From an uncultured Clostridia bacterium (GTDB taxonomy: Bacteria; Bacillota_A; Clostridia; TANB77; CAG-508), in NCBI GenBank assembly GCA_947624715.1, contig CANQLO010000002.1:1-64000 (forward strand): a stretch of DNA of 64,000 bases, written 5' to 3'. The notes beneath the pieces were generated by a model, which had not been told where the DNA came from, made no database searches, and saw only the letters and a list, made by a program, of their open reading frames with translations. The position numbers and the translations under genes are program-made. This document shows positions 1 through 64,000 of the stretch, in pieces (position 1 is the stretch's first letter; each line of letters begins with the position of its first letter).

Positions 1-133
1 TACACATAGTAAATGTCTATACATCTAATTAATATTAATTCAAACAAGCGTTTGCATATTGTATTTACGCTTATTTTTTATGGACTTTTTCCTATATTAT
101 TTTTCAACCTTATTTCACTCTCCTTTTTGAATA
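1..133. other. Left-edge flank, no gene seen
   Basis: This is the DNA downstream of the group II intron (3' exon side when read on the minus strand). I see no convincing open reading frame. A weak inverted repeat at 46-72 (AAGCGT/ACGCTT arms) followed by a T-rich run on the plus strand could be a terminator for a gene outside the window, but the stem is short. Confidence 0.3.
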
Positions 134-177
134 ATCGAGTAGAGAATAAATAATTATTTTATTTATTCCCTCTCACA

Positions 178-207
178 CCACCGTACGTGCCGTTCGGCAT
201 ACGGCGG
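178..207 (-). ncRNA. Group II intron domain V
   Basis: Catalytic hairpin of the ribozyme. On the minus strand the outer arms (8 bp, one G-U pair) enclose a two-base bulge and a GCC/GGC tip with a GAAC loop. The segment that follows reads GGTGTGAGAGGG, as in many bacterial introns. It abuts the maturase stop codon, which is the usual arrangement. Confidence 0.88.
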
Positions 208-208
208 T

Positions 209-1483
209 TCAATTTATTTCAACATGTACTTTTTGATATTGGTCTAATAGAAATATTAGACCTCTTTTTCTTAACCTTTCTATATTTATTGCAAATTGAA
301 TATATGTTGTTTTACATATTTGATAATATCCTTTTCGTGTATTTGCACATGCAAAGGCTATTTCATGTTCTACTCCTAATTGTCTTAATGCCTTATATCT
401 TCGCATTATTTTCTTCCATTGTTTCCATATTATCACTCTTATTCTTGTTCTTAAATGCTTATCTATTTCTATTAGTGTTTGTTTCATATTTGCTATTCTG
501 AAGTAATTTACCCATCCTCTTACCAAATAATTTATTTGTTTTATTCTCTCGTCTAGACTTATGCTCCAACTTCTATTTGTTAGTGTTTTTAATTTTCTCT
601 TTAATTTTTGGTATGATTTTATATGTGGCTTTGGTTTCCATTTTCCTCCTGTGCTTTTCCAAAAACTAAATCCTAAATATTTTGTTTGGATTGGTCTGGT
701 TACTTTACTCTTTTCTGCATTTACTTTTAACCCTAATTTCTTTTCAATAAATTTCGTTATTGAACTTAAAACTCGGTTTGCTACTTTTTCACTTCTTACA
801 AGTATTATACAATCATCGGCATATCTTACAAAATTTAATCCTCTTGCTTCTAATTCTTTATCTAACTCATTAAGCATTATATTGCTTAATAATGGACTAA
901 GATTTCCTCCTTGTGGTGTTCCTACATTTGTTGCTTTTATCTTTCCATTTTCCATTACTCCCGCTTTTAAGTATTTCATTATTAATGACACTACATCTCC
1001 ATCTTTTATTGTTCTTCTTATTATTGTTATTAGTCTATCTTGGTTTACTGTGTCAAAGAATTTCTCTAAATCTAAGTCTACTATCCACTCATTTCCGTCA
1101 TTTATCATCTCTAATGCTTTTATTACTGCTTGCTCACAACTTCTTCCTGTTCTAAATCCATAACTGTTTTCACTAAATTGTTCTTCATATATTGGACTTA
1201 ATACTTGTATCATTGCTTGTTGTATTATTCTGTCCATGACTGTTGGTATTCCTAAATTCCTTTTCTTTCCATTGTCTTTTGGTATTTGTACTCGTCTTAC
1301 TGGTTGTGGCTTGTATTTTCTGTTTCGTATTTGATTTAGTATTTCTTCTCGATTGCTTTGTATATACTCTTTTATCTCATATATTGTTATACCATCAACT
1401 CCTGATGTTCCTTTGTTTTGATATACTTTCTTGTATGCCTTGTTTAAGTTTTCTTTTGCTAAGATTTCTTCTAAAAGCTCCAT
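209..1483 (-). CDS. Group II intron reverse transcriptase/maturase
   Basis: This 424-residue intron-encoded protein copies the intron RNA during retrohoming and helps it splice. The reverse transcriptase domain spans roughly residues 20-270: it contains GTSGVDG near the N terminus, LGIPTVMDR, the YGFR segment, GTPQGG and the catalytic YADD motif. The maturase (X) domain follows, with a C-terminal basic region that includes ANTRKGYY. No HNH endonuclease domain is present, and length and wording match class C proteins such as that of the Geobacillus GsI-IIC intron. The start is the ATG behind an AAGGAG site. Several plus-strand open frames opposite this gene are shadows. Confidence 0.95.
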   Translation of the reverse strand: MELLEEILAKENLNKAYKKVYQNKGTSGVDGITIYEIKEYIQSNREEILNQIRNRKYKPQPVRRVQIPKDNGKKRNLGIPTVMDRIIQQAMIQVLSPIYEEQFSENSYGFRTGRSCEQAVIKALEMINDGNEWIVDLDLEKFFDTVNQDRLITIIRRTIKDGDVVSLIMKYLKAGVMENGKIKATNVGTPQGGNLSPLLSNIMLNELDKELEARGLNFVRYADDCIILVRSEKVANRVLSSITKFIEKKLGLKVNAEKSKVTRPIQTKYLGFSFWKSTGGKWKPKPHIKSYQKLKRKLKTLTNRSWSISLDERIKQINYLVRGWVNYFRIANMKQTLIEIDKHLRTRIRVIIWKQWKKIMRRYKALRQLGVEHEIAFACANTRKGYYQICKTTYIQFAINIERLRKRGLIFLLDQYQKVHVEIN

Positions 1484-1977
1484 GTTTGTTTTCTTATCTC
1501 CTTTCCGAAGATGAATAAATCATTTATTTTAAGTGTTCCTATGGGATACGCCCATATTCGCCTTATTAATACATTCTAATTTTTATTCATCTCAAATTTT
1601 GGTTCCGAAAACTAATAAATTGTTCAACCCTTCGGAAAAATTTCCTACTATGGTATCTGCTGACTTCTTGCAATTAACCTTTTTCGACCATGTTTCCATG
1701 TTTGCAAGATCTCATGTGGTAAGTTATTTAATTTTCCTCTTTTACTCGCTTGATTTACTGTATAAGCTACGTGTATCTTTGGACTTTAACCTGCTTTGTG
1801 GTCTTATCCACTTATACAGCCTTGATATCAAGTTTTTATGCATCGAGCCAAGATTTTGCTACACACTTCCTCCATGTCACACCTCACGATGGAACACTTG
1901 TGTTTCACTATGTGGTTGGCGATACATACTTCCACTACGGACTTGCACCGATTAACTAAATGACATGCACGTCGCAC

Positions 1978-2010
1978 CAAAAAAAGAGTTGATAATTTGC
2001 TATCAACTCA
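1978..2010 (-). terminator. Intrinsic terminator, intron target site
   Basis: A perfect 9-bp stem (GAGTTGATA/TATCAACTC, 1987-2010) with a 6-nt loop is followed on the minus strand by seven T residues. The group IIC intron begins two bases later. It probably ends transcription of lysS, although 220 bp separate it from the lysS stop. Confidence 0.85.
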
Positions 2011-2230
2011 ATTATTATTTTTAATGTTATTTGTATTTTAAAATGCATTAAAACTCTTTAAAATTGATTAAATTTTTAATGCTATTTTAATGCTACCAGA
2101 CAAAATTTATTAAAATTCATTAAAATTTTGTCTTTTTATGTGTTATTTATAAAACAGCTACAATGCTCTATTTTACTGTCTTTAAGCCCTTTTAAAATCT
2201 ATTAAAACTTTTTAGAATTTTTCAAATGTT
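2011..2230. other. AT-rich spacer downstream of lysS
   Basis: I see no gene here. The stretch holds many short, similar ATTAAAA-type words and a repeated TTTTAATGCTA. It also holds an inverted repeat at about 2099-2131 (GACAAAATTT/AAATTTTGTC) followed by T residues on the plus strand. The hairpin may be a second, weak terminator or just low-complexity AT sequence. Confidence 0.35.
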
Positions 2231-3733
2231 CTATGCCAATGGTTTCATAGTTGGGAATAATAATACATCTCTTATTGAAGCAGAATCTGTAAGAAGCATT
2301 ATTAGTCTATCTAGGCCAATTCCCAATCCACCAGTAGGAGGAAGTCCAATCTCAAGTGCATTAACAAAATCTTCATCCATCATTCCAGCTTCTGCATCTC
2401 CATTTGCTCTTGCTTCTGCTTGTTTCTTTAATCTTTCATATTGATCTATTGGGTCATTTAATTCTGAGTATGCGTTTGCATATTCTCTTCCACCAATATA
2501 TAATTCAAATCTTTCTGTAAGTTCTGGTGTGTCTTTTTTCTTTTTTGTAAGTGGTGAAACTTCTATTGGAAAATCCATAATAAATGTTGGTTGTATTAAT
2601 GTTTCTTCAACAAATGTTTCAAAGAATTCATTTATAATGTGTCCTCTTGTTGTTTTTCCTGGCTCTAATTCTACATTTTTTTCTTTTGCTATTTTTTGAG
2701 CTTCTTCATCTGTATTAATTGTGTTAAAATCTATACCTGTTTCTTTTTTTATAGCATCTATCATTGTTATTCTATCCCATGGTGGTGTTAAGTCAATTTC
2801 TGTACCTTGATAAGTAATTTTAGTGCTTCCAGTTGCTTTTATTGCTAACTTTGATACAATCTCTTCTGTTATATCCATCATATCATGGTAGTCTTCATAT
2901 GCAGAGTATAGTTCCATATTTGTAAATTCAGGATTATGCTTTATATCCATTCCTTCGTTTCTAAAGTTCTTGCATATTTCATAAACTTTATCAAATCCAC
3001 CAACAATTAGTCTCTTTAGATTAAGTTCTGGTGCAATCCTTAAATACATGTCTAAATCTAATGTATAATGATGAGTTTCAAATGGTCTTGCTGCATCACC
3101 AGTTATTAAATTATTTAAAATAGGTGTTTCAACTTCTAGATATCCTTTTTCGTCAAGAATTCTTCTTAATTCCTTAATTATCATTGTTCTTTTTACAAAT
3201 GTATCTTTTACTTCTGGATTTACTATCAAATCTACATATCTTTGTCTATATCTTAAATCTGTATCCTTTAGTCCATGGAATTTTTCTGGAAGTGGTCTTA
3301 AAGACTTAGCAAGTAATGTTACCTTTTTTGCATGAATAGATATTTCCTCTGTTCTTGTTTTAAATACAAATCCTGTTATTCCTACAATATCTCCAATATC
3401 ATATTCTTTAAAATCTTGATAAGCTTCTTCTCCTAATTCATTAATACTTACATAACTTTGAATTTTTCCAGTTGAATCTTGGATATGACAAAAAGAAGCT
3501 TTACCCATTATTCTTTTTGCAATTAGCCTTCCAGCTATAGTAACATCTTTTTGTTCTAATTCATCATAGTTATCTACAATCTGCTTGCTTGTGTGAGTTG
3601 TTTCAAAGTTAGTAATTTCAAAAGGATCCTTTCCTTCTTCTCTTAATTTGTCTAATTTCTCTTTTCTAACTTCCATTAAATGGTTCATATCTAACTCTAC
3701 ATCTTGAACATTTTCATTATTATTTTCTTGCAT
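2231..3733 (-). CDS. Lysyl-tRNA synthetase, class II
   Basis: LysRS attaches lysine to tRNA-Lys in the cytoplasm. The 500-residue length is normal. An N-terminal OB-fold anticodon-binding domain covers about residues 65-150 ([18 protein letters not shown]). The class II catalytic domain follows, with motif 2 ([17 protein letters not shown]) and motif 3 near the C terminus (GLGIGLDRL), ending in the usual LFPTMKP. The start ATG has an AGAGGG site. It lies downstream of thyA and dfrA but has its own consensus promoter in the 85-bp gap, so it can be transcribed separately. No T-box leader is visible. Confidence 0.97.
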
Positions 3734-3768
3734 ACTTATCCCTCTTTCTATCTCTTTTAATAAGCTTA

Positions 3769-3797
3769 ATTATATAATAAATTAAGCTTTTTGTAAA
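3769..3797 (-). promoter_or_regulatory. lysS promoter with overlapping palindrome
   Basis: On the minus strand TTTACA (3797-3792) and TATAAT (3774-3769) are separated by exactly 17 bp. A perfect 10-bp inverted repeat (AAGCTTAATT, arms 3762-3771 and 3780-3789) covers the -10 box and part of the spacer. It could be an operator. A dfrA terminator is less likely because the T-run lies on the wrong strand. Confidence 0.65.
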
Positions 3798-3818
3798 CAT
3801 TTTTTATGTAAATCCTTT

Positions 3819-4307
3819 CTATATTCTCACATAAGTCACATATTCATAATCATAAGGATTTTTTTCATCTCTTATTCCTTTTTCCTTTGACTCTATTTTC
3901 CATTCTTTCATATTGATTTCTGGGAAAGATACATCTCCTTCAAACTCCTGATTTATCTCGGTTATATACATCTTGTTGCAATATGGCATAAGCAATTTAT
4001 ACATTGTAGCTCCGCCTATTACAAAATTTTCATGTTCATCTTTTATATATTTATCTAGCATTGAAATGTCTTCCAAAATCTCAACATTATCGTCTTGTAT
4101 ATTCATCTCTGCATCATTGCATAATATTACATGATGTCTATTAGATAATACTTTACCTAATGATTCAAAAGTCTTTCTTCCCATTATTATAGTATGACCT
4201 GTTGTTAATTTTTTAAATCTTTTTAAATCTTCTGGAATATGCCAGATTAATTTATTATCTTTTCCTATTATATTATTTTTTGCTTTTGCAACTATTAAAC
4301 TTAACAT
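3819..4307 (-). CDS. Dihydrofolate reductase
   Basis: Reduces dihydrofolate to tetrahydrofolate with NADPH, regenerating the folate oxidised by the adjacent thymidylate synthase. The 162-residue protein shows the family signature: LIVAKAKNNIIGKDNKLIW at the start of the fold, the active-site acid in HIPEDLKRFK, IMGRKTFESLG for cofactor binding, and FVIGGATMYKLLMP. I start at the ATG at 4307, preceded by GGAG. The upstream in-frame TTG at 4319 lies before that site. It sits 37 bp downstream of thyA, in a classic thyA-dfrA pair. Confidence 0.96.
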   Translation of the reverse strand: MLSLIVAKAKNNIIGKDNKLIWHIPEDLKRFKKLTTGHTIIMGRKTFESLGKVLSNRHHVILCNDAEMNIQDDNVEILEDISMLDKYIKDEHENFVIGGATMYKLLMPYCNKMYITEINQEFEGDVSFPEINMKEWKIESKEKGIRDEKNPYDYEYVTYVRI

Positions 4308-4344
4308 TATCTTCTCCAATATAACAATTAATTATTTTTATTAT

Positions 4345-5202
4345 TTATATAGCAACTGGAATTTTTCCTAGTTTTATTTCTTTATTGTAATCATAACCTT
4401 TTATTTCAAAATCTTCTACTTTAAAATCATAGAAATTATTACTATCATTATGAATAATAAGTTGAGGTTTAACTTCCATTGGTTTAGCTTCAATTAGCTT
4501 TTCTATTAATGGGATATGTCTATCATATATGTGACAATCTCCTATATTATGTGTAAGAGTTCCTACTTTTAATCCTGATACTTTTGCAAACATGTGAAGT
4601 AATGCTGCGTATTGCATAGTGTTCCATCCATTAGCAGCAAGCATATCTTGTGAACGCTGATTTAATATAAGATGAAGTTTTCCATCCTTTACTAACCATT
4701 GAGTTCCGTATGCACATGGTTCTAAATTCATATCTTTTAGTTCTTCATGATTAAATATATTAGTTACTATTCTTCTACTAGCAGGATCATTTTTTAATAA
4801 GTATAATACAAAATCTACTTGGTCCATTTCTTTAATTCCATCTTTTGTTTTAAATGAATATTTTTTTGCTAGTTGATAACCATATGCTTTTCCAATTGTT
4901 CCTTTTTCATCTGCCCATTGATCCCATATATGTGAATTTAAATCATTTACATTATTTGATTTTTTTTGCCAAATCCACAATATTTCATCAATTGCTCTTT
5001 TTACTGTATTTGTATTATTTCTTAATGTAATCATCGGGAATTCTTTTTCTATATCATATTTATTTGTAACACCTACTATAGAAATATAATTTGCCTCTGT
5101 ACCATCTTCCCATCTGGTTCTTACCCCTGTTCCTTTTGAAGAATAACCATGTTCTAATATTTCTTTACATGTATTTATAAAATTTTTATCAGCTTCCGTC
5201 AT
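4345..5202 (-). CDS. Thymidylate synthase
   Basis: Makes dTMP from dUMP, using methylene-tetrahydrofolate as one-carbon donor and reductant. The catalytic cysteine is Cys163 in EPCAYGTQW, followed by NQRSQDM (phosphate and nucleotide binding) and HNIGDCHIYDRH. The wording around the cysteine (PC.Y.TQW) and the 285-residue length match the ThyA type of Bacillus subtilis and phage phi3T rather than the E. coli type with PCH. First gene of a thyA-dfrA unit with its own promoter. Confidence 0.95.
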   Translation of the reverse strand: MTEADKNFINTCKEILEHGYSSKGTGVRTRWEDGTEANYISIVGVTNKYDIEKEFPMITLRNNTNTVKRAIDEILWIWQKKSNNVNDLNSHIWDQWADEKGTIGKAYGYQLAKKYSFKTKDGIKEMDQVDFVLYLLKNDPASRRIVTNIFNHEELKDMNLEPCAYGTQWLVKDGKLHLILNQRSQDMLAANGWNTMQYAALLHMFAKVSGLKVGTLTHNIGDCHIYDRHIPLIEKLIEAKPMEVKPQLIIHNDSNNFYDFKVEDFEIKGYDYNKEIKLGKIPVAI

Positions 5203-5232
5203 AATTACTCCTTTTTATAATTTATTTTTTTC

Positions 5233-5261
5233 ATAATATCATATTGATTTTTCTTTGTAAA
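5233..5261 (-). promoter_or_regulatory. thyA promoter
   Basis: On the minus strand TTTACA (5261-5256) and TATTAT (5238-5233) are spaced by 17 bp, about 30 bp ahead of the thyA start. This is a good sigma-A type match. Confidence 0.6.
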
Positions 5262-5307
5262 TAATTTTATATTAATTCCACTTAATTTTGTTAATAATAT
5301 TTTAATT

Positions 5308-5335
5308 AAAAAAAGGACTGCAATTAATCAGTCCT
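5308..5335 (-). terminator. Terminator after the surface-protein genes
   Basis: The stem AGGACTG/CAGTCCT (5314-5320, 5329-5335) is followed by a run of T residues on the minus strand. It ends the transcript carrying the wall-anchored cohesin-like protein and the small membrane protein. Confidence 0.85.
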
Positions 5336-5424
5336 CCGCAACATAATTAAAAGTTAAAAATGTATTTTTATTATGACATCATATTAAGTTGTTTAAATAG
5401 TTTTATAAATTTTTACTTATATAT

Positions 5425-5811
5425 TTATTGTTTTTTTAATATGTAAGTACCACCTACTGTTCCTTCTTTTCCTATTATTGTTAATGTATCATTTTCTAGA
5501 GTATAATCATATGTTGAATCTTCAATCGTTTCATCTTCAAATTTAATAAATAATTCTGTATCGTTTAAATCATATTTAAAATTGTATTTATCTTGTTTAT
5601 CAAATAATACTCCTTTGCCATTTCCATTAAATTGATAGCTTACATCTTCATTATATTTATATACTCCATTGAAAATTGTTACATCTCCAGTAAATTCATT
5701 TTTATTACTATTTATAATAATTAAACTTGCTACTATTATTATAGCAATAATAGTAGCAATAATTATCATAAACTTTATTTTTGATGTTTTCCTACTTTGT
5801 TTGTTCTGCAT
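5425..5811 (-). CDS. Small membrane-anchored extracellular protein, unknown
   Basis: 128 residues that I do not assign to a family. A basic N terminus (QNKQSRKTSKIKF) leads into a hydrophobic segment at about residues 14-34 without a lipobox. A soluble, probably beta-rich domain follows (FNGVYKYNEDVSYQF, KYNFKYDLNDTELFIKFEDE, YTLENDTLTIIG, GGTYILKK). The pattern of short strands with N, D and G turns recalls small lipocalin-like or copper-resistance-like barrels, but this is only an impression. The start overlaps the 3' end of the upstream cohesin-like gene by 37 bp, so translation is probably coupled and the two products may act together at the envelope. Confidence 0.7.
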   Translation of the reverse strand: MQNKQSRKTSKIKFMIIIATIIAIIIVASLIIINSNKNEFTGDVTIFNGVYKYNEDVSYQFNGNGKGVLFDKQDKYNFKYDLNDTELFIKFEDETIEDSTYDYTLENDTLTIIGKEGTVGGTYILKKQ

Positions 5812-7754
5812 TTTGTATATACAACTAGGCTTGCTCCAGAAACAATTAGTAAACTAATCCATAACATAATATTACTATTGTCTCCAGTTTCTGGTCTAGT
5901 AGGATCTGTAGGTTTTGCTTCTTCTTCTCCTTCATCTTCTGAAACTAATTTTGGAATTACTGTTCCTTCTTCAATTAGTTCTCCACAATCTAAACAATAA
6001 ATATCTCCTGTATATCCTTCTTTTTCTTCTGTTGCTTCTACTGCATTTCTAGTTTCTGTATTAACATGGTTATTAGGATCTAAATACATTTCTCCACAAA
6101 TTTCACATTCTGCTTCAACTGTGCAAGTTGCATCTCCTTGATGTCCTAATGGAGCTATTACTTCTCCTTCTTCCACTTTTGTTTCGCAATCTTTACAGTA
6201 TACATCTCCTGTGTATCCTTCTTCTGTACAAGTTGGTTCTACATCATCTCTTATTTCTAAGCTATCAGGATTGTGATTATCTGGATTTTTTTCTCCATAA
6301 GCTTTTCCACAAACATCACATATTGTAGGTGAATCACATGTTGCTGTTCCTCCCTTATGTCCTGTTGGTTCGATATCTTCACCTTTCTTTATTAATTGTT
6401 GGCATGCTGTACAATATGTATCTCCTGTATATCCTTTTTCTTCACATTTTGGTTCTTTTGCATTTCTTACTTCTGTTGGAGCATTATTGTGATTATTAAG
6501 ATCTTTTTCTCCATAAGCTTTTTCACAAACATCACATATTGCAGGTGAATCACATGTTGCTGTTCCTCCTGTATGTTTTTCTCTTCTTACGTTTCCACAT
6601 CCACATGTGCTTTCATGATATTCTTCGTCTGCTTTATGAAGATTCTCATAATAATGCTCTGCTTTTATAACTAAATCTTGTTCTGAAACTTCTGTTTTAT
6701 CTAAATTAAATAATTTATTACAAACAGAACATTTATAGTGTTCTTTTACTCCATTTTTTAATTCATTTTGAGTATGAACTGCTTTTTGTTCTGGTACCCT
6801 TACATATGTATGGTCTACTAGTTCAAGTGGTGCATCTGAACCTTCTATTATCTTGCCACAATCTCTACATTTTTTGTATTCAGCGTGTCCATGCTTTAAA
6901 CAAGTAGATGCTTCTGCAGGAAATGTATCCACATTCTCATGTGCACATTCTACTGTAACTTCACATTTGGCACTATATTTACCATTTGCTGTTCTAGCTA
7001 TAATTGTTGCATTTCCTACTTTTTTAGCTGTTACTACACCATTTTTTACTTCTGCAACATCATTATTATTACTTTCCCAAACTATTTCATCTGAAGCATC
7101 TGGTGGTGTAAGTGTTGCTGTTAATGTTTCTGTTTTTCCTGCTTTGATTGTTGTATTGTCTTTGTTTAATTTAAGTCCTGTTGCATTAACTATAACTGAA
7201 ACTGTATCAATATCCATAGTTATTGCATTATCGCTGATAGGACTACTGTGTCCGTCAACTTCTGCAACAAATTGATATCCAATAAATCCACTTTCTTCTT
7301 GTCTAAATCCCATTAGGTAATCAGCTTTTTTAGATGTATCGGTTATTTTACATTTTATTGTTGCTATATCAGCTTTACCTGTTTTTATTGTACATCCTTC
7401 TGCACATGCAAATGTAAGCTTCATTGACCTATTTGTAAAATCATAATCATCAAATTTATTTGTTCCTTCTGCCAAATTTACTTCATTGATTAAGTTATTA
7501 TTTAAAGTTGTAGAAACAAATTCCATTCCTTCTGGTACTTTAAAATTGATTTGCATTCCTGTTAATTTAGCAGTAGTTTCAATTGAGACGGTATATGTAA
7601 TATCCCCAGCTTCTCCAGAATTTACTGTGGTCTTGTCTGCTTTAATGTTTAATTTAAGTGTAGAATTGGCAGCATTTACCCCCCCCACAATTGGAATTAC
7701 GCAATTTAACAATAATACAAACACTGTAAAAATCGTTATTAATTTCTTGTTCAT
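5775..7754 (-). CDS. Wall-anchored protein with cohesin-like and Big_2 domains
   Basis: A 659-residue surface protein. A signal peptide covers residues 1-28. Residues about 32-188 have the look of a cohesin fold: VNSGEAGDITYTVSI, LTGMQINFKVPEGMEFVS, SMKLTFACAEG and KADIATIKCKI match the strand order of type I cohesins. A Big_2 Ig-like domain follows (about 192-268, WESNNNDVAEVKNGVVTAKKVGNAT). A cysteine-rich region of repeated CxxC units runs to about residue 600. The C terminus has RPETG at 620-624, a hydrophobic helix and a basic tail, a sortase signal. A sortase gene lies about 8 kb upstream on the same strand, and three dockerin proteins lie between. Inference: this is the wall receptor for those dockerins. 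Codons 23-26 of the signal peptide contain eight consecutive G residues, here in frame. Confidence 0.82.
   Translation of the reverse strand: MNKKLITIFTVFVLLLNCVIPIVGGVNAANSTLKLNIKADKTTVNSGEAGDITYTVSIETTAKLTGMQINFKVPEGMEFVSTTLNNNLINEVNLAEGTNKFDDYDFTNRSMKLTFACAEGCTIKTGKADIATIKCKITDTSKKADYLMGFRQEESGFIGYQFVAEVDGHSSPISDNAITMDIDTVSVIVNATGLKLNKDNTTIKAGKTETLTATLTPPDASDEIVWESNNNDVAEVKNGVVTAKKVGNATIIARTANGKYSAKCEVTVECAHENVDTFPAEASTCLKHGHAEYKKCRDCGKIIEGSDAPLELVDHTYVRVPEQKAVHTQNELKNGVKEHYKCSVCNKLFNLDKTEVSEQDLVIKAEHYYENLHKADEEYHESTCGCGNVRREKHTGGTATCDSPAICDVCEKAYGEKDLNNHNNAPTEVRNAKEPKCEEKGYTGDTYCTACQQLIKKGEDIEPTGHKGGTATCDSPTICDVCGKAYGEKNPDNHNPDSLEIRDDVEPTCTEEGYTGDVYCKDCETKVEEGEVIAPLGHQGDATCTVEAECEICGEMYLDPNNHVNTETRNAVEATEEKEGYTGDIYCLDCGELIEEGTVIPKLVSEDEGEEEAKPTDPTRPETGDNSNIMLWISLLIVSGASLVVYTKCRTNKVGKHQK
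7679..7686 (-). repeat. G8 homopolymer in signal-peptide codons
   Basis: Eight consecutive C on the plus strand (G on the coding strand) form Val-Gly-Gly-Val codons 23-26 of the cohesin-like wall protein. Such a run is rare in this AT-rich DNA and would put the protein out of frame on a one-base slip. Confidence 0.75.
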
Positions 7755-7857
7755 TTTTTGATTCCTCCTAAAAAAATCTATATATTAATTTTACTCTTAC
7801 TTTTGTTAAAAGTCAATAATTTGATAAAATTTTATAGATTATAAATTTTACCATTTA

Positions 7858-10833
7858 TTAGCTTAATTTTTCTATTTCTTTAACATGTCTTAGTAGTGCT
7901 GTATAGTCAGATATTGTTATTATACTGTCATTATCTATCTTTGCTCTTTCCAACTTTTCTCCTGTTAAAAGTTCAACTTCTTTTACATGTCTTAAAATTG
8001 CTAGACAGTCTGATATTGTTACAAATCCATCTCCGTCTACATCACCTTTTTGGTAACTATCAAGTGCTACAAATTGATAATTATGCTTTTCAGCATATTC
8101 TTCAGCAGTTGAATTCTTGTATCCATAAAAAGTTATATCTTTAGGACAATTAACAAATACATAGAAGAATCCATCCATATTTTCTATTTCTGCATTTTTA
8201 TCTCTAAAAGTTACCTTTTTAAGACTAGATAAATTTTTTACACTATTTACACGTATATAATTAACATTATTAAAATCAATTTCTTCTAAATAGGGATTAC
8301 TATCAAATGCATTGGAATTAATGTATGTAACTTTATCTGGTACTTTATATGTTTTATCTTTTTTACCACAAGGATAACTCATTAGTCTACCAACTTTTTC
8401 AGTTAAAACTCCATCTATTGCTTCATATACAGTATTATTGGCATCTACAATATACTTTTCAAAGTTTGTGCAAGCTTTGTCTATTGTAAATAAACAATAT
8501 TTTATTGATGCTGGAATTGTTATTGATACTAATGTTTTATTTTTAAATTCAGGCATTACTTTTGTTACCATTACTCCATTTATTTCTTCTGGAATTACAA
8601 CATTTGCTTCATTGCCTTTGTAATTTGTTATTATAATTGTTCCATCATCATTTTTTTCATATTCCCATATTGCACCTATTGGATCATAGGGAATTACTTG
8701 TATTTGTGCTTTAACAGAAGGAGTATTTACAGAACTTACTGTGATTGTTACAACTGTTGACTCAAGTTTATTTGCCTTTATCACTCCATTTTGTGTTACA
8801 CTTACTAATTCTGGATTTGATGATTCCCATTTTAATAGCTTATCTGCACATCCTTCTGGAGTTAATGTTGCTGTTAATTTTACTTCTTGGTCTGGATATA
8901 CTTTATATGCATTTTGGGTTGTATCTTTTTCTAAACTACTTGGTACACCAATTGTTACTGATGTTGGATTAGTAGTTTTATTAGCATCTGCTGACTCGAA
9001 TACACTTCTATATGTATAATCAGTTGTATTTCCTGTTGACAAATCTTTTAAATTATGAATAGTTATTTCATATACCTGTCCTTGCAATGGGTAAATCGTG
9101 CTATCATACATATCAATTCTATCACTATAAGCAGATAATGAATTTGATTTTAAATTTCTTTTAAACTTTTTATTTGTAGTGCTTAATTCCTCATTAAATT
9201 CCCAAGTTTCATCTGTATTTAAGCACTTAATAGTTGCTGTTGTTGTATCAAGTACCTGATACTTATCAGTAAATTGTGCTGTCCATGTAAACCTTTTATT
9301 GTCTAGTGTTTCTACGAAAGTTATACCATTGCTAGGCCAGCTTTCTAAAAAATTATCTGTACTTTGTGAACCATTAAACTCATTTGTAGCCATTTTTTCA
9401 CTCATTCCAAAACTAAATGTAGAATAATGCTCATTTAATAATTTTTGTCTATGAGTAAAATCTTTAGCAACATCTGTACTATCATCTAAAAATTTTTTTA
9501 TCGCATTTTTCATTTGATTAGCAGTTGTTCCATAGCTTCCCCTAGCGACATTTTCTGCATAACCTCCAGATATTGTACCTCCCATTGCCTTATTATAAAA
9601 CTCATCTGTTACTCCCGGAACATCTTTTTGGAATATATAGTGCGTAATATCTTGTTCTAATTTTAGCCATCTATAAGACATTAAAGTTGCCTTATATTGT
9701 GCAAAGACAGAACCATCTTCATCATGTGTTAATTTTGGAAGTCCTCCTGCTACTCTTATTGCATTTACATAAGCAGTTATACCATTAAGTGCATTTGTTT
9801 TGATTTTTCCACCAACTAAACTTCCTGGTTCAGTATTTGAAACAGGTTTTATCTCATATATTTCACTATCTAAATTTAATAGTCTTTCTGCCTCTTTATA
9901 TTCTTGTCTACCTTGTTCTAGTTTAGTCTTTTCATCTGCTGTAAGCGCTACTTCTTTTGTCGGCTTTAAAAAGTCTTTGGATACAGTTAGCACTACTATC
10001 ATTTTTTTATTAACATCATAATCAAATACTGGTACTTTTTTATCTCCATAATTTTTGTTTATGTTTTTATTAGCACAACTCGCAAGTAAAAGTGGATTCA
10101 TTATGTAAATTGTTCCATTAGAAAATTCAATGTTTTCTTTAGGACTGGTTAGGGAAGACATATATTTTGACTGTATATCTAGTCCCATCATATATTCTCT
10201 AATGCTACTTTCTTGCTCTTTTAATTGCTCATTTATATAAAATATATCCTCATCAAAAACTAATCCTGCATTAGTTCCTAGTTTTGAGCTAAACGCATTA
10301 TACATTGTAATAGCTTGCATTGATAAGCTTTTATTATAAGTTATAGGATCACTAGTATACTTTGCTTTATAGTCACTTATTATTTGTGAGGCTTGTTTAG
10401 ATGTAGCAGACATATTATAATAAATTCCAGCATTTATGTTGTCATCTCCATCAGTAGCAAAACTTCCCATTAATGTAGTAGATGCTCTATATGGATAAGG
10501 CTCTCCATATCCATATTCATTTGTTACATAATTGGGTTCAACAGAGCCATAAGATATAATTTTGCCTTCCTCTGTTGTTTCTATATATAGGTAGTTACTA
10601 TAATTGGTATCTGTATAAAATGTGTAAGCATATCCTCCAAATGCAGATGGCGTTTGTAATTTTGGCTGTCCTAAAACTTTTATTATATCATCTACTGTTG
10701 AGTTTTGCTTTACAGTAATTCTATAATTTCCACTACCTAATGTTATAAGTTCGTCGCTTATAGCTTCAACCTTTGGTATTAGACTAAATAGTAATACAAA
10801 AATAATCAAAATGCTTAAAATTTTTCTTTTCAT
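7858..10833 (-). CDS. Secreted CAP-domain protein with LRR and dockerin
   Basis: A 991-residue exported protein. Signal peptide about 1-24. Residues about 30-110 resemble the CAP-associated N-terminal domain (NSTVDDIIKVLGQPK). A CAP/SCP-like domain follows at roughly 345-520, with YVNAIRVAGGLPKL, HRQKLLN and FSFGMSEKMA; the exact catalytic-type histidines are not certain. Next come a Big_2-like domain (about 675-760, WESSNPELVSVTQNGVIKA), BspA-type leucine-rich repeats (IPASIKY, VPDKVTYINSNAFDSN) and a C-terminal dockerin (929-991) with two calcium loops starting DVDGDGFVTISD and DNDSIITISD. It probably docks onto the cohesin-like wall protein encoded next. The ribosome binding site is unusually far from the start (see separate entry). 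Confidence 0.85.
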   Translation of the reverse strand: MKRKILSILIIFVLLFSLIPKVEAISDELITLGSGNYRITVKQNSTVDDIIKVLGQPKLQTPSAFGGYAYTFYTDTNYSNYLYIETTEEGKIISYGSVEPNYVTNEYGYGEPYPYRASTTLMGSFATDGDDNINAGIYYNMSATSKQASQIISDYKAKYTSDPITYNKSLSMQAITMYNAFSSKLGTNAGLVFDEDIFYINEQLKEQESSIREYMMGLDIQSKYMSSLTSPKENIEFSNGTIYIMNPLLLASCANKNINKNYGDKKVPVFDYDVNKKMIVVLTVSKDFLKPTKEVALTADEKTKLEQGRQEYKEAERLLNLDSEIYEIKPVSNTEPGSLVGGKIKTNALNGITAYVNAIRVAGGLPKLTHDEDGSVFAQYKATLMSYRWLKLEQDITHYIFQKDVPGVTDEFYNKAMGGTISGGYAENVARGSYGTTANQMKNAIKKFLDDSTDVAKDFTHRQKLLNEHYSTFSFGMSEKMATNEFNGSQSTDNFLESWPSNGITFVETLDNKRFTWTAQFTDKYQVLDTTTATIKCLNTDETWEFNEELSTTNKKFKRNLKSNSLSAYSDRIDMYDSTIYPLQGQVYEITIHNLKDLSTGNTTDYTYRSVFESADANKTTNPTSVTIGVPSSLEKDTTQNAYKVYPDQEVKLTATLTPEGCADKLLKWESSNPELVSVTQNGVIKANKLESTVVTITVSSVNTPSVKAQIQVIPYDPIGAIWEYEKNDDGTIIITNYKGNEANVVIPEEINGVMVTKVMPEFKNKTLVSITIPASIKYCLFTIDKACTNFEKYIVDANNTVYEAIDGVLTEKVGRLMSYPCGKKDKTYKVPDKVTYINSNAFDSNPYLEEIDFNNVNYIRVNSVKNLSSLKKVTFRDKNAEIENMDGFFYVFVNCPKDITFYGYKNSTAEEYAEKHNYQFVALDSYQKGDVDGDGFVTISDCLAILRHVKEVELLTGEKLERAKIDNDSIITISDYTALLRHVKEIEKLS
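7861..8049 (-). repeat. Dockerin module, copy 1
   Basis: Coding repeat for the 63-residue dockerin of the CAP protein. Its DNA is about nine-tenths identical by eye to the two copies at 10949-11137 and 13549-13740, although the proteins upstream are unrelated. Confidence 0.85.
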
Positions 10834-10867
10834 TTTTATTTGTATGATTATTTCATACTCTCCTTTT
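10834..10867 (-). promoter_or_regulatory. Ribosome binding site separated from start by a hairpin
   Basis: The only good Shine-Dalgarno (AAGGAGAG, 10865-10858) is about 26 nt from the ATG at 10833, and no other usable start codon lies between them in frame. The gap contains a 6-bp hairpin (GTATGA/TCATAC, 10842-10858) that, when folded, would leave about 8 nt to the start. Confidence 0.55.
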
Positions 10868-10876
10868 ATAAATATT

Positions 10877-10898
10877 TAGGTTTTTAAAAGGTTACCTA
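10877..10898 (-). other. Short leader hairpin resembling one at 20075
   Basis: A 5-bp inverted repeat (TAGGT/ACCTA) in the leader of the CAP-protein gene. Over about 45 nt the region looks like the leader of the cyclophilin gene at 20053-20100 (shared TATTTAGG.TTTT and CCTAT..ACCTT). Function unknown. Confidence 0.3.
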
Positions 10899-10945
10899 TA
10901 TACCTTTATTTAACAATTATTCTATGATATAATTTTTTATTTTTA

Positions 10946-13468
10946 TCATTGAAGTAATTCTATTTCCTTTACATGTCTTAATAGTGCTGTATAGTCAGAT
11001 ATTGTTACCATGTCATTATTATCAATTTTTGCTCTTTCTAATTTATCTCCTGTTAGAAGTTCAACTTCCTTTACATGTCTTAAAATTGCTAGGCAGTCCG
11101 ATATTGTTACAAATCCATCTCCGTCTACATCACCTTTTTGAAATACTGGTTTATCGGTTATTTCAAAATTTACTGTTGTAGTTGCTGATTTGTAATTATG
11201 AGTTTCTTCTGATACTGCTTTTACTGTATATTTTCCAATTTCTGTAGGTGTCTGAGTTTTATAATTTGTATCGTCTTCAGACTGTTTTTTAAAGTAATAT
11301 GTTACATTTCCACCAGAAGTATTGTTTAATACTGTAACTTTTGGAGTATCACCAAATTGCACATTTGGGCAACTAATTTTTAAATCGTTTTCTGCTTGTA
11401 AAATATTAAATTTTGCCCATAAATTTCTTGTTCCATAATTTCCATTTTTGGCTATTCTTACTGCAATATGAACATAATATGTTCCTACTTCTGTTGGCGC
11501 CGTTTCAGTTTCTCCCTTTGTTGATTTTTCAGTATTATATGTTATATCAGTCCAACTTGAACCTGCTTTATTTTCAATAAGGACTGGATTTGGTGTTTGT
11601 CCATAAACAATATCTGAAACTTGCATTGATACATCACTTGGTGCTCTACTTATTTTAAAAGATTTTTCTGCTGTTCCAGTATAAGAGCCCTGACCTTTTA
11701 CAACAACGATTGGATTCGAGTTATATGCATTGATATTATTTTCGTAACTTACTGTATAATCAATGTTTTCTTTTAGAATTGTTGCTCCATTAGCAACAAC
11801 TACTTCTGGTCTCTTTTCTGTTCCATCATATGTAAATGTATCAGGCTTTAATACAATCATCCCTGGTACTATTTCATTATCACTCTTTATTATTGCATAC
11901 CTTTCTGTCTTAAAATTATTTTCTGCCCATGTTAAAGCATATGAATTGTCTTTTACATAAAATATAACATTATTACTTCCTGTAAATGCTGATGCTTCAA
12001 TTGTAGATATACTAGAAGGAATTTTTACTCCTTGAAGAGAATTGATTGCAAAGAAAACGGATTCATCTATTGCTGCTTTACATCCTTCTTCTATATCAAC
12101 AAATCTAACATATGATGAAAGAAATACACCATCTCCTATGTTATTTACTGATTTTGGAATATTTATTGATGTAAATCTACAATTTTCAAATGCCTTGTCT
12201 TCTATTGTTTCTACATTTTCTCCTAATTTTATGCTTGTTAGCTTTGTGCAGTTTGAGAATGCATTTTCCTTTATTGTTTTTACTTTATTATCAAGTACCA
12301 CTTCTCCGGACACGCCAGGAGCACATAAAATTACTTCTGTTTTATCTTTATTATATAAAATACCATTTTCAAATGTATAATTATTATTTTCTGAATCAAC
12401 TACAATATTAGTTAAATTATTACAGCCTTTAAAAGCATTAGTACCTATCTCATTTAAATTTTTAGGAAAATTTATTGTAGTTAAATCTTCACAATCTTCA
12501 AATGCACTTTCACCAATTTTTTCTACTGTATCTGGCAAAGTTACCTTTTTTATAATTGCATCACCAACATTGGTTGGATAACTAAATGCATTTTTTCCTA
12601 TTATCTTTGTGTCATATTGGACATCACCATTTAATTTTTTTACTGTACGAGATGCTGGGATATTAACTTCTTCTGCAAATCCATCATATTGGATTAACAT
12701 ACTATCTCCTGTTGAACCATCATATCCCCATCTAAATCCTTCTGGTTCTTCTTCAATAGTATAACTTCTTGGTGCTGGTTCGTCATAAGCTGCTTCAACT
12801 CTATATACTGTACCATCTAACATTGCTGATACATTTCTGTGTCCACTTCCTGCACCTGGCTCGTTTGCAGCATACCTCAAATATGCTCTTATTCCTACCA
12901 TATCGCACATTCTAAGAATCATATTTGATGTAGCAAGACAATCTCCTCCTTCAAGTAGAGGAAAATACCTATAATCTGGTGAGGTATTGTAAGTATATTG
13001 ACAAATATATTTACATATTTGTTCCATTTTTTCTTTTTCAGTCATATTATCCTTTATATTTTCACTTATATATTGTTTTATAATATTATCAATATATTCT
13101 GTTAAATAATCAACAACTTTTACTTTTATTTCAAAAGTTTCATTTCCAACATTAACAGTAACAACACCTTCTGTATTTCCAACTCTTCTAGTTTTTATTA
13201 ACCCATCTTCTGTTACAGAAAGATAAACATCATTGTCAACAGAATAATCTGGAATAATATTTGTTCCTGTTACTTTTATTTGAAATGATGTTTTATAGTT
13301 TTCTGGAATCGTAATTCCATATTGTGCACAATCATCATTGATTGTATATAATGTTACTTCTTGTGCATTTATGCTTACAGCATCTACTTTTTGAGGCATT
13401 ATAATTGTAAAAAGATTAAGTAACATTACACTAACTAAAATAATACTAAGAATTTTCCTTATTTTCAT
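10946..13468 (-). CDS. Secreted transglutaminase-like LRR protein with dockerin
   Basis: An 840-residue exported protein. Signal peptide about 1-30; Ig-like N-terminal region to about 118. A transglutaminase-like domain follows at about 130-235: the cysteine in GGDCLATSNMILRMC, the histidine in GSGHRNVSA and the aspartate in VEAAYDEPAP form the expected Cys-His-Asp order. BspA-type leucine-rich repeats cover about 270-530 (KIGESAFEDCEDLTTINFPKN and similar). Two or three repeated beta domains of the YDG/MBG kind follow (FTYDGTEKRPEVVV, YGQTPNP, FGDTPKV). The dockerin occupies 778-840. Whether it crosslinks, hydrolyses or only binds is open. Normal AAGGAGAGG ribosome binding site. Same transcription unit as its dockerin neighbours. 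Confidence 0.85.
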   Translation of the reverse strand: MKIRKILSIILVSVMLLNLFTIIMPQKVDAVSINAQEVTLYTINDDCAQYGITIPENYKTSFQIKVTGTNIIPDYSVDNDVYLSVTEDGLIKTRRVGNTEGVVTVNVGNETFEIKVKVVDYLTEYIDNIIKQYISENIKDNMTEKEKMEQICKYICQYTYNTSPDYRYFPLLEGGDCLATSNMILRMCDMVGIRAYLRYAANEPGAGSGHRNVSAMLDGTVYRVEAAYDEPAPRSYTIEEEPEGFRWGYDGSTGDSMLIQYDGFAEEVNIPASRTVKKLNGDVQYDTKIIGKNAFSYPTNVGDAIIKKVTLPDTVEKIGESAFEDCEDLTTINFPKNLNEIGTNAFKGCNNLTNIVVDSENNNYTFENGILYNKDKTEVILCAPGVSGEVVLDNKVKTIKENAFSNCTKLTSIKLGENVETIEDKAFENCRFTSINIPKSVNNIGDGVFLSSYVRFVDIEEGCKAAIDESVFFAINSLQGVKIPSSISTIEASAFTGSNNVIFYVKDNSYALTWAENNFKTERYAIIKSDNEIVPGMIVLKPDTFTYDGTEKRPEVVVANGATILKENIDYTVSYENNINAYNSNPIVVVKGQGSYTGTAEKSFKISRAPSDVSMQVSDIVYGQTPNPVLIENKAGSSWTDITYNTEKSTKGETETAPTEVGTYYVHIAVRIAKNGNYGTRNLWAKFNILQAENDLKISCPNVQFGDTPKVTVLNNTSGGNVTYYFKKQSEDDTNYKTQTPTEIGKYTVKAVSEETHNYKSATTTVNFEITDKPVFQKGDVDGDGFVTISDCLAILRHVKEVELLTGDKLERAKIDNNDMVTISDYTALLRHVKEIELLQ
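10949..11137 (-). repeat. Dockerin module, copy 2
   Basis: 63-residue dockerin of the transglutaminase-like protein, differing from copies 1 and 3 at only a few residues. The predicted recognition positions (TISDCLAILRHVKE, TISDYTALLRHVKE) are identical in all three. Confidence 0.85.
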
Positions 13469-13545
13469 TTTTCCTCTCCTTATTTTTATATTTTGATTAA
13501 TATTATTTACAATCTTACTTTTACATTTATAATAATTAAATCAAT

Positions 13546-15903
13546 TTATTGATTTAGTAGTTCTATTTCCTTTACATGTCTTAATAGTGCTGTATAATCA
13601 GATATTGTTACCATATTGTCTTTATCTATTTTGGCTCTTTCTAATTTTTCTCCTGTTAAAGTTTCAACTTCCTTTACATGCCTTAAAATTGCTAAACAGT
13701 CTGATATTGTTACAAATCCATCTCCATCTACATCACCAAATTCGAGGTCAACATCATTTGGATCTATACCTATCATAAATGATGATAACTCATCTGTAGC
13801 AATACTTATATTTCCGTTGCTATCTACTATTTTATTAATTACTACAATTTCTCCATTTGATTTTTTCTGTACTAAACTAATATTTTTTCCTATATAGGCT
13901 TTTCTAAATGTAAATGTTAATTCTTTTTCTCCAAAGCATAGTCCACTATTGGTTGAGATTGAATATGATGGCATTATATATTTATCTGATATTTTAGATT
14001 TCATATCGTTATAATCTTGGTTATCTGCACTTAATGTACTTACACTAAGTTGTGTTGTTGGTTCTCCTATTACTTTTAAAATAGTTCCTGTTCTTGAATC
14101 TGTTAATGTTAATTCTTCTACATATTTACATGTAATACCTCTTTCTTTAGCATAAGATTCAGCATAAGAACTTTGGGTTGTGTATATTGTTGCATAATAA
14201 ACCTTTCCTCCACTGCCAACCCAAGTAGATCCTGTCCATAATATATCTTCTCCAATATTATTTACATTAGATAATATTAAAATTATTTCTAAATTTCTGC
14301 AACTATAAAATGCTGATGCTCCAATTGTTTTCATTGACTTTGGTAGTATAACTTGATAAAGATTTGAAAAATATCTAAATTCATTTTCCGGAATATTAGT
14401 AATTCCTTCTTCTACAACTATTTTCTTTACTGAATCTCTAATTGGTTCCCAGCAATTATCCCCACTTGAATAAGAAAATCCTCCAGTACTTGAAAGTGGT
14501 CCTTTAACTATTGCCTCTGGATCTACTGTAATTTCTCCTTTTCCTGATATTTTAAGAGTTCCATTGCCATCCAAAGACCATGTTGCATTTTCTCCTGCAA
14601 CTCGATACATAGTTTTATTAAATTTTCCGTTGCTTGAATCTATACTATAAAAGTCTACCATATTGGCATTTGATGTATAAAAAACAATTTTATTATTTTT
14701 TAATACCGGTCTACAGTCTGACATTGTTGCATTTGCAGTATATTCGCTTCCTAATTTCTTACCATTTTCATCTATGAATATATAGTGGATTTTACCTGTT
14801 GATAATGTATCATTATCTATCATATCTTGAGATTCGCCATATTCTTCCCAGCAAACCATAAATCGATTATCATTTATCTTAATAATTTCAAGACCTGTAA
14901 AAGATTTTTCATCATCAGTATAATCTGTAAGCCAAACAAGATTTGTTGAAGCTGATTTAAAGTCATTTATTGGTGTTACTGTAAGATATATATTATGTGG
15001 CATATCTGTTGTTTTTACTTTATCATAATTAGCTTGGTCTATAGATGTTCCAATTGTAAGTATATTGTTGTTTGAAATTGCCATTCCGTCGACACTTGCA
15101 TAACATGGTAAAGCCCATGCAGAATCTCTACTTCCACCATAGTTTAATACAGGAATTGATGATTTTGCTAAACTATTTTTATCATATCTACTTAACTGTG
15201 TATATCTACTTCCTTCACTTTGTTCTAAAACATACATATATTGATCTTTGTAATCTATGTATTGAGCAAATGAATGCCATAAATCTGCATCTACTATTTT
15301 TCCTGTCATGGCACTTTCATCTACTTCTATCATTAGAAAACCTTGATGTCCTTGATTAAAGTCTGGGTCAACATATCCCTCATGTCCTGTAACAATATAA
15401 AGCTTTCCATTTACTTCTGCCATTTCAACACATCCTGCATCAAATGGATATCTTATTTGTTTACCAAATGCATTTCCATCACCTATTATTTTAGCCTCTC
15501 CTTGCTTTACCCAATTAGTATTATATTTAATAACTCTTATGACTTCTGCATTATCATCTTCTTCTGTATTATTTTGTCCCTCTACTAAATAATACGCATT
15601 ACTACTAGCATAAAAGCCACCATAAATGCTTAATTCCATGTTTATTTTACTTTTCTTTGTAATCTTAAAATTATTGTCATAATATTCTACACCAACATTT
15701 TTATTGGTACTATCATAAAATACTCTCATATATCCTGTGCTTAATGGTACTAATGATGAGTATCTTATTGAATATCTTTGAACATTACTGCTAGCAATTG
15801 GAACTAAATCATTACTTTCAATTGCTATATTTTTATTTGGGAATATAAGTAATGTAGATTCAATTATTAAAATAAGAATTAAAAAAATACTTAATTTTTT
15901 CAT
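13546..15903 (-). CDS. Secreted propeller-like LRR protein with dockerin
   Basis: A 785-residue exported protein with a signal peptide at about 1-28. Residues about 40-430 consist of repeated four-stranded-sheet-like segments (KLYIVTGHEGYV, QYMYVLEQSEGS, NNILTIGTSID, NRFMVCWEEYG), suggesting a beta-propeller of unknown ligand. A short BspA-type LRR stretch follows (ITNIPENEFRYFSNLYQVILPKS), then a beta domain, and the dockerin at 722-785. No catalytic motif recognised. It is the first gene of the dockerin set, behind its own promoter, 78 bp ahead of the transglutaminase-like gene. Confidence 0.8.
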   Translation of the reverse strand: MKKLSIFLILILIIESTLLIFPNKNIAIESNDLVPIASSNVQRYSIRYSSLVPLSTGYMRVFYDSTNKNVGVEYYDNNFKITKKSKINMELSIYGGFYASSNAYYLVEGQNNTEEDDNAEVIRVIKYNTNWVKQGEAKIIGDGNAFGKQIRYPFDAGCVEMAEVNGKLYIVTGHEGYVDPDFNQGHQGFLMIEVDESAMTGKIVDADLWHSFAQYIDYKDQYMYVLEQSEGSRYTQLSRYDKNSLAKSSIPVLNYGGSRDSAWALPCYASVDGMAISNNNILTIGTSIDQANYDKVKTTDMPHNIYLTVTPINDFKSASTNLVWLTDYTDDEKSFTGLEIIKINDNRFMVCWEEYGESQDMIDNDTLSTGKIHYIFIDENGKKLGSEYTANATMSDCRPVLKNNKIVFYTSNANMVDFYSIDSSNGKFNKTMYRVAGENATWSLDGNGTLKISGKGEITVDPEAIVKGPLSSTGGFSYSSGDNCWEPIRDSVKKIVVEEGITNIPENEFRYFSNLYQVILPKSMKTIGASAFYSCRNLEIILILSNVNNIGEDILWTGSTWVGSGGKVYYATIYTTQSSYAESYAKERGITCKYVEELTLTDSRTGTILKVIGEPTTQLSVSTLSADNQDYNDMKSKISDKYIMPSYSISTNSGLCFGEKELTFTFRKAYIGKNISLVQKKSNGEIVVINKIVDSNGNISIATDELSSFMIGIDPNDVDLEFGDVDGDGFVTISDCLAILRHVKEVETLTGEKLERAKIDKDNMVTISDYTALLRHVKEIELLNQ
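13549..13740 (-). repeat. Dockerin module, copy 3
   Basis: 64-residue dockerin of the propeller-like protein, same two-loop layout as copies 1 and 2. The sequence match stops abruptly at the module edge. Confidence 0.85.
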
Positions 15904-15940
15904 ATAACTTCTCCTTCAATTACTAAATTTAATTGATGAT

Positions 15941-15969
15941 ATTATATCATTTTTTATTTTATTTGTACA
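15941..15969 (-). promoter_or_regulatory. Promoter of the dockerin gene set
   Basis: On the minus strand TGTACA (15969-15964) and TATAAT (15946-15941) are 17 bp apart, with a TGA just ahead of the -10. It lies between the sortase terminator and the first dockerin gene. Confidence 0.55.
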
Positions 15970-15992
15970 TATTTTAAGATAGTTTTTTATGG

Positions 15993-16016
15993 AAAAAAAC
16001 TGTGGCTTTGCCACAG
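15993..16016 (-). terminator. Terminator after sortase
   Basis: The stem CTGTGGC/GCCACAG (16000-16016) with a 3-nt loop is followed on the minus strand by seven T residues. Confidence 0.88.
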
Positions 16017-16025
16017 GATTTTAAA

Positions 16026-16074
16026 GCTACAACCGAGCCCGCATGCTCCGGTTGCATCGGGAAATGGTTGTAGC
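16026..16074 (-). other. GC-rich structured element in the sortase 3' region
   Basis: A 9-bp outer stem (GCTACAACC/GGTTGTAGC) encloses a second stem (CCCG+ATGC paired with GCAT+CGGG, one bulged G). It is clearly GC-richer than its surroundings and is followed within 10 nt by the intrinsic terminator. It could be part of a 3'-UTR-derived small RNA, a stability element or a remnant of a mobile repeat. I do not recognise a known riboswitch. Confidence 0.45.
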
Positions 16075-16097
16075 GTATAAGTGTTTTTGTATAATAT

Positions 16098-16844
16098 TTA
16101 ATTTATTTCTTGCATAAGTCCGACTACAATGTATCTTGCTCCATCATATTCATATGCACAAGTTGATAATGTTATAATTCTATCATTTTCTTTTACTTCT
16201 ACATTACTTTTAAAATTAGATTTTCTATATAATTCATCTATATCATTTTGACTTATTCCGCTTAATTTGTATATATTTGATTCAACACTTCCTGTAAAAC
16301 CTGAAAATAGTTGTACAACATAATTCTTTTCAGGAGTGAAATAATACATAACTTTATGCTTATCATAATAATCTTGATTTCTGTATTTTTGTAATGTTCC
16401 AAACATAGTTGCATTTTTCATATTATGACCATAAATTATTGTATTGTTATCTTCTATATCAGGGTCATTTCTGTAATCCATAAATAAACTTCCAGCAGTA
16501 TTGTATTCTCCAGTAATTAACCTTCTTAAATAATAATCATTATCATTACTTTGCAAAACTGGATAATTTATTGGTGTATCTTTACAATAAATCCATCCTA
16601 CTATGTCTTTATTTTCTTGTTTTAATTTTTCGAAATCTACTGTAAACGGAATCCTATTTTCGTCATTTTCATCATTTTCTATGTTGTTATTATTTTCAAC
16701 TACAGTAATTGCTTTATCTATTAAATCATTATTAAGTTTCTTATTTTTATTTGCTTCTAAAAAGTATAAAACTACTTTGTATGTTGAAAATACAAATATG
16801 ATTATTAAAATTATTAAAACAATACCTTTTATTATTTTTTTCAT
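16098..16844 (-). CDS. Class B sortase
   Basis: A 248-residue membrane-anchored transpeptidase that cuts LPxTG-like signals and links proteins to peptidoglycan. An N-terminal hydrophobic segment (about 5-28) is followed by the sortase B domain. The catalytic histidine is His140 in IIYGHNM, the cysteine is Cys229 in TLSTC and the arginine is Arg237 in GARYIVVG. Clostridial class B sortases accept SPxTG/PPxTG-type motifs. The RPETG and MPQTG signals in this window are therefore plausible substrates, and it is the only sortase here. It precedes the dockerin genes but is separated from them by a terminator. Confidence 0.93.
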   Translation of the reverse strand: MKKIIKGIVLIILIIIFVFSTYKVVLYFLEANKNKKLNNDLIDKAITVVENNNNIENDENDENRIPFTVDFEKLKQENKDIVGWIYCKDTPINYPVLQSNDNDYYLRRLITGEYNTAGSLFMDYRNDPDIEDNNTIIYGHNMKNATMFGTLQKYRNQDYYDKHKVMYYFTPEKNYVVQLFSGFTGSVESNIYKLSGISQNDIDELYRKSNFKSNVEVKENDRIITLSTCAYEYDGARYIVVGLMQEIN

Positions 16845-16924
16845 TAATACCTCTTGTAATTTAAATTTATTTTATTATCTATGAATTCTTTACTCTATCT
16901 ATATACAATTTGCTTTTGTTTATT

Positions 16925-18544
16925 TTATGCCGATTTTCTAAGTTCCATTGCGTGTTTTCTTGCAATGTCAGTAACATCTCCATTAGAAATTCTAGCTATT
17001 TCATTTATTACTTCATCTTCATCAAGTTTTCTTATTTGAGTATGTGTTCTTTCTCCATCTGTTATTTTACTAATAAAGTAATTTTCATCTCCCTTTGCTG
17101 CAATACTAGGTTGATGTGTAATACATATTACTTGATGATTTTTTCCTATTAATTTTAGCTTTTGTCCAACTGACTTAGCTGCTTTTCCACTAATTCCTGT
17201 ATCTATTTCATCAAAAATTAAAACTGGTGTACTATCAGTATCTGCTAATACTGTTTTTATTGCAAGCATAATCCTTGACATTTCTCCACCTGATGCTATC
17301 TTTGCTAATTCTTTAGCATCTTCACCCAGATTAGTTGATATAAAGAATTCTACCTCGTCTAAGCCTCTTTTGTTAAATTCTTTTTTCTGTTTTATCTCTA
17401 TCTTAAATTTTGCGTTAGGCATTTCCAAATCACTTAGTTCTGTATTTATCTTTTCACTCAAAACTTTGGCAGTTTCTTCTCTTAATGAATGCATTATTTC
17501 AGCTTTACTATTCATTTTTTGTACAATTAATTCTATATCTTTTTTTATTTTGTTATTTATTTCATCTAAATTGTTTATTCTGTTTATTTCTTGTTCTGTT
17601 TTATTTTTATATTCTAATATTTCTTCAATACTATTTCCATACTTTCTTTTTAATGAAAATATTAAGTCTAGTCTTTCTTCTATTTCATTTTGTTCATTTT
17701 CATCATAATACATATCATCATTTAATAAGTTCATATCTCTTGAAAATTCTTCTAGTTCATAAAAAATATTTTTTAATTCTGATGATTTCTGACTATATTT
17801 TTCATCTATATTTTCTAGTTTTTCCATTGATTTTAGAGCATCATTCATTAAATCAATTGATTTATCTATATTGCTATTTGTTTCGTTCAAGCCTTTTGAA
17901 ATCTTTTCATAATTTACATATAAATTTCTCTTTTCATTTAGGCTATCTTCTTCATTTATTTTAAGGTCTGCTTTATCAATTTCTTCAAATTCATATTGTA
18001 ATAAATCTAGTCTTCTTTGTCTTTCCTTTTCATCTCCTAGATTATCTTTTAGTTCTTTATTTAATTCGTTATATCTATAAAATAAATTTTTATATTCTTC
18101 ATATACTGTAGATAATTCTTCACCGCAAAAGTCATCTAAATATTTTATGTGATATTTTGAATTTAATATTTTCTGATTATCATTTTGTCCATGTATATCT
18201 ATTACAGAATTCATAAATTCTTTAAGTTCTGATACAGTTACTAGTCTACCATTAATTTTACAAGAATTTCTTCCATTTGTATGAACTTCTCTACTAACTA
18301 TTATGTTTCCATCTACCGCATTTTCATTTTCTGGTAAATACAAATTTAATTCTACAAAAGAATATTCTTCGCCTTTTCTAATTATTTCTTTAGAAAATCT
18401 TCCTCCTGAAATTATATTTATTGCATCTATAATTAAGGTTTTACCAGCTCCAGTTTCTCCAGTAAACACATTAAATCCAGAATTAAGGTCAACACATAAA
18501 TCATCTATTATTCCTATATTTTTAATATGTAAAGTAGTAATCAT
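16925..18544 (-). CDS. DNA repair protein RecN
   Basis: An SMC-like ATPase of double-strand break repair, 539 residues, close to the usual length. Walker A is TGETGAGKT near residue 30, followed by IDIHGQNDNQ. A long central coiled coil spans about 150-350. The ABC signature ASGGEMSRIMLAIK and Walker B LIFDEIDTGISG form the second ATPase half. Start ATG with AAGGAG. It has an unusually perfect promoter with two operator-like palindromes, fitting damage induction. Confidence 0.96.
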   Translation of the reverse strand: MITTLHIKNIGIIDDLCVDLNSGFNVFTGETGAGKTLIIDAINIISGGRFSKEIIRKGEEYSFVELNLYLPENENAVDGNIIVSREVHTNGRNSCKINGRLVTVSELKEFMNSVIDIHGQNDNQKILNSKYHIKYLDDFCGEELSTVYEEYKNLFYRYNELNKELKDNLGDEKERQRRLDLLQYEFEEIDKADLKINEEDSLNEKRNLYVNYEKISKGLNETNSNIDKSIDLMNDALKSMEKLENIDEKYSQKSSELKNIFYELEEFSRDMNLLNDDMYYDENEQNEIEERLDLIFSLKRKYGNSIEEILEYKNKTEQEINRINNLDEINNKIKKDIELIVQKMNSKAEIMHSLREETAKVLSEKINTELSDLEMPNAKFKIEIKQKKEFNKRGLDEVEFFISTNLGEDAKELAKIASGGEMSRIMLAIKTVLADTDSTPVLIFDEIDTGISGKAAKSVGQKLKLIGKNHQVICITHQPSIAAKGDENYFISKITDGERTHTQIRKLDEDEVINEIARISNGDVTDIARKHAMELRKSA

Positions 18545-18560
18545 AAAAATTTCTCCTTTT

Positions 18561-18608
18561 CAAACTTTTGTTTGTCTTTATTATACAAACAAAAGTTTTG
18601 TATGTCAA
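18561..18608 (-). promoter_or_regulatory. recN promoter and candidate SOS boxes
   Basis: TTGACA (18608-18603) and TATAAT (18585-18580) with a 17-bp spacer are a full consensus. Two AAAC-N4-GTTT palindromes lie in it: one fills the spacer (18598-18587), the other sits at the expected transcription start (CAAAC-AAAA-GTTTG, 18574-18561). Their centres are 25 bp apart. The layout resembles Gram-positive LexA boxes (GAAC-N4-GTTC) but the G is replaced by A. Confidence 0.65.
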
Positions 18609-18860
18609 GAGAAAATTTTAAATTTTTTATAAAATTTTTATATATTTATGTTTACTAATTGAAATTATGATTGTAATTGAGTCCTCTAGTATATCTTCAT
18701 CATATAATCTAAGTATCTTTCCCCTTAAAGTTTTTTTCATAACAAGTTCATTTGACTTTAGTGATGTTGTAAAATATTTGAAATAACATTCTGCTTTTAT
18801 TATATTACTTTTAATTCTTTTATGCAATGCTACAAAGAAATTTAAGTTTTAGTTATCCTA

Positions 18861-18897
18861 AAAAATAGCAAAAGCCACTATAACTTTTGCTATTTTT
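18861..18897. terminator. Bidirectional terminator
   Basis: A 14-bp stem (AAAAATAGCAAAAG and its complement) with T-runs on both strands. On the minus strand it ends the cyclophilin transcript ahead of recN. Confidence 0.8.
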
Positions 18898-18950
18898 CTC
18901 TTCTTACACATTTTTATTCATATAGCAATTAAAACGAAAATTCAATAGAT

Positions 18951-18992
18951 TTACGACTAAAAAATTGTATCTCGACAGTTTTTTAGTCGTAA
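18951..18992. repeat. Perfect 14-bp inverted repeat
   Basis: The arms TTACGACTAAAAAA and TTTTTTAGTCGTAA flank a 14-nt loop that contains TCGACA. There is no T-run after the stem, so it is not a standard terminator. The 559-bp stretch between recN and the cyclophilin gene (18545-19103) holds only this, the terminator above and the recN promoter. Confidence 0.5.
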
Positions 18993-19103
18993 GTATGATT
19001 TATTCATTTAAAAATGCTTTAAATTGTGTTATTTCTTATTTCATTTTATAAACTCATCATTATATTTTTAGTTTATATCTAATATTTCATACAGTTAATA
19101 TTT

Positions 19104-19988
19104 CTATCCCAAATATTGTTGACTTAAATATGATGAATAATCAAACGGTTCCATTGTTTCTGGCATTCCATAATCTACTCCAAATGTATCAACTGTGATT
19201 TTTGTAATTACTGGTGGATTTACAGGTTTATCTGCTGTTTTTCCTTCTTCTCCTGAGTCTCTAGTTTCAACTTCTACATTTGATATTTCATCAACTATAT
19301 CCATTCCTTCTTTTACTTCACCAAAAGCTGCATATTGTCCATCTAAACTTGTAGTATCTTTAGTCATTATAAAGAATTGACTACATGCTGAGTTATATCC
19401 TTTAGATGCTAGACCTGCTATTGAACTATAATCAGATCTTGCCATAGATATAACACCTCTTTTATGTTTTAGAGTATTGTCTCTAAAACCATTTATTATA
19501 AATTCTCCTTTTATTGCATATTCTTCTGTTGAATCCATACCTATATCACTTAATTTTGCACTTCCTGTTCCATCTCCATTTGGATCTCCACCTTGTATCA
19601 TAAAGTCTGGAATTGTTCTATGGAATGTAAGTCCATCATAAAATCCATGTTGTGCTAAAGCTATAAAGTTTGCAACTGTATTTGGTGCATACTCTGGATA
19701 TAATTCAACTGTAATCGTTCCTTTTCCTTCAATTTCAATTTTTGCAATAGGATTTTTTCCTACATAATTATTTTTTTGAATTACTGTATTTACAACAAAT
19801 GCTATTAGTGCTAAAACTACTAGTATTGCAATCACAGTTAATGCTAAAATTACTTTTTTAGAAATTTTTGTTTTTTCTTTTTTTGTAGATTCTTCTTTTA
19901 TAGTTTCATCCTTTATTTCTTTATTCTTCACATTTTCTTCTTTTGCACTTTTTCCTTTTACATTTTTTACTTCTTTGTCTTTCTTCAT
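19104..19988 (-). CDS. Membrane-anchored cyclophilin-type prolyl isomerase
   Basis: A 294-residue peptidyl-prolyl cis-trans isomerase that helps exported proteins fold. The cytoplasmic N terminus (about 1-43) is a run of Lys/Glu repeats, then one membrane segment (about 45-67). The cyclophilin domain follows at about 80-280: GLTFHRTIPDFMIQGGDPNGDGTG, GVISMARSD, SACSQFFIMTKDT, YAAFGEV. There is no lipobox, so it is a type II membrane protein with the catalytic domain outside. The basic, charged tail is not part of the fold. Downstream of disA, with a hairpin-containing leader. Confidence 0.92.
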   Translation of the reverse strand: MKKDKEVKNVKGKSAKEENVKNKEIKDETIKEESTKKEKTKISKKVILALTVIAILVVLALIAFVVNTVIQKNNYVGKNPIAKIEIEGKGTITVELYPEYAPNTVANFIALAQHGFYDGLTFHRTIPDFMIQGGDPNGDGTGSAKLSDIGMDSTEEYAIKGEFIINGFRDNTLKHKRGVISMARSDYSSIAGLASKGYNSACSQFFIMTKDTTSLDGQYAAFGEVKEGMDIVDEISNVEVETRDSGEEGKTADKPVNPPVITKITVDTFGVDYGMPETMEPFDYSSYLSQQYLG

Positions 19989-20074
19989 TTTACTATTCCT
20001 TTTTACAATTTAAAGCTTATATTTTAATAATAAATATTTAAACTTTTTAATTGTAATATTCCTTTATATGTATT

Positions 20075-20094
20075 TAGGCTTTTAGGATAGCCTA
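20075..20094 (-). other. Short leader hairpin
   Basis: A 6-bp inverted repeat (TAGGCT/AGCCTA) in the cyclophilin leader, similar to the element at 10877-10898. Role unknown. Confidence 0.3.
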
Positions 20095-20122
20095 TGAACC
20101 TTGCAATATATATTTTATACTA

Positions 20123-21175
20123 CTAAATAATCATATTGTCAAATATAAATTGTTCTTGCATTCTTTTCAATGACTGTACTATTGCTTTTGACCTTACTTC
20201 ACCAATACCATCAACATTATCTAGTTCATTTATGTCAGCTACTAGTAGATTTTGAAAAGATTTAAATTTCTTTACTATATTTTCTACTATGTTATTAGGC
20301 ATTCTTGGTATTTTATTTAGTATTCTATAACCTCTTGCATAAACTGTAATTTCATCTAATTTATCTGTCTCTTTCATTCCTAAAATTGATGCTATTAAAT
20401 TAGTTTTTATTAAATCTTCATAATTTAAATTTCTTATTTCTTCATATGCTTCATATACATCTTTTTTCGCAATATAATCCCTTAAAATTAAGAGTTCTTC
20501 TTTATCAACACCATCTATTAGTTCACTTAATTGCATTGAAATAAGTCTTCCTTCTGTTCCTAACTCATAAATAGACTTTTTGACTTCATCTGCAATTCTC
20601 ATAAGCATTTCTATTCTTTGTATTGTTTCTACAATCATTTGCAAAGTTACCATATCATTGAATTCATATTCGTTAAGCATACTTATCTTATTATCAAAAA
20701 CTTTTCGATATTTTTCAACCGTTTGCAAAGCTTGATTTGCTTTAGCTGCTACTTTTGATGTATCTTCTAAAACATATCTATCTATTCCATTATATATAGT
20801 TATGATTTCTCTTCTTTGAGAAATACTTATTACTACATTACCTGTTTTCTTTGACACTCTTTCTGCAGTTCTATGCCTTGTCCCTGTTTCACTCGTTGGA
20901 ATGCTACTGTCTGGCATAAGCTGTGCATTTGCAAATAATATCTTTTTTAAGTCTGCACTTAATATTATTGCTCCATCCATTTTAGCAAGTTCATATAGTT
21001 TAGCTGGAGTAAAATCAACATTGATATTAAAACCTCCGTCAACTATATCCATAACTTTTTCACCGTCGCCAATAACTATCAATGCTCCAGTTTTAGCTTT
21101 TAAAATACTTTCAAGCCCTTCTCTTATTTGAGTACCAGGTGCTATCATTCTCAAGATTTCAACAATTTCCATCAT
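20123..21175 (-). CDS. DNA integrity scanning diadenylate cyclase
   Basis: Makes cyclic di-AMP from two ATP while scanning DNA. In spore formers it reports lesions before sporulation. The 350-residue length is standard. The DAC domain covers about 1-140, with DGA at 67-69 and RHRTAER at 100-106, the nucleotide-binding motifs. A helical linker and a C-terminal helix-hairpin-helix domain follow (about 285-350, LDNVDGIGEVRSKAI). Gene order radA-disA is conserved in many Firmicutes, and the gap is only 14 bp. Confidence 0.96.
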   Translation of the reverse strand: MMEIVEILRMIAPGTQIREGLESILKAKTGALIVIGDGEKVMDIVDGGFNINVDFTPAKLYELAKMDGAIILSADLKKILFANAQLMPDSSIPTSETGTRHRTAERVSKKTGNVVISISQRREIITIYNGIDRYVLEDTSKVAAKANQALQTVEKYRKVFDNKISMLNEYEFNDMVTLQMIVETIQRIEMLMRIADEVKKSIYELGTEGRLISMQLSELIDGVDKEELLILRDYIAKKDVYEAYEEIRNLNYEDLIKTNLIASILGMKETDKLDEITVYARGYRILNKIPRMPNNIVENIVKKFKSFQNLLVADINELDNVDGIGEVRSKAIVQSLKRMQEQFIFDNMII

Positions 21176-21189
21176 GCTCTCCCAATATC

Positions 21190-22552
21190 TTATAGCCCTA
21201 TTGCTTTAAGGGCTTCGTTAATATTTCTAACACCTATTATATCTAATTTGTAAGTATTTTTCAATAGTTTTTTGTTATTTTCTGGTATTATACATTTTTT
21301 TATTCCCAATCTTTCCGCTTCTTTTAGTCTTTTATCAATCATATTTACTGCTCTTATTTCTCCTGTTAGACCTACTTCTCCTATTATTGCCGTATCTTTT
21401 GGTATATATGTATTTTTATAACATGATGCAATTACCAATGCTATTCCCAAATCTATCGCTGGCTCATTTATTTTCATTCCACTTACAACATTTAAGTATA
21501 TATCCTGATTTCCTAAGCTTAAATTTGCTCTTTTTTCTAGAACTGCTACTATTAATGTAATTTTGTTGAAATCTACACCATTTCCTGCTCTTTTAGGTAT
21601 GCCATAAAAACTTTGCGTTGTTAATGCTTGTAATTCTACTAATAATGGCCTTGTTCCCTCTAAGCTACATACTATTGCAGCACCAGGAACTTGTCCTTGG
21701 TCTTCTGATATTAATACTTTAGAAGGATTTGTGACTTCAATCATTCCTTCATTTTGCATTTCAAACATTCCGACCTCATTAGTTGAACCAAATCTATTTT
21801 TTACTCCTCTTAATATTCTATAAGAAAAATATCTTTCCCCTTCTAAGTATAGAACTGTGTCCACCATATGTTCTAAGACTCTTGGTCCTGCTATATTTCC
21901 GTCTTTTGTAACATGTCCTATGATTATAGTTGTGATTTTATTTTGTTTACAACATTTCATTATTCTGGCTGTTATTTCTCTTACTTGACTCACTGTTCCG
22001 AGGAGCAGATGTTATTTCATTTGAAAACATTGTTTGTATTGAATCTATTACAACAAGTTTTGGATTCATTGATAATACTTCTGCTTCAATAGCATCAATA
22101 TCAGTTTCCCCTAAAAACATTATGTTATCATTTTTTATATTTAATCTATCTGCTCTTAATTTTACTTGTTCTGCTGATTCTTCTCCAGATACATATAATA
22201 CCTTGCCATCATTTGCAAGTTTATCGCAAATTTGTAAAATCAAAGTTGATTTTCCTATACCAGGTTCTCCTCCAAGAAGTACCAATGAACCTTTTACTAT
22301 TCCTCCGCCAAGAACTCTATCAAGTTCTTCTACACCTGTTTTTGTTCTAACTGCTTCTTTTCCTTCTACTTGATTTAGGCTTAGTGGTTTTGCCGTTTCT
22401 TTTAACTTAACATTTGTACCAGATGTAGTTGTTACTTGAAGTTTTTCTTCATAAAATGTATTCCATGAATTACATGCTGGACATTTTCCTAGCCATTTTT
22501 GAGATTCATAGCCACAGTTGCTACATACAAATATTGTTTTAGTTTTAGCCAT
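21190..22552 (-). pseudogene. RadA, interrupted by a one-base frameshift
   Basis: RadA is a RecA-like helicase for recombination intermediates. The N-terminal part (from 22552) has the zinc finger CSNCGYESQKWLGKCPAC, Walker A GGEPGIGKST and ESAEQVKLRADRL. The frame breaks at SAP. The C-terminal part continues in another frame with SQVREITARIM, VLYLEGERY, KNRFGSTNEVG and a Lon-like domain. Removing one base at about position 22000 restores the usual SAPGTVSQVRE and an ordinary 453-residue protein. The two halves overlap and neither is functional alone. The lesion is either a real mutation or a sequencing error. No decay is seen elsewhere in the gene. Confidence 0.85.
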
Positions 22553-22583
22553 TTATTAGTTCCTTTCTCATTATGATGATCTG

Positions 22584-24542
22584 CTAATCTATTAACATTC
22601 CTATAAACATTGCATGTGACCAACCCAATCCAATTACCCAAGTTTGATTTAAGTCACTATTTGATTGTTCTGGAAGTAATCCTAGTGGGTTAGCACTATT
22701 TACAATAAATCTTAAACACTCATTTGCTTTATTTTTGTCTCCGATTTTTTTGTAGTACATTCCCATCCATGCTGTTGCAATAATCCAAGGATTGTTTCCT
22801 CCTATGTATCTATCATTTTGGTATCTTAAATATCCACCTAAATATGTTCTAATAGTCATATTTAAATGCTCTACTGTATTTTTTATTATTTTTTCTTCTG
22901 GTTCAAATACTCCAAATGGTATAACTGAACCTAATACACTTATATCAGCTAATCTATCACTTGTATTTCTTAGTAAAACTTTCTTTTCTTTATCTACTAG
23001 GTTATCCATTATATATTGTTTTATCTCTCTTAATAGACTTTCATATCTTGCTTTATTTAAAATAATATCATCTTGCTTTAATCTGTTATTTGTATAGAAC
23101 TCTCCAACTTCATCATATATTTTTATCATTGCATTAAAGGCTCCAAAAATACTTGCTAAAGAATATAAATGTATTCCTTCATTTTCTTCCCATATATCAT
23201 AACTTGGATGTTTATAAATTTCATCTCTTTCTTTATAATTATATTTTTGTTCAAGTTCTCTTCTTACTAAGTCCTCTTTCTCTTCTTTTCCAAGTATATG
23301 GTTTATATATTTCTCCAAAAATGCTACTGCAAGTTCTAACATTTTCAAATTATCTTTTAAAAACTTTTTATTTTTCTTTCCTGTGCGTTTTTCCATAGTT
23401 TTATAATGTTCATAAGCTTCCCATACAACTATTGCAGTTTCATCAACTTGATATCCCCAACATGGAGCTAATCTTCCATCTGAGAAAAATCTTTGTTCCC
23501 ACATTCCATTTTTGCATTGTGTGTTTTTTAAGAAAACACTATAAAATTTTTCTGTTAAATCATCAAATCCTAAATGGTCCAAATTATTTAATATAATAGC
23601 TGCATCTCTTGGCCAACAATATGCATATTTTCCACATCTATCTCTTTCCTCATCAACTTCTAATGATGCTGTTATTGCTCCTGTTTTTTCATTCACTAAT
23701 AAAGGCATAAACAAAATAGTTCTATTATAAACATCTATTAATTTATTCATATAGTCAGTACCATCTCTTTTTAGCTTTAATGTATTATGGTCGTCTAAAT
23801 ATTTTCTCCAATATTTATCTATTTTTTCAATTTCTTTGTCTACATTTATTTTTTTCAATTTAGCTATTTTCTCAGTTACTTCTTTCATATTTCCATCTTC
23901 ATACTTGATGTACATCATAAGAGAAAATTCCCTTTTTTCGCCAGGCTTAATGGTTCCTAAATCATAACTGATTGCAGAGTCTTCTGACATTCCTATATAA
24001 TCTTTATCATAGATTTCTCCAGAAGATATTGTTCTATCCACATCATTTAATTGGTGGCTGTATAATTTTTCATTTGAAAATATTGCAGATGTAAAGTTAT
24101 AACTATATTGAATTAATGCATCATTTTCAATCATTCCACCTGCCATATTGTTATATGATGAAAGTACACTTGAACGTACCAAAAATTTTATGTCTAAATC
24201 TATTGTATTTTCATTTTTTAATACATACTTTTTTAATACAACATCTTGATTTATCATAACACAGTCAGTTTGTTTTACTTTCAACTGAAAATAAGTGTTT
24301 TCTATCTCTGTGTTTAAAACATTTGATTCTTCATTATAATATTGATTATACTTGTTATTTACATCACTATGTAGATAAATGATATTTGAATCATTTATCT
24401 TTACTCCAACATGAAAAAAATCTGAATACTGTCTATAGTCTGGAAGTGGATAATATAATCTTAATAATTCTCCATATTTACTAAAACTTACTATAATATT
24501 TTTATTTCCAATAAATGCATCATTATAATATTTCTTTTTCAT
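22584..24542 (-). CDS. Glycoside hydrolase family 15 protein
   Basis: A 652-residue glucoamylase-like enzyme that removes glucose from alpha-glucans or related oligosaccharides. An N-terminal beta-sandwich domain (about 1-250) is followed by the alpha/alpha-barrel: YCWPRDAAIILNNLDHLG, WEQRFFSDGRLAPCWGYQVDETAIV, a putative acid Glu in DIWEENEGIHLYS, and LPEQSN with the second candidate catalytic Glu, then GLGWSHAMFI. There is no signal peptide, so it acts in the cytoplasm, perhaps on storage glycogen or trehalose-type sugars. Its start overlaps the beta-CASP stop by one base, so the two are co-translated. Confidence 0.88.
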   Translation of the reverse strand: MKKKYYNDAFIGNKNIIVSFSKYGELLRLYYPLPDYRQYSDFFHVGVKINDSNIIYLHSDVNNKYNQYYNEESNVLNTEIENTYFQLKVKQTDCVMINQDVVLKKYVLKNENTIDLDIKFLVRSSVLSSYNNMAGGMIENDALIQYSYNFTSAIFSNEKLYSHQLNDVDRTISSGEIYDKDYIGMSEDSAISYDLGTIKPGEKREFSLMMYIKYEDGNMKEVTEKIAKLKKINVDKEIEKIDKYWRKYLDDHNTLKLKRDGTDYMNKLIDVYNRTILFMPLLVNEKTGAITASLEVDEERDRCGKYAYCWPRDAAIILNNLDHLGFDDLTEKFYSVFLKNTQCKNGMWEQRFFSDGRLAPCWGYQVDETAIVVWEAYEHYKTMEKRTGKKNKKFLKDNLKMLELAVAFLEKYINHILGKEEKEDLVRRELEQKYNYKERDEIYKHPSYDIWEENEGIHLYSLASIFGAFNAMIKIYDEVGEFYTNNRLKQDDIILNKARYESLLREIKQYIMDNLVDKEKKVLLRNTSDRLADISVLGSVIPFGVFEPEEKIIKNTVEHLNMTIRTYLGGYLRYQNDRYIGGNNPWIIATAWMGMYYKKIGDKNKANECLRFIVNSANPLGLLPEQSNSDLNQTWVIGLGWSHAMFIGMLID

Positions 24543-26206
24543 TAGTTTTCCCCTTTATTCATAATTTCTATTATTTGTTTTCTTAAATCTACTACTCTAT
24601 TATTTAATTTTGCTAAATCTTCGTCTGATGATGATTGTATTCTTATATTTTCCTTTAGAGCATGTTTCATATCTTCTAATTCATTTTCTAGAGATTGCAT
24701 TTTATTTATTAATTCAATTCTATCAAATTCTTTTTTAACTGGATTGATATATCTTTGAGATTTCTCTAGGTTGTCATCAAGTATATACTCTTCTCCATAA
24801 TCAGGAATTGATACATCTATTCCTGTTTCTTCAAGTAATTTTTCTTTTAATACTTCTTGTGAGTCTGGTTCTCCATGTACTAAAAATATATGTTTAGGTC
24901 TTTGGGTTGTAAATGATGCCACAAATGAGAGTAATCCATTTTGATCAGCATGTCCAGAATAACCTTCTATATATTCTACTCTAGCTTTAACTGCAAATTC
25001 TTCTCCTAATATTTTTACTTTAGGTTCACCATCTACTATCCTTCTTCCTAAAGTTCCCGGTGCTTGATATCCTACAAATAATATTGTACTTTTTGGATTC
25101 CATATATTATGTTTTAGATGATGTTTTATTCTTCCAACATCACACATACCACTTGCAGAAATTATTATTGATGGTTCATCTGATTCATTTAATGCTTTTG
25201 ATTCATCAACAGATTGTATAAAATGTAATCCAGGAAATTCAAGTGGATTATCACCTCTTGAAATGAATTCTTTTATATCATCATCAAATAAGTCCATATT
25301 TTTCTTAAATACCTGAGTTGCAGATACAGCTAATGGACTATCAACATAAACTGGTGTATTCATTAATTCTTTAAATTTATTTTGAAATTCTTCATCATCT
25401 TTATGTTGGTCTTTTATTTTATTTAGTTCATATAAAATCTCTTGAGTTCTACCAACTGCAAATGAAGGTATTATTACAGATCCACCATTTCGTATTGTTT
25501 CAGAAACTATATCCAAAAACATTGAAGCTTTGTCATCATTTCTTAAATGTAATCTACTTCCATATGTCGACTCCATTACTAGATAATCTGCACTTTCTAT
25601 CATAGTTGGACTAGCTAGTAAAGGTATATCATTATTTCCTAAATCTCCTGAAAATACTATTTTTTCCTGCTTTCCATTTTCAGTAACCCATACTTCTATT
25701 ATGCTAGAACCTAGCATATGTCCAGCATCATTAAATCTTACTTGTATTTCTGGAGTTATTTCTACTATTTCATCATAAGATACTCCTTTAAATATTTCCA
25801 TACAATCTATTGCATCTTTTGCTGTATATAATGGTTCTAAAAGAGTTCTTTGTCCTGCTCTTTTACGTTTCTTGTTTTTTATCTCATTTTCTGTTTCTTG
25901 TATATGTCCACTATCTGGTAACATTATCTCACATAAGTCGCAGGTTGCTTTTGTTGCATAAACTGGATTTCTATATCCATCTTTATATAGTTTTGGAATT
26001 CTTCCTGAATGGTCTATATGTGCATGTGTTAGTAATAAAAAATCTATTTGTGTTACATCATATTCAAATGGCTTATCATTAAGTAATTCTTCTTCCATTC
26101 TTCCTTGATGTAATCCGCAGTCAACTAAAAATTTCTTGCCTGCTGCTTCTACTAAAAAATTTGAGCCTGTTACAGCCTTTGTAGCTCCTAAAAAAGTTAT
26201 TTTCAT
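24542..26206 (-). CDS. Beta-CASP metallo-hydrolase
   Basis: A 554-residue metallo-beta-lactamase-fold nuclease of the CPSF/Ysh1-like type, probably acting on RNA. The zinc motif is LTHAHIDHSG, with FSGDLGN further on. The beta-CASP region and motifs follow (SFAVGRTQEILYEL, SASGMCDVGRIKHHL), with GYSGHADQNG and LVHGEPDS at the end. A C-terminal coiled coil covers about 480-554. I start at the ATG at 26206, which has AGAAAGGAT ahead; the longer frame adds a stretch with no ribosome site. Its leader carries a triplicated sequence. Confidence 0.88.
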   Translation of the reverse strand: MKITFLGATKAVTGSNFLVEAAGKKFLVDCGLHQGRMEEELLNDKPFEYDVTQIDFLLLTHAHIDHSGRIPKLYKDGYRNPVYATKATCDLCEIMLPDSGHIQETENEIKNKKRKRAGQRTLLEPLYTAKDAIDCMEIFKGVSYDEIVEITPEIQVRFNDAGHMLGSSIIEVWVTENGKQEKIVFSGDLGNNDIPLLASPTMIESADYLVMESTYGSRLHLRNDDKASMFLDIVSETIRNGGSVIIPSFAVGRTQEILYELNKIKDQHKDDEEFQNKFKELMNTPVYVDSPLAVSATQVFKKNMDLFDDDIKEFISRGDNPLEFPGLHFIQSVDESKALNESDEPSIIISASGMCDVGRIKHHLKHNIWNPKSTILFVGYQAPGTLGRRIVDGEPKVKILGEEFAVKARVEYIEGYSGHADQNGLLSFVASFTTQRPKHIFLVHGEPDSQEVLKEKLLEETGIDVSIPDYGEEYILDDNLEKSQRYINPVKKEFDRIELINKMQSLENELEDMKHALKENIRIQSSSDEDLAKLNNRVVDLRKQIIEIMNKGEN

Positions 26207-26219
26207 TTGTATATCCTTT

Positions 26220-26302
26220 CTATTCAAAAATATTTTTTTTAATTGTATATTCATCTATTCAAAAATTTTTGTCCTACTTGTGTATTCTTTCTATTCAAAA
26301 AT
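26220..26302 (-). repeat. Degenerate 35-nt tandem triplication
   Basis: CTATTCAAAAAT (plus strand) recurs at 26220, 26255 and 26291, period 35-36 nt. Partly matching sequence (ATACACAA/ATATACAA on the minus strand) lies between the copies. The unit contains the end of the upstream gene (codons for Ile-Phe-Glu-stop) and the ribosome site region of the beta-CASP gene. Confidence 0.5.
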
Positions 26303-27745
26303 CTTTGTTTTTCTTGTTTTTCTAATCTGTACATCACTTCCTTCTGGAAGTCTTACTATATATTCGTTTTCTAAATTATCTCCTTCATATATGGATACTT
26401 TTATTCCTCCATCACAAGCTTCAAGCTTAATATATAAGCTTTCTAACGAAACAGCTTGTGTACTAAATATTCCCTCTAATAATCTATAATCTAAATCATC
26501 ATTATTAGATATTGGATTTAATACTCTTGCATCTATAGCTTTAGGTATAACTACTCTTTGTAATTTTGTTAATTTCATTTTGCAATTTGGTATAAAGTTC
26601 AGATATCGTATCTCATATATTATGTCTGTTAATCCTTTTCTATCATTAGTTGCTTCAATTTTCTTTTCAAAACATTTTAAGAATTCATCTTGAAAATTAC
26701 TTATATCTGTCTTAGTTTCAAAGAATTTTACTTTTAATCTTAATTCATCTCTATATTTAATAAATTCATTAGGATTCTGCATCTTATTGTAATTGGCTAT
26801 TTTCTCCACAGCATCTTTTCTTTTATTTTTCAATAAATCTTCATAATGACTTACACTAAACACTTTATCCTCGTTTTTTAATTTAGAATTGTATGCAATG
26901 TATTGTCTTTTTAGTTCTTGAGGATCACTTAAAATTTCATCTATTTTTTTTATTTCAATAAGTCTTTTTTTCTTTTCTCTTCCTAATTTTTCAATGTAAG
27001 CTTCTTGATCTTTCATCTCTGCAATTTTAGTTTTATATGTTGCAAGCATTTTTAAAACTTGTTCATTTTCATTTTTGTCATAAGCTAAATAAAACTGTGT
27101 TGCTACTTTTTCTAATTGATCCCATAATTCATCAGGCATATTTTTGCGTAGAGATTTTAAATTATTGCTATCAATATTATTTATAAATTTATATCCATAA
27201 AGATAAGTTAATAATACATAAATAATATTACATTCTGTACTTTCAATTTCCTTTGGTAATATTGACCATGACCATCCATTGAAATCTCTTATTACCTCTG
27301 AAATAGAAATGCATTTACCTATCCATAAAGCAGTTAAAATTGCTTTTTCTGTAGTTGATAATTTTTCATCTATATTTGGCAAGCTTGCTTTTGAAATTGC
27401 ATAAAGAAGATTTTTTTCATTTGGAAATGAAATAACAGTTTTTCCTTTTTTGGAATTATCAGGTATTATTTTACATTTATTAGCTTTTAATGATTTTGCT
27501 AAGTCTGAATTAGGTTCTGCGATTTCTATATTGTTACAATTTTTTCTAACATTGTCTACAATACTCCATAAAAACTCGTCCCTATCTGGAATTTCTCTTT
27601 TTACTTTTTCATAATTGTAAAAGCTATCTTCTGTTTTATAAAACATACTAAGAAGAAGGTTTCCTGCACTTTGTTTAAACCTTTTTTGTTCTGCAATATT
27701 AGCTAGTTCTTCTTTATAATCTCTTGCTAAAATCTTGCCTTTCAA
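26291..27745 (-). CDS. Uncharacterised coiled-coil protein
   Basis: A cytoplasmic protein of about 484 residues that I do not recognise. The N-terminal half is helical and acidic/basic mixed (LSMFYKTEDSFYNYEKVKREIPDRDEFLW), with an aromatic patch (ISEVIRDFNGWSWSILPKE). The central part (about 220-345) is a likely coiled coil rich in Lys/Glu. The C terminus looks like a beta domain (SLYIKLEACDGGIKVSIYEGD). It follows spoIIIE directly. A TTG at 27745 lies 9 nt after GGAG and just behind the spoIIIE stop, so I prefer it to the GTG at 27763. It is in a sporulation/cell-division neighbourhood, but I infer no function. Confidence 0.75.
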   Translation of the reverse strand: MKGKILARDYKEELANIAEQKRFKQSAGNLLLSMFYKTEDSFYNYEKVKREIPDRDEFLWSIVDNVRKNCNNIEIAEPNSDLAKSLKANKCKIIPDNSKKGKTVISFPNEKNLLYAISKASLPNIDEKLSTTEKAILTALWIGKCISISEVIRDFNGWSWSILPKEIESTECNIIYVLLTYLYGYKFINNIDSNNLKSLRKNMPDELWDQLEKVATQFYLAYDKNENEQVLKMLATYKTKIAEMKDQEAYIEKLGREKKKRLIEIKKIDEILSDPQELKRQYIAYNSKLKNEDKVFSVSHYEDLLKNKRKDAVEKIANYNKMQNPNEFIKYRDELRLKVKFFETKTDISNFQDEFLKCFEKKIEATNDRKGLTDIIYEIRYLNFIPNCKMKLTKLQRVVIPKAIDARVLNPISNNDDLDYRLLEGIFSTQAVSLESLYIKLEACDGGIKVSIYEGDNLENEYIVRLPEGSDVQIRKTRKTKIFE

Positions 27746-27749
27746 TGAT

Positions 27750-30200
27750 TTATTCTCCTTCACTATTATTATTTTCTTCTTCTTGTACTTCTACTCCCTG
27801 TGCTGGTGCCATTTTTAATTCTTGCCATCTTTCTTTTGACATAAGTACTTCTCTTGGTTTGCTTCCTTGATATCCTGAAATGATACCTCTTTCTTCCATT
27901 TGGTCTATTATTCTTCCTGCTCTTGCATATCCTACTTTAAATCTTCTTTGAATAAATGAAGTTGATGCTTGTCCTGTTTCTATACACATGTCTATTGCTT
28001 CATCTAAAAGCTCATCTACTCCATCTTCTTCATCATCTTTGTTTGATACTTTTTCTGGTTCATCTGCTCTTTCAATAGATTCTATAATTCTTTCATCATA
28101 TTGTGGATTACCTTCTTTTTGCACAAACTTAACTATATTTTCTACTTCTTTATCTGATATAAATGCTCCTTGGATTCTAGTAGGTTTTGTTGCCCCTGTT
28201 GGATAGAATAGCATATCTCCTTTACCTAAAAGTTTTTCTGCACCTGCTCCATCTAATATTGTTCTTGAGTCAACTTGTGAAGATACTGCAAATGCTATTC
28301 TTGATGGTATATTTGCTTTTATTATACCTGTGATAACATCTACTGATGGTCTTTGGGTTGCTATTACTAAATGCATTCCTGCTGCTCTTGCCATTTGTGC
28401 TAATCTACAAATTGCATCTTCTACTTCTTTTGCTGCTACCATCATTAAATCTGCAAGCTCATCTATAATTACTACTATTTGTGGTAATTTAGCTTCTCCA
28501 TTCTTTTCAGCAGCTTCATTATATCCTTTAACATCTCTTACATTTTTTTGTGCAAATAAACTATATCTATTTACCATTTCTTGAACTGCCCAAGCTAAAG
28601 CTCCTGCTGCCTTCTTAGGGTCTGTTACGACTGGTATTAACAAATGTGGTATTCCATTATAAACTGAAAGTTCAACAACTTTTGGATCTACCATAAGTAA
28701 TTTTACTTCACTTGGTTTTGCTTTATAAATTATACTTGTTATTAAAGTATTAATACATACAGATTTTCCTGAACCTGTGCTTCCTGCTATAAGTAAGTGT
28801 GGCATTTTAGCTATATCTGTTATTACCACATCTCCGGCTACGTCTTTTCCTAATGCAAATGTTACTTTAGATTTTGAATCCTCAAATTTATCTGATTCTA
28901 TTATATCTCGTAATGCAACAACTTCTTTTGTCTTATTTGGTACTTCTATTCCTACTGTATGTTTTCCCGGAATTGGTGCTTCTATTCTTATTGTTTCTGC
29001 TTCTAAGCTTAATGCTATATCATCTGCTAAATTAGCAATTTTACTTACTCTAACACCTTCTGCTGGAGCTAACTCATACCTAGTTATTGCTGGTCCAACT
29101 GAGACATTTTCTACTTTTGCTGATACACCAAAACTATATAATGTTCTTCTTAGTTTTTCTGCTATTGCTAATAATTGCTTTCTGCTTCCTGCTTCATCAT
29201 TTCCTTTTCCAGATGCTAATAATTCTATTGGTGGAAACTCATAATTTTCATCTTCTACTGTCAGTGTATGTTCTAGTTGCAAAACTTCTTTAGTTTTTGC
29301 TTCTTTTTCTACTTCTTGACTTGAGAAAAGTCCTTGTTCTTGTGCATTTTCACTCTGACCTACACTTGCAACTTTTTGTATAGGTTTTATAGCTTTTCCA
29401 GATTTAAAGTTTGGTACATCTAATCCATCTTCTGAATGATCATACTTTTTAGGTTCTTTTAGATTAATTGTTATTTGCTCTTCTAAAGGTTCTTTATTTT
29501 TAACTACTTGATTTTTTTCTAACTTCTCTCTTTTTCTTCTTTCAAGCCAACTTTCTCTTGGCACTTCTTTAGTAGCAATTTCATCATTTTTATCTGTTTC
29601 GTCTTCCTCTTCATTTCTATTAAATAGTTTGTCCAAAAAATGAGAGATTAAGTCTGCTGGGTGAAGACTGAATATAAATACTATTAATATTAGTGAAATG
29701 CCTATTGATAAAATTATTGTAGCAGGTATGTCAATAAATTTTATAAGTGGGTATGCGAGTAATGTTCCTAAAACTCCTCCACCTATATCTGTTGTTCCTA
29801 ACTCATAGCCCCTTGATAATGCACTTTCAACAGGACCATTTATATCTATATTTCCTTTTGAATATTGATAACAAGATAAAATAACATCTATTAATATCAA
29901 AACAATGAAAAACATTACTAACTTTGTAGAATAATATTTTGTATCTCTTTCATGTGCAATATAAAATCCCATACATAAAAGTCCCACTGGGATTAAATAT
30001 TTAATATATCCTAAAACTCCTCCAAGTGCTGGACTTAAAGTCTTTCCTAAATATCCTGATTTAGTATATATAAGTATTGCTAAGATAACACTTGCAACAA
30101 TTAAAATCATAACTGTAATATTTAATTTTTTTTGTAATTCTTTTTCTTTTCTTTTTTGTTCTTTAGTTGATTTTCCCTTTGCGCCCTTTGTTCTTGGCAT
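27750..30200 (-). CDS. DNA translocase SpoIIIE/FtsK
   Basis: An 816-residue ATP-driven DNA pump that clears chromosomes from the division septum and fills the forespore. The N terminus is basic, then four or five membrane helices (about 25-180), an acidic/lysine-rich linker, and the motor: Walker A GSTGSGKSVC, Walker B VVIIDELADLMM, and the arginine-rich RLAQMARAAGMHLVIATQRPS. A C-terminal winged-helix gamma domain (TSFIQRRFKVGYARAGRIIDQME) reads KOPS/SRS sites. The ATG at 30200 has GGAGG; the longer frame does not. Confidence 0.95.
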   Translation of the reverse strand: MPRTKGAKGKSTKEQKRKEKELQKKLNITVMILIVASVILAILIYTKSGYLGKTLSPALGGVLGYIKYLIPVGLLCMGFYIAHERDTKYYSTKLVMFFIVLILIDVILSCYQYSKGNIDINGPVESALSRGYELGTTDIGGGVLGTLLAYPLIKFIDIPATIILSIGISLILIVFIFSLHPADLISHFLDKLFNRNEEEDETDKNDEIATKEVPRESWLERRKREKLEKNQVVKNKEPLEEQITINLKEPKKYDHSEDGLDVPNFKSGKAIKPIQKVASVGQSENAQEQGLFSSQEVEKEAKTKEVLQLEHTLTVEDENYEFPPIELLASGKGNDEAGSRKQLLAIAEKLRRTLYSFGVSAKVENVSVGPAITRYELAPAEGVRVSKIANLADDIALSLEAETIRIEAPIPGKHTVGIEVPNKTKEVVALRDIIESDKFEDSKSKVTFALGKDVAGDVVITDIAKMPHLLIAGSTGSGKSVCINTLITSIIYKAKPSEVKLLMVDPKVVELSVYNGIPHLLIPVVTDPKKAAGALAWAVQEMVNRYSLFAQKNVRDVKGYNEAAEKNGEAKLPQIVVIIDELADLMMVAAKEVEDAICRLAQMARAAGMHLVIATQRPSVDVITGIIKANIPSRIAFAVSSQVDSRTILDGAGAEKLLGKGDMLFYPTGATKPTRIQGAFISDKEVENIVKFVQKEGNPQYDERIIESIERADEPEKVSNKDDEEDGVDELLDEAIDMCIETGQASTSFIQRRFKVGYARAGRIIDQMEERGIISGYQGSKPREVLMSKERWQELKMAPAQGVEVQEEENNNSEGE

Positions 30201-30287
30201 ATTTTTTCCTCCAGTATAATTTAAACATTTTTTCACAAATAAATTATACCGTATTAAATTTATAAAATCAATAAAAAAATATTTTTT

Positions 30288-31403
30288 TTATATTTCATTT
30301 ATAATTTTAGCTAAGTATTTCATGGAATTAATACTCTCATCTAATGTGTTTCCTGTTGCTCCTACTTCAATTATGCAAGATGCTTTTGATAAATGCTGGT
30401 TATATTCTGCATTTCTTAAAATCATAGGTTTAAATAATCCTGGATAAAGCTCATTTGCTTTTTCTACCACTTTAATTGCAAACTTTAAGTTTTGATTAAA
30501 TCCTTCATTATTTGCTCCTATTACAAACATAAGTTGTGATGCATATTCATCTCCAATTTTAACCTTTGGTGCGTAGTTTGCGTCTGCTATTGCATCTCTG
30601 TGTAAATCTATTATAATCTCAGTTTCCGGATTATTAGCAAGTGCATTTTGTGCTGTAACTAGCGACCTTGAGTATGAACCATTATATGCTGGGTGATCAT
30701 GATATGTTTTATCATGGATTACTTGTATACCATATGATGTAAGCTGTTTATCTAACTCATCTCCAACTCTTGCTACCGAAAAATTTAAATCTGTGCTTCT
30801 ATAATTTCCTGTCATTTCATAATTAAAGCTATCAGATGGTGTATAGCTTTCACAAGTATGTGTATGATAAATTATTACCTTACTTTTATTTATCTGTATA
30901 TCTGGTACAAGCATATCATATGTAAGTTCCTTGTCTGACATATTGTTTACTTTTACTCCATTATATTCATTAGTGACTCTTGGATTAACATTGTTTGGAA
31001 CAACCTCAGTTGTAACATCTGTTCTTGCTTGTGTTATTTCTTCATTATTTTCTTGGTTACCACTATTTTGATTTTCGTTATTTTGTTCTTCACTATTATT
31101 TTCTGAATCATTATTTTCAGCAATTTTAACATCTGTTTCTATGTTTTTCATTATTTCTAATTCAGACAAAAAAATAAAATTCTTACTTTTATCTTTTTCT
31201 ATATTTCCATCTTTTATCATTTTTATTTGCATAATTGAATCTGATATACATTTAGTCAGAGCTTTATCACTAGTTGTACTAATATGTTCTATATTAACTT
31301 TATTTTTTGAAACTGTTTGCAAAACAATAAATAAAACAAATACTGGAATAAGAATTCTTATAAAATATTTAATTAAATCCTTTGCTTTAAATACTTTTAT
31401 CAT
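30288..31403 (-). CDS. Stage II sporulation protein P
   Basis: A membrane-anchored peptidoglycan amidase/endopeptidase. With SpoIID and SpoIIM it thins septal wall so that engulfment can begin. One N-terminal membrane segment (about 12-30), a Glu/Asn-rich linker (about 95-125), then the SpoIIP domain: His180, His182 and Glu185 in IIYHTHTCESY, LNFSVARVGDELDKQL, and the ETEIIIDLHRDAI motif. The length, 371 residues, is typical. It is divergent from the germination operon. A possible sigma-E -10 (CATATTAT) lies in the shared region, but no good -35 was found. Confidence 0.95.
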   Translation of the reverse strand: MIKVFKAKDLIKYFIRILIPVFVLFIVLQTVSKNKVNIEHISTTSDKALTKCISDSIMQIKMIKDGNIEKDKSKNFIFLSELEIMKNIETDVKIAENNDSENNSEEQNNENQNSGNQENNEEITQARTDVTTEVVPNNVNPRVTNEYNGVKVNNMSDKELTYDMLVPDIQINKSKVIIYHTHTCESYTPSDSFNYEMTGNYRSTDLNFSVARVGDELDKQLTSYGIQVIHDKTYHDHPAYNGSYSRSLVTAQNALANNPETEIIIDLHRDAIADANYAPKVKIGDEYASQLMFVIGANNEGFNQNLKFAIKVVEKANELYPGLFKPMILRNAEYNQHLSKASCIIEVGATGNTLDESINSMKYLAKIINEI

Positions 31404-31532
31404 ATAAATAAATATATTCTATAGTTTAAATAATATGTATATTTTTCATTTTTTAGCAAAATATATAAATAAAGAATTGTGTTAATGACTTTGCGTTTTA
31501 CTATAATTTCAGAAAGGAGATTTCTATTATTT

Positions 31533-33230
31533 ATGAGCTTTTTTAAAAATCTAATACAATCTTTATTTCAAGATGAAATAGATTCAGATTCTTCTTTTGT
31601 TTTACCTGAGGTTAATCCTGAGGCTGAAAATAAGCTACAACCAGAGGATTTACTAAAAAATAAAAATGTGTATCCTAATATAGATGTTAACTTAGAATAT
31701 ATAAATGTGAGATTTAACTCTCTTATTAACTCAGATATTAAAATAAGAGAATTTTTAATACATGTTAGAAATAAACAATACAAAGCTTTTATTATATATA
31801 TTGATGGAATGTCTGATAATGATTCAATAAATGATTTCATATTAAAACCACTTATGTTAAAAAATAATGCTAATAGTTATGATGGTCCTCAAGTAATATC
31901 TGAGGCTGTTGCAAACAATATTTCTGTAAGACGCATTAAAAAGTTTAATGTAAGTGATTATATTATGGAATGTCTGCTTCCACAAAATGATGTTAAAAGA
32001 GAAAATTCATTTGATAATATAGCAGATAGTGTTGTTTCTGGAAATTGTGTACTTTTCATTGATACTCTTGATTATGCTTTTGATATATCAACAAAAAAAT
32101 ATGAGACTAGAAGTATCGGTGAACCTAAAAATGAACCTATTATACGTGGTTCACAAGAGGCTTTTGTTGAAAATTTAAGAACTAATACTTCAATGCTTAG
32201 AAGAAATCTATCAAATGAAAACTTAGTTATTGAAAATTTAACTGTCGGTAAAGTTGAAAAAAATAAATGTGCTGTTTGCTATCTTAAAAATATTGCAAAT
32301 GCTGATTTAGTTGCAGAAGTGAAATATAGACTTAACAATATTGATGTTGATTATTGTTTATCTGTTGGAGAATTAGAACAATTTATCAAAGATGATATTG
32401 ATACTACTCTTCCAGAAGCTGTTCAAACTGAAAGGGTTGACAGAGCTACATCATATCTACTTCAAGGAAGAGTTGTCATAGTATATAATGGTTGCCCATA
32501 TGTTCTAGTTGTTCCTATAACTATATTTGATTTTCTTAAATCACAAGAAGATACAAATATAAACTATGTAGCAGCAAATCTACTTAAAATTATAAGGGCA
32601 ATTTCATTTGTTATTACTTTACTACTTCCTAGCTTATACATTGCTATTTCAACTTATCATAGCGAACTTCTGCCAACAGATTTACTGTTTTCAATAGTTG
32701 CTTCTAGGTCTTCTGTTCCTTTTATGATAATTATTGAAATATTAATTATGGAAGTTTCTTTTGAAATAATTCGTGAGGCTGGACTTAGAGTTGCTTCCCC
32801 TATGGGACAAACTGTTGGAATTGTCGGAACCATTGTGTTAGGCCAAGCTGCTGTTGATGCAAGTATAGTATCTCCTATTTTAATAATTATTGTTGCAATT
32901 ACTGGTATTACATCTTTTGCTGTACTTGATATTTCACTAAGCTTCCATTTAAGAATAGCTCGATTTGCATATACAATTTTAGGAGCTCTTGCAGGCTTTT
33001 TAGGAATTGCTGTTGGTCTATTTATACACTTATCTATTTTATGTTCTTTAAAATCTTTTGGAGTACCATATCTAGCACCTTATGCTCCTCTTAATGTTAA
33101 AAGTACAAGTAAGTATTTGTTAAGGCCTGCTTGGAAAAGAGAATTTAGAGATGACTACTTAGCTAGCAAAAGGCCTAGAAGTCAGAGTAAAATTAGTCTA
33201 AAGTGGAGAAATAGGACTGATCAACCGTAA
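31533..33230 (+). CDS. GerA-family spore germinant receptor subunit A
   Basis: A 565-residue membrane subunit of the spore inner-membrane germinant receptor. A large N-terminal hydrophilic domain (about 1-300) includes DYIMECLLPQNDV, the QAFVENLRTNTSMLRRNL signature (here QEAFVENLRTNTSMLRR) and RVVIVYNGCPYVLVVP. Five or six membrane helices follow, with SRSSVPFMIIIEILIMEVSFEIIREAGLR. The ATG at 31533 has AAAGGAGA; a longer frame begins at 31479 without a ribosome site. First gene of a gerA-gerB-gerC operon. Confidence 0.94.
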   Translation: MSFFKNLIQSLFQDEIDSDSSFVLPEVNPEAENKLQPEDLLKNKNVYPNIDVNLEYINVRFNSLINSDIKIREFLIHVRNKQYKAFIIYIDGMSDNDSINDFILKPLMLKNNANSYDGPQVISEAVANNISVRRIKKFNVSDYIMECLLPQNDVKRENSFDNIADSVVSGNCVLFIDTLDYAFDISTKKYETRSIGEPKNEPIIRGSQEAFVENLRTNTSMLRRNLSNENLVIENLTVGKVEKNKCAVCYLKNIANADLVAEVKYRLNNIDVDYCLSVGELEQFIKDDIDTTLPEAVQTERVDRATSYLLQGRVVIVYNGCPYVLVVPITIFDFLKSQEDTNINYVAANLLKIIRAISFVITLLLPSLYIAISTYHSELLPTDLLFSIVASRSSVPFMIIIEILIMEVSFEIIREAGLRVASPMGQTVGIVGTIVLGQAAVDASIVSPILIIIVAITGITSFAVLDISLSFHLRIARFAYTILGALAGFLGIAVGLFIHLSILCSLKSFGVPYLAPYAPLNVKSTSKYLLRPAWKREFRDDYLASKRPRSQSKISLKWRNRTDQP

Positions 33231-33303
33231 ATAAAAAAAATCATTTGCTTAAATTATACATTTACTTTAAATAAAAAAGACTTAATAGAAAGGAGTCTAT
33301 ATT

Positions 33304-34443
33304 TTGAATAATGAAAAATTAAATGCAATTGAAGCAACATTTCTAGTTGTCATAATTACGCTTACACATATAATATTAAATTTATCTAATTCAATATTAA
33401 AATCAACAGGTTCAGCAGCAATAATAAATGTGCTCTATGTATCTTTTTTGACATTAGTATTTTTCTTTATATTAAACAAGCTGTTTAAACCATTTCCTAG
33501 TAAAGATATTATTGATGTTTCAGAATATGTTGGAGGTAAGCCTTTAAAATTTATAACGAATTTAATATATTCAGTTTATTTAATATTTGTATCTAGTATA
33601 CTCATTTTAAATTTTTCTGAATTATTAAAATTAATTTATTTTCAAAATGCTTGGACTCCTTTGCTTATATTGATTTTTATAATTTCAGCAATTATTGTTA
33701 ATAAATTAGGGTTTAAAAACATTGTCAAAGTTAATACTTTAGTCGTTTTTGTTGTACTAATTACTGTTGTTATCATATTTGGTGCATCTCTTGATAAAGT
33801 TGAATTTCAAAGAGTATTTCCTGTACTTGGCTATGGAATTAAAGAAACTTTTGTTACTGGGGCTTTAAATATATTTTCATTTGGTGGCTTAATACTCCTT
33901 TTCTTGATTAGGCCAAATTTAAAAGAACCGAAAAAATATAAAGTAGTTGGCATTGCATCTATTTTACTTTCTAGTGCATATCTACTTTTAAGTGTAGCAT
34001 CTTTACTTTTCTTGTTTCCTTTTTTAACTACAGGAACAGAAACTTTATCTGTTTATATGAGTACACGTGCAATAGAGTTTGGCAAGTTTTTTGAAAGAGC
34101 TGATGCGCTATTTATACTAGTTTGGATATTTACCTTTTTATCATATCTATCAATTATAATATCTTATATAACAAAAATGAATAAAAAAGTATTTAATGTA
34201 AATAACTCATCTCCTATCATATATTTAGTTGCTCTTTTAATATTTATTGTAACTTTCTTACCAAAAGACAGTTCTCAAATTATATTTTTAGAAACAACAG
34301 TATATAAATACGCTGCTTTAGCTGTAGTTTTTGTATATAGCTTTTTAATACTTTTAATTGGATATATAAAAAGAACTGGAGTTAAAGTAAAACAAATAAA
34401 AAATAATAAGAAACTTGATTTAGGAGGCGAGGTTGAAAAATAA
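33304..34443 (+). CDS. GerB-family spore germination permease
   Basis: A 379-residue membrane protein of the amino acid-polyamine-organocation superfamily fold, the proposed ligand-binding subunit of the receptor. About ten membrane segments. N-terminal NEKLNAIEATFLVVIITLT is typical of GerKB-like proteins. It begins with TTG at 33304 behind AAAGGAGT; no in-frame ATG fits better. 73 bp after subunit A. Confidence 0.9.
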   Translation: MNNEKLNAIEATFLVVIITLTHIILNLSNSILKSTGSAAIINVLYVSFLTLVFFFILNKLFKPFPSKDIIDVSEYVGGKPLKFITNLIYSVYLIFVSSILILNFSELLKLIYFQNAWTPLLILIFIISAIIVNKLGFKNIVKVNTLVVFVVLITVVIIFGASLDKVEFQRVFPVLGYGIKETFVTGALNIFSFGGLILLFLIRPNLKEPKKYKVVGIASILLSSAYLLLSVASLLFLFPFLTTGTETLSVYMSTRAIEFGKFFERADALFILVWIFTFLSYLSIIISYITKMNKKVFNVNNSSPIIYLVALLIFIVTFLPKDSSQIIFLETTVYKYAALAVVFVYSFLILLIGYIKRTGVKVKQIKNNKKLDLGGEVEK

Positions 34444-34493
34444 TTACAATTTTTTCAACAAGAATTTAACCTTAGAAAGGAATGTGATTAAAA

Positions 34494-35750
34494 ATGAAAG
34501 CTAGAAATTTTTTAATAGGCCTACTTGTTTTAGTTATAATAGGTTTTTCAATCAGCAATAGTAGTGCAATAAATACAATAGATGAACTTGCATATGTAGT
34601 AGCAATTGGATTTGATGTTGGAGATAATAGTGATCTAAGGATTAGTTTTCAAATTAATATGCCTTCGTCTGCTAGTTCTTCAAGTAGTAGTGAGGGTTCT
34701 TCATCTGGTGGTTCTTCTGGCGAAGGAGGTTCTACTTCAATAGTAAATACTGTAGAATGTAATAGTTTTGATGTTGGCGTAAGTTTGCTAAATAGTTATT
34801 TAAGTAAAAAAGTCAATATGACTCATTGTAAATACCTTATCTTTTCTGAAGAACTTGCTAGTCAAGGAATAGGCGATTACATTTACAGTCTAAAAAATAA
34901 TGTTGAAATAAGACCTACTTGTAATATACTAATATCAAAATGTAGTGCTCAATATTTCTTAGAAAACTCTAAGCCTATTATAGATGAAGTAGCTGCTAAA
35001 TATTTCGGCTTAGAAACTTCTTCTGAGAAAAACACTAGCTACACAGAAGCCATCAGTTTAAAAGATTTCTTCTGTGACTTATCTGATACATTTGGAAGTC
35101 CATATGCCATTTTAGGAAGTGTAAATGGGTTGGAATCTGACAATGTTGGAAATAGCAATCCTACTCTTGATGATGATTCCTATGTTGCAAAAGAATCTGA
35201 AAAAAGTTCTCAAAACAATATTGAAAATTTAGGGTTAGCTGTTTTTAAAAAAGATAAGCTAGTTGGCGAATTAAGTGGGTTGGAAACTATAGTTCACCTA
35301 ATACTTTGTAATAATTTTCAAAACGCTACTGTAAATATTCCAAGTCCATTTAATGATTCTGATTATATCTCGTTACACATTTATAGTGCTAAATCTAAGA
35401 ATTCTGTTAATATAGTAAATGGTAGTCCATATATTAAATGTAACGTTTCTCTTAAAATGAAATTACTCACATCATCTGAAAGTGCAAACTATATGAATGA
35501 TGAAAATCGAAAGCTTATTGAAGAATACACAAACTCTTACTTTAAAGCTCATGTAAATGATTATTTATATAGAACCTCTAAGGAATTGAATTCTGATGTT
35601 TGTGCATTTGGTCAATATGCTGTATCTAACTTTCTTACTTGGAATGATTGGTCAGAATATGATTGGTTAAATAAATATCCTACTTCTTTCTTTAGTTCTG
35701 ATGTTAATAGTAAGTTGACTTCTAGCTATTTATTGATGGAAACGAATTAA
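34494..35750 (+). CDS. GerC-family spore germination protein
   Basis: The third receptor subunit, 418 residues, carried outside the inner spore membrane. Family features are INTIDELAYVVAIGFD near the N terminus, SKKVNMTHCKYLIFSEELA, and LAVFKKDKLVGELSG in the second half. Family members are usually lipoproteins, but here the N-terminal hydrophobic segment (7-24) is not followed by a lipobox Cys; the first Cys is near residue 89. A Ser/Gly-rich insert (about 60-80, many SSS and GSS) separates strands in domain 1. It closes the operon, ahead of a strong terminator. Confidence 0.9.
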   Translation: MKARNFLIGLLVLVIIGFSISNSSAINTIDELAYVVAIGFDVGDNSDLRISFQINMPSSASSSSSSEGSSSGGSSGEGGSTSIVNTVECNSFDVGVSLLNSYLSKKVNMTHCKYLIFSEELASQGIGDYIYSLKNNVEIRPTCNILISKCSAQYFLENSKPIIDEVAAKYFGLETSSEKNTSYTEAISLKDFFCDLSDTFGSPYAILGSVNGLESDNVGNSNPTLDDDSYVAKESEKSSQNNIENLGLAVFKKDKLVGELSGLETIVHLILCNNFQNATVNIPSPFNDSDYISLHIYSAKSKNSVNIVNGSPYIKCNVSLKMKLLTSSESANYMNDENRKLIEEYTNSYFKAHVNDYLYRTSKELNSDVCAFGQYAVSNFLTWNDWSEYDWLNKYPTSFFSSDVNSKLTSSYLLMETN

Positions 35751-35774
35751 TAAAGTTAAATTTTTGTTTTTAAT

Positions 35775-35830
35775 AAAAAAAAGTGAAACATTATTGATTT
35801 AAATTTCAAAAAAATGTTTCACTTTTTTTT
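35775..35830 (+). terminator. Terminator of the germination operon
   Basis: An 18-bp stem (arms 35775-35792 and 35813-35830) ends in eight T residues, 25 bp after gerC. Confidence 0.88.
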
Positions 35831-35873
35831 ATTTTATGTTATATTAATTATAATTTACAAAGGAGTCAAAAAA

Positions 35874-36812
35874 ATGAAAGATTATACTAAAATAGATGTA
35901 AGTAAGTGTCCACAACTTAAAGATGAAGATGATATGACTGGAAACTTTATATCTGTAAAAGGTGAATTTATATTACCTGAAACAAATAAAACTGCATTTT
36001 ATAAGGAAGACGGCTGTACGCTTGCTGCAAATAATGATGAAAGTTATAGAGAAATGTTAGCTTCTGAAATTTTAGATATTTTAAATATCCCTCATGCTGA
36101 TATTAGTTTAGGATATGATTCTAGAACAAATCACACAGGTTGTTTTTCTCATAGTATATTAAATAAAAACGAAACAATGATTGATAGAAATTGCTATTAT
36201 GTAAATACAACTCCAATAAAAAATATAGAAGATTTTTTAAATAAAGAAATTAATTATATATCAACATTTCAAGGTGTTACTCCTAAAATGATAAGCGAAA
36301 GAAGAAAAACTGTACTAAATCAAGTATTTGCTAATTGCATTTTAGGAAATTATGATATTAGTGAAACTAATATGCAACTAGTTTATAATTATGAAACTAA
36401 GAAAATTAGGAGTGCAGAATGTTATGATTTTGGCACTGCATTTACACATAAAAAATTTAATATTGGTCAAATGGACTATGAATCTATGATGAATGAACTT
36501 TACACTAAATATTTTTCAGATATAAAGGATTTAGCTAAAGCTGTAAATGATAATCTTACTCCAGAAACATTAAGAAATATTTTATCAAATCCTGTTTATC
36601 AAGAAGGCTTTAAAGAAAACTCGACTGATATTTTAGAAAATCTTAATTATAGAGTTCAATACTCAAACGAAAAATTTCGAGAATTGTATAAACCTCCTCT
36701 TTTTTCTATACAATCTATTGGAAAAACTTGTAGTAATATTAGCAAAGATTTAATCAATAGCACTAGAAATTTATTAAATAGATTTCTAAATAAAGACGAA
36801 AAAGAATTATAG
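35874..36812 (+). CDS. HipA/CtkA-like kinase-fold protein
   Basis: A 312-residue protein. The region GNYDISETNMQLVYN followed by IRSAECYDFGTAF resembles the catalytic loop and metal-binding DFG segment of HipA-type serine kinases. The upstream ISERRKTVLNQVFANCILGN fits the helix preceding the loop. The expected His in the loop is not obvious. No HipB-like antitoxin lies next to it. The N-terminal part (TAFYKEDGCTLAANNDESYREMLASEILDILNI) could be the ATP-binding lobe. The ATG at 35874 has AAAGGAG; the longer frame runs through the upstream terminator. Assignment is moderate. Confidence 0.6.
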   Translation: MKDYTKIDVSKCPQLKDEDDMTGNFISVKGEFILPETNKTAFYKEDGCTLAANNDESYREMLASEILDILNIPHADISLGYDSRTNHTGCFSHSILNKNETMIDRNCYYVNTTPIKNIEDFLNKEINYISTFQGVTPKMISERRKTVLNQVFANCILGNYDISETNMQLVYNYETKKIRSAECYDFGTAFTHKKFNIGQMDYESMMNELYTKYFSDIKDLAKAVNDNLTPETLRNILSNPVYQEGFKENSTDILENLNYRVQYSNEKFRELYKPPLFSIQSIGKTCSNISKDLINSTRNLLNRFLNKDEKEL

Positions 36813-36819
36813 ACAAATA

Positions 36820-36851
36820 AAAATAAGCTTATAGAACATAGGCTTATTTTT
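36820..36851. terminator. Bidirectional terminator between convergent genes
   Basis: The stem AAAATAAGC/GCTTATTTT with T-runs on both strands separates the HipA-like gene (+) from rnr (-). Confidence 0.8.
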
Positions 36852-36859
36852 ATTTCTAT

Positions 36860-38599
36860 TTAAATAAATATTTTAAAATCAATCCTTCTAGTATCTTTAT
36901 CCGCTGATAAAACTTCTATTTTTACCTTATCTCCTAGCTTATATACTTTTCCTGTATACTCTCCAATTAAAGATTTATTGGAATCATTATATATATAATA
37001 ATCTTCATCTATGTTGTCAAATCTTATCAGTCCTTCTACTGTGTTTTCAAGTTCTACAAACATTCCAAAATTAGTTACACTTGATATAATACCTTCATAT
37101 ACTTCCCCAACTTTTGATTCCATATATTCTGCTTTTTTCATATCTTCACTTTCTCTCTCTGCTTTAGTTGCTACTTGTTCACATTCTGAAGAAGTTTCTG
37201 CATATTTAATAGATTGCTTTGAATATTTACTTTTTAGTTTTTCATCTAAATTATAATCACATTCTAAATATTTGCTAATAATTCTATGAATAAATAAATC
37301 TGGATATCTTCTAATTGGTGATGTAAAATGGCAATAATACTTACTTGCTATTCCAAAGTGTCCCTTATTTTCTGCTTCATATCTTGCAACTTTTAAAGTT
37401 CTAAGAATTAAATTGCTAACAACTCTTTCTTCATCCTTTCCTTTTACTGCATCTAATACTTGTTGAAAAGCTTTTGGCTTTACATCATCTTTTTTTCCTT
37501 TTATTCTATAACCAAAGTTATATAGATATTTATTAAGTTCAGATACCTTATCCTCATCTGGCTTTTCATGTACTCTGTATATAAATGGGCTTCCTAGCCA
37601 GTAAAATCTTTCTGCAACTGTTTCATTTGCTGTTAGCATAAACTGTTCTATTATTTCATTCGCAAAATTGGTATCATAGGCACAAATGGTAATTGGATAA
37701 CCATATTTATCTAATGTAATTTTGCTTTCTGGAATGTCTAAGGATAAATAACCATCCTTATTTCTTCTCTCTTTTAAAATTAAAGCTAATTCTTTCATTG
37801 TATCAAAATGACTAATATATTTTTCATATTTCTTTAATACTTTCGGATTACTTCTTTGTATTATATCATATACATCATGATAGTTCATTCTTTCAGTTAC
37901 ATTTATTATGCTTTTTCTTATATCAGAATCAATAACTTTTCCATTTTGATCTATTGTCATTATACAAGAAATTGCATACCTATCTTCACCATGATTTAAA
38001 CTACATATTCCATTAGAAAGTTCTTTTGGAAGCATTGGAATAACTCTATCTAACATATAGACACTTGTGCCTCTTAAAATTGCTTCTTTGTCTAAACTAC
38101 TTTTCTCTTTAACATAGTGACTTACATCTGCAATATGAACTCCTAATGTATATGTTTCATCTTCATTCTTATAAACACAAACAGCATCATCTAGATCTTT
38201 TGCATCCTCTCCATCTATTGTAAACATTTCCTGTTTTCTTAAATCAAGTCTATCCTTTGGTACAATTTTTTCTTGTGATACTTTTTTAGCTTCATCTAAT
38301 ACTTCTTGTGGAAATTCATTAGGAAGTCTAAATCTCTTTATTATAGAAAGCATGTCCACTCCAGTTTCATCTTTAAATCCAAGTATCTCCTTTATCTTTC
38401 CTTCTGCTTTTCTTCCTCTTTCAGGATACTTAGTTATCTCTACAACAACTTTTTGATTTGTTTTAGCTTTTCCCCAGCTTGATTTAGATATAAATATATC
38501 TCCATTTATTTTTTTATCATCTGGAATAACAAAACCAAAATTTCTACTTTTCTTAAATAATCCTACAACTGATGTAACTTTTTCCTGTAAAATATCCAT
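36860..38599 (-). CDS. Ribonuclease R (short form)
   Basis: A processive 3'-5' exoribonuclease of RNA turnover. The RNB catalytic domain starts near residue 115 with TIDGEDAKDLDDAV (Asp129, Asp132, Asp135, Asp137, Asp138), followed by GVHIADVSHYV and TSPIRRYPDL. An S1 domain (about 490-579) is at the C terminus. At 579 residues it is about 130 shorter than common RNase R: the helix-turn-helix and first cold-shock domain are missing, and only one OB-type domain precedes the RNB. The start has a perfect GGAGG, so the shortness is real. Downstream of secG, a common pairing. Confidence 0.92.
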   Translation of the reverse strand: MDILQEKVTSVVGLFKKSRNFGFVIPDDKKINGDIFISKSSWGKAKTNQKVVVEITKYPERGRKAEGKIKEILGFKDETGVDMLSIIKRFRLPNEFPQEVLDEAKKVSQEKIVPKDRLDLRKQEMFTIDGEDAKDLDDAVCVYKNEDETYTLGVHIADVSHYVKEKSSLDKEAILRGTSVYMLDRVIPMLPKELSNGICSLNHGEDRYAISCIMTIDQNGKVIDSDIRKSIINVTERMNYHDVYDIIQRSNPKVLKKYEKYISHFDTMKELALILKERRNKDGYLSLDIPESKITLDKYGYPITICAYDTNFANEIIEQFMLTANETVAERFYWLGSPFIYRVHEKPDEDKVSELNKYLYNFGYRIKGKKDDVKPKAFQQVLDAVKGKDEERVVSNLILRTLKVARYEAENKGHFGIASKYYCHFTSPIRRYPDLFIHRIISKYLECDYNLDEKLKSKYSKQSIKYAETSSECEQVATKAERESEDMKKAEYMESKVGEVYEGIISSVTNFGMFVELENTVEGLIRFDNIDEDYYIYNDSNKSLIGEYTGKVYKLGDKVKIEVLSADKDTRRIDFKIFI

Positions 38600-38696
38600 G
38601 TTTTACCTCCTTTCCTTAAATGCAAAACAATCCACATTAAAAAATCGTGGATTATCTTGTTACTTATAAATCCTTAATTTATTATAAAAATCTTAG

Positions 38697-38724
38697 AAAA
38701 AGTGCATATAAAACTATATGCACT
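38697..38724 (-). terminator. Terminator after secG
   Basis: The stem AGTGCATAT/ATATGCACT (38701-38724) is followed by T residues on the minus strand. A second hairpin at about 38629-38653 (AATCCAC/GTGGATT) follows before rnr. Confidence 0.75.
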
Positions 38725-38729
38725 TCCTT

Positions 38730-38981
38730 CTATATTACAAATACAATTACAGTAACAATACTTAATATTGCAAAAGTTACTCCCAAAATAATAGTATTTC
38801 TTTGAGTCTTTCCTGACTTTGTTCTTCCTTTATTTTTTTGATAATACTTATTTGTTCTTGGATTCTCATAAGTATCTTCTGCTGAATTACTATTGTCCTT
38901 TGATTGAAATGTTGTAATTAAAATTAACGCTATGCATACTACTATGTATATTCCTAATAATATATATTTTACTACATTCAT
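38730..38981 (-). CDS. Preprotein translocase subunit SecG
   Basis: An 83-residue protein with two membrane segments (about 5-24 and 62-83). The loop contains TTFQSKDNSN, matching the LLQ-type motif that follows helix 1 in SecG, and a basic region. SecG helps SecYEG export proteins. Its place upstream of rnr is the usual one in Firmicutes. Confidence 0.85.
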   Translation of the reverse strand: MNVVKYILLGIYIVVCIALILITTFQSKDNSNSAEDTYENPRTNKYYQKNKGRTKSGKTQRNTIILGVTFAILSIVTVIVFVI

Positions 38982-39108
38982 TTTACTGCTTTTCCTTTCT
39001 TTTAATTTTCTATTAACTTTTTATTTCAAGTGTTTTAAGATGCTTAATTTAATTTTTGTTTGCATCTTCAATTTTTGTTTTTTCTCTACTTACTTAGTAA
39101 CATTATTT

Positions 39109-39137
39109 AGTTTAGCATATTTTTAAGAAAAAATCAA
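39109..39137 (-). promoter_or_regulatory. secG promoter
   Basis: TTGATT (39137-39132), 17 bp, TAAACT (39114-39109) on the minus strand. The -35 and spacer lie in a 26-nt sequence (39113-39138) repeated exactly at 40016-40041, where it forms the likely toxI promoter. The 224-bp gap between secG and toxN holds nothing else clear. Confidence 0.5.
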
Positions 39138-39205
39138 GTAGTTAAAGGTTGAATTATTATTTACTTTTTAAACTTGTTTATTTTACTTTTATGCCAATTT
39201 ATTAA

Positions 39206-39712
39206 TTATTTTAAAGCATATTCTTTACATTTATGTTCTAGTAATTTAAAATTACAGCATCTCTTCCTTATATTATCTGGAAGTTTATTATCATTATATA
39301 ATTTATACAACTTAGCAGAATTATTTTTTACTTGATAATAGTTTTCATTTAACCAACTTAATTGTTCCTTTAATAAATTTTGATATTTTAGTTCAAAAAT
39401 ACTTGTTACTTTCTTATTTAAATCTACTAGTTCATAACTTTCTTCTTTTACAGGTATCATATTATTAAAATTAACCGCTCCTAATTCTCCATTTTTTATT
39501 TTATAGAAGTCTATAGTATTTTTCATTTTTTTATGCTTCGGCTTTGGGCTCGATAGTGGAGCAAAATATTCACAAGAATCTATTTTAAATAATATACCAA
39601 TAAAAGGTCTTAATTCTTTTTCATTTTTATTGTAAGCGACTTTATTATCAAATTGCCTTAAATAGTCACAATAATCCGAATTTACTCTTACGATTCTTAA
39701 ATTTAAAATCAT
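39206..39712 (-). CDS. ToxN/AbiQ-family type III toxin endoribonuclease
   Basis: A 168-residue RNase of a type III toxin-antitoxin system. It cuts cellular and phage mRNA and its own antitoxin RNA. Family features: YLRQFDNKV, RPFIGILFKI, EYFAPLSSPKPKH (residues 48-60, the position of the active-site segment in ToxN), NFNNMIPV and the C-terminal CNFKLLEHKCKEYA. The start at 39712 has GGGAGGA. The antitoxin repeats and their terminator lie immediately upstream, in the standard toxI-terminator-toxN order. Such systems often cause abortive phage infection. Confidence 0.93.
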   Translation of the reverse strand: MILNLRIVRVNSDYCDYLRQFDNKVAYNKNEKELRPFIGILFKIDSCEYFAPLSSPKPKHKKMKNTIDFYKIKNGELGAVNFNNMIPVKEESYELVDLNKKVTSIFELKYQNLLKEQLSWLNENYYQVKNNSAKLYKLYNDNKLPDNIRKRCCNFKLLEHKCKEYALK

Positions 39713-39811
39713 TTAAATCCTCCCATAATGTGTATTATATAATATTTACATATAAAAAATCAATAAAAATATAAAAAAATACATAATTTGGTAATATTTT
39801 GTTTTAAAAAA

Positions 39812-39949
39812 AGATTAGAGTTTAGTCTCTAATCTTACTTTTTTAAGTTCCAATTTATGGCTGGATTCACCGCTTTTTTAAGTTCCAATTTATGGCTGGA
39901 TTCACCGCTTTTTTAAGTTCCAATTTATGGCTGGATTCACCACTTTTTT
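39812..39949 (-). ncRNA. toxI antitoxin RNA: three 35-nt repeats plus terminator
   Basis: Three tandem repeats of exactly 35 nt start (plus coordinates) at 39845, 39880 and 39915. The first two units are identical and the third differs near its end. On the RNA strand each reads AAAAAAGCGGTGAATCC and onward, ending TTGGAACTT. They are followed by the terminator AGATTAGAG/CTCTAATCT (39812-39835). No spacers separate the repeats, which excludes CRISPR. The repeat length and number recall antiQ of Lactococcus. Processed units should fold as pseudoknots that inhibit ToxN, and the leaky terminator sets the toxin level. Confidence 0.92.
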
Positions 39950-40011
39950 TGTGCTATATAATAGCAATATTATTATATGCATTTTTTATTAAAATATTGC
40001 CTTACATTATA

Positions 40012-40040
40012 AATATAGCATATTTTTAAGAAAAAATCAA
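40012..40040 (-). promoter_or_regulatory. Likely toxI-toxN promoter
   Basis: TTGATT (40040-40035), 17 bp, TATATT (40017-40012) on the minus strand, about 60 bp ahead of the first toxI repeat. The -35 and spacer are identical to those of the secG promoter. Confidence 0.55.
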
Positions 40041-40153
40041 GACATTTTCACTTATCAGTCACAGTAGTTATTTCTTTAAATACACTTTCATCCGTAATTT
40101 TTTTACGGATTATTATAATATTATGTATAAAACATATGATTTTATTCAAAAAA

Positions 40154-40226
40154 AGATTAGAGTTTAGTCTCTAATCTTTTTTTTTAATTTCAATTTATTG
40201 CTGGATTCATCACTTTTTTATGCTAT
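40154..40226 (-). other. Decayed second toxI: one repeat plus identical terminator
   Basis: The terminator hairpin 40154-40177 is identical to that of toxI. Directly upstream on the RNA strand (about 40186-40219) lies one diverged copy of the 35-nt repeat (ATTTCAATTTATTGCTGGAT on the plus strand). Both loci are also followed by GCTATATAATA. It may now serve as the rubredoxin terminator. The DNA between the two loci (39950-40153) has only a short hairpin at about 40090-40111 (ATCCGTAA/TTACGGAT) and the promoter above. Confidence 0.75.
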
Positions 40227-40236
40227 ATAATAATAT

Positions 40237-40374
40237 TTATTCTTCTACTTTTTCAAACATATCTTTTCCAACACCACATACTGGGCATACCCAAGTATCT
40301 GGTAAATCTTCAAATTTAACACCTTCTACACTTTCATCATAAATATGTCCACAAATTGTACATTTATATTTCAT
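40237..40374 (-). CDS. Rubredoxin
   Basis: A 45-residue iron protein for electron transfer, often to peroxide or oxygen-reducing enzymes in anaerobes. It has both metal-binding pairs: CTICG near the start (residues 5 and 8) and CPVCG (near 30-33), with the usual Y, W and D/E residues ([13 protein letters not shown]). Start ATG behind GGAGG. Short, but full length for the family. It lies between pgi and the toxI region. Confidence 0.93.
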
Positions 40375-40461
40375 AACATTATCCTCCATCCTAAAAAAAA
40401 TTTTTTATTTTAAATTATTTTATATTTACAAATTTATTGTATTTTATTGATTATTTTACTT

Positions 40462-41757
40462 TTAATATCCTGGTTTCTTTAGTAATTTAAACATATTTGT
40501 TTTGTATTTTTCAACTCCCGGTTGATTAAACGGATTAACTTCTAGTAACTCTGCTGACATTGCTACTGCTTTTTCAAAGAAATAAACAAGTTCTCCAACA
40601 GATTCCTCATCTAATTTTTTTAGATTTATAATTATATTAGGAACACCACCTTCTGTATGAGCTGCAATAGTTCCTTCCATTGCTTTTTTATTTACATACG
40701 ACAATGTTTTTCCTTGTAAATAATTCAAATTATCTAGATCATCTTCATCTAAGTTTATAACAATATCTGATTTATTTTCTACTATGTTAATAATTGTTTC
40801 AAACATTATTCTTCTGCCTTCTTGAATATATTGTCCTAATGAATGTAAATCAGTTGTAAACTCTGCTCCTACTGGAAATAATCCTTTGCCATCTTTTCCT
40901 TCACTTTCTCCAAATAGTTGCTTCCACCATTCAATAAAGTAATGCATTTTAGGTTCATAAGCTACCAGCATCTCTAAAGATTTATCTGATTCATATAACA
41001 TATTTCTTAATACAGCATATTTGTAACATTCATTATATTTTAGTGAACTATCAGAATATTTATCTTCTGCAACTTGGGCACCTTTCATAAGCTTATCAAT
41101 GTCTAGTCCACTTGCAGCTATTGGAAGAAGACCTACTGCAGTTAAAACTGAAAACCTTCCACCAACATCATCTGGAATAACAAAAGTTTCATATCCTTCT
41201 GAATTTGCAAGAGTCTTTAAGGCTCCTTTTTTCTTATCAGTTGTAACATATATTCTATCCTTAGCTTCCTTTAATCCATATTTGTTCTCAAGTATTTCTC
41301 TAAATATTCTAAAAGCAATAGCTGGTTCTGTTGTTGTCCCTGACTTTGATATTACATTTATACTAAAATCTTTTCCTTCTAGTACCTCGATAATATCATT
41401 TATATAATTTGCACTTAAACTATTCCCTACGTAAATAACTTTTGTTTTACTTTTATCTTCTAAGTATATTGAACTGTGTAATGCTTCTATAATTGCTCTA
41501 GCTCCTAAATAAGAACCTCCTATTCCTATTACAAGTAATATATCGGAATCACTCTTTATTTTATTAGCAGCTTTTTTTATTCTTGCAAATTCTTTTTTAT
41601 CATAATTTGTTGGTAAATGAAGCCAACCTAAAAATTCATTTTTATCTTTGCTTTTTTCTTCTAGTTCATTATTTATTTCTTCTACAACATCACTATGTTC
41701 TAGTATATCTTTATCATTAATGCCTACATATTTAAAATCAACTTTAATATTTGGCAT
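40462..41757 (-). CDS. Glucose-6-phosphate isomerase
   Basis: Interconverts glucose 6-phosphate and fructose 6-phosphate in glycolysis and feeds hexose to UDP-sugar synthesis for the adjacent capsule. Length 431. Family motifs: [40 protein letters not shown] (signature 1), [17 protein letters not shown] with the active-site region, and [17 protein letters not shown] start. Confidence 0.96.
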
Positions 41758-41806
41758 ATTTTCCTCCTTTGATTAAATATATTACTGAAATCAATTTACT
41801 ATGATG

Positions 41807-42571
41807 CTATCTTCCGAACCAGCGTTTTTTTATTTCTTGAGGTGTATCTACAAAAATCTTTTCATTATTTATAATTTTCTGTGGATTTATTGTCGTAAGC
41901 TCATTAAGCTTTTCATTACCTATTTCTTTTCTAAATTCTTCTAGTATATCATCCATCTGTGCATAAATTGTATTTGGTCTATGAGTATCTGTTCCTAAAA
42001 AATGTATTGCATTTGCATTTATTAGTTTTAATAAAGTTTGTTTTGATTTATGACCATATCTTTCAATAATATTTGCATAATTAGATTGTAATAAAGCTCC
42101 CTTTTTTACCCATTCTACTGCTATATTAGGATTGTCTTTAACTATATCATATCTTTCTGGATGAGCTATTATAGGAGTATATTTTGCAACAATTAAATCT
42201 TCTATTACTTGATCTAAATATATAACCTTAGAACCACTTAGTGGAAGTTCAAATAATACATATCTACTTTCTACTAAGCTAGGTGCTACTCCATCTTCAA
42301 CTAAATCAAGTAATTCATTTGTTATATAAATTTCTGCTCCATTATATAGTTTTATCTCTATATCTTCTTTATTTAATTCTTCCTGAATTGCTTCAATAAT
42401 AACTTTTCTATTTTCTTTGTTTACATTATATTCATTTTCAATATAGTGTGATGTAGTAATAATATCAGTAAATCCTGCTTTTTTAGCTTCTTTTACCATT
42501 TCTATTGTGTCCTCAATATTTCTTGCACCATCATCTATTCCAGGAAGAATATGTGTATGTACGTCAATCAT
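41807..42571 (-). CDS. CpsB/YwqE-type tyrosine-protein phosphatase
   Basis: A 254-residue manganese-dependent phosphatase of the PHP fold that removes phosphate from the capsule tyrosine kinase and so tunes polymer length. Motifs are HTHILPGIDDGA, TDIITTSHY, IIAHPERY and FLGTDTHRP, which supply the metal ligands. It follows cpsD, as in streptococcal capsule loci. Confidence 0.94.
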   Translation of the reverse strand: MIDVHTHILPGIDDGARNIEDTIEMVKEAKKAGFTDIITTSHYIENEYNVNKENRKVIIEAIQEELNKEDIEIKLYNGAEIYITNELLDLVEDGVAPSLVESRYVLFELPLSGSKVIYLDQVIEDLIVAKYTPIIAHPERYDIVKDNPNIAVEWVKKGALLQSNYANIIERYGHKSKQTLLKLINANAIHFLGTDTHRPNTIYAQMDDILEEFRKEIGNEKLNELTTINPQKIINNEKIFVDTPQEIKKRWFGR

Positions 42572-42653
42572 ACTTTTATTCCTTTCTAATTGACATTACT
42601 TTCAATGCTTACAATTTTATTCTTAGTTATTACTTATTATTTACTGCTATCTT

Positions 42654-43472
42654 CTATTTTTTCTTTTTATTATATTTCTTTATTTGTTCCATAATTTCTT
42701 CTGTTTTTTTATCTTGTTCTTCTTCATCATCTGCACTATGTGATTCTTTATGTCTAGTACCTTGTTTTGATGAACCATTAGAAGATGCATAATAATATTT
42801 ATATTCATATTTCTTGCTTGACATTTCAATTCTATTTAAAACTACCCCTGCAACTTTTCCACCAATTGCTTCAATTTGTCTTTTAGCATCTTTTAATTCA
42901 TCTATCTTTGTTTTTTTTGCAGATGCTACCAATATAGTAGAATCTACAATTCTTGATATAACTGCAGCATCTGTTACTAATAAACAAGGTGCACAGTCAA
43001 ATATTACAACATCAAAAATTTTACTCAAATCTTTTAATAGTTCTTTAGTCTTTGGAGATGTTAATAATTCTGATGGATTTGGTGGTATATTTCCAGCTGG
43101 TATAATAAATAAATTATCTATTTCTGTTGGCTGTATACAATCTTTTACTGTTATATCTTTATCTGCTCCTCTGCTAGTTACACCTGACAAATAATTTGAA
43201 AGTCCTGGATATAAATCAATACCAAATATATTATGTTGTCTAGGTCTTCTCATATCTGCATCAACTATTATAACATTTTTTCCTGCTTGTGCAAATGTTA
43301 TTGCAAGATTTGCAACAACCCATGATTTTCCCTCACCTTGCATTGTACTAGTAAATACCATTGATTGTGTATTTCCTGATTTAGACATATATTGTATATT
43401 AGTTCTAAAAGATCTAAATACTTCTGATACCGGTGATTTTGGATCTAATTTTGTTATTAACTCTTTCTTCAT
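42654..43472 (-). CDS. CpsD-type capsule tyrosine kinase
   Basis: A 272-residue BY-kinase that works with the Wzz-like membrane partner next door. Walker A is MQGEGKSWVVANLA, A' is VIIVDADMRRPRQH, and B is VVIFDCAPCLLVTDA. A tyrosine cluster follows (KKYEYKYYYASS), the likely autophosphorylation site. The ATG at 43472 is preceded by GGAGG; the longer frame overlaps the partner gene. Confidence 0.93.
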   Translation of the reverse strand: MKKELITKLDPKSPVSEVFRSFRTNIQYMSKSGNTQSMVFTSTMQGEGKSWVVANLAITFAQAGKNVIIVDADMRRPRQHNIFGIDLYPGLSNYLSGVTSRGADKDITVKDCIQPTEIDNLFIIPAGNIPPNPSELLTSPKTKELLKDLSKIFDVVIFDCAPCLLVTDAAVISRIVDSTILVASAKKTKIDELKDAKRQIEAIGGKVAGVVLNRIEMSSKKYEYKYYYASSNGSSKQGTRHKESHSADDEEEQDKKTEEIMEQIKKYNKKKK

Positions 43473-43473
43473 T

Positions 43474-44184
43474 TTAATTCCTCCTACGTTTACTTGAATT
43501 TTCTGAGAAATCACATTGTGGTAATTCTGCTAATACAGGTAAATTAACTGCTTTTTCTATATCCTTTGCATTCTTAATCGTATTATCTAACACACTTACC
43601 ATATACACAATAATCATAGATAGTGCAAAACCAATTGTTGCAAATATTATTGTTGTTTTTGTAGTATTTATATTACTTGGTGAATTAGGTACTTCTGCCT
43701 TGTCAACAACACTAATATTTTCTATTTTGTATATATCCTTAATTTTTTCAGAAAAAACACTGGTTAATTCGTTTGTTATTTGGGTTGCTTTATATGGATC
43801 TTCGTCTGTAACTGTTATATATATCATTTGGGTACTAGTCTCTGATGTAACATCTATTTTACTTTTTAATGTTTCTTCTGATATATCTGTAATATTTAAA
43901 TTACTTAATACATCTCTAACTACTGCATTACTTGTAGCCAACAACTTATAAGTTGCAATTAAATTATTGTTTAATGTAACATCTGTTGAAGTTATTGAAG
44001 TTTCTGTATCTTCTAATTTAGAAACTGATGCCAAAATCATTGAAGCTTTTGCAGTATACTTTGGTGTAACAAATATTTTACTATAAATAATTCCAACTAT
44101 TCCTAAAATTAATGTAGCTACTAATATTATATATTTTTTACTCCAAAATATATCAAAAAGTTCTTTTAAATCTACTTCTTCCAT
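43474..44184 (-). CDS. Wzz/CpsC-type chain-length regulator
   Basis: A 236-residue membrane protein that activates CpsD and controls polysaccharide length. Membrane helices lie at about 17-37 and 175-197, with an extracellular loop between. N-terminal VDLKELFDIFWSKKY and the C-terminal P-rich region before helix 2 (KAEVPNSPSNINTTKT) are family features. First gene of the wzz-cpsD-cpsB unit, with its own promoter. Confidence 0.92.
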   Translation of the reverse strand: MEEVDLKELFDIFWSKKYIILVATLILGIVGIIYSKIFVTPKYTAKASMILASVSKLEDTETSITSTDVTLNNNLIATYKLLATSNAVVRDVLSNLNITDISEETLKSKIDVTSETSTQMIYITVTDEDPYKATQITNELTSVFSEKIKDIYKIENISVVDKAEVPNSPSNINTTKTTIIFATIGFALSMIIVYMVSVLDNTIKNAKDIEKAVNLPVLAELPQCDFSENSSKRRRN

Positions 44185-44228
44185 TTTTTATTCTCCTTTT
44201 TTTATCTCTTTTGTACTCAACAATAAAT

Positions 44229-44257
44229 ATTTTATCATACTAATATTTTAAATTCAA
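44229..44257 (-). promoter_or_regulatory. Promoter of the wzz-cpsD-cpsB unit
   Basis: TTGAAT (44257-44252), 17 bp, TAAAAT (44234-44229) on the minus strand, about 45 bp from the gene start. Confidence 0.55.
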
Positions 44258-44361
44258 GAAAAAAAGAAAATTACTTTTAACCTAACTATTTTTATTTTCG
44301 TTTTATTTTTTCTACCATTCTCTAATTCTTTATTTCACTATTTTTACTTAATATATTTTTA

Positions 44362-45408
44362 TTAATTTTGAATTTTTTGTTTATCAGATTTTTCTCTTCC
44401 TAATAAAAAGGGAAGATACTTGTTAATAATATACGTAGGTATTATTAGAATTATAGATAGTACAATTGTAAAAATAATAGCAAAAATTGATGAATAGATA
44501 GAATTCCTTAAAATTTTACTGTATATTGTAAATTTTCCTAAAATTGCTTCTAAAAAGCTATAAATCTTGCCATGTAGAGCAAAATAAATTAATGTATTTT
44601 GACCTACATAATTAAAATATCTATTGCTTTTTAAAACTTTAGAATAACCAATTATCACTATGATTCCAAGTAATTCTGATATATAATTATAAAATATATC
44701 TATTACCATAGGAAATTGTATCTTGCTAAAATATACCGTATATCTTATTATCAAATAAATTACCAAAAATATAATTCTATTTTTTTTAGTATTATATAAA
44801 TCAAATTTACCTTCATAATTACTTTTAAAAATATATCCTATAAACATATATAGCATTGCTTGAAAAATATATTCAATATGCCATGGAAGATTTGCAGAAT
44901 TCCATGGTAATAAATTAGTTGGCATTAATTTTGTATATAAAATACTAACAAATGATAATATTACTGAAATTGATACAAAAATAATATTTTTATACTTGCT
45001 TTTTGACTTTTCATATTCTCTTATATAAAAATAAAAAGGCATATATGTAATGAATAATGCTGCAATGAACCATAGTCCATCATTACTCCCCCTTATTTGC
45101 AAAAAATTCCATTTTAGTTCTTCTAACATGTTACTGTGTTCATGAAAAGAAATTATTTTTCTTAAAAAAATATTAAAACAAGAAAATACTAGCCATGGAA
45201 TAAATAATTGACGAATTTTTTTCTTAAAAAAATCCTTAAATCCTCTATTATTTTTGTAAACATAGCCTGAGCAAAAGAAAAATAAATTTAAAAAAAATGG
45301 AATAAAAAATACTCTTAATAATTCTGGACAACTTTCAAGATGGGTAAGCATAACAAGCATTATACATAAATATTTAATAATATCTATCCATTCAATTCTC
45401 TTTTTCAT
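44362..45408 (-). CDS. Acyltransferase family 3 membrane protein
   Basis: A 348-residue integral membrane acyltransferase, likely O-acetylating the capsule sugar. N-terminal EWIDIIKYLCIMLVMLTHLE contains the family His region. About ten membrane segments follow, with FIPWLVFSCFNIFLRK and the GSNDGLWFIAALF region. The position in the locus supports a polysaccharide role. Substrate unknown. Confidence 0.85.
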   Translation of the reverse strand: MKKRIEWIDIIKYLCIMLVMLTHLESCPELLRVFFIPFFLNLFFFCSGYVYKNNRGFKDFFKKKIRQLFIPWLVFSCFNIFLRKIISFHEHSNMLEELKWNFLQIRGSNDGLWFIAALFITYMPFYFYIREYEKSKSKYKNIIFVSISVILSFVSILYTKLMPTNLLPWNSANLPWHIEYIFQAMLYMFIGYIFKSNYEGKFDLYNTKKNRIIFLVIYLIIRYTVYFSKIQFPMVIDIFYNYISELLGIIVIIGYSKVLKSNRYFNYVGQNTLIYFALHGKIYSFLEAILGKFTIYSKILRNSIYSSIFAIIFTIVLSIILIIPTYIINKYLPFLLGREKSDKQKIQN

Positions 45409-45499
45409 AATTTTTTGGTTATATCAAAATTTAATTAACCATAACCTCCTTTTTATTTTTTTTAATTTAAATATAACAAATTTCGTATAATTTCAATAA

Positions 45500-46405
45500 T
45501 TATTTTTCTAGAAACTCAATCGATGGATTAAAAAACATTCCATCAATAGTTCCTTTTAATAAAACTTTTATTCTTTTTAATTTATGATTTTTTGACTTTA
45601 ATATAATTTTTATGAATTTTTTCATCACTCTATATAATACTTTCAAAAGATTTTTATCTTTTTTTTCCTTATAAATAGTATTTCTATATTGATAATAAAA
45701 TCTATCTATTCTATCCTCTGTAGCTAAAGCTAAATCTGCTCCCATATTACTTGGTGCCTTATGTATTATAATACTGTCTATATCTAAATAAGCAGGAGCA
45801 TATTTTTTCAATCTATTAGTATACTCCACATCATCACCATAAATAAAAAATTCAGCAATTGGTAATCCTACTTTCATAATAGCATCAAAATTTATGAAAC
45901 ATCCTACAAAAGAAGCTGTCTCTATTGGCATTAGTTTATATTTGCTAACTATATCAAATTTTACATCCATTTTATTTTTATAATTAACAGTTGGAATATT
46001 CATATTAAATAACTCTCCATCTGTCCAATATACTAGTGAAGCCAAATATGAAAATTGATTTTTTATATCTTTAGCTTTTTTTACTAAACTTTCCAAGGCA
46101 TCATTATTAGGAATTGAATCATCATCCATAATCCAAACATACTTATAATTACTTTTACTTTCATTTGCTTTTTTCATTCCAAAGCAAAAACCGCCTGCGC
46201 CACCCAAATTTTTTCCTGTATTATAGTATTTAATCCTTTTATCATCAAATTTCTTTATTTCATTATCAGTTCCATCAGTACTAGCATTATCAATTACATA
46301 TATATCAAAATTATCAAATGTTTGATTTAATAATGCTTCTAAATTTTCTCTAAGTAATTTTTTTCTGTTATATGTTGTAACGATTATTGCACATTTGTTT
46401 TCCAT
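45500..46405 (-). CDS. GT2 glycosyltransferase, galactofuranosyl-type
   Basis: A 301-residue cytoplasmic glycosyltransferase. The GT-A fold starts with AIIVTTYNRKKLL. The NLGGAGGFCFGM segment and WIMDDDSIP (metal-binding Asp94-Asp96) are typical of the GlfT2-like subgroup. Glf, which makes UDP-galactofuranose, is encoded in the same locus, so a galactofuranose donor is the best guess. Rhamnose is an alternative. Confidence 0.85.
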   Translation of the reverse strand: MENKCAIIVTTYNRKKLLRENLEALLNQTFDNFDIYVIDNASTDGTDNEIKKFDDKRIKYYNTGKNLGGAGGFCFGMKKANESKSNYKYVWIMDDDSIPNNDALESLVKKAKDIKNQFSYLASLVYWTDGELFNMNIPTVNYKNKMDVKFDIVSKYKLMPIETASFVGCFINFDAIMKVGLPIAEFFIYGDDVEYTNRLKKYAPAYLDIDSIIIHKAPSNMGADLALATEDRIDRFYYQYRNTIYKEKKDKNLLKVLYRVMKKFIKIILKSKNHKLKRIKVLLKGTIDGMFFNPSIEFLEK

Positions 46406-46521
46406 TTTTTTTTCCTTTCTAATTTTTGAGAGCTTATATTTTCATTAATTTATCCTTATTTTTACCAGAATAATTTTACCCTTTTATTTTACTATAATTA
46501 GTTTTTTTTTTCAATAGATTT

Positions 46522-46560
46522 CAAAAAAAATAGATGATAATCAATAACATTATCATCTAT
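46522..46560 (-). terminator. Terminator after the cohesin-like capsule-locus gene
   Basis: A perfect 12-bp stem (ATAGATGATAAT/ATTATCATCTAT, 46530-46560) followed by eight T on the minus strand. Confidence 0.88.
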
Positions 46561-46570
46561 CCTATTTCAA

Positions 46571-47275
46571 CTATTTGAACATTCTTTTATATCTAACAAA
46601 AGAGTATATACCAATTAAAAATATACCTACTAAAATTATATAAATTGTACTAGTTGAACCAGTTTGTGGCATTTTCTCATCCTTTGCAGTTGTTAAATCA
46701 GGTACTTTTTCAATTGTATTAGGTGACGCAGGTTCCTCTTCTGTCTGATTTGGTATATTCAATTCATTACCTTTTGGTGTTACTTCTTCTTTAGGTTCTT
46801 TAATAGTAATATTAGCTTCCTTTTCATAATTAAAATCAAATTCATCATTTACTGTTAATAAAGCTTCAGTTAACTCAACTTTTGTAGTAGTTGAATTTGC
46901 ATTTTCATCTATAGTCAATATTATATCAAAAATACTTGTGTTTTCTTTTGCTACTCCCTCATCATATTCTGCTATTATTTTTTTTGTAGTATTTGAATAA
47001 TTTACTACCCAGTCCGACTTTCCTTCAACTTCAACATTTTTTATTATTGCATCATCATAATTTAGCTTTGCTTCTAATCCCATTATTGCATCTTCTGGTA
47101 TATCTGTTAATTTTCCCAATGATACAGTTAAAGTAACAGTTTCAGTTTCTTTTTCTATTTCAATTGAAGAAGTCATATTTATTTCAACACTTTCATTTCC
47201 TGTAGCCGCCAAACTAGTTATTGGAACTATTAGTGTTAATATCAAAATATATAGTAAAACTACCTTTTTTTTCAT
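46571..47275 (-). CDS. Wall-anchored cohesin-like protein (second)
   Basis: A 234-residue surface protein. Signal peptide about 1-23. Residues about 28-160 look like a single cohesin-type sandwich: VTLTVSLGKLTDIPEDAIMGLEAKLNYDDAIIKNVEVE and TSIFDIILTIDENANS follow the strand order. A Pro/Glu/Thr-rich linker leads to the sorting signal MPQTG at 202-206, then a membrane helix and a basic tail. It lies 120 bp after the GH10-dockerin gene, which suggests the two form a pair. The cohesin assignment rests on pattern, not on a search. Confidence 0.72.
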   Translation of the reverse strand: MKKKVVLLYILILTLIVPITSLAATGNESVEINMTSSIEIEKETETVTLTVSLGKLTDIPEDAIMGLEAKLNYDDAIIKNVEVEGKSDWVVNYSNTTKKIIAEYDEGVAKENTSIFDIILTIDENANSTTTKVELTEALLTVNDEFDFNYEKEANITIKEPKEEVTPKGNELNIPNQTEEEPASPNTIEKVPDLTTAKDEKMPQTGSTSTIYIILVGIFLIGIYSFVRYKRMFK

Positions 47276-47395
47276 TTATTTTATTCCTTTCATTTGTTTA
47301 ATGTACTTTAATTACTTATTAATATTACCATTTTCTTTTTTATTTTACAATATTTTTATTATATATTTATATTACATTTTTGTAATAATTTTGTT

Positions 47396-50300
47396 TTAAT
47401 TTGATAGTATTATTATTCTAATTCTAATTAAGTCTTTAATATTTATATTATTATCTAAATTTGTGTCTGCTGCTATAATTTCCTCATTTGTTAATCCACT
47501 TTCATATAACAAATATTTTCTTAACCTAACAATATCTTTAATATTAACTAAACCATCAGAATTAACATCTCCATTAATAATCAGAGTATACTCCTTATTA
47601 TTAGCATCCTTTAATGTATCTCCAGTTTTTATTTTATCATTATCTAAGATTTTCTTTTTATTTCTATATATATCAAATTGTATACCTAAATTCAATTTTT
47701 TTTCTAATTCATTTTTAGTTATATTTCCTTCAATATTTTTTATTACTTTATCTTCAATAATATATTCTTTAATATATTTTTCTACTATTTGAAATTCAAC
47801 AAAGTTTTCATTTCCAGCCTTATCAGTTGCTATTAGTTTATAATAACCTTCTCCTGAAATTAAAGTATTATTAATATAATCATCTTGAATTATTGAATTC
47901 TTATATAATTTTACATTTTTTAAATTTGCATCACTTACTGTAGGTTTAACAGATTCAATATATAATTTGTTATTTTCTACATTAGCTATTTGTGGTTTAA
48001 TTTTATCTATATTATTTACAGTTGCTTTAATTTTAAATGTTCTTTCTTGAATTTTTACAGTAAAGTCAAATTCTCCATTGTCATAGAATACTTTTGTTTC
48101 ACTATTATTATTATTTATAATTTTTGTTTTACTTCCATGTATTAATGTGGCTATAACATTTCCATTTGTTATTTCTTCTACATCATATTTTACTGTAAGG
48201 ATTGATTTTTCTTCTTCAATAAACTGTTCTACCCTTTTGTTAATAAGTTGCGAAAGTATATTTGAGAAATTAATAACAATATTTTTATTTACATAGTTAC
48301 GTTGAGCCATATTTGTTTGTAATTGATTCATATAAAGATCTTTAATACTATTTATTGTTTCATATATAAAGGATATATCTGCATCATTACTTTTGTTATA
48401 TAAATCAATCAAATTATTTAATGCTTCTTTTACTTCTTTATTAATATCTATGTTATCTTCAAAATTATACTCTATATACATTTCCTTATATGTATCAAAT
48501 ATATTTAAAAATTTACTTAAAATATCATTAATAGCATCATTATCGTTTATACTTAATACTAATTTATTTAATATTAAAAATTGTGTATTCATAATATTAT
48601 TTAAATCATTTACATCATCCTTTGTTATGTTGCTATTTAATAATTCAATATAGTTAATTATTTCATTATAACATATAATTAAATCATCATTATAATAATT
48701 ATAATAATTATTATAATTTTCCTTTATTTCATTATTAAATGTTTTAATTTTGTCCAAATTATTAATTCTTTTTTCAGGAAAAGCTTTCATCTCAATTTCA
48801 AAATTAGTTTCTAATTCCATATAATTAACTTTTAATGTTACTTTTCCTATTGTAGTATCATCAAATCCAGTTACATTTACATTTTCATCTGTAAGACTTA
48901 CTTCCTCAACTGTTCCATCATCATAGAACACACTAATAGTTCCTCCCTCTAAATCTAAACTATCTAATTGTTTATAATAAACTTTTTTGTTTGGTAGTTT
49001 GTTCATCTCTATTTTGCTTGGAGTACTATTAAAAATAAACTCAGCAATTTTTTCTGTATCATCCCCCACTTTCAAATTTAACTGTTGACTTTCATTATTA
49101 AAATTTACATTTATTAAGTATTCCCCATTGTAAAGTCTTGTTTGAGTTTCATTATTACCATCTGTTTTTATATTGTCTGTATAATTAAGCCATTCATTTA
49201 CTAGTAGTGCATAAGCATTTCTTTCTTCATTTTCAAAATGATTACAATTATATACCCAAGTTGTAAATTCATAAACATTTTTGTTGCTATATGCTGATAT
49301 CAATGAATCTCTCAAATAATCTGCTTTGGTTCTTTTTTCTTCTTCAGTATATTTTCCTATTTTATCAGATAAATAATTATCATATTCTGTAATAACTGCT
49401 TTTTTTATTTTTGTTTTTTCTAATACATCATTAATTATATTATAATAACTTTGTGGTGATCCACTATAGTTATTTGCTACATGATATTGTATGCCTATTG
49501 CATCAATATTAGTTGTATATTTTAACACTCCATTAGTTTCATTCATATCATAAATCATTACATTTTTGTCTGTATGACCTGAACCTTTAATTATGTTATC
49601 ATTTAAGACTAACGTTGCCGTTTGATTAAGTTCTCTTACTTTATCAAAACATCTTGCAACAAATTTACAATAATCTTCATTTCCTATAAATAATACTCTA
49701 GACTTTTCTGTATTATCTAAAAAGTTTTTATCTGTTAGATAATTTCTTCCATATAAATAATATTTAAAATATTGGCATTCTATAAGTTCATTTACTGCAT
49801 CCCATTCCTTTACATTTGGAAACTTTTTTATTAGTTCTTCTATATGGCTAAATACTATATTTTCGAAATCCTCTTGTATCTGTAAAGTTAAATTTTCGGC
49901 CTGTTCTTTATTTATATTTCCATCTTTATATTGAAGATATACGTATGCCATGGTTCCTTCTTTTGGGGTGTCTATATTACCAATTAAACTAACCAACTTA
50001 TTTGAACAAACAGCATCTCTCCAAATCCAATGTCCTCTTACATCAATATTGGCTTGTGTAGCATATTTAACAATCTCTTCAGCTTTTTCATATGAATTAT
50101 TATCTGTTGTTGACCATTTAAAGTCATTTTCAGCTCCTACAATGTTAAACAAATTACTATCTATAATATTTTGTGCTAAATTCCTAATCGCTGTTCCAAA
50201 TTTAAATTCGTTATCCAACATATTAATTTCTATGTTGGCATTATTTATTAATTTTCCATTTTGATTTTTTACGATAATTTTAACATCCTGTTTTCTGTAT

Positions 50301-50929
50301 TTTTCAATTCTTTTTAAGGCTTCTTCTCTCCATAATGCTCCTAATTTTTGACCTTCGTATGAATAATTTTCTTCTTTTTTATTCTCATCTGTGTATATTT
50401 CTATATGATGTTCAGTTTTTCCATTATTAAAAGCATCCTTACTGTTTATGTAATCATTATTTTGATATATTGCTTTATTATCTATTTTTACAATAACGTT
50501 CGGTAGATTACTTATTAAATAAATTGGAATATATTTAATATTATTAACCACTTCTATCTCTACTACTATTGTATTATCAATATCAATTCCATTTATATTA
50601 TCTACTTTAGGAATGGTTAAGGTATTATTTTCAAAATCAATACTAATAGTCATTGCTTCATATCTTAATTCCTGATTTTGACCTTTAATATAATTTTCAC
50701 CAAAAATACCTTCAAATATTAAGTCCATTGGAAGCATCATAGTGTTGTATAACTCAATAACTTGAAAATCATTATCTTCATAATATAAAGATTTTTGTTC
50801 TTTTTTATTAATTATTAAAATAGATGTTTGTTCAATTTTTTCTTTATTGTTAAACTTAATGAATACTCCCAATATAAGCAATATTATAATCAGAACAATA
50901 TACTTCCTAAATGGGTGTTTTCTTACCAT
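47396..50929 (-). CDS. GH10 glycosidase with C-terminal dockerin
   Basis: A 1177-residue exported protein. An N-terminal membrane or signal segment (about 8-26) precedes a copper-amine-oxidase-N-like domain (about 35-155). The GH10 domain (about 205-600) opens with the family lead-in KYRKQDVKIIV and EFKFGTAIR. Glu381 in WDAVNEL is the acid/base and Glu515 in VITEYDNY the nucleophile of endo-xylanases. A Big_3-like domain follows (about 660-735), then a long helical region, another Ig-like region (FDFTVKIQERTFKIK) and the dockerin (1119-1177: DVNSDGLVNIKD, DTNLDNNINIKD). Sitting in a capsule locus, it may trim or release the capsule rather than plant xylan. Confidence 0.85.
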   Translation of the reverse strand: MVRKHPFRKYIVLIIILLILGVFIKFNNKEKIEQTSILIINKKEQKSLYYEDNDFQVIELYNTMMLPMDLIFEGIFGENYIKGQNQELRYEAMTISIDFENNTLTIPKVDNINGIDIDNTIVVEIEVVNNIKYIPIYLISNLPNVIVKIDNKAIYQNNDYINSKDAFNNGKTEHHIEIYTDENKKEENYSYEGQKLGALWREEALKRIEKYRKQDVKIIVKNQNGKLINNANIEINMLDNEFKFGTAIRNLAQNIIDSNLFNIVGAENDFKWSTTDNNSYEKAEEIVKYATQANIDVRGHWIWRDAVCSNKLVSLIGNIDTPKEGTMAYVYLQYKDGNINKEQAENLTLQIQEDFENIVFSHIEELIKKFPNVKEWDAVNELIECQYFKYYLYGRNYLTDKNFLDNTEKSRVLFIGNEDYCKFVARCFDKVRELNQTATLVLNDNIIKGSGHTDKNVMIYDMNETNGVLKYTTNIDAIGIQYHVANNYSGSPQSYYNIINDVLEKTKIKKAVITEYDNYLSDKIGKYTEEEKRTKADYLRDSLISAYSNKNVYEFTTWVYNCNHFENEERNAYALLVNEWLNYTDNIKTDGNNETQTRLYNGEYLINVNFNNESQQLNLKVGDDTEKIAEFIFNSTPSKIEMNKLPNKKVYYKQLDSLDLEGGTISVFYDDGTVEEVSLTDENVNVTGFDDTTIGKVTLKVNYMELETNFEIEMKAFPEKRINNLDKIKTFNNEIKENYNNYYNYYNDDLIICYNEIINYIELLNSNITKDDVNDLNNIMNTQFLILNKLVLSINDNDAINDILSKFLNIFDTYKEMYIEYNFEDNIDINKEVKEALNNLIDLYNKSNDADISFIYETINSIKDLYMNQLQTNMAQRNYVNKNIVINFSNILSQLINKRVEQFIEEEKSILTVKYDVEEITNGNVIATLIHGSKTKIINNNNSETKVFYDNGEFDFTVKIQERTFKIKATVNNIDKIKPQIANVENNKLYIESVKPTVSDANLKNVKLYKNSIIQDDYINNTLISGEGYYKLIATDKAGNENFVEFQIVEKYIKEYIIEDKVIKNIEGNITKNELEKKLNLGIQFDIYRNKKKILDNDKIKTGDTLKDANNKEYTLIINGDVNSDGLVNIKDIVRLRKYLLYESGLTNEEIIAADTNLDNNINIKDLIRIRIIILSN

Positions 50930-50974
50930 CCTATGTTTCTCCTTATTACAATTAAATAGTATAATTATTTGTTA

Positions 50975-52144
50975 CTAATCATCTCTACTATATAAATCTC
51001 TTGTGTAAACTTTGTCTTTAATACTTTTTAATATATCATCTGCTCTATTAGCTAAAACAATATCTGACTTTTCAGAAAATTCTTTAAAATCATTAACTAC
51101 CTTACAGTCACTAAATGACTCTTTATCCAAAGTTGGTTCATATATTATTATTTCAACATTATTTTCTTTTAATTGCTGAATTATATCTTGAATTGCACTT
51201 GCTCTAAAATTATCACTATTTTTTTTCATTGTCAATCTATATATTCCAACTACCTTAGGTTTTCTGTTCATTATCATATGTACTATATGTTCTTTTCTAG
51301 TTTTATTAGATGTTACAATGGCTCTAATTAAATTTTGTGGTACATCCTTGTAATTTGCTAATAACTGTTTGGTATCTTTTGGAAGGCAATATCCTCCATA
51401 ACCAAATGATGGGTTATTATAATGTGTGCCTATTCTTGGATCTAGCCCAACTCCTTCTATAATGTCCTTTGTATTAAGTCCTTTAAGTTCAGCATAGGTA
51501 TCTAATTCATTAAAATATGCTACTCTTAATGCAAGATATGTATTAGCAAATAATTTTACTGCTTCAGCTTCAGTACTATTCATAAATTTTATATCAATAT
51601 CCTTTTTCAATGCTCCATCTTTTAAGAGATTAGCAAATTCTTTTGCTCTTTCATCTTTGCCTCCTACTATAATCCTTGATGGATATAAATTATCATATAA
51701 AGCTTTACCTTCTCTTAAAAACTCTGGTGAAAACATTATATTGTCAATTTTATATTTTTCTTTTACTGACTCTATAAAACCTACTGGAATTGTTGACTTT
51801 ACAATCATTGTTGCATCAATATTCATAGATTTTACCTTTTTTATTATATCTTCAACACTTGATGTATCAAAGTAATTTTTCTCATCATCATAATTTGTAG
51901 GAGTACTTATTATAACAAATTTCGCTCCTTGAAATGCATCTTTATAATCTAATGTCGCTCTTAAATTTAAATTTTTATTTGTTAAATATTCTTCTATTTC
52001 CTTATCTTTTATTGGTGAAATTCTCTTATTTATCATTTCTACCTTTTCTGGTATTACATCTAATGCTACAACCTCATTTTTTTGACTTAATAATACTGCT
52101 ATTGAAAGTCCTACATATCCTGTTCCTGCTACTGCTATTTTCAT
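50975..52144 (-). CDS. UDP-glucose 6-dehydrogenase
   Basis: Oxidises UDP-glucose to UDP-glucuronate with two NAD. 389 residues. Rossmann motif [10 protein letters not shown], the STPTNYDD loop, [12 protein letters not shown] and the catalytic Cys253 in [10 protein letters not shown]. It supplies the epimerase encoded 2.5 kb upstream. One base separates it from glf. Confidence 0.96.
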
Positions 52145-52145
52145 T

Positions 52146-53267
52146 TTAATATTCCTCCTCCATCTTTAATTCATTATTTACACAATTTAATGCTTCTTCT
52201 ATAATTTTATCCATATCAAAATATTTATATTGTCCTAATCTTCCGCCAAAAATTATCTTGTTCCTATCTTTTTTAGCTAATTCAAAATATTTTTCATATA
52301 AATTATTATTTTTTTCATTATTTATTGGATAATATGGTTCTTTATTTACATCCCATTTATCTGAATATTCTCTTGATATTACTGTTTTAGCTTGTTTTCC
52401 AAACTCAAAATGTTTATGTTCAATAATTCTTGTATATGGAACTTCATATTCAGTATAATTTACCACTGCATTACCTTGGTAATTTTCCATATTTAGAATT
52501 TCATTTTCAAATCTTACTGTTCTATATTCTAACTTTCCATAACAATAATTATAAAATTGGTCAATTGAACCTGTGAATATGATTTTTTTTGCAATCTTTT
52601 CATACATTTCTCTGTCTTTAAAGAAATCACAATTTATTTTTACTTCTATTCCATTTAGTAATTTTTCAATAATCTGTGTATAACCCCCAATAGGAATTCC
52701 TTGATATATATCGTTAAAATAATTATTATCATAAATAAATCTTACTGGCAACCTTTTTATAATAAAAGGTGGTAAATCTGTTGCTCTCATTCCCCATTGT
52801 TTTTCAGTATATCCTTTTACTAATTTTTCGTAAATTGTTTTTCCTACTAATTTAATGGCTTGCTCCTCTAAGTTTTTTGGTTCGTCGATTTTAACCTCTT
52901 TTAATTCTTCTTCTATCTTCTTTTTTGCTTCATCAGGAGTAAATACTCCCCATAGTTTATTAAAAGTATTCATGTTAAAAGGCAAATTATATACTTCATT
53001 TTTATATCTTGCAATTGGTGAATTTACATAATTATTAAATTCTGCAAATTGATTTATATAATTCCAAATTAACTTATTGCTTGTGTGAAATATATGTGCT
53101 CCATATTTATGCACATTTATTCCTTCTATTTTTTCTGTATAAACATTTCCTCCTATATGATCTCTTTTTTCTATTATCAAACAACTTTTATTTGCTTTAG
53201 TTGCTTCATGTGCAAATATTGCTCCAAATAGTCCAGATCCTACAATTAAATAATCATATTTTTCCAT
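52146..53267 (-). CDS. UDP-galactopyranose mutase
   Basis: A flavoenzyme that contracts UDP-galactopyranose to UDP-galactofuranose. 373 residues. FAD-binding [33 protein letters not shown] and the C-terminal [13 protein letters not shown]. The ATG at 53267 has GGGAG and lies inside the end of the wzy gene (overlap 14 bp). Feeds the GT2 transferase. Confidence 0.96.
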
Positions 53268-54510
53268 TTTCAACTCCCTTAATTTCATTCAAATTATTCT
53301 CTTCATTTGTATTAAATGCATATCCAATCGCTAATAAGAAAATCATTATTGGTTTATATAAAAAGATTGTTGTTATAAATAATGCTACTATAGTTAATGT
53401 AAAAATAATAATATTGTTGTTTTTATTTTTTATCCCATATCGTATCATTTTTATTGCTGGAATTATATAAAATATTAACATATATATTCCACCTTGTGCA
53501 AGTAAAGTTAAAATAGAATTACTTAGCCCAGTATTTGAAGCCTTTAATCTTGCTTCACTCATATAACGCACTATTGTTTCTTTATTATTATATCCACTTC
53601 CAAAAATTGGGTTATCTTTCCATGCTAAAAAACAAACTCTATAATCACTCATTCTAGTCTTATATGATTCTGTGTCTACCTTTTCCCCCATAATTGAAAA
53701 AATTACGTAAATACCAACAAAGATAATAAACGGTATCATTAAAAATTTTATGTATTTTTTTACTTTATTATTATCATTACTAAATACAAATTTAGCAATA
53801 AGTAAAATTATTGATAATACCATTCCTGTTGTTGAAATTGTTGTTATAATTGTAATTAAAAAAATTATAACTTTGAATTTTGATGCTTTTGTTTTAAAAA
53901 GTAGCTCTATTGCTAATGCGATTGTAAGAATTAAATTAAACATTGGAGCTTCAACAAATATTCCTGTATTACGTGTTATTTTTGTTCCAAATACTAAAAC
54001 ATTCTGTGTATCAAAATGCATATTATAATATGAATTTACTGCTCTTTCTTTTCCAAAATTTATCATAACAGTTCCTGTTGGTTTAACAATATGAAATACT
54101 GTAGTTAAAAAATAAAATACTAAAGATATAACTGCTAATATGGTAGCAACATTAGATAACTCATTTAAAATTTCTTTTATTAATTTATTTTTTTCTGATA
54201 TTGAAAAAGCTAAAATAAATATGTTAAATAGTAGCAAATATAAAAAAATGTAATTAATTAAATCACCCATATTTGGCATTCTAACAAGTAAATATGTTAC
54301 CATATAACCAATACAAAAAATCATAGACATTAATGTAGATTTCTTTATTTTTTTCTCTTTTTGATTTCTAATTTGAATTATTAATTTAATTATTACTAAT
54401 ATTAGTAAAATTTCTTTAAAGTGATCATTTTTATTTATTTCTGCTGTATAAATAGTATTGCAATTCAAAATTAAAAATAATGCTATTAGCCAATTTAGTA
54501 TTCTCTTCAT
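53254..54510 (-). CDS. Wzy-like O-antigen/capsule polymerase
   Basis: A 418-residue membrane protein with about eleven helices and one larger extracellular loop containing SDYRVCFLAWKDNPIFGSGYNN, typical of the Wzy/ligase superfamily. It would join repeat units outside the membrane. It is the only polymerase candidate in the locus. The 157-bp gap to the epimerase gene holds only an AT-only hairpin near 54571-54600. Confidence 0.85.
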   Translation of the reverse strand: MKRILNWLIALFLILNCNTIYTAEINKNDHFKEILLILVIIKLIIQIRNQKEKKIKKSTLMSMIFCIGYMVTYLLVRMPNMGDLINYIFLYLLLFNIFILAFSISEKNKLIKEILNELSNVATILAVISLVFYFLTTVFHIVKPTGTVMINFGKERAVNSYYNMHFDTQNVLVFGTKITRNTGIFVEAPMFNLILTIALAIELLFKTKASKFKVIIFLITIITTISTTGMVLSIILLIAKFVFSNDNNKVKKYIKFLMIPFIIFVGIYVIFSIMGEKVDTESYKTRMSDYRVCFLAWKDNPIFGSGYNNKETIVRYMSEARLKASNTGLSNSILTLLAQGGIYMLIFYIIPAIKMIRYGIKNKNNNIIIFTLTIVALFITTIFLYKPIMIFLLAIGYAFNTNEENNLNEIKGVENGKI

Positions 54511-54667
54511 ATTTACCTCTTAATATTATTATCTTATGATTATTTTAAATTTTTAAGCTTAATATAGTAAAAATTTAATTTAGTTATTAAATTAAATTTA
54601 ACATTCTAAAGAAGAAAATCTATGAATAGTTTCTTAATTACAGAAATTATGTTTCTTCCTCCCGTAA

Positions 54668-55714
54668 TTATAAGTAATATTCTTTATACCATTTTGCAAA
54701 TTTTCTCAATCCATCTCTTAATGTTGTATTTGGTTTATACTCAAAATCTTTTTCAAGTTCAGTAGTATCTGCATATGTTATTGGAACATCTCCTGGTTGC
54801 ATTGGAACTAATTCTTTATGTTCTTCAAAATTATAATCTTTTGGTAATACTCCATTTTCAATTAATTCTTCTTGTAAAATTGTCACAAAGTCTAGTAGAT
54901 TAACTGGGTTACTATTTCCTATATTGTAAACTTTATAAGGAGGTATAGGTAAACCATCTTCTCCTTTTTTCTTTTCTGGTGCTCCTTGTGTAACTCTTAT
55001 TACTCCCTCTACAATATCATCTATATATGTAAAATCTCTCTTGCAGTTTCCGTAATTAAATATTTTTATTTTTTCACCTTTAAGTAATTTGTCTGTAAAT
55101 CCAAAGTATGCCATATCTGGTCGTCCTGCTGGTCCATAAACAGTGAAAAATCTTAGTCCTGTTGATGGTATATCGTATAATTTTGAATAAGCATGTGCTA
55201 ATAGTTCATTTGATTTTTTTGTTGCAGCATATAAAGAAACGGGATTGTCAACTTTATCTTCTACTGAGTATGGTATTTTTTTATTTGATCCATAAACAGA
55301 TGAACTTGATGCATAAACTAAATGTTCCACTGGATATTTTCGACATGCTTCTAGTATATTATAAAATCCTATTATATTTGATTCAATATAAGCATCTGGA
55401 TTTGTTATACTATATCTAACTCCTGCTTGTGCTGCCATATTGATTACAACTTGTGGCTTATTTTCTTTAAAAATTTTATTTATTAGTTCTTTATCTGCAA
55501 GATTTCCCCTATAGAAAGTAAATTTTTCATATTTCTGTAATTCTTTTAATCTATATTCTTTTAAATTCACATCATAATAATCATTAACACTGTCTAAGCC
55601 AATTACTTTTGCTACATTAAACTGTTCTAATATATACTTTGATATATTGGAACCTATAAATCCCGCAACACCTGTAATAAAAACGGTTTTATCCTTTAAT
55701 TCTACTTTTTTCAT
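54668..55714 (-). CDS. UDP-glucuronate 4-epimerase
   Basis: Converts UDP-glucuronate to UDP-galacturonate. 348 residues, short-chain dehydrogenase fold. NAD site TGVAGFIGS, catalytic Tyr162 and Lys166 in YAATKK, AAQAGVRYSITNP and RFFTVYGPAGRPDMAYF are diagnostic of the UDP-GlcA epimerase branch. With Ugd it gives a galacturonic acid donor. Confidence 0.9.
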   Translation of the reverse strand: MKKVELKDKTVFITGVAGFIGSNISKYILEQFNVAKVIGLDSVNDYYDVNLKEYRLKELQKYEKFTFYRGNLADKELINKIFKENKPQVVINMAAQAGVRYSITNPDAYIESNIIGFYNILEACRKYPVEHLVYASSSSVYGSNKKIPYSVEDKVDNPVSLYAATKKSNELLAHAYSKLYDIPSTGLRFFTVYGPAGRPDMAYFGFTDKLLKGEKIKIFNYGNCKRDFTYIDDIVEGVIRVTQGAPEKKKGEDGLPIPPYKVYNIGNSNPVNLLDFVTILQEELIENGVLPKDYNFEEHKELVPMQPGDVPITYADTTELEKDFEYKPNTTLRDGLRKFAKWYKEYYL

Positions 55715-55749
55715 AATTACTCCTTTTCTTTATAATTAAATAATAAATA

Positions 55750-57207
55750 TTATATTGAGTTTTGCTTTTTACTAAATATTTTTTTCTTCATCTTATTTAT
55801 AAAATTAAATACTGTCTTGTCTTTTAAAATTACAAGCATAATTATATAAATTATTGTTCCAAGTATAATTTGTATTATAGTTGAAGATATAGTTGGTTTT
55901 AATAAAGTTCCTAACAAATATGTAAATATACACATTATTATTCCACTCACTATATATTTTTGAGCTCCATCATACAAAATTTTAATAGATATTTCTTTTT
56001 TTATATATAATAACTGTATTATTGCAACAGAAAATTCTGCTAAAACTGAAGCTACCATTGCCCCTATTGATTTAAATATTGGAATCAAGATTAAATTACA
56101 AATAAAATTAACAGCTGCCCCAATTATTACTGAAATAGTTAAAACTTTCTGCTTTTTGGCTGGTATCAAATACTGGATTCCTATTACATTGCTTAGCCCT
56201 ATAAAAAGTACAATAGGTGATCCTACTATAAGTATAGAAATTGATTTTGTAAATTCTTCTCCTAAAAACCATGGTACCATGTTTTTAGCAACTGCAACAA
56301 TTCCTAGCATAATTGGTATTCCTAAAAACCAAACAAAATTAAAAGAACTAGCTAAGTAATTTTCTACATCTCCTTTTTTATTTTTTGCAACTGTATTAGC
56401 AATTCTAGGAGACATTACTGTTCCTAAAGCTGTTACTAATGTAAGCGCTAATTTTATAATTTTTTGAGATTGCTCATAATTTCCAACTTCAGTCATATCC
56501 TTTATTAAGTTTCCTAACATTGTCTTGTCTAATACAGTATATACTTGCATTGCGATTTGAGGTATAAAAAGAGCAATTGTTGGTTTAAAATGTTTATAAA
56601 ATTTAATATCTTTCCAATTTACTTTACATAAAAATTTTGGCAGATAAAACCATAATGATACATTTCCTAATAAATTAGATAAAACATATATAAAAAAGTA
56701 TATTATTAAATCTTCTTTTGATTTTATAAATATAAATATTGAGATTACGCTGATTATTTTTATTATTATATGTCTTAATACCGTTTTTTTAAATTCTTCC
56801 AATCCTTGAAAGAACCAACTTATGTCCAAACTTGTTGCTAATATTTCTAATGTTAATATTTTATAATATATGCTATATTCACCATTTATACAAAATGTTA
56901 TATAAAATAGCAAGAGAGATACACCTAAAGTTATAAATCTCATTATTAATATTTCATAAAAAATTTTACTTCTATCATATTTTTTTTCTTGATTGTATGC
57001 AATTTCTCTTTGTCCATATATTGATACTCCAAGTGAACCAAATAATATAAAGTATGTAACAATTGATAAAGTGTAACCATATATTCCAACAGAATCAGCA
57101 CCTAGTACTCTTGATAAATATGGCGTAGTGATTAGTGGAAGTATAATTGTTAAAATTTGATAGCTTAGATTATATATGTAATTTTTTGTTATACTATTTT
57201 TTTTCAT
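55750..57207 (-). CDS. Wzx-type polysaccharide flippase
   Basis: A 485-residue membrane protein with about 12-14 helices that moves lipid-linked repeat units across the membrane. The N terminus (NYIYNLSYQILTIILPLITTPYLSRVLGADSVGIYGY) is standard for the family. The ATG at 57207 follows GAAAGAAG; an upstream TTG is less likely. Confidence 0.93.
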   Translation of the reverse strand: MKKNSITKNYIYNLSYQILTIILPLITTPYLSRVLGADSVGIYGYTLSIVTYFILFGSLGVSIYGQREIAYNQEKKYDRSKIFYEILIMRFITLGVSLLLFYITFCINGEYSIYYKILTLEILATSLDISWFFQGLEEFKKTVLRHIIIKIISVISIFIFIKSKEDLIIYFFIYVLSNLLGNVSLWFYLPKFLCKVNWKDIKFYKHFKPTIALFIPQIAMQVYTVLDKTMLGNLIKDMTEVGNYEQSQKIIKLALTLVTALGTVMSPRIANTVAKNKKGDVENYLASSFNFVWFLGIPIMLGIVAVAKNMVPWFLGEEFTKSISILIVGSPIVLFIGLSNVIGIQYLIPAKKQKVLTISVIIGAAVNFICNLILIPIFKSIGAMVASVLAEFSVAIIQLLYIKKEISIKILYDGAQKYIVSGIIMCIFTYLLGTLLKPTISSTIIQIILGTIIYIIMLVILKDKTVFNFINKMKKKIFSKKQNSI

Positions 57208-57245
57208 TAAAGTTTCTTCTTTCAATAAATCTTAATAAAAATTTT

Positions 57246-58349
57246 TTATTTATCTTTTAACATTCTTATCATTTTTTCAGTATTTTCACCAAAAAAAGCT
57301 TCACCAGTTGCGTATTGAGGAAACCATAGGGATGGTGTAGTTAAATTAGCTTCTATTACTATTATTTTATCATCTTTGTCCAACGCTAAATCCCATGCTA
57401 CTATTCCCATATGAGGTAATCTATAATGATATTTTTTTGCAAACTCCACAATCTCGTTAAATTTTGGTAAATGATAATTTTCAAATTTTATATGTGTATC
57501 AGGGTGTTCTTCAAATTTTTCTCCATATTCAGTAAACGCATATTTTTTTAAATTACCATTTTCATCAACTCCTACTGCAATGCCTCCTGCATGAGAATTG
57601 TCAACCACTTTTCCAGCTCTACCTATTCTCATCGCAATAGGTGCGCAATATACTTTTCCATCACAAAGATATGTATTAATTCTAATTGTATTTACTGAGC
57701 TTGGATTTAACTTTGCGTATACACTATTTTGCTCTATCTTTTCTTGAATAATAAAGTTTTTATCATATTCTTGTATTATTTCTTCTATTTTTTCCCCTGA
57801 AATAATATCTTTTCCATGTTTCAAATCTATTAATCTTACATTTTTGCCTGAAGATGAATCTACTATAGGTTTAATAATAGCTTTTCCTATATTATTTATT
57901 TTACTTATAGCTTCTTCATACGTTATTACATCATTATTATCATAAAAATATCCACTACAATTATATATATATGAATTAATAATTCTATAATTTTCATTTT
58001 TAATGTCAGAAAATAAATAATTTGTAATTACTTTATCATTTATATATTTTGTTCTAACAGGCGGATTCAATTTTTGCAATAAATTTGTTGTAAAAAATAT
58101 TTCTGGAAAATATTTTGCATTAAAAGATCCTGTATAGGATGTATATAGTCTGTGCCATTTTTTTGAAATCTTTTTTCCATAGTTCTTTTTCCATAATTCA
58201 TCTATCTCATTTATTTGTTCTTTTGTTAATTTGACTTTATTTATTAAATTTTTTTTCTTTTTTATGTCTTTTTTTTCATGAATATAAGACATACATTTAT
58301 GAATTTTTATATATAATATTACATATAATGAAGATAATATTTTTTTCAT
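57246..58349 (-). CDS. ATP-grasp protein, sugar-transfer-associated
   Basis: A 367-residue ATP-dependent ligase-like protein of the family called sugar-transfer associated ATP-grasp. Residues about 165-360 show the fold: AIIKPIVDSSSGKNVRLID, IIQEKIEQN, SVNTIRINTYL, the GGIAVGVDENG stretch and VIEANLTTPSLWFPQ. Such proteins may add amino acids to surface sugars. It overlaps the preceding glycosyltransferase gene by 4 bp. Confidence 0.85.
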   Translation of the reverse strand: MKKILSSLYVILYIKIHKCMSYIHEKKDIKKKKNLINKVKLTKEQINEIDELWKKNYGKKISKKWHRLYTSYTGSFNAKYFPEIFFTTNLLQKLNPPVRTKYINDKVITNYLFSDIKNENYRIINSYIYNCSGYFYDNNDVITYEEAISKINNIGKAIIKPIVDSSSGKNVRLIDLKHGKDIISGEKIEEIIQEYDKNFIIQEKIEQNSVYAKLNPSSVNTIRINTYLCDGKVYCAPIAMRIGRAGKVVDNSHAGGIAVGVDENGNLKKYAFTEYGEKFEEHPDTHIKFENYHLPKFNEIVEFAKKYHYRLPHMGIVAWDLALDKDDKIIVIEANLTTPSLWFPQYATGEAFFGENTEKMIRMLKDK

Positions 58350-60751
58350 TTATTTTTCTCCTTATTATTATAAAGTAATTTCTTATAAATTTGTTCTAAA
58401 TTTTTAGCATTTAATTCTACATCAAAACCGGCTTTTTGAATTTTTGATATCATTTTTTCATTATTTTTCTCTCTGTCCATAATTTTTAATTCTGTTATCT
58501 TTTTTGCCCATTTTTTTGCTCCATCTTCCAATGGTAAATATTCTGGTAATTCCGTTATTTTAGCCTCCCTAGTAGTAGAATTTGAAACTAAACTTGGAAT
58601 ACATGCTGCTTGCCATTCAATTAACACATTAGGTAATCCTTCTGCTAATGAAGTAAGTAACATTATATCCATTGCTTGAATAACTTCTTCCATATTATCT
58701 AATAATCCCAAAAACTTTACTTTATCACTTAATCCTAGGTTTTTGACTTTTTCTTCTACTGAATTCTTTAATTTTCCATCTCCAATAAAGAAAAGTTTAT
58801 ATTTACAATTTTTTTCTTTATTTAATTCATTAATGATATCTACTGCAAAGGATTGATTTTTTCTTTCATTAAAAGTACCTATATGTCCTAATGCAACTTC
58901 ATCTTCTTTTAAATTAAGTTTCTTTCTCCATTTCATTCTATTATCTTTATTGTATATAAACTTTTTAATATCATTGCCATTTTTTATAACAGTATATGGT
59001 TTGTCTCTAAAAAGCCATTTTCCAGCTTCATTACTTACAGCAAATGCATCTGTATAAGATTTATTAAATATTGGCCTTAATATCTTATCTGCTTTAGAAT
59101 GTTGACAACTTGAATTCCTACTGTGTGCAATACGAACTGGAACTTTTGCTATTTTTCCGGCAAGCATTTCCAATGCTAAAGTAGCACTATTTCCATGTGC
59201 ATGAATAATATCAATTTTATCTTTTACTAATATTTCCTTTAATTTTTTTATATAAGTCAATTGTTTTTTATTTCTCATTGGAAGAACATAATATTTGTCT
59301 CCTGTCTCTTCAAGTATTTTTTTAAAATATGGTGTTGGTTCATTAATCATAACAAATTCAATATTAAATTCTTCTCTATTTATATATTTACAATAATTAA
59401 AAACATTGTGGCAAATTCCCATGCCATCAAATAATGATGAAAATACCATCAATAGATTTATTTTCTTTTTGATTTTTAAATTACTTTCCTTATCTTGCTT
59501 TTCTATATCCACTGTATATAATTCCTTCTTTCCTTCATGTACAGAATCTATGCATATTTTATTACCATCGTGGTTCCATCTTGGATGTAAATCGCATCTT
59601 ACATCATTATCATATTTAAATGGAGAAAATACTCTTGCTAATCTTGTTACTTCTCCGTTTTCTTTGCATAAATAAACTGATGCAAGTCTTTTTCTATTTG
59701 GATATGTATCTGTAATTATATATTCTTTGTTTGGTGAATAGGTACAGTGTCCATCAGTATTTAATTCTTCCCATAACATTTTGTAATCTTTAGTTTTATC
59801 TTTCATCAAGTAATAATGATTTCCAGTTTTCTTTTTGTTTAAAAAAGATAAAATTTCTTCATCATTTTTCCAACAACAATGCGACACAAAATCATCATCA
59901 CTCAAATTATACATATCACTTCCATCAATATTCATAGTTACTAATCTAGTATATTTTTTATTATTTTTAAACCATCTATGTAGTACCATAAATCTCTTTC
60001 CATTTGGACTTATCATAATGTGATTAACTTTATGTTCTGCGCCATTCATTTCTGATCTATTTTCAAAATTTTTTAAATCAGTGTATTTTATTACTTCTTC
60101 AGTCTTTCCATCATCTAAATTTATTTTCCAAATACATGCTTTATTAGGGCACAATTCGTTTTTTGTTTTTTCTTCAATATTTGCATATCCATAACCTTTT
60201 CTTAATCTATGCAGTCTGGAAAAGTCTAAATTCAAAGCAAACTTTCCATCTTTTGAAACATCATATACTGGTTTAGATAATACCTTTTCTTCTATTTTCT
60301 TTTCAAAATTATAGATAACGGAAACATATTGATTGTTTCGAAAATCGTTATATATAATTTTACTCTTAAAATCCGGTCCTAACCACTGTGCCATACATCC
60401 TTGCTGTGTATTCCAACAATGTGTTGTAGCAATTTCTACTTCTTTATTATTATTTTTAGTATCAAATACTATTATTTTTGCCTCTTCGGTTGAGTCTGGT
60501 ACTTTATTTGCTTTTTTTACTTTTAAAGCTATCATATATCTGTCTGTCGCATCCCATGGTGATTTATCATAATACCCGAAGAAGTATTCAGCATCATTAG
60601 GAGAAATTCGTTCGATTTTTCCTTCGGATTTTATTTTTTCTCCAGATATTGTATACATTGTAAATTGATATATCTTTTTAAAAAATCTTCTCGTTTTAGG
60701 AAATTTAGCCAGTATATTTTTTCCCATTTCTTCTACTTTAACAAAATTCAT
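58346..60751 (-). CDS. Fused propeller-like and GT4 glycosyltransferase
   Basis: An 801-residue protein of two parts. Residues about 40-425 form a TolB/propeller-like domain (FGYYDKSPWDATDRYMI, AQWLGPDFKSKIIYNDF, ISPNGKRFMVLHRW, HPRWNHDGNKICIDS). Residues about 432-800 are a GT-B glycosyltransferase of family 4: MVFSSLFDGMGICH, IDIIHAHGNSATLALEML, ALGHIGTFNERKNQSF, SLAEGLPNVLIEWQA. No signal peptide, so both parts are cytoplasmic. The fusion is uncommon; the propeller may bind the acceptor or a partner. Confidence 0.85.
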   Translation of the reverse strand: MNFVKVEEMGKNILAKFPKTRRFFKKIYQFTMYTISGEKIKSEGKIERISPNDAEYFFGYYDKSPWDATDRYMIALKVKKANKVPDSTEEAKIIVFDTKNNNKEVEIATTHCWNTQQGCMAQWLGPDFKSKIIYNDFRNNQYVSVIYNFEKKIEEKVLSKPVYDVSKDGKFALNLDFSRLHRLRKGYGYANIEEKTKNELCPNKACIWKINLDDGKTEEVIKYTDLKNFENRSEMNGAEHKVNHIMISPNGKRFMVLHRWFKNNKKYTRLVTMNIDGSDMYNLSDDDFVSHCCWKNDEEILSFLNKKKTGNHYYLMKDKTKDYKMLWEELNTDGHCTYSPNKEYIITDTYPNRKRLASVYLCKENGEVTRLARVFSPFKYDNDVRCDLHPRWNHDGNKICIDSVHEGKKELYTVDIEKQDKESNLKIKKKINLLMVFSSLFDGMGICHNVFNYCKYINREEFNIEFVMINEPTPYFKKILEETGDKYYVLPMRNKKQLTYIKKLKEILVKDKIDIIHAHGNSATLALEMLAGKIAKVPVRIAHSRNSSCQHSKADKILRPIFNKSYTDAFAVSNEAGKWLFRDKPYTVIKNGNDIKKFIYNKDNRMKWRKKLNLKEDEVALGHIGTFNERKNQSFAVDIINELNKEKNCKYKLFFIGDGKLKNSVEEKVKNLGLSDKVKFLGLLDNMEEVIQAMDIMLLTSLAEGLPNVLIEWQAACIPSLVSNSTTREAKITELPEYLPLEDGAKKWAKKITELKIMDREKNNEKMISKIQKAGFDVELNAKNLEQIYKKLLYNNKEKNK

Positions 60752-60754
60752 TTA

Positions 60755-61281
60755 TCATTGATCTCCGTTTTTCATTATATTTTTTTTACTATATTCAAAC
60801 CTGTTATTTACAATATCATTAAAATTTCCTATTACTCTAGCAGGTACCCCCCCACGACTGAATTAGCAGGTATATCCTTTGTTACAACACTATTTGCGGC
60901 TATTATTACATTTGGTCCTATTTTTACTCCGTACATTATTGTTGCGTTTGCTCCTATAAAACAGTTGTCAAAAATTTCAATTTCACCACTATATCTAGTA
61001 AATCCACCTTCTGGATGCTTTATATCATTATCATCATTAAGCATTGTATGAATAACATCATGTGTGCAAAAATAAACATTTGTAGCTATTTTTACATTAT
61101 TATGTATTGATACCAATTCCATATCAGCTGGTATGTTTCTAGAATACCAAAAATTTTTATCACCAAAAAATTTAAATTTTCCGGTCTTCTTTAAGTATTC
61201 TGCTTTTTTACTTCCATTATTAGTAATAGCTAATCTAAAAATTATCCATAATTTCTTTTTCCAAGAAACGTTCATTTTCAA
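60755..61281 (-). pseudogene. Hexapeptide acetyltransferase, frameshifted at a G tract
   Basis: A left-handed beta-helix acyltransferase (NKVKIATNVYF-type turns, IEIFDNCFIGANATIMYGVKIGPNVIIAANSVVTKDIPANSVVGG) that would acetylate the capsule sugar. The reading frame stops at 60832 right after the seven-G run at 60847-60853. With eight G the frame continues as VPARVIGNFNDIV and ends at 60755, four bases before the next gene, which is the length and coupling expected. As sequenced it lacks only the C-terminal 30 or so residues, so it may be off or partly active. A one-base slip restores it. Confidence 0.85.
60847..60853 (-). repeat. G7 homopolymer in the acetyltransferase
   Basis: Seven consecutive C on the plus strand, in Val-Gly-Gly codons. 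Eight would restore the family C terminus. Confidence 0.8.
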
Positions 61282-61309
61282 TCCCCCTCATATTTTAGTA
61301 GTAAAATTA

Positions 61310-62182
61310 CTAGACATTACTTAAATTAATTTCATCTCCTAGAATTCTATCATATTTTTCTGGTGAAAATTCTTCTAGTCCACTTCCAGGATAAAATGTT
61401 AATTCACCAAAATATATTTTTCCATTTATATCATATAAATCCACCCTAACAAATGGAATATTTTTACTTAATTTTTCAGCAATTTTTATCATCAATTCAA
61501 GATTTTCTGGTTTTTTCATTGGCTTTCTTTCTGAAGGATAATGCCTTTCAAAAGGCATTTTGTTCCAATTAGTATCGTAAAATGTAACCTTTAATCCTTC
61601 CTTTGACCTTCTTTCTGTACATGTAAAAATATATTTTACTTTTCCATTAAAGCACATAAATTTATAATCAGCAAGTTCTCCTTCTTCGGATTCTATAAGT
61701 TTTTCTGCTATTATTCTATGCTTAACATCTTTGTAAACCCACTCTCTATGTCTATAATAAAAGTTTCTTTTCATAATAATATTAAACCTTATTTTAGTTT
61801 TTAGTTTATTTAATTTACTTTTATCTTTACATATTAGTACACCACCCGAATCATGCGTACACTTTAAAACAAATTTATTTGGAAGTTTTGAAAAATCAAT
61901 ACTCTTGAACTTGTCCCAAACACCAATAGTTGGAATTATATATTCATTTCCAATAATATTTGCTACATATTTTTTTGCCTCATATTTATCAACCATTTTA
62001 GTATACTCTGGTTTTCTATCATGTATTTTTAACCATTGGAGTTTTTCGTTAAAAGTTTTTGGGTTATCTAAATTTAAATCTCTTCCAATTCTTTTTTTAT
62101 ATATTTTTTTTAAGTAATTTTCATCACTTATCCATTTTAACGTTCCTATATCAATTAAATATTGTTTTATTCTTTTCCACAT
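61310..62182 (-). CDS. TupA-like ATP-grasp protein
   Basis: A 290-residue protein of the teichuronopeptide TupA-like ATP-grasp family. Family features: NPKTFNEKLQWLKIHDR, VDKYEAKKYV, FVLKCTHDSGG, IIAEKLIESEEGELADYKFMCFNGK, VRVDLYDINGKIYFGELTFYPGSG. Such enzymes are linked to amino-acid or peptide decoration of surface sugars. Second ATP-grasp of this locus. Confidence 0.88.
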   Translation of the reverse strand: MWKRIKQYLIDIGTLKWISDENYLKKIYKKRIGRDLNLDNPKTFNEKLQWLKIHDRKPEYTKMVDKYEAKKYVANIIGNEYIIPTIGVWDKFKSIDFSKLPNKFVLKCTHDSGGVLICKDKSKLNKLKTKIRFNIIMKRNFYYRHREWVYKDVKHRIIAEKLIESEEGELADYKFMCFNGKVKYIFTCTERRSKEGLKVTFYDTNWNKMPFERHYPSERKPMKKPENLELMIKIAEKLSKNIPFVRVDLYDINGKIYFGELTFYPGSGLEEFSPEKYDRILGDEINLSNV

Positions 62183-62207
62183 TTTAATTTATCCTCATAA
62201 TAATAGT

Positions 62208-62708
62208 TTACTTAATAAAATATTCTTTCTTTATAAAATCATCTATTAAGTTAATTATAGCCATTGGATCCTTGTTTTTCCAAGGAATCAGATTATCTTT
62301 TCCATCATATATTTTTTGAATTGCATCTTTTAATTCATCCATTTCATATACAGCTAATACATACCCATTTGATGAGAATGCTTCATTATTTTGTATTTGG
62401 TGATCATTTATATGCTCTCCATACTTTTCTAATCTTGTAACTGCAATTACTTTTTTTCCTGCATTTAATGCTTTCATAATGGAACCAGATGCTCCATGAC
62501 TAATTACAAAATTAGATTCTTTTACTTTTTTTAAGAATTCATCTTGCGAGATAAAATCCTTGTATTTAAAATTTTTTGGCTTATATGTAGAAGTTCCTAT
62601 TTGTGCAAATATTTCTTCTTTTATAACTCCTTCTTCACATAGTTCATCAAGTTTTTTAAAAAGTCTATCAAACGGATAGTTTCTTGAGCCTACTGTAACA
62701 AATATCAA
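62208..62708 (-). CDS. PssE/Alg13-like glycosyltransferase subunit
   Basis: The catalytic half of a two-subunit glycosyltransferase, 166 residues. IFVTVGSRNYPFDRL, FVISHGASGSIMKALNAGKKVIAV and YGEHINDHQIQNNEAF are family signatures for nucleotide-sugar binding. I start at the TTG at 62708, which overlaps the pssD stop as TTGA. A GTG at 62717 gives a longer frame with a non-standard N terminus. Confidence 0.88.
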   Translation of the reverse strand: MIFVTVGSRNYPFDRLFKKLDELCEEGVIKEEIFAQIGTSTYKPKNFKYKDFISQDEFLKKVKESNFVISHGASGSIMKALNAGKKVIAVTRLEKYGEHINDHQIQNNEAFSSNGYVLAVYEMDELKDAIQKIYDGKDNLIPWKNKDPMAIINLIDDFIKKEYFIK

Positions 62709-63166
62709 TATAAACACCCCCCATAGATAGCTTTTTTATAAAATTTCTTTTGAGATTCCCATTGAACAATAAATAAATCACTATGCTTTTCCATCTTTTT
62801 TCCAGCTACTGTAGGCATATTAGCTCGTCCAAATGTTTCAATAAAAACAAATTTTTTATGAAACAATACTGCTAATAAATAAAATGGATATGCAACCATT
62901 GTTCCTGTTGTAATTATAAAATCTGGTCTTTCTTTTATCCAAATTATTAAAGTATATACTGCATTATATAACATTTTAATTGGCATTAACTTATCTTTTA
63001 AATCTGTTTGTTTCATAAGATATTTTGCTTTTGCTTCAAATTGAGTTTTTTCTGTTACATAAAATCCATCATATTTATCTATTAGTGGTTGCAATTTTTG
63101 TAATTGTTCCCAATGTCCACCTGATGATGAAACTAAGCATAGTTTTGGTTTTTTTCTTTTTTTCAT
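62705..63166 (-). CDS. PssD/Alg14-like glycosyltransferase subunit
   Basis: The membrane-anchoring half of the same enzyme, 153 residues. KLCLVSSSGGHWEQLQKL at the start, ERPDFIITTGTMVAYPFYLLAVLF with the membrane segment, FVFIETFGRANMPTVAGK and HSDLFIVQWESQKKFY. The ATG at 63166 follows AAGGTAGG; an earlier TTG is not supported. The last codons contain a six-G run; one more G would fuse the frame with pssE. Confidence 0.88.
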   Translation of the reverse strand: MKKRKKPKLCLVSSSGGHWEQLQKLQPLIDKYDGFYVTEKTQFEAKAKYLMKQTDLKDKLMPIKMLYNAVYTLIIWIKERPDFIITTGTMVAYPFYLLAVLFHKKFVFIETFGRANMPTVAGKKMEKHSDLFIVQWESQKKFYKKAIYGGCLY

Positions 63167-63191
63167 ATTTCCTACCTTCAATTTAATATTT

Positions 63192-63917
63192 TTATAAAGC
63201 TCCTTCTTTTTTTATTACTTTTTTTGTGGTTTTCAATAAAATTATTAAGTCTTTCTTTAATCCATGATTATTACAATATTCTATATCTTTTTTTAATCTA
63301 TCCTCAAAAGATATTTTTGATCTACCAGATACTTGCCATGGTCCTGTAATTCCTGGTTTTACTTTTATAATAGTATCATAATATTTTCCCATATCTTCTT
63401 TTTCTGATGGTAAATATGGTCTAGGGCCTACTAATGTCATTGAACCACACAATAAATTTATAAATTGTGGCCATTCATCTAAAGATGTCATTCTTAGAAA
63501 TCTTCCAGTTTTAGTTACTCTAGGGTCATTTTTTAATTTCTTATATTCTTTGTAATATTTCGCTTCATCAGGATTTTCTTTTAAGTATTCTTTTAGTTTT
63601 TCATCTGCTCCAATTACCATGCTTCTAAATTTGTACATTCTAAAAGTTTTACCATTCTTTCCTATTCTAAGATGTTCATAAAATATAGGACCATTATTTT
63701 CTTTATTTTTTATTCTCATTATCACTACTACAAAAAATAACGGAATTAAAATAATTATTCCTACTATTCCTGCAATAATATCTATAGTTCTTTTTAAAAA
63801 AATATATATGTAATTATAAATAGTTTTTGCTTTTTTTTGTTTTTTTGTTTTTAAATGCATATCATTATTATCTATTATTGCATTTTCACTTAATGGTGTG
63901 TTAAGCAAATTTATCAT
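63192..63917 (-). CDS. Initiating sugar-phosphate transferase
   Basis: A 241-residue bacterial sugar transferase that starts the repeat unit by moving a hexose-1-phosphate to undecaprenyl phosphate. Only one membrane segment (about 37-66) precedes the catalytic domain: FYEHLRIGKNGKTFRMYKFRSM, DPRVTKTGRFLRMTSLDEWPQ, MTLVGPRPYLPSE, VKPGITGPWQVSGRS. The GAGGGG site abuts the ATG at 63917, so a TTG 9 bases further is also possible. First gene of the capsule operon. Confidence 0.93.
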   Translation of the reverse strand: MINLLNTPLSENAIIDNNDMHLKTKKQKKAKTIYNYIYIFLKRTIDIIAGIVGIIILIPLFFVVVIMRIKNKENNGPIFYEHLRIGKNGKTFRMYKFRSMVIGADEKLKEYLKENPDEAKYYKEYKKLKNDPRVTKTGRFLRMTSLDEWPQFINLLCGSMTLVGPRPYLPSEKEDMGKYYDTIIKVKPGITGPWQVSGRSKISFEDRLKKDIEYCNNHGLKKDLIILLKTTKKVIKKEGAL

Positions 63918-63961
63918 CCCCTCATTTATTATTTTCTTTTATAATCTTGTTGCTACATATC

Positions 63962-63990
63962 ATTATACATCTTTTACGTTTTTTAGTAAA
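63962..63990 (-). promoter_or_regulatory. Capsule operon promoter
   Basis: TTTACT (63990-63985), 17 bp, TATAAT (63967-63962) on the minus strand, with TG just ahead of the -10. It lies 45 bp upstream of the initiating sugar transferase. No other gene is visible up to the window edge. Confidence 0.6.
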
Positions 63991-64000
63991 TATTTTTTAT

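Follow-up and report, generated by a model that had tools for sequence, protein, structure and literature searches.

A probable plug-and-socket operon for cell-wall display by cohesin–dockerin pairing in an uncultured Clostridia bacterium

We propose that an operon of an uncultured gut Clostridia bacterium encodes a plug-and-socket module for displaying proteins on the cell wall, a reading that we regard as likely. The connector known from cellulosomes would here serve display and not the breakdown of plant fibre. Judged by sequence and structure models, three secreted proteins carry C-terminal dockerins that are near-identical and two-fold symmetric, and the gene that follows encodes a protein with a single cohesin and an xPxTG sorting signal. 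This anchor would be coupled to peptidoglycan by a sortase, probably the class B enzyme encoded alongside, and would have its Big_2 domain and Cys-rich repeats as a stalk. The cohesin would hold a single dockerin protein at any moment, through non-covalent binding that depends on Ca2+, and the three cargos would compete for the same sockets. The dockerin would do the job of the SLH, ChW or choline-binding tails found on some related passengers, with adhesion, matrix or wall remodelling as possible roles of the displayed cargos. Surface display had been suggested in an earlier note on this DNA, and synteny, co-divergence, dockerin symmetry and the alternative wall-binding tails of related passengers all argue for it. 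The parts of the operon and its likely mechanism are well supported at the level of sequence and model; binding and function are predicted.

Results

Layout of the operon

The stretch analysed, here called the window, comprises 64,000 nucleotides (GCA_947624715.1, contig CANQLO010000002.1). On its minus strand, a class B sortase gene is followed by a terminator-like hairpin, a promoter-like site and the five operon genes, in the order propeller-LRR-dockerin, transglutaminase-like-LRR-dockerin, CAP-Big_2-LRR-dockerin, RPETG anchor and DUF5640 protein:

16098..16844, minus: class B sortase gene (TIGR03064, 209.1 bits against a cut-off of 153.75)
16000..16016, minus: intrinsic-terminator-like hairpin 3' of the sortase gene
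15941..15969, minus: promoter-like site before the operon (TGTACA-17-TATAAT, with TG ahead of the second hexamer)
13546..15903, minus: secreted protein with beta-propeller, LRR_5 and dockerin
13576..13737, minus: dockerin of the propeller protein, residues 723-776 (PF00404, 27.3 bits)
10946..13468, minus: secreted protein with transglutaminase-like region (weak), LRR_5 (139.5 bits) and dockerin
10973..11134, minus: dockerin of the transglutaminase-like protein, residues 779-832 (PF00404, 20.1 bits, under the cut-off of 22.9)
7858..10833, minus: secreted protein with CAP, Big_2, LRR and dockerin
7885..8046, minus: dockerin of the CAP protein, residues 930-983 (PF00404, 25.0 bits)
5775..7754, minus: predicted wall-anchored cohesin protein (socket)
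7188..7673, minus: cohesin domain of the anchor, residues 28-189
6936..7187, minus: Big_2 domain of the anchor, residues 190-273 (45 bits)
5778..5897, minus: RPETG sorting signal of the anchor (LPXTG_anchor 15.8 and srtB_target 15.3 bits, both just under cut-off)
5425..5811, minus: DUF5640 membrane protein (PF18692, 56 bits), its start overlapping the end of the anchor gene
5312..5337, minus: terminator-like site 3' of the last operon gene

The first four operon genes are separated by 77, 112 and 103 bases, and the overlap between the anchor and DUF5640 genes recurs in the nearest genome (locus L001), a MAG whose contig starts inside the anchor gene. The region holding the hairpin (15990-16085) is predicted to fold stably (z -5.5) and has no Rfam match even at a permissive threshold. 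The promoter-like site is a consensus match only, and the AT-rich stretch has many of these (102 matches against 80 expected). A single operon of sortase and dockerin genes was considered and rejected because the terminator-like and promoter-like sites lie between them. The sortase gene sits just outside the part covered by the earlier note, from which it is absent. A plasmid search (near mode) gave no match, and neither the anchor nor an unrelated window gene matched viral contigs.

The N-terminal domain of the anchor is modelled as a cohesin

The anchor runs from a signal peptide through an N-terminal domain, Big_2, Cys-rich repeats and RPETG to a hydrophobic segment and a basic tail, and the last three elements bear out the RPETG wall signal read earlier. 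Pfam gave no Cohesin match for the whole protein at E up to 1; for the excised residues 28-188, Cohesin came first among the families, with 21.5 bits and an E of 2.8e-4, short of the cut-off of 24.1. A structure model of residues 1-275 matched cohesins over about residues 28-189. Cohesins made up 42 of the 50 structure matches listed, and the C. perfringens cohesin structures 2jh2, 2w1n and 2vo8 were among the matches. As modelled, the domain adopts the cohesin jelly-roll fold. The cohesin-like domain named in the earlier note therefore stands, as modelled and as top family of the excised domain, and the other fold that the note gave as the refuting outcome did not appear. With one cohesin by model and RPETG in sequence, the anchor has the make-up of a ScaE-like anchoring scaffoldin.

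This cohesin is divergent. A profile–profile comparison of the domain with clade cohesins gave a probability of 18.6%, which counts against the display reading, and a profile search of solved structures ranked a cohesin first, but at an E of 0.71. BLASTP of the domain against P0024 returned nothing significant, and the Pfam Cohesin model also missed the orthologous anchor of a related genome (G015). These Pfam shortfalls likewise count against display. Residues 26-190 alone, used as a homologue query, retrieved one protein, and distant relatives were therefore taken from genome neighbourhoods.

Near-identical dockerins with symmetric recognition regions

The three operon dockerins are nearly identical, each with two tandem repeats of a Ca loop plus helix. 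Two exceed the PF00404 cut-off and the third, on the transglutaminase-like protein, falls below it. Loop 1 is canonical, with complete ligands; in loop 2, each of the three has a Lys where the first ligand belongs, which weighs against display. The three two-loop dockerins described earlier are thus upheld in their likeness and, for two of them, by profile, and need qualifying for the third score and the second loop.

At nine recognition-region positions, chosen from known dockerin biology, half-to-half identity was 0.61 within a dockerin against 0.16 between dockerins, and none of 5000 permutations reached 0.61. This comparison covered 58 distinct dockerins (67 matches, minus four not splittable into halves and five duplicates). 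For 15 dockerins of the propeller family, the corresponding values were 76% and 17%. Such half symmetry, as read in the sequences, is what a binding surface with two-fold symmetry should show.

Plug and socket appear to have diverged together

Between the window and G015, the dockerin is identical at 40 of 71 positions, against 702 of 890 for the CAP protein once its signal peptide and dockerin are set aside (p 5e-5). The cohesin is identical at 63 of 147 positions, against 194 of 278 for Big_2 plus the Cys-rich part (p 9e-8), gapped columns being omitted from the anchor segments (13 in the cohesin, 146 in the Cys-rich part). The sortase is identical at 158 of 247. The four dockerins of G015 are likewise near-identical, but as a set they differ from the three of the window. 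By this sequence comparison, dockerin and cohesin changed together. Against the display reading, the cohesin is not the faster segment relative to the close homologue P0001 (91% identical, 78-89% for the other segments). Over 16 dockerin–cohesin pairs, the mirror correlation of distances was r 0.94, and 0.79 when thinned to nine pairs of our own choice; it is confounded by descent, which alone could yield such a correlation.

Gene order is conserved as well. In G015, four dockerin genes precede the orthologous anchor (KPETG), and the sortase orthologue, class B, lies directly downstream of the anchor; two of the four dockerin proteins have CAP over cut-off. The G048 locus is of similar form. 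Besides two CAP-dockerin genes, it has an anchor of the cohesin-Big_2-SPDTG type, with the cohesin above cut-off at 40.9 bits, as well as a membrane cohesin and a class B sortase that narrowly exceeds its own cut-off (154.2 against 153.75). Within one of the CAP-dockerin proteins there is a further cohesin, which scores 38.3 bits when that region is excised.

Anchors with RPETG (window), KPETG (G015) and SPDTG (G048) thus adjoin class B sortases, and small sockets carry [ILMV]P[QK]TG in 11 of 13 cases. We infer that the anchor is handled by the neighbouring class B sortase. Three observations run counter to the display reading here: class B sortases also adjoin IPQTG or LPQTG sockets (L077, L078), the motifs tested for C. 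difficile SrtB do not include RPETG, and a terminator-like site separates the sortase gene from the operon. Related genomes encode several sortases each (five in G001, six in G015, seven in G048).

A second dockerin–cohesin pair in the window

The window holds a further pair, which the earlier note does not mention:

47396..50929, minus: plug, a protein with GH10-like region, Big_3 and dockerin (PF00404, 35.1 bits)
46571..47275, minus: socket, a protein with a single cohesin and an MPQTG sorting signal (LPXTG_anchor, 22.4 bits)

The plug matches the structure of xylanase 7d88 over residues 195-306 (E 2.5e-8), and Pfam gave no GH10 family for it. The socket cohesin scores 21.1 bits with PF00963 on the full protein and 22.5 on the domain (cut-off 24.1). 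Polysaccharide-synthesis genes surround the pair.

With this second cohesin at hand, and with several cohesins per genome common in the clade, the divergent cohesin-fold domain of the operon might be an adhesin or serve other partners, while the operon dockerins find another partner, such as the cohesin of the second pair or one outside the window. We give this a small chance. Docking elsewhere fits poorly with the clearly different dockerin motif of the second pair, with the dockerin-anchor-sortase order kept in G015 and, similarly, in G048, and with the joint change of dockerin and cohesin.

Cargo domains and the question of a cellulosome

LRR_5 is over cut-off in the propeller and transglutaminase-like proteins and below it in the CAP protein, and LRR structures were also matched. 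A model of residues 1-600 of the propeller protein (pLDDT 88.8) resembles a wide variety of beta-propellers; the propeller and LRR modules noted earlier are confirmed. The CAP assignment falls short in the window protein (PF00188, 18.8 bits against 21.1) and holds in its G015 orthologue (28.1). Least secure of the earlier assignments is the transglutaminase-like one, with PF01841 (Transglut_core) at E 0.18 and 12.5 bits against a cut-off of 23; a Cys-His pattern read by eye supports it, and we use the name descriptively, not as family membership. Elsewhere in the clade, L082:6436-10014, a dockerin protein that has an xPxTG cohesin of its own, does pass the cut-off of the transglutaminase family (27.5 bits against 23).

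Pfam detected no glycosidase family in the three operon cargo proteins (E up to 1). The description "without glycosidases" accordingly holds for the operon, but not for the window, given the GH10-like protein of the second pair, the one dockerin-bearing candidate for a plant-polymer enzyme that we found there. That protein, together with the NPCBM and F5/8 type C domains on two of the clade dockerin proteins scanned, would suit an operon that is an accessory part of a true glycan-degrading complex of the cellulosome or mucinolysome type; LRR and transglutaminase-like dockerin proteins are also companions of the Ruminococcus flavefaciens cellulosome (PMC2930009). We consider such a complex improbable: the operon cargo is free of glycosidase families, the second pair sits among polysaccharide-synthesis genes, and no open frame held two cohesin matches among 67 matches in 56 related genomes (counted by eye, with a model that misses this anchor type). 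With one cohesin in the anchor and no frame with two cohesins in that count, the term "cellulosome-like" used in the earlier note was too strong.

Dockerins and cohesins among related genomes

Dockerins over the Pfam cut-off occur in 47 of the 56 relatives and cohesins in 24 (27 at E 1e-3); among 14 control genomes, two had dockerin matches and one a cohesin match. All 27 relatives with a cohesin match also have a dockerin. Conversely, 20 of the 47 dockerin-bearing relatives, G015 among them, have no cohesin match, which counts against display.

Cohesins lie near dockerins far more often than expected: of 67, 27 have a listed dockerin no more than 3 kb away where 1.1 would be expected, about 24-fold, with 150 dockerin matches listed from a larger total. 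In 17 of the 27, the dockerin is upstream on the same strand in another frame (16 of them within 322 bases); in four, it is downstream in another frame; and in six, the two frames are equally long and were treated as one. No opposite-strand pair was seen among the 27. For the other 40 cohesins, no listed dockerin lies that close, a point against the display reading.

We read 16 dockerin–cohesin gene pairs in detail. Their gaps are 13-120 bases, and the cohesin protein carries an xPxTG signal in 14 and only a membrane segment in two. Because pairs were selected for a cohesin gene directly following the dockerin gene, their common strand and small gaps partly reflect that choice. Twelve of the cohesins are Pfam matches in relatives and one is a match in the window, whose second pair is of this same kind; the window anchor, the G015 anchor and L031:6091-6879 (no Pfam match) were counted by model, orthology or likeness. 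Loci read without such a pair were L030, L032, L074, L081, L083-L088, L090 and L092.

That the dockerins are only partnerless, Ca2+-binding stabilising tails, as the degenerate loop 2 and the relatives without a Pfam cohesin might suggest, is very improbable, as recognition positions are symmetric within a dockerin and strongly different between dockerins, as for a binding surface, cohesins are enriched near dockerins, and G015 shows that Pfam misses some cohesins.

Related passengers carry other wall-binding tails

The propeller passenger family comprises 526 proteins at E 0.01. Among the 120 listed, 18 carry a dockerin (one identical to the passenger of the window); the other 102 do not, and many of them have no recognised wall-binding tail, which speaks against display. 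Other tails in the family are SLH (P0139), choline-binding repeats (P0212) and Big_2 or fn3; the last two are not known to bind the wall. Among 391 genomes of the class, three match the CAP protein at 1e-20 and three the propeller protein at 1e-40. The CAP matches have SLH (L099), a dockerin (G048) and no wall-binding family found (L100); the propeller matches have SLH (L102) and ChW (L101), and the third, which is interrupted, was left unclassed. With SLH, ChW, choline-binding modules or a dockerin on related passengers, the tail varies while the passenger stays. By sequence, the dockerin would be one of several wall-attachment solutions, and not the commonest.

Discussion

The preferred reading, display through a common socket, makes this operon a testable case of cohesin–dockerin pairing as ordinary wall fixation, with one socket shared by several cargos, and its recognition pairs are candidate orthogonal connectors for surface display. 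More tentatively, the dockerin could be a general wall-retention tag in small-genome gut Clostridia. Each genome would then have private dockerin–socket pairs, many side by side, with plug and socket diverging together so that cells keep their own surface proteins and not those of their neighbours; multi-cohesin scaffoldins would be absent, and cellulosomes would be one elaboration of a simpler use. We think this broader picture possible, but doubtful.

Comparison with known systems

SLH, ChW and choline-binding modules bind wall polymers directly. On some related passengers they take the dockerin's position: SLH on CAP proteins, and SLH, ChW or choline-binding modules on propeller proteins. 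The dockerin differs in needing a protein socket. The modelled anchor domain shares its fold, by structure comparison, with the non-cellulosomal cohesins of C. perfringens, which also occur outside cellulosomes. Those cohesins sit on the secreted enzymes (glycosidases) themselves, not on a dedicated wall anchor.

In a limited search of the open-access literature, no title or abstract described CAP-dockerin modules beside a cohesin-sortase pair. A recent census of cellulosome bacteria required a multi-cohesin protein and a dockerin-glycosidase (PMC11557425), criteria by which systems like this operon would be left out. The Limousia mucinolysome paper reports both modules in 4333 of 289,232 human-gut genomes (PMC12997984). 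Its cSca5, from a gut bacterium, resembles our anchor, with an N-terminal cohesin, a C-terminal LPxTG and a predicted role in receiving dockerin proteins; unlike the operon, the mucinolysome includes scaffoldins with several cohesins and a large set of dockerin-bearing glycosidases that act on mucin (PMC12997984).

A close parallel is ScaE of R. flavefaciens, a single-cohesin LPXTG wall protein that binds symmetric group-4 dockerins, one of them on a peptidase (PMC5301203). Both systems combine a single cohesin on a sortase-signal wall protein with symmetric dockerins (PMC2930009, PMC5301203), and R. flavefaciens also has transglutaminase-like and LRR dockerin proteins that are probably encoded in one operon (PMC2930009). 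Against the display reading, most LRR-protein dockerins of R. flavefaciens bound no tested cohesin (PMC5301203). By these accounts, ScaE mainly anchors a large cellulosome via ScaB; in our case no multi-cohesin scaffoldin was detected, CAP and beta-propeller modules are among the operon cargos, the socket gene directly follows those of the dockerin proteins, and the operon has a class B sortase gene beside it.

Additional dockerin and cohesin arrangements in the window and in related genomes

A second dockerin–cohesin pair is encoded in the window, separate from the operon described in the earlier note, and is surrounded by polysaccharide-synthesis genes.

46571–50929, minus strand: second pair, comprising a GH10-like + Big_3 + dockerin protein (dockerin side) and a single-cohesin protein with MPQTG (cohesin side)

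Other arrangements were found at loci of related genomes (L numbers). Dockerin proteins of ~670–770 aa recur at L030 and L083–L088, and SH3_3 is present in all six of those scanned (from L030, L083, and L088). At L083, the gene that comes after each such dockerin gene encodes a Cadherin-like-domain protein that carries a hydrophobic segment and has a short, beta-like N-terminal region; these Cadherin-like proteins are possibly a non-canonical socket, i.e. a counterpart of the wall-anchored cohesin protein. At L073 and L075–L080, a small cohesin gene adjoins a dockerin gene of ~1570–2125 aa, with NPCBM and F5/8 type C domains in both of the large dockerin proteins scanned (L077 and L080). A further cohesin lies inside a CAP-dockerin protein and was detectable only by scanning the region on its own.

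L089, 9508–9990, minus strand: internal cohesin, a Cohesin match of the region scanned alone

This internal cohesin could allow chaining of such CAP-dockerin proteins. Paired adjacent cohesin matches, in frames of ~1300 aa and ~320–370 aa, occur on four contigs of related genomes (G017:C13, G022:C17, G023:C29, and G025:C30), with no dockerin on these contigs among the matches listed.

Variation in the anchor and an RNA fold upstream of the operon

The length of the wall anchor differs between relatives (659 versus 513 aa), as does the extent of its Cys-rich repeats.

5919–6950, minus strand: Cys-rich repeats of the anchor

A very stable RNA fold (z −5.5) occupies part of the stretch that separates the operon from the sortase gene; in it, a 9-pair stem encloses an inner hairpin, with a terminator-like site after it.

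15990–16085, minus strand: RNA fold

The window contains a single copy of this fold's core, and Rfam gave no match to the fold.

Other elements in the window

Two further elements lie elsewhere in the window.

39206–39712, minus strand: ToxN-family toxin of a type III toxin–antitoxin system (170.5 bits)
141–1893, minus strand: group II intron domains flanking a frame at 209–1483

The flanked frame encodes a putative reverse transcriptase.
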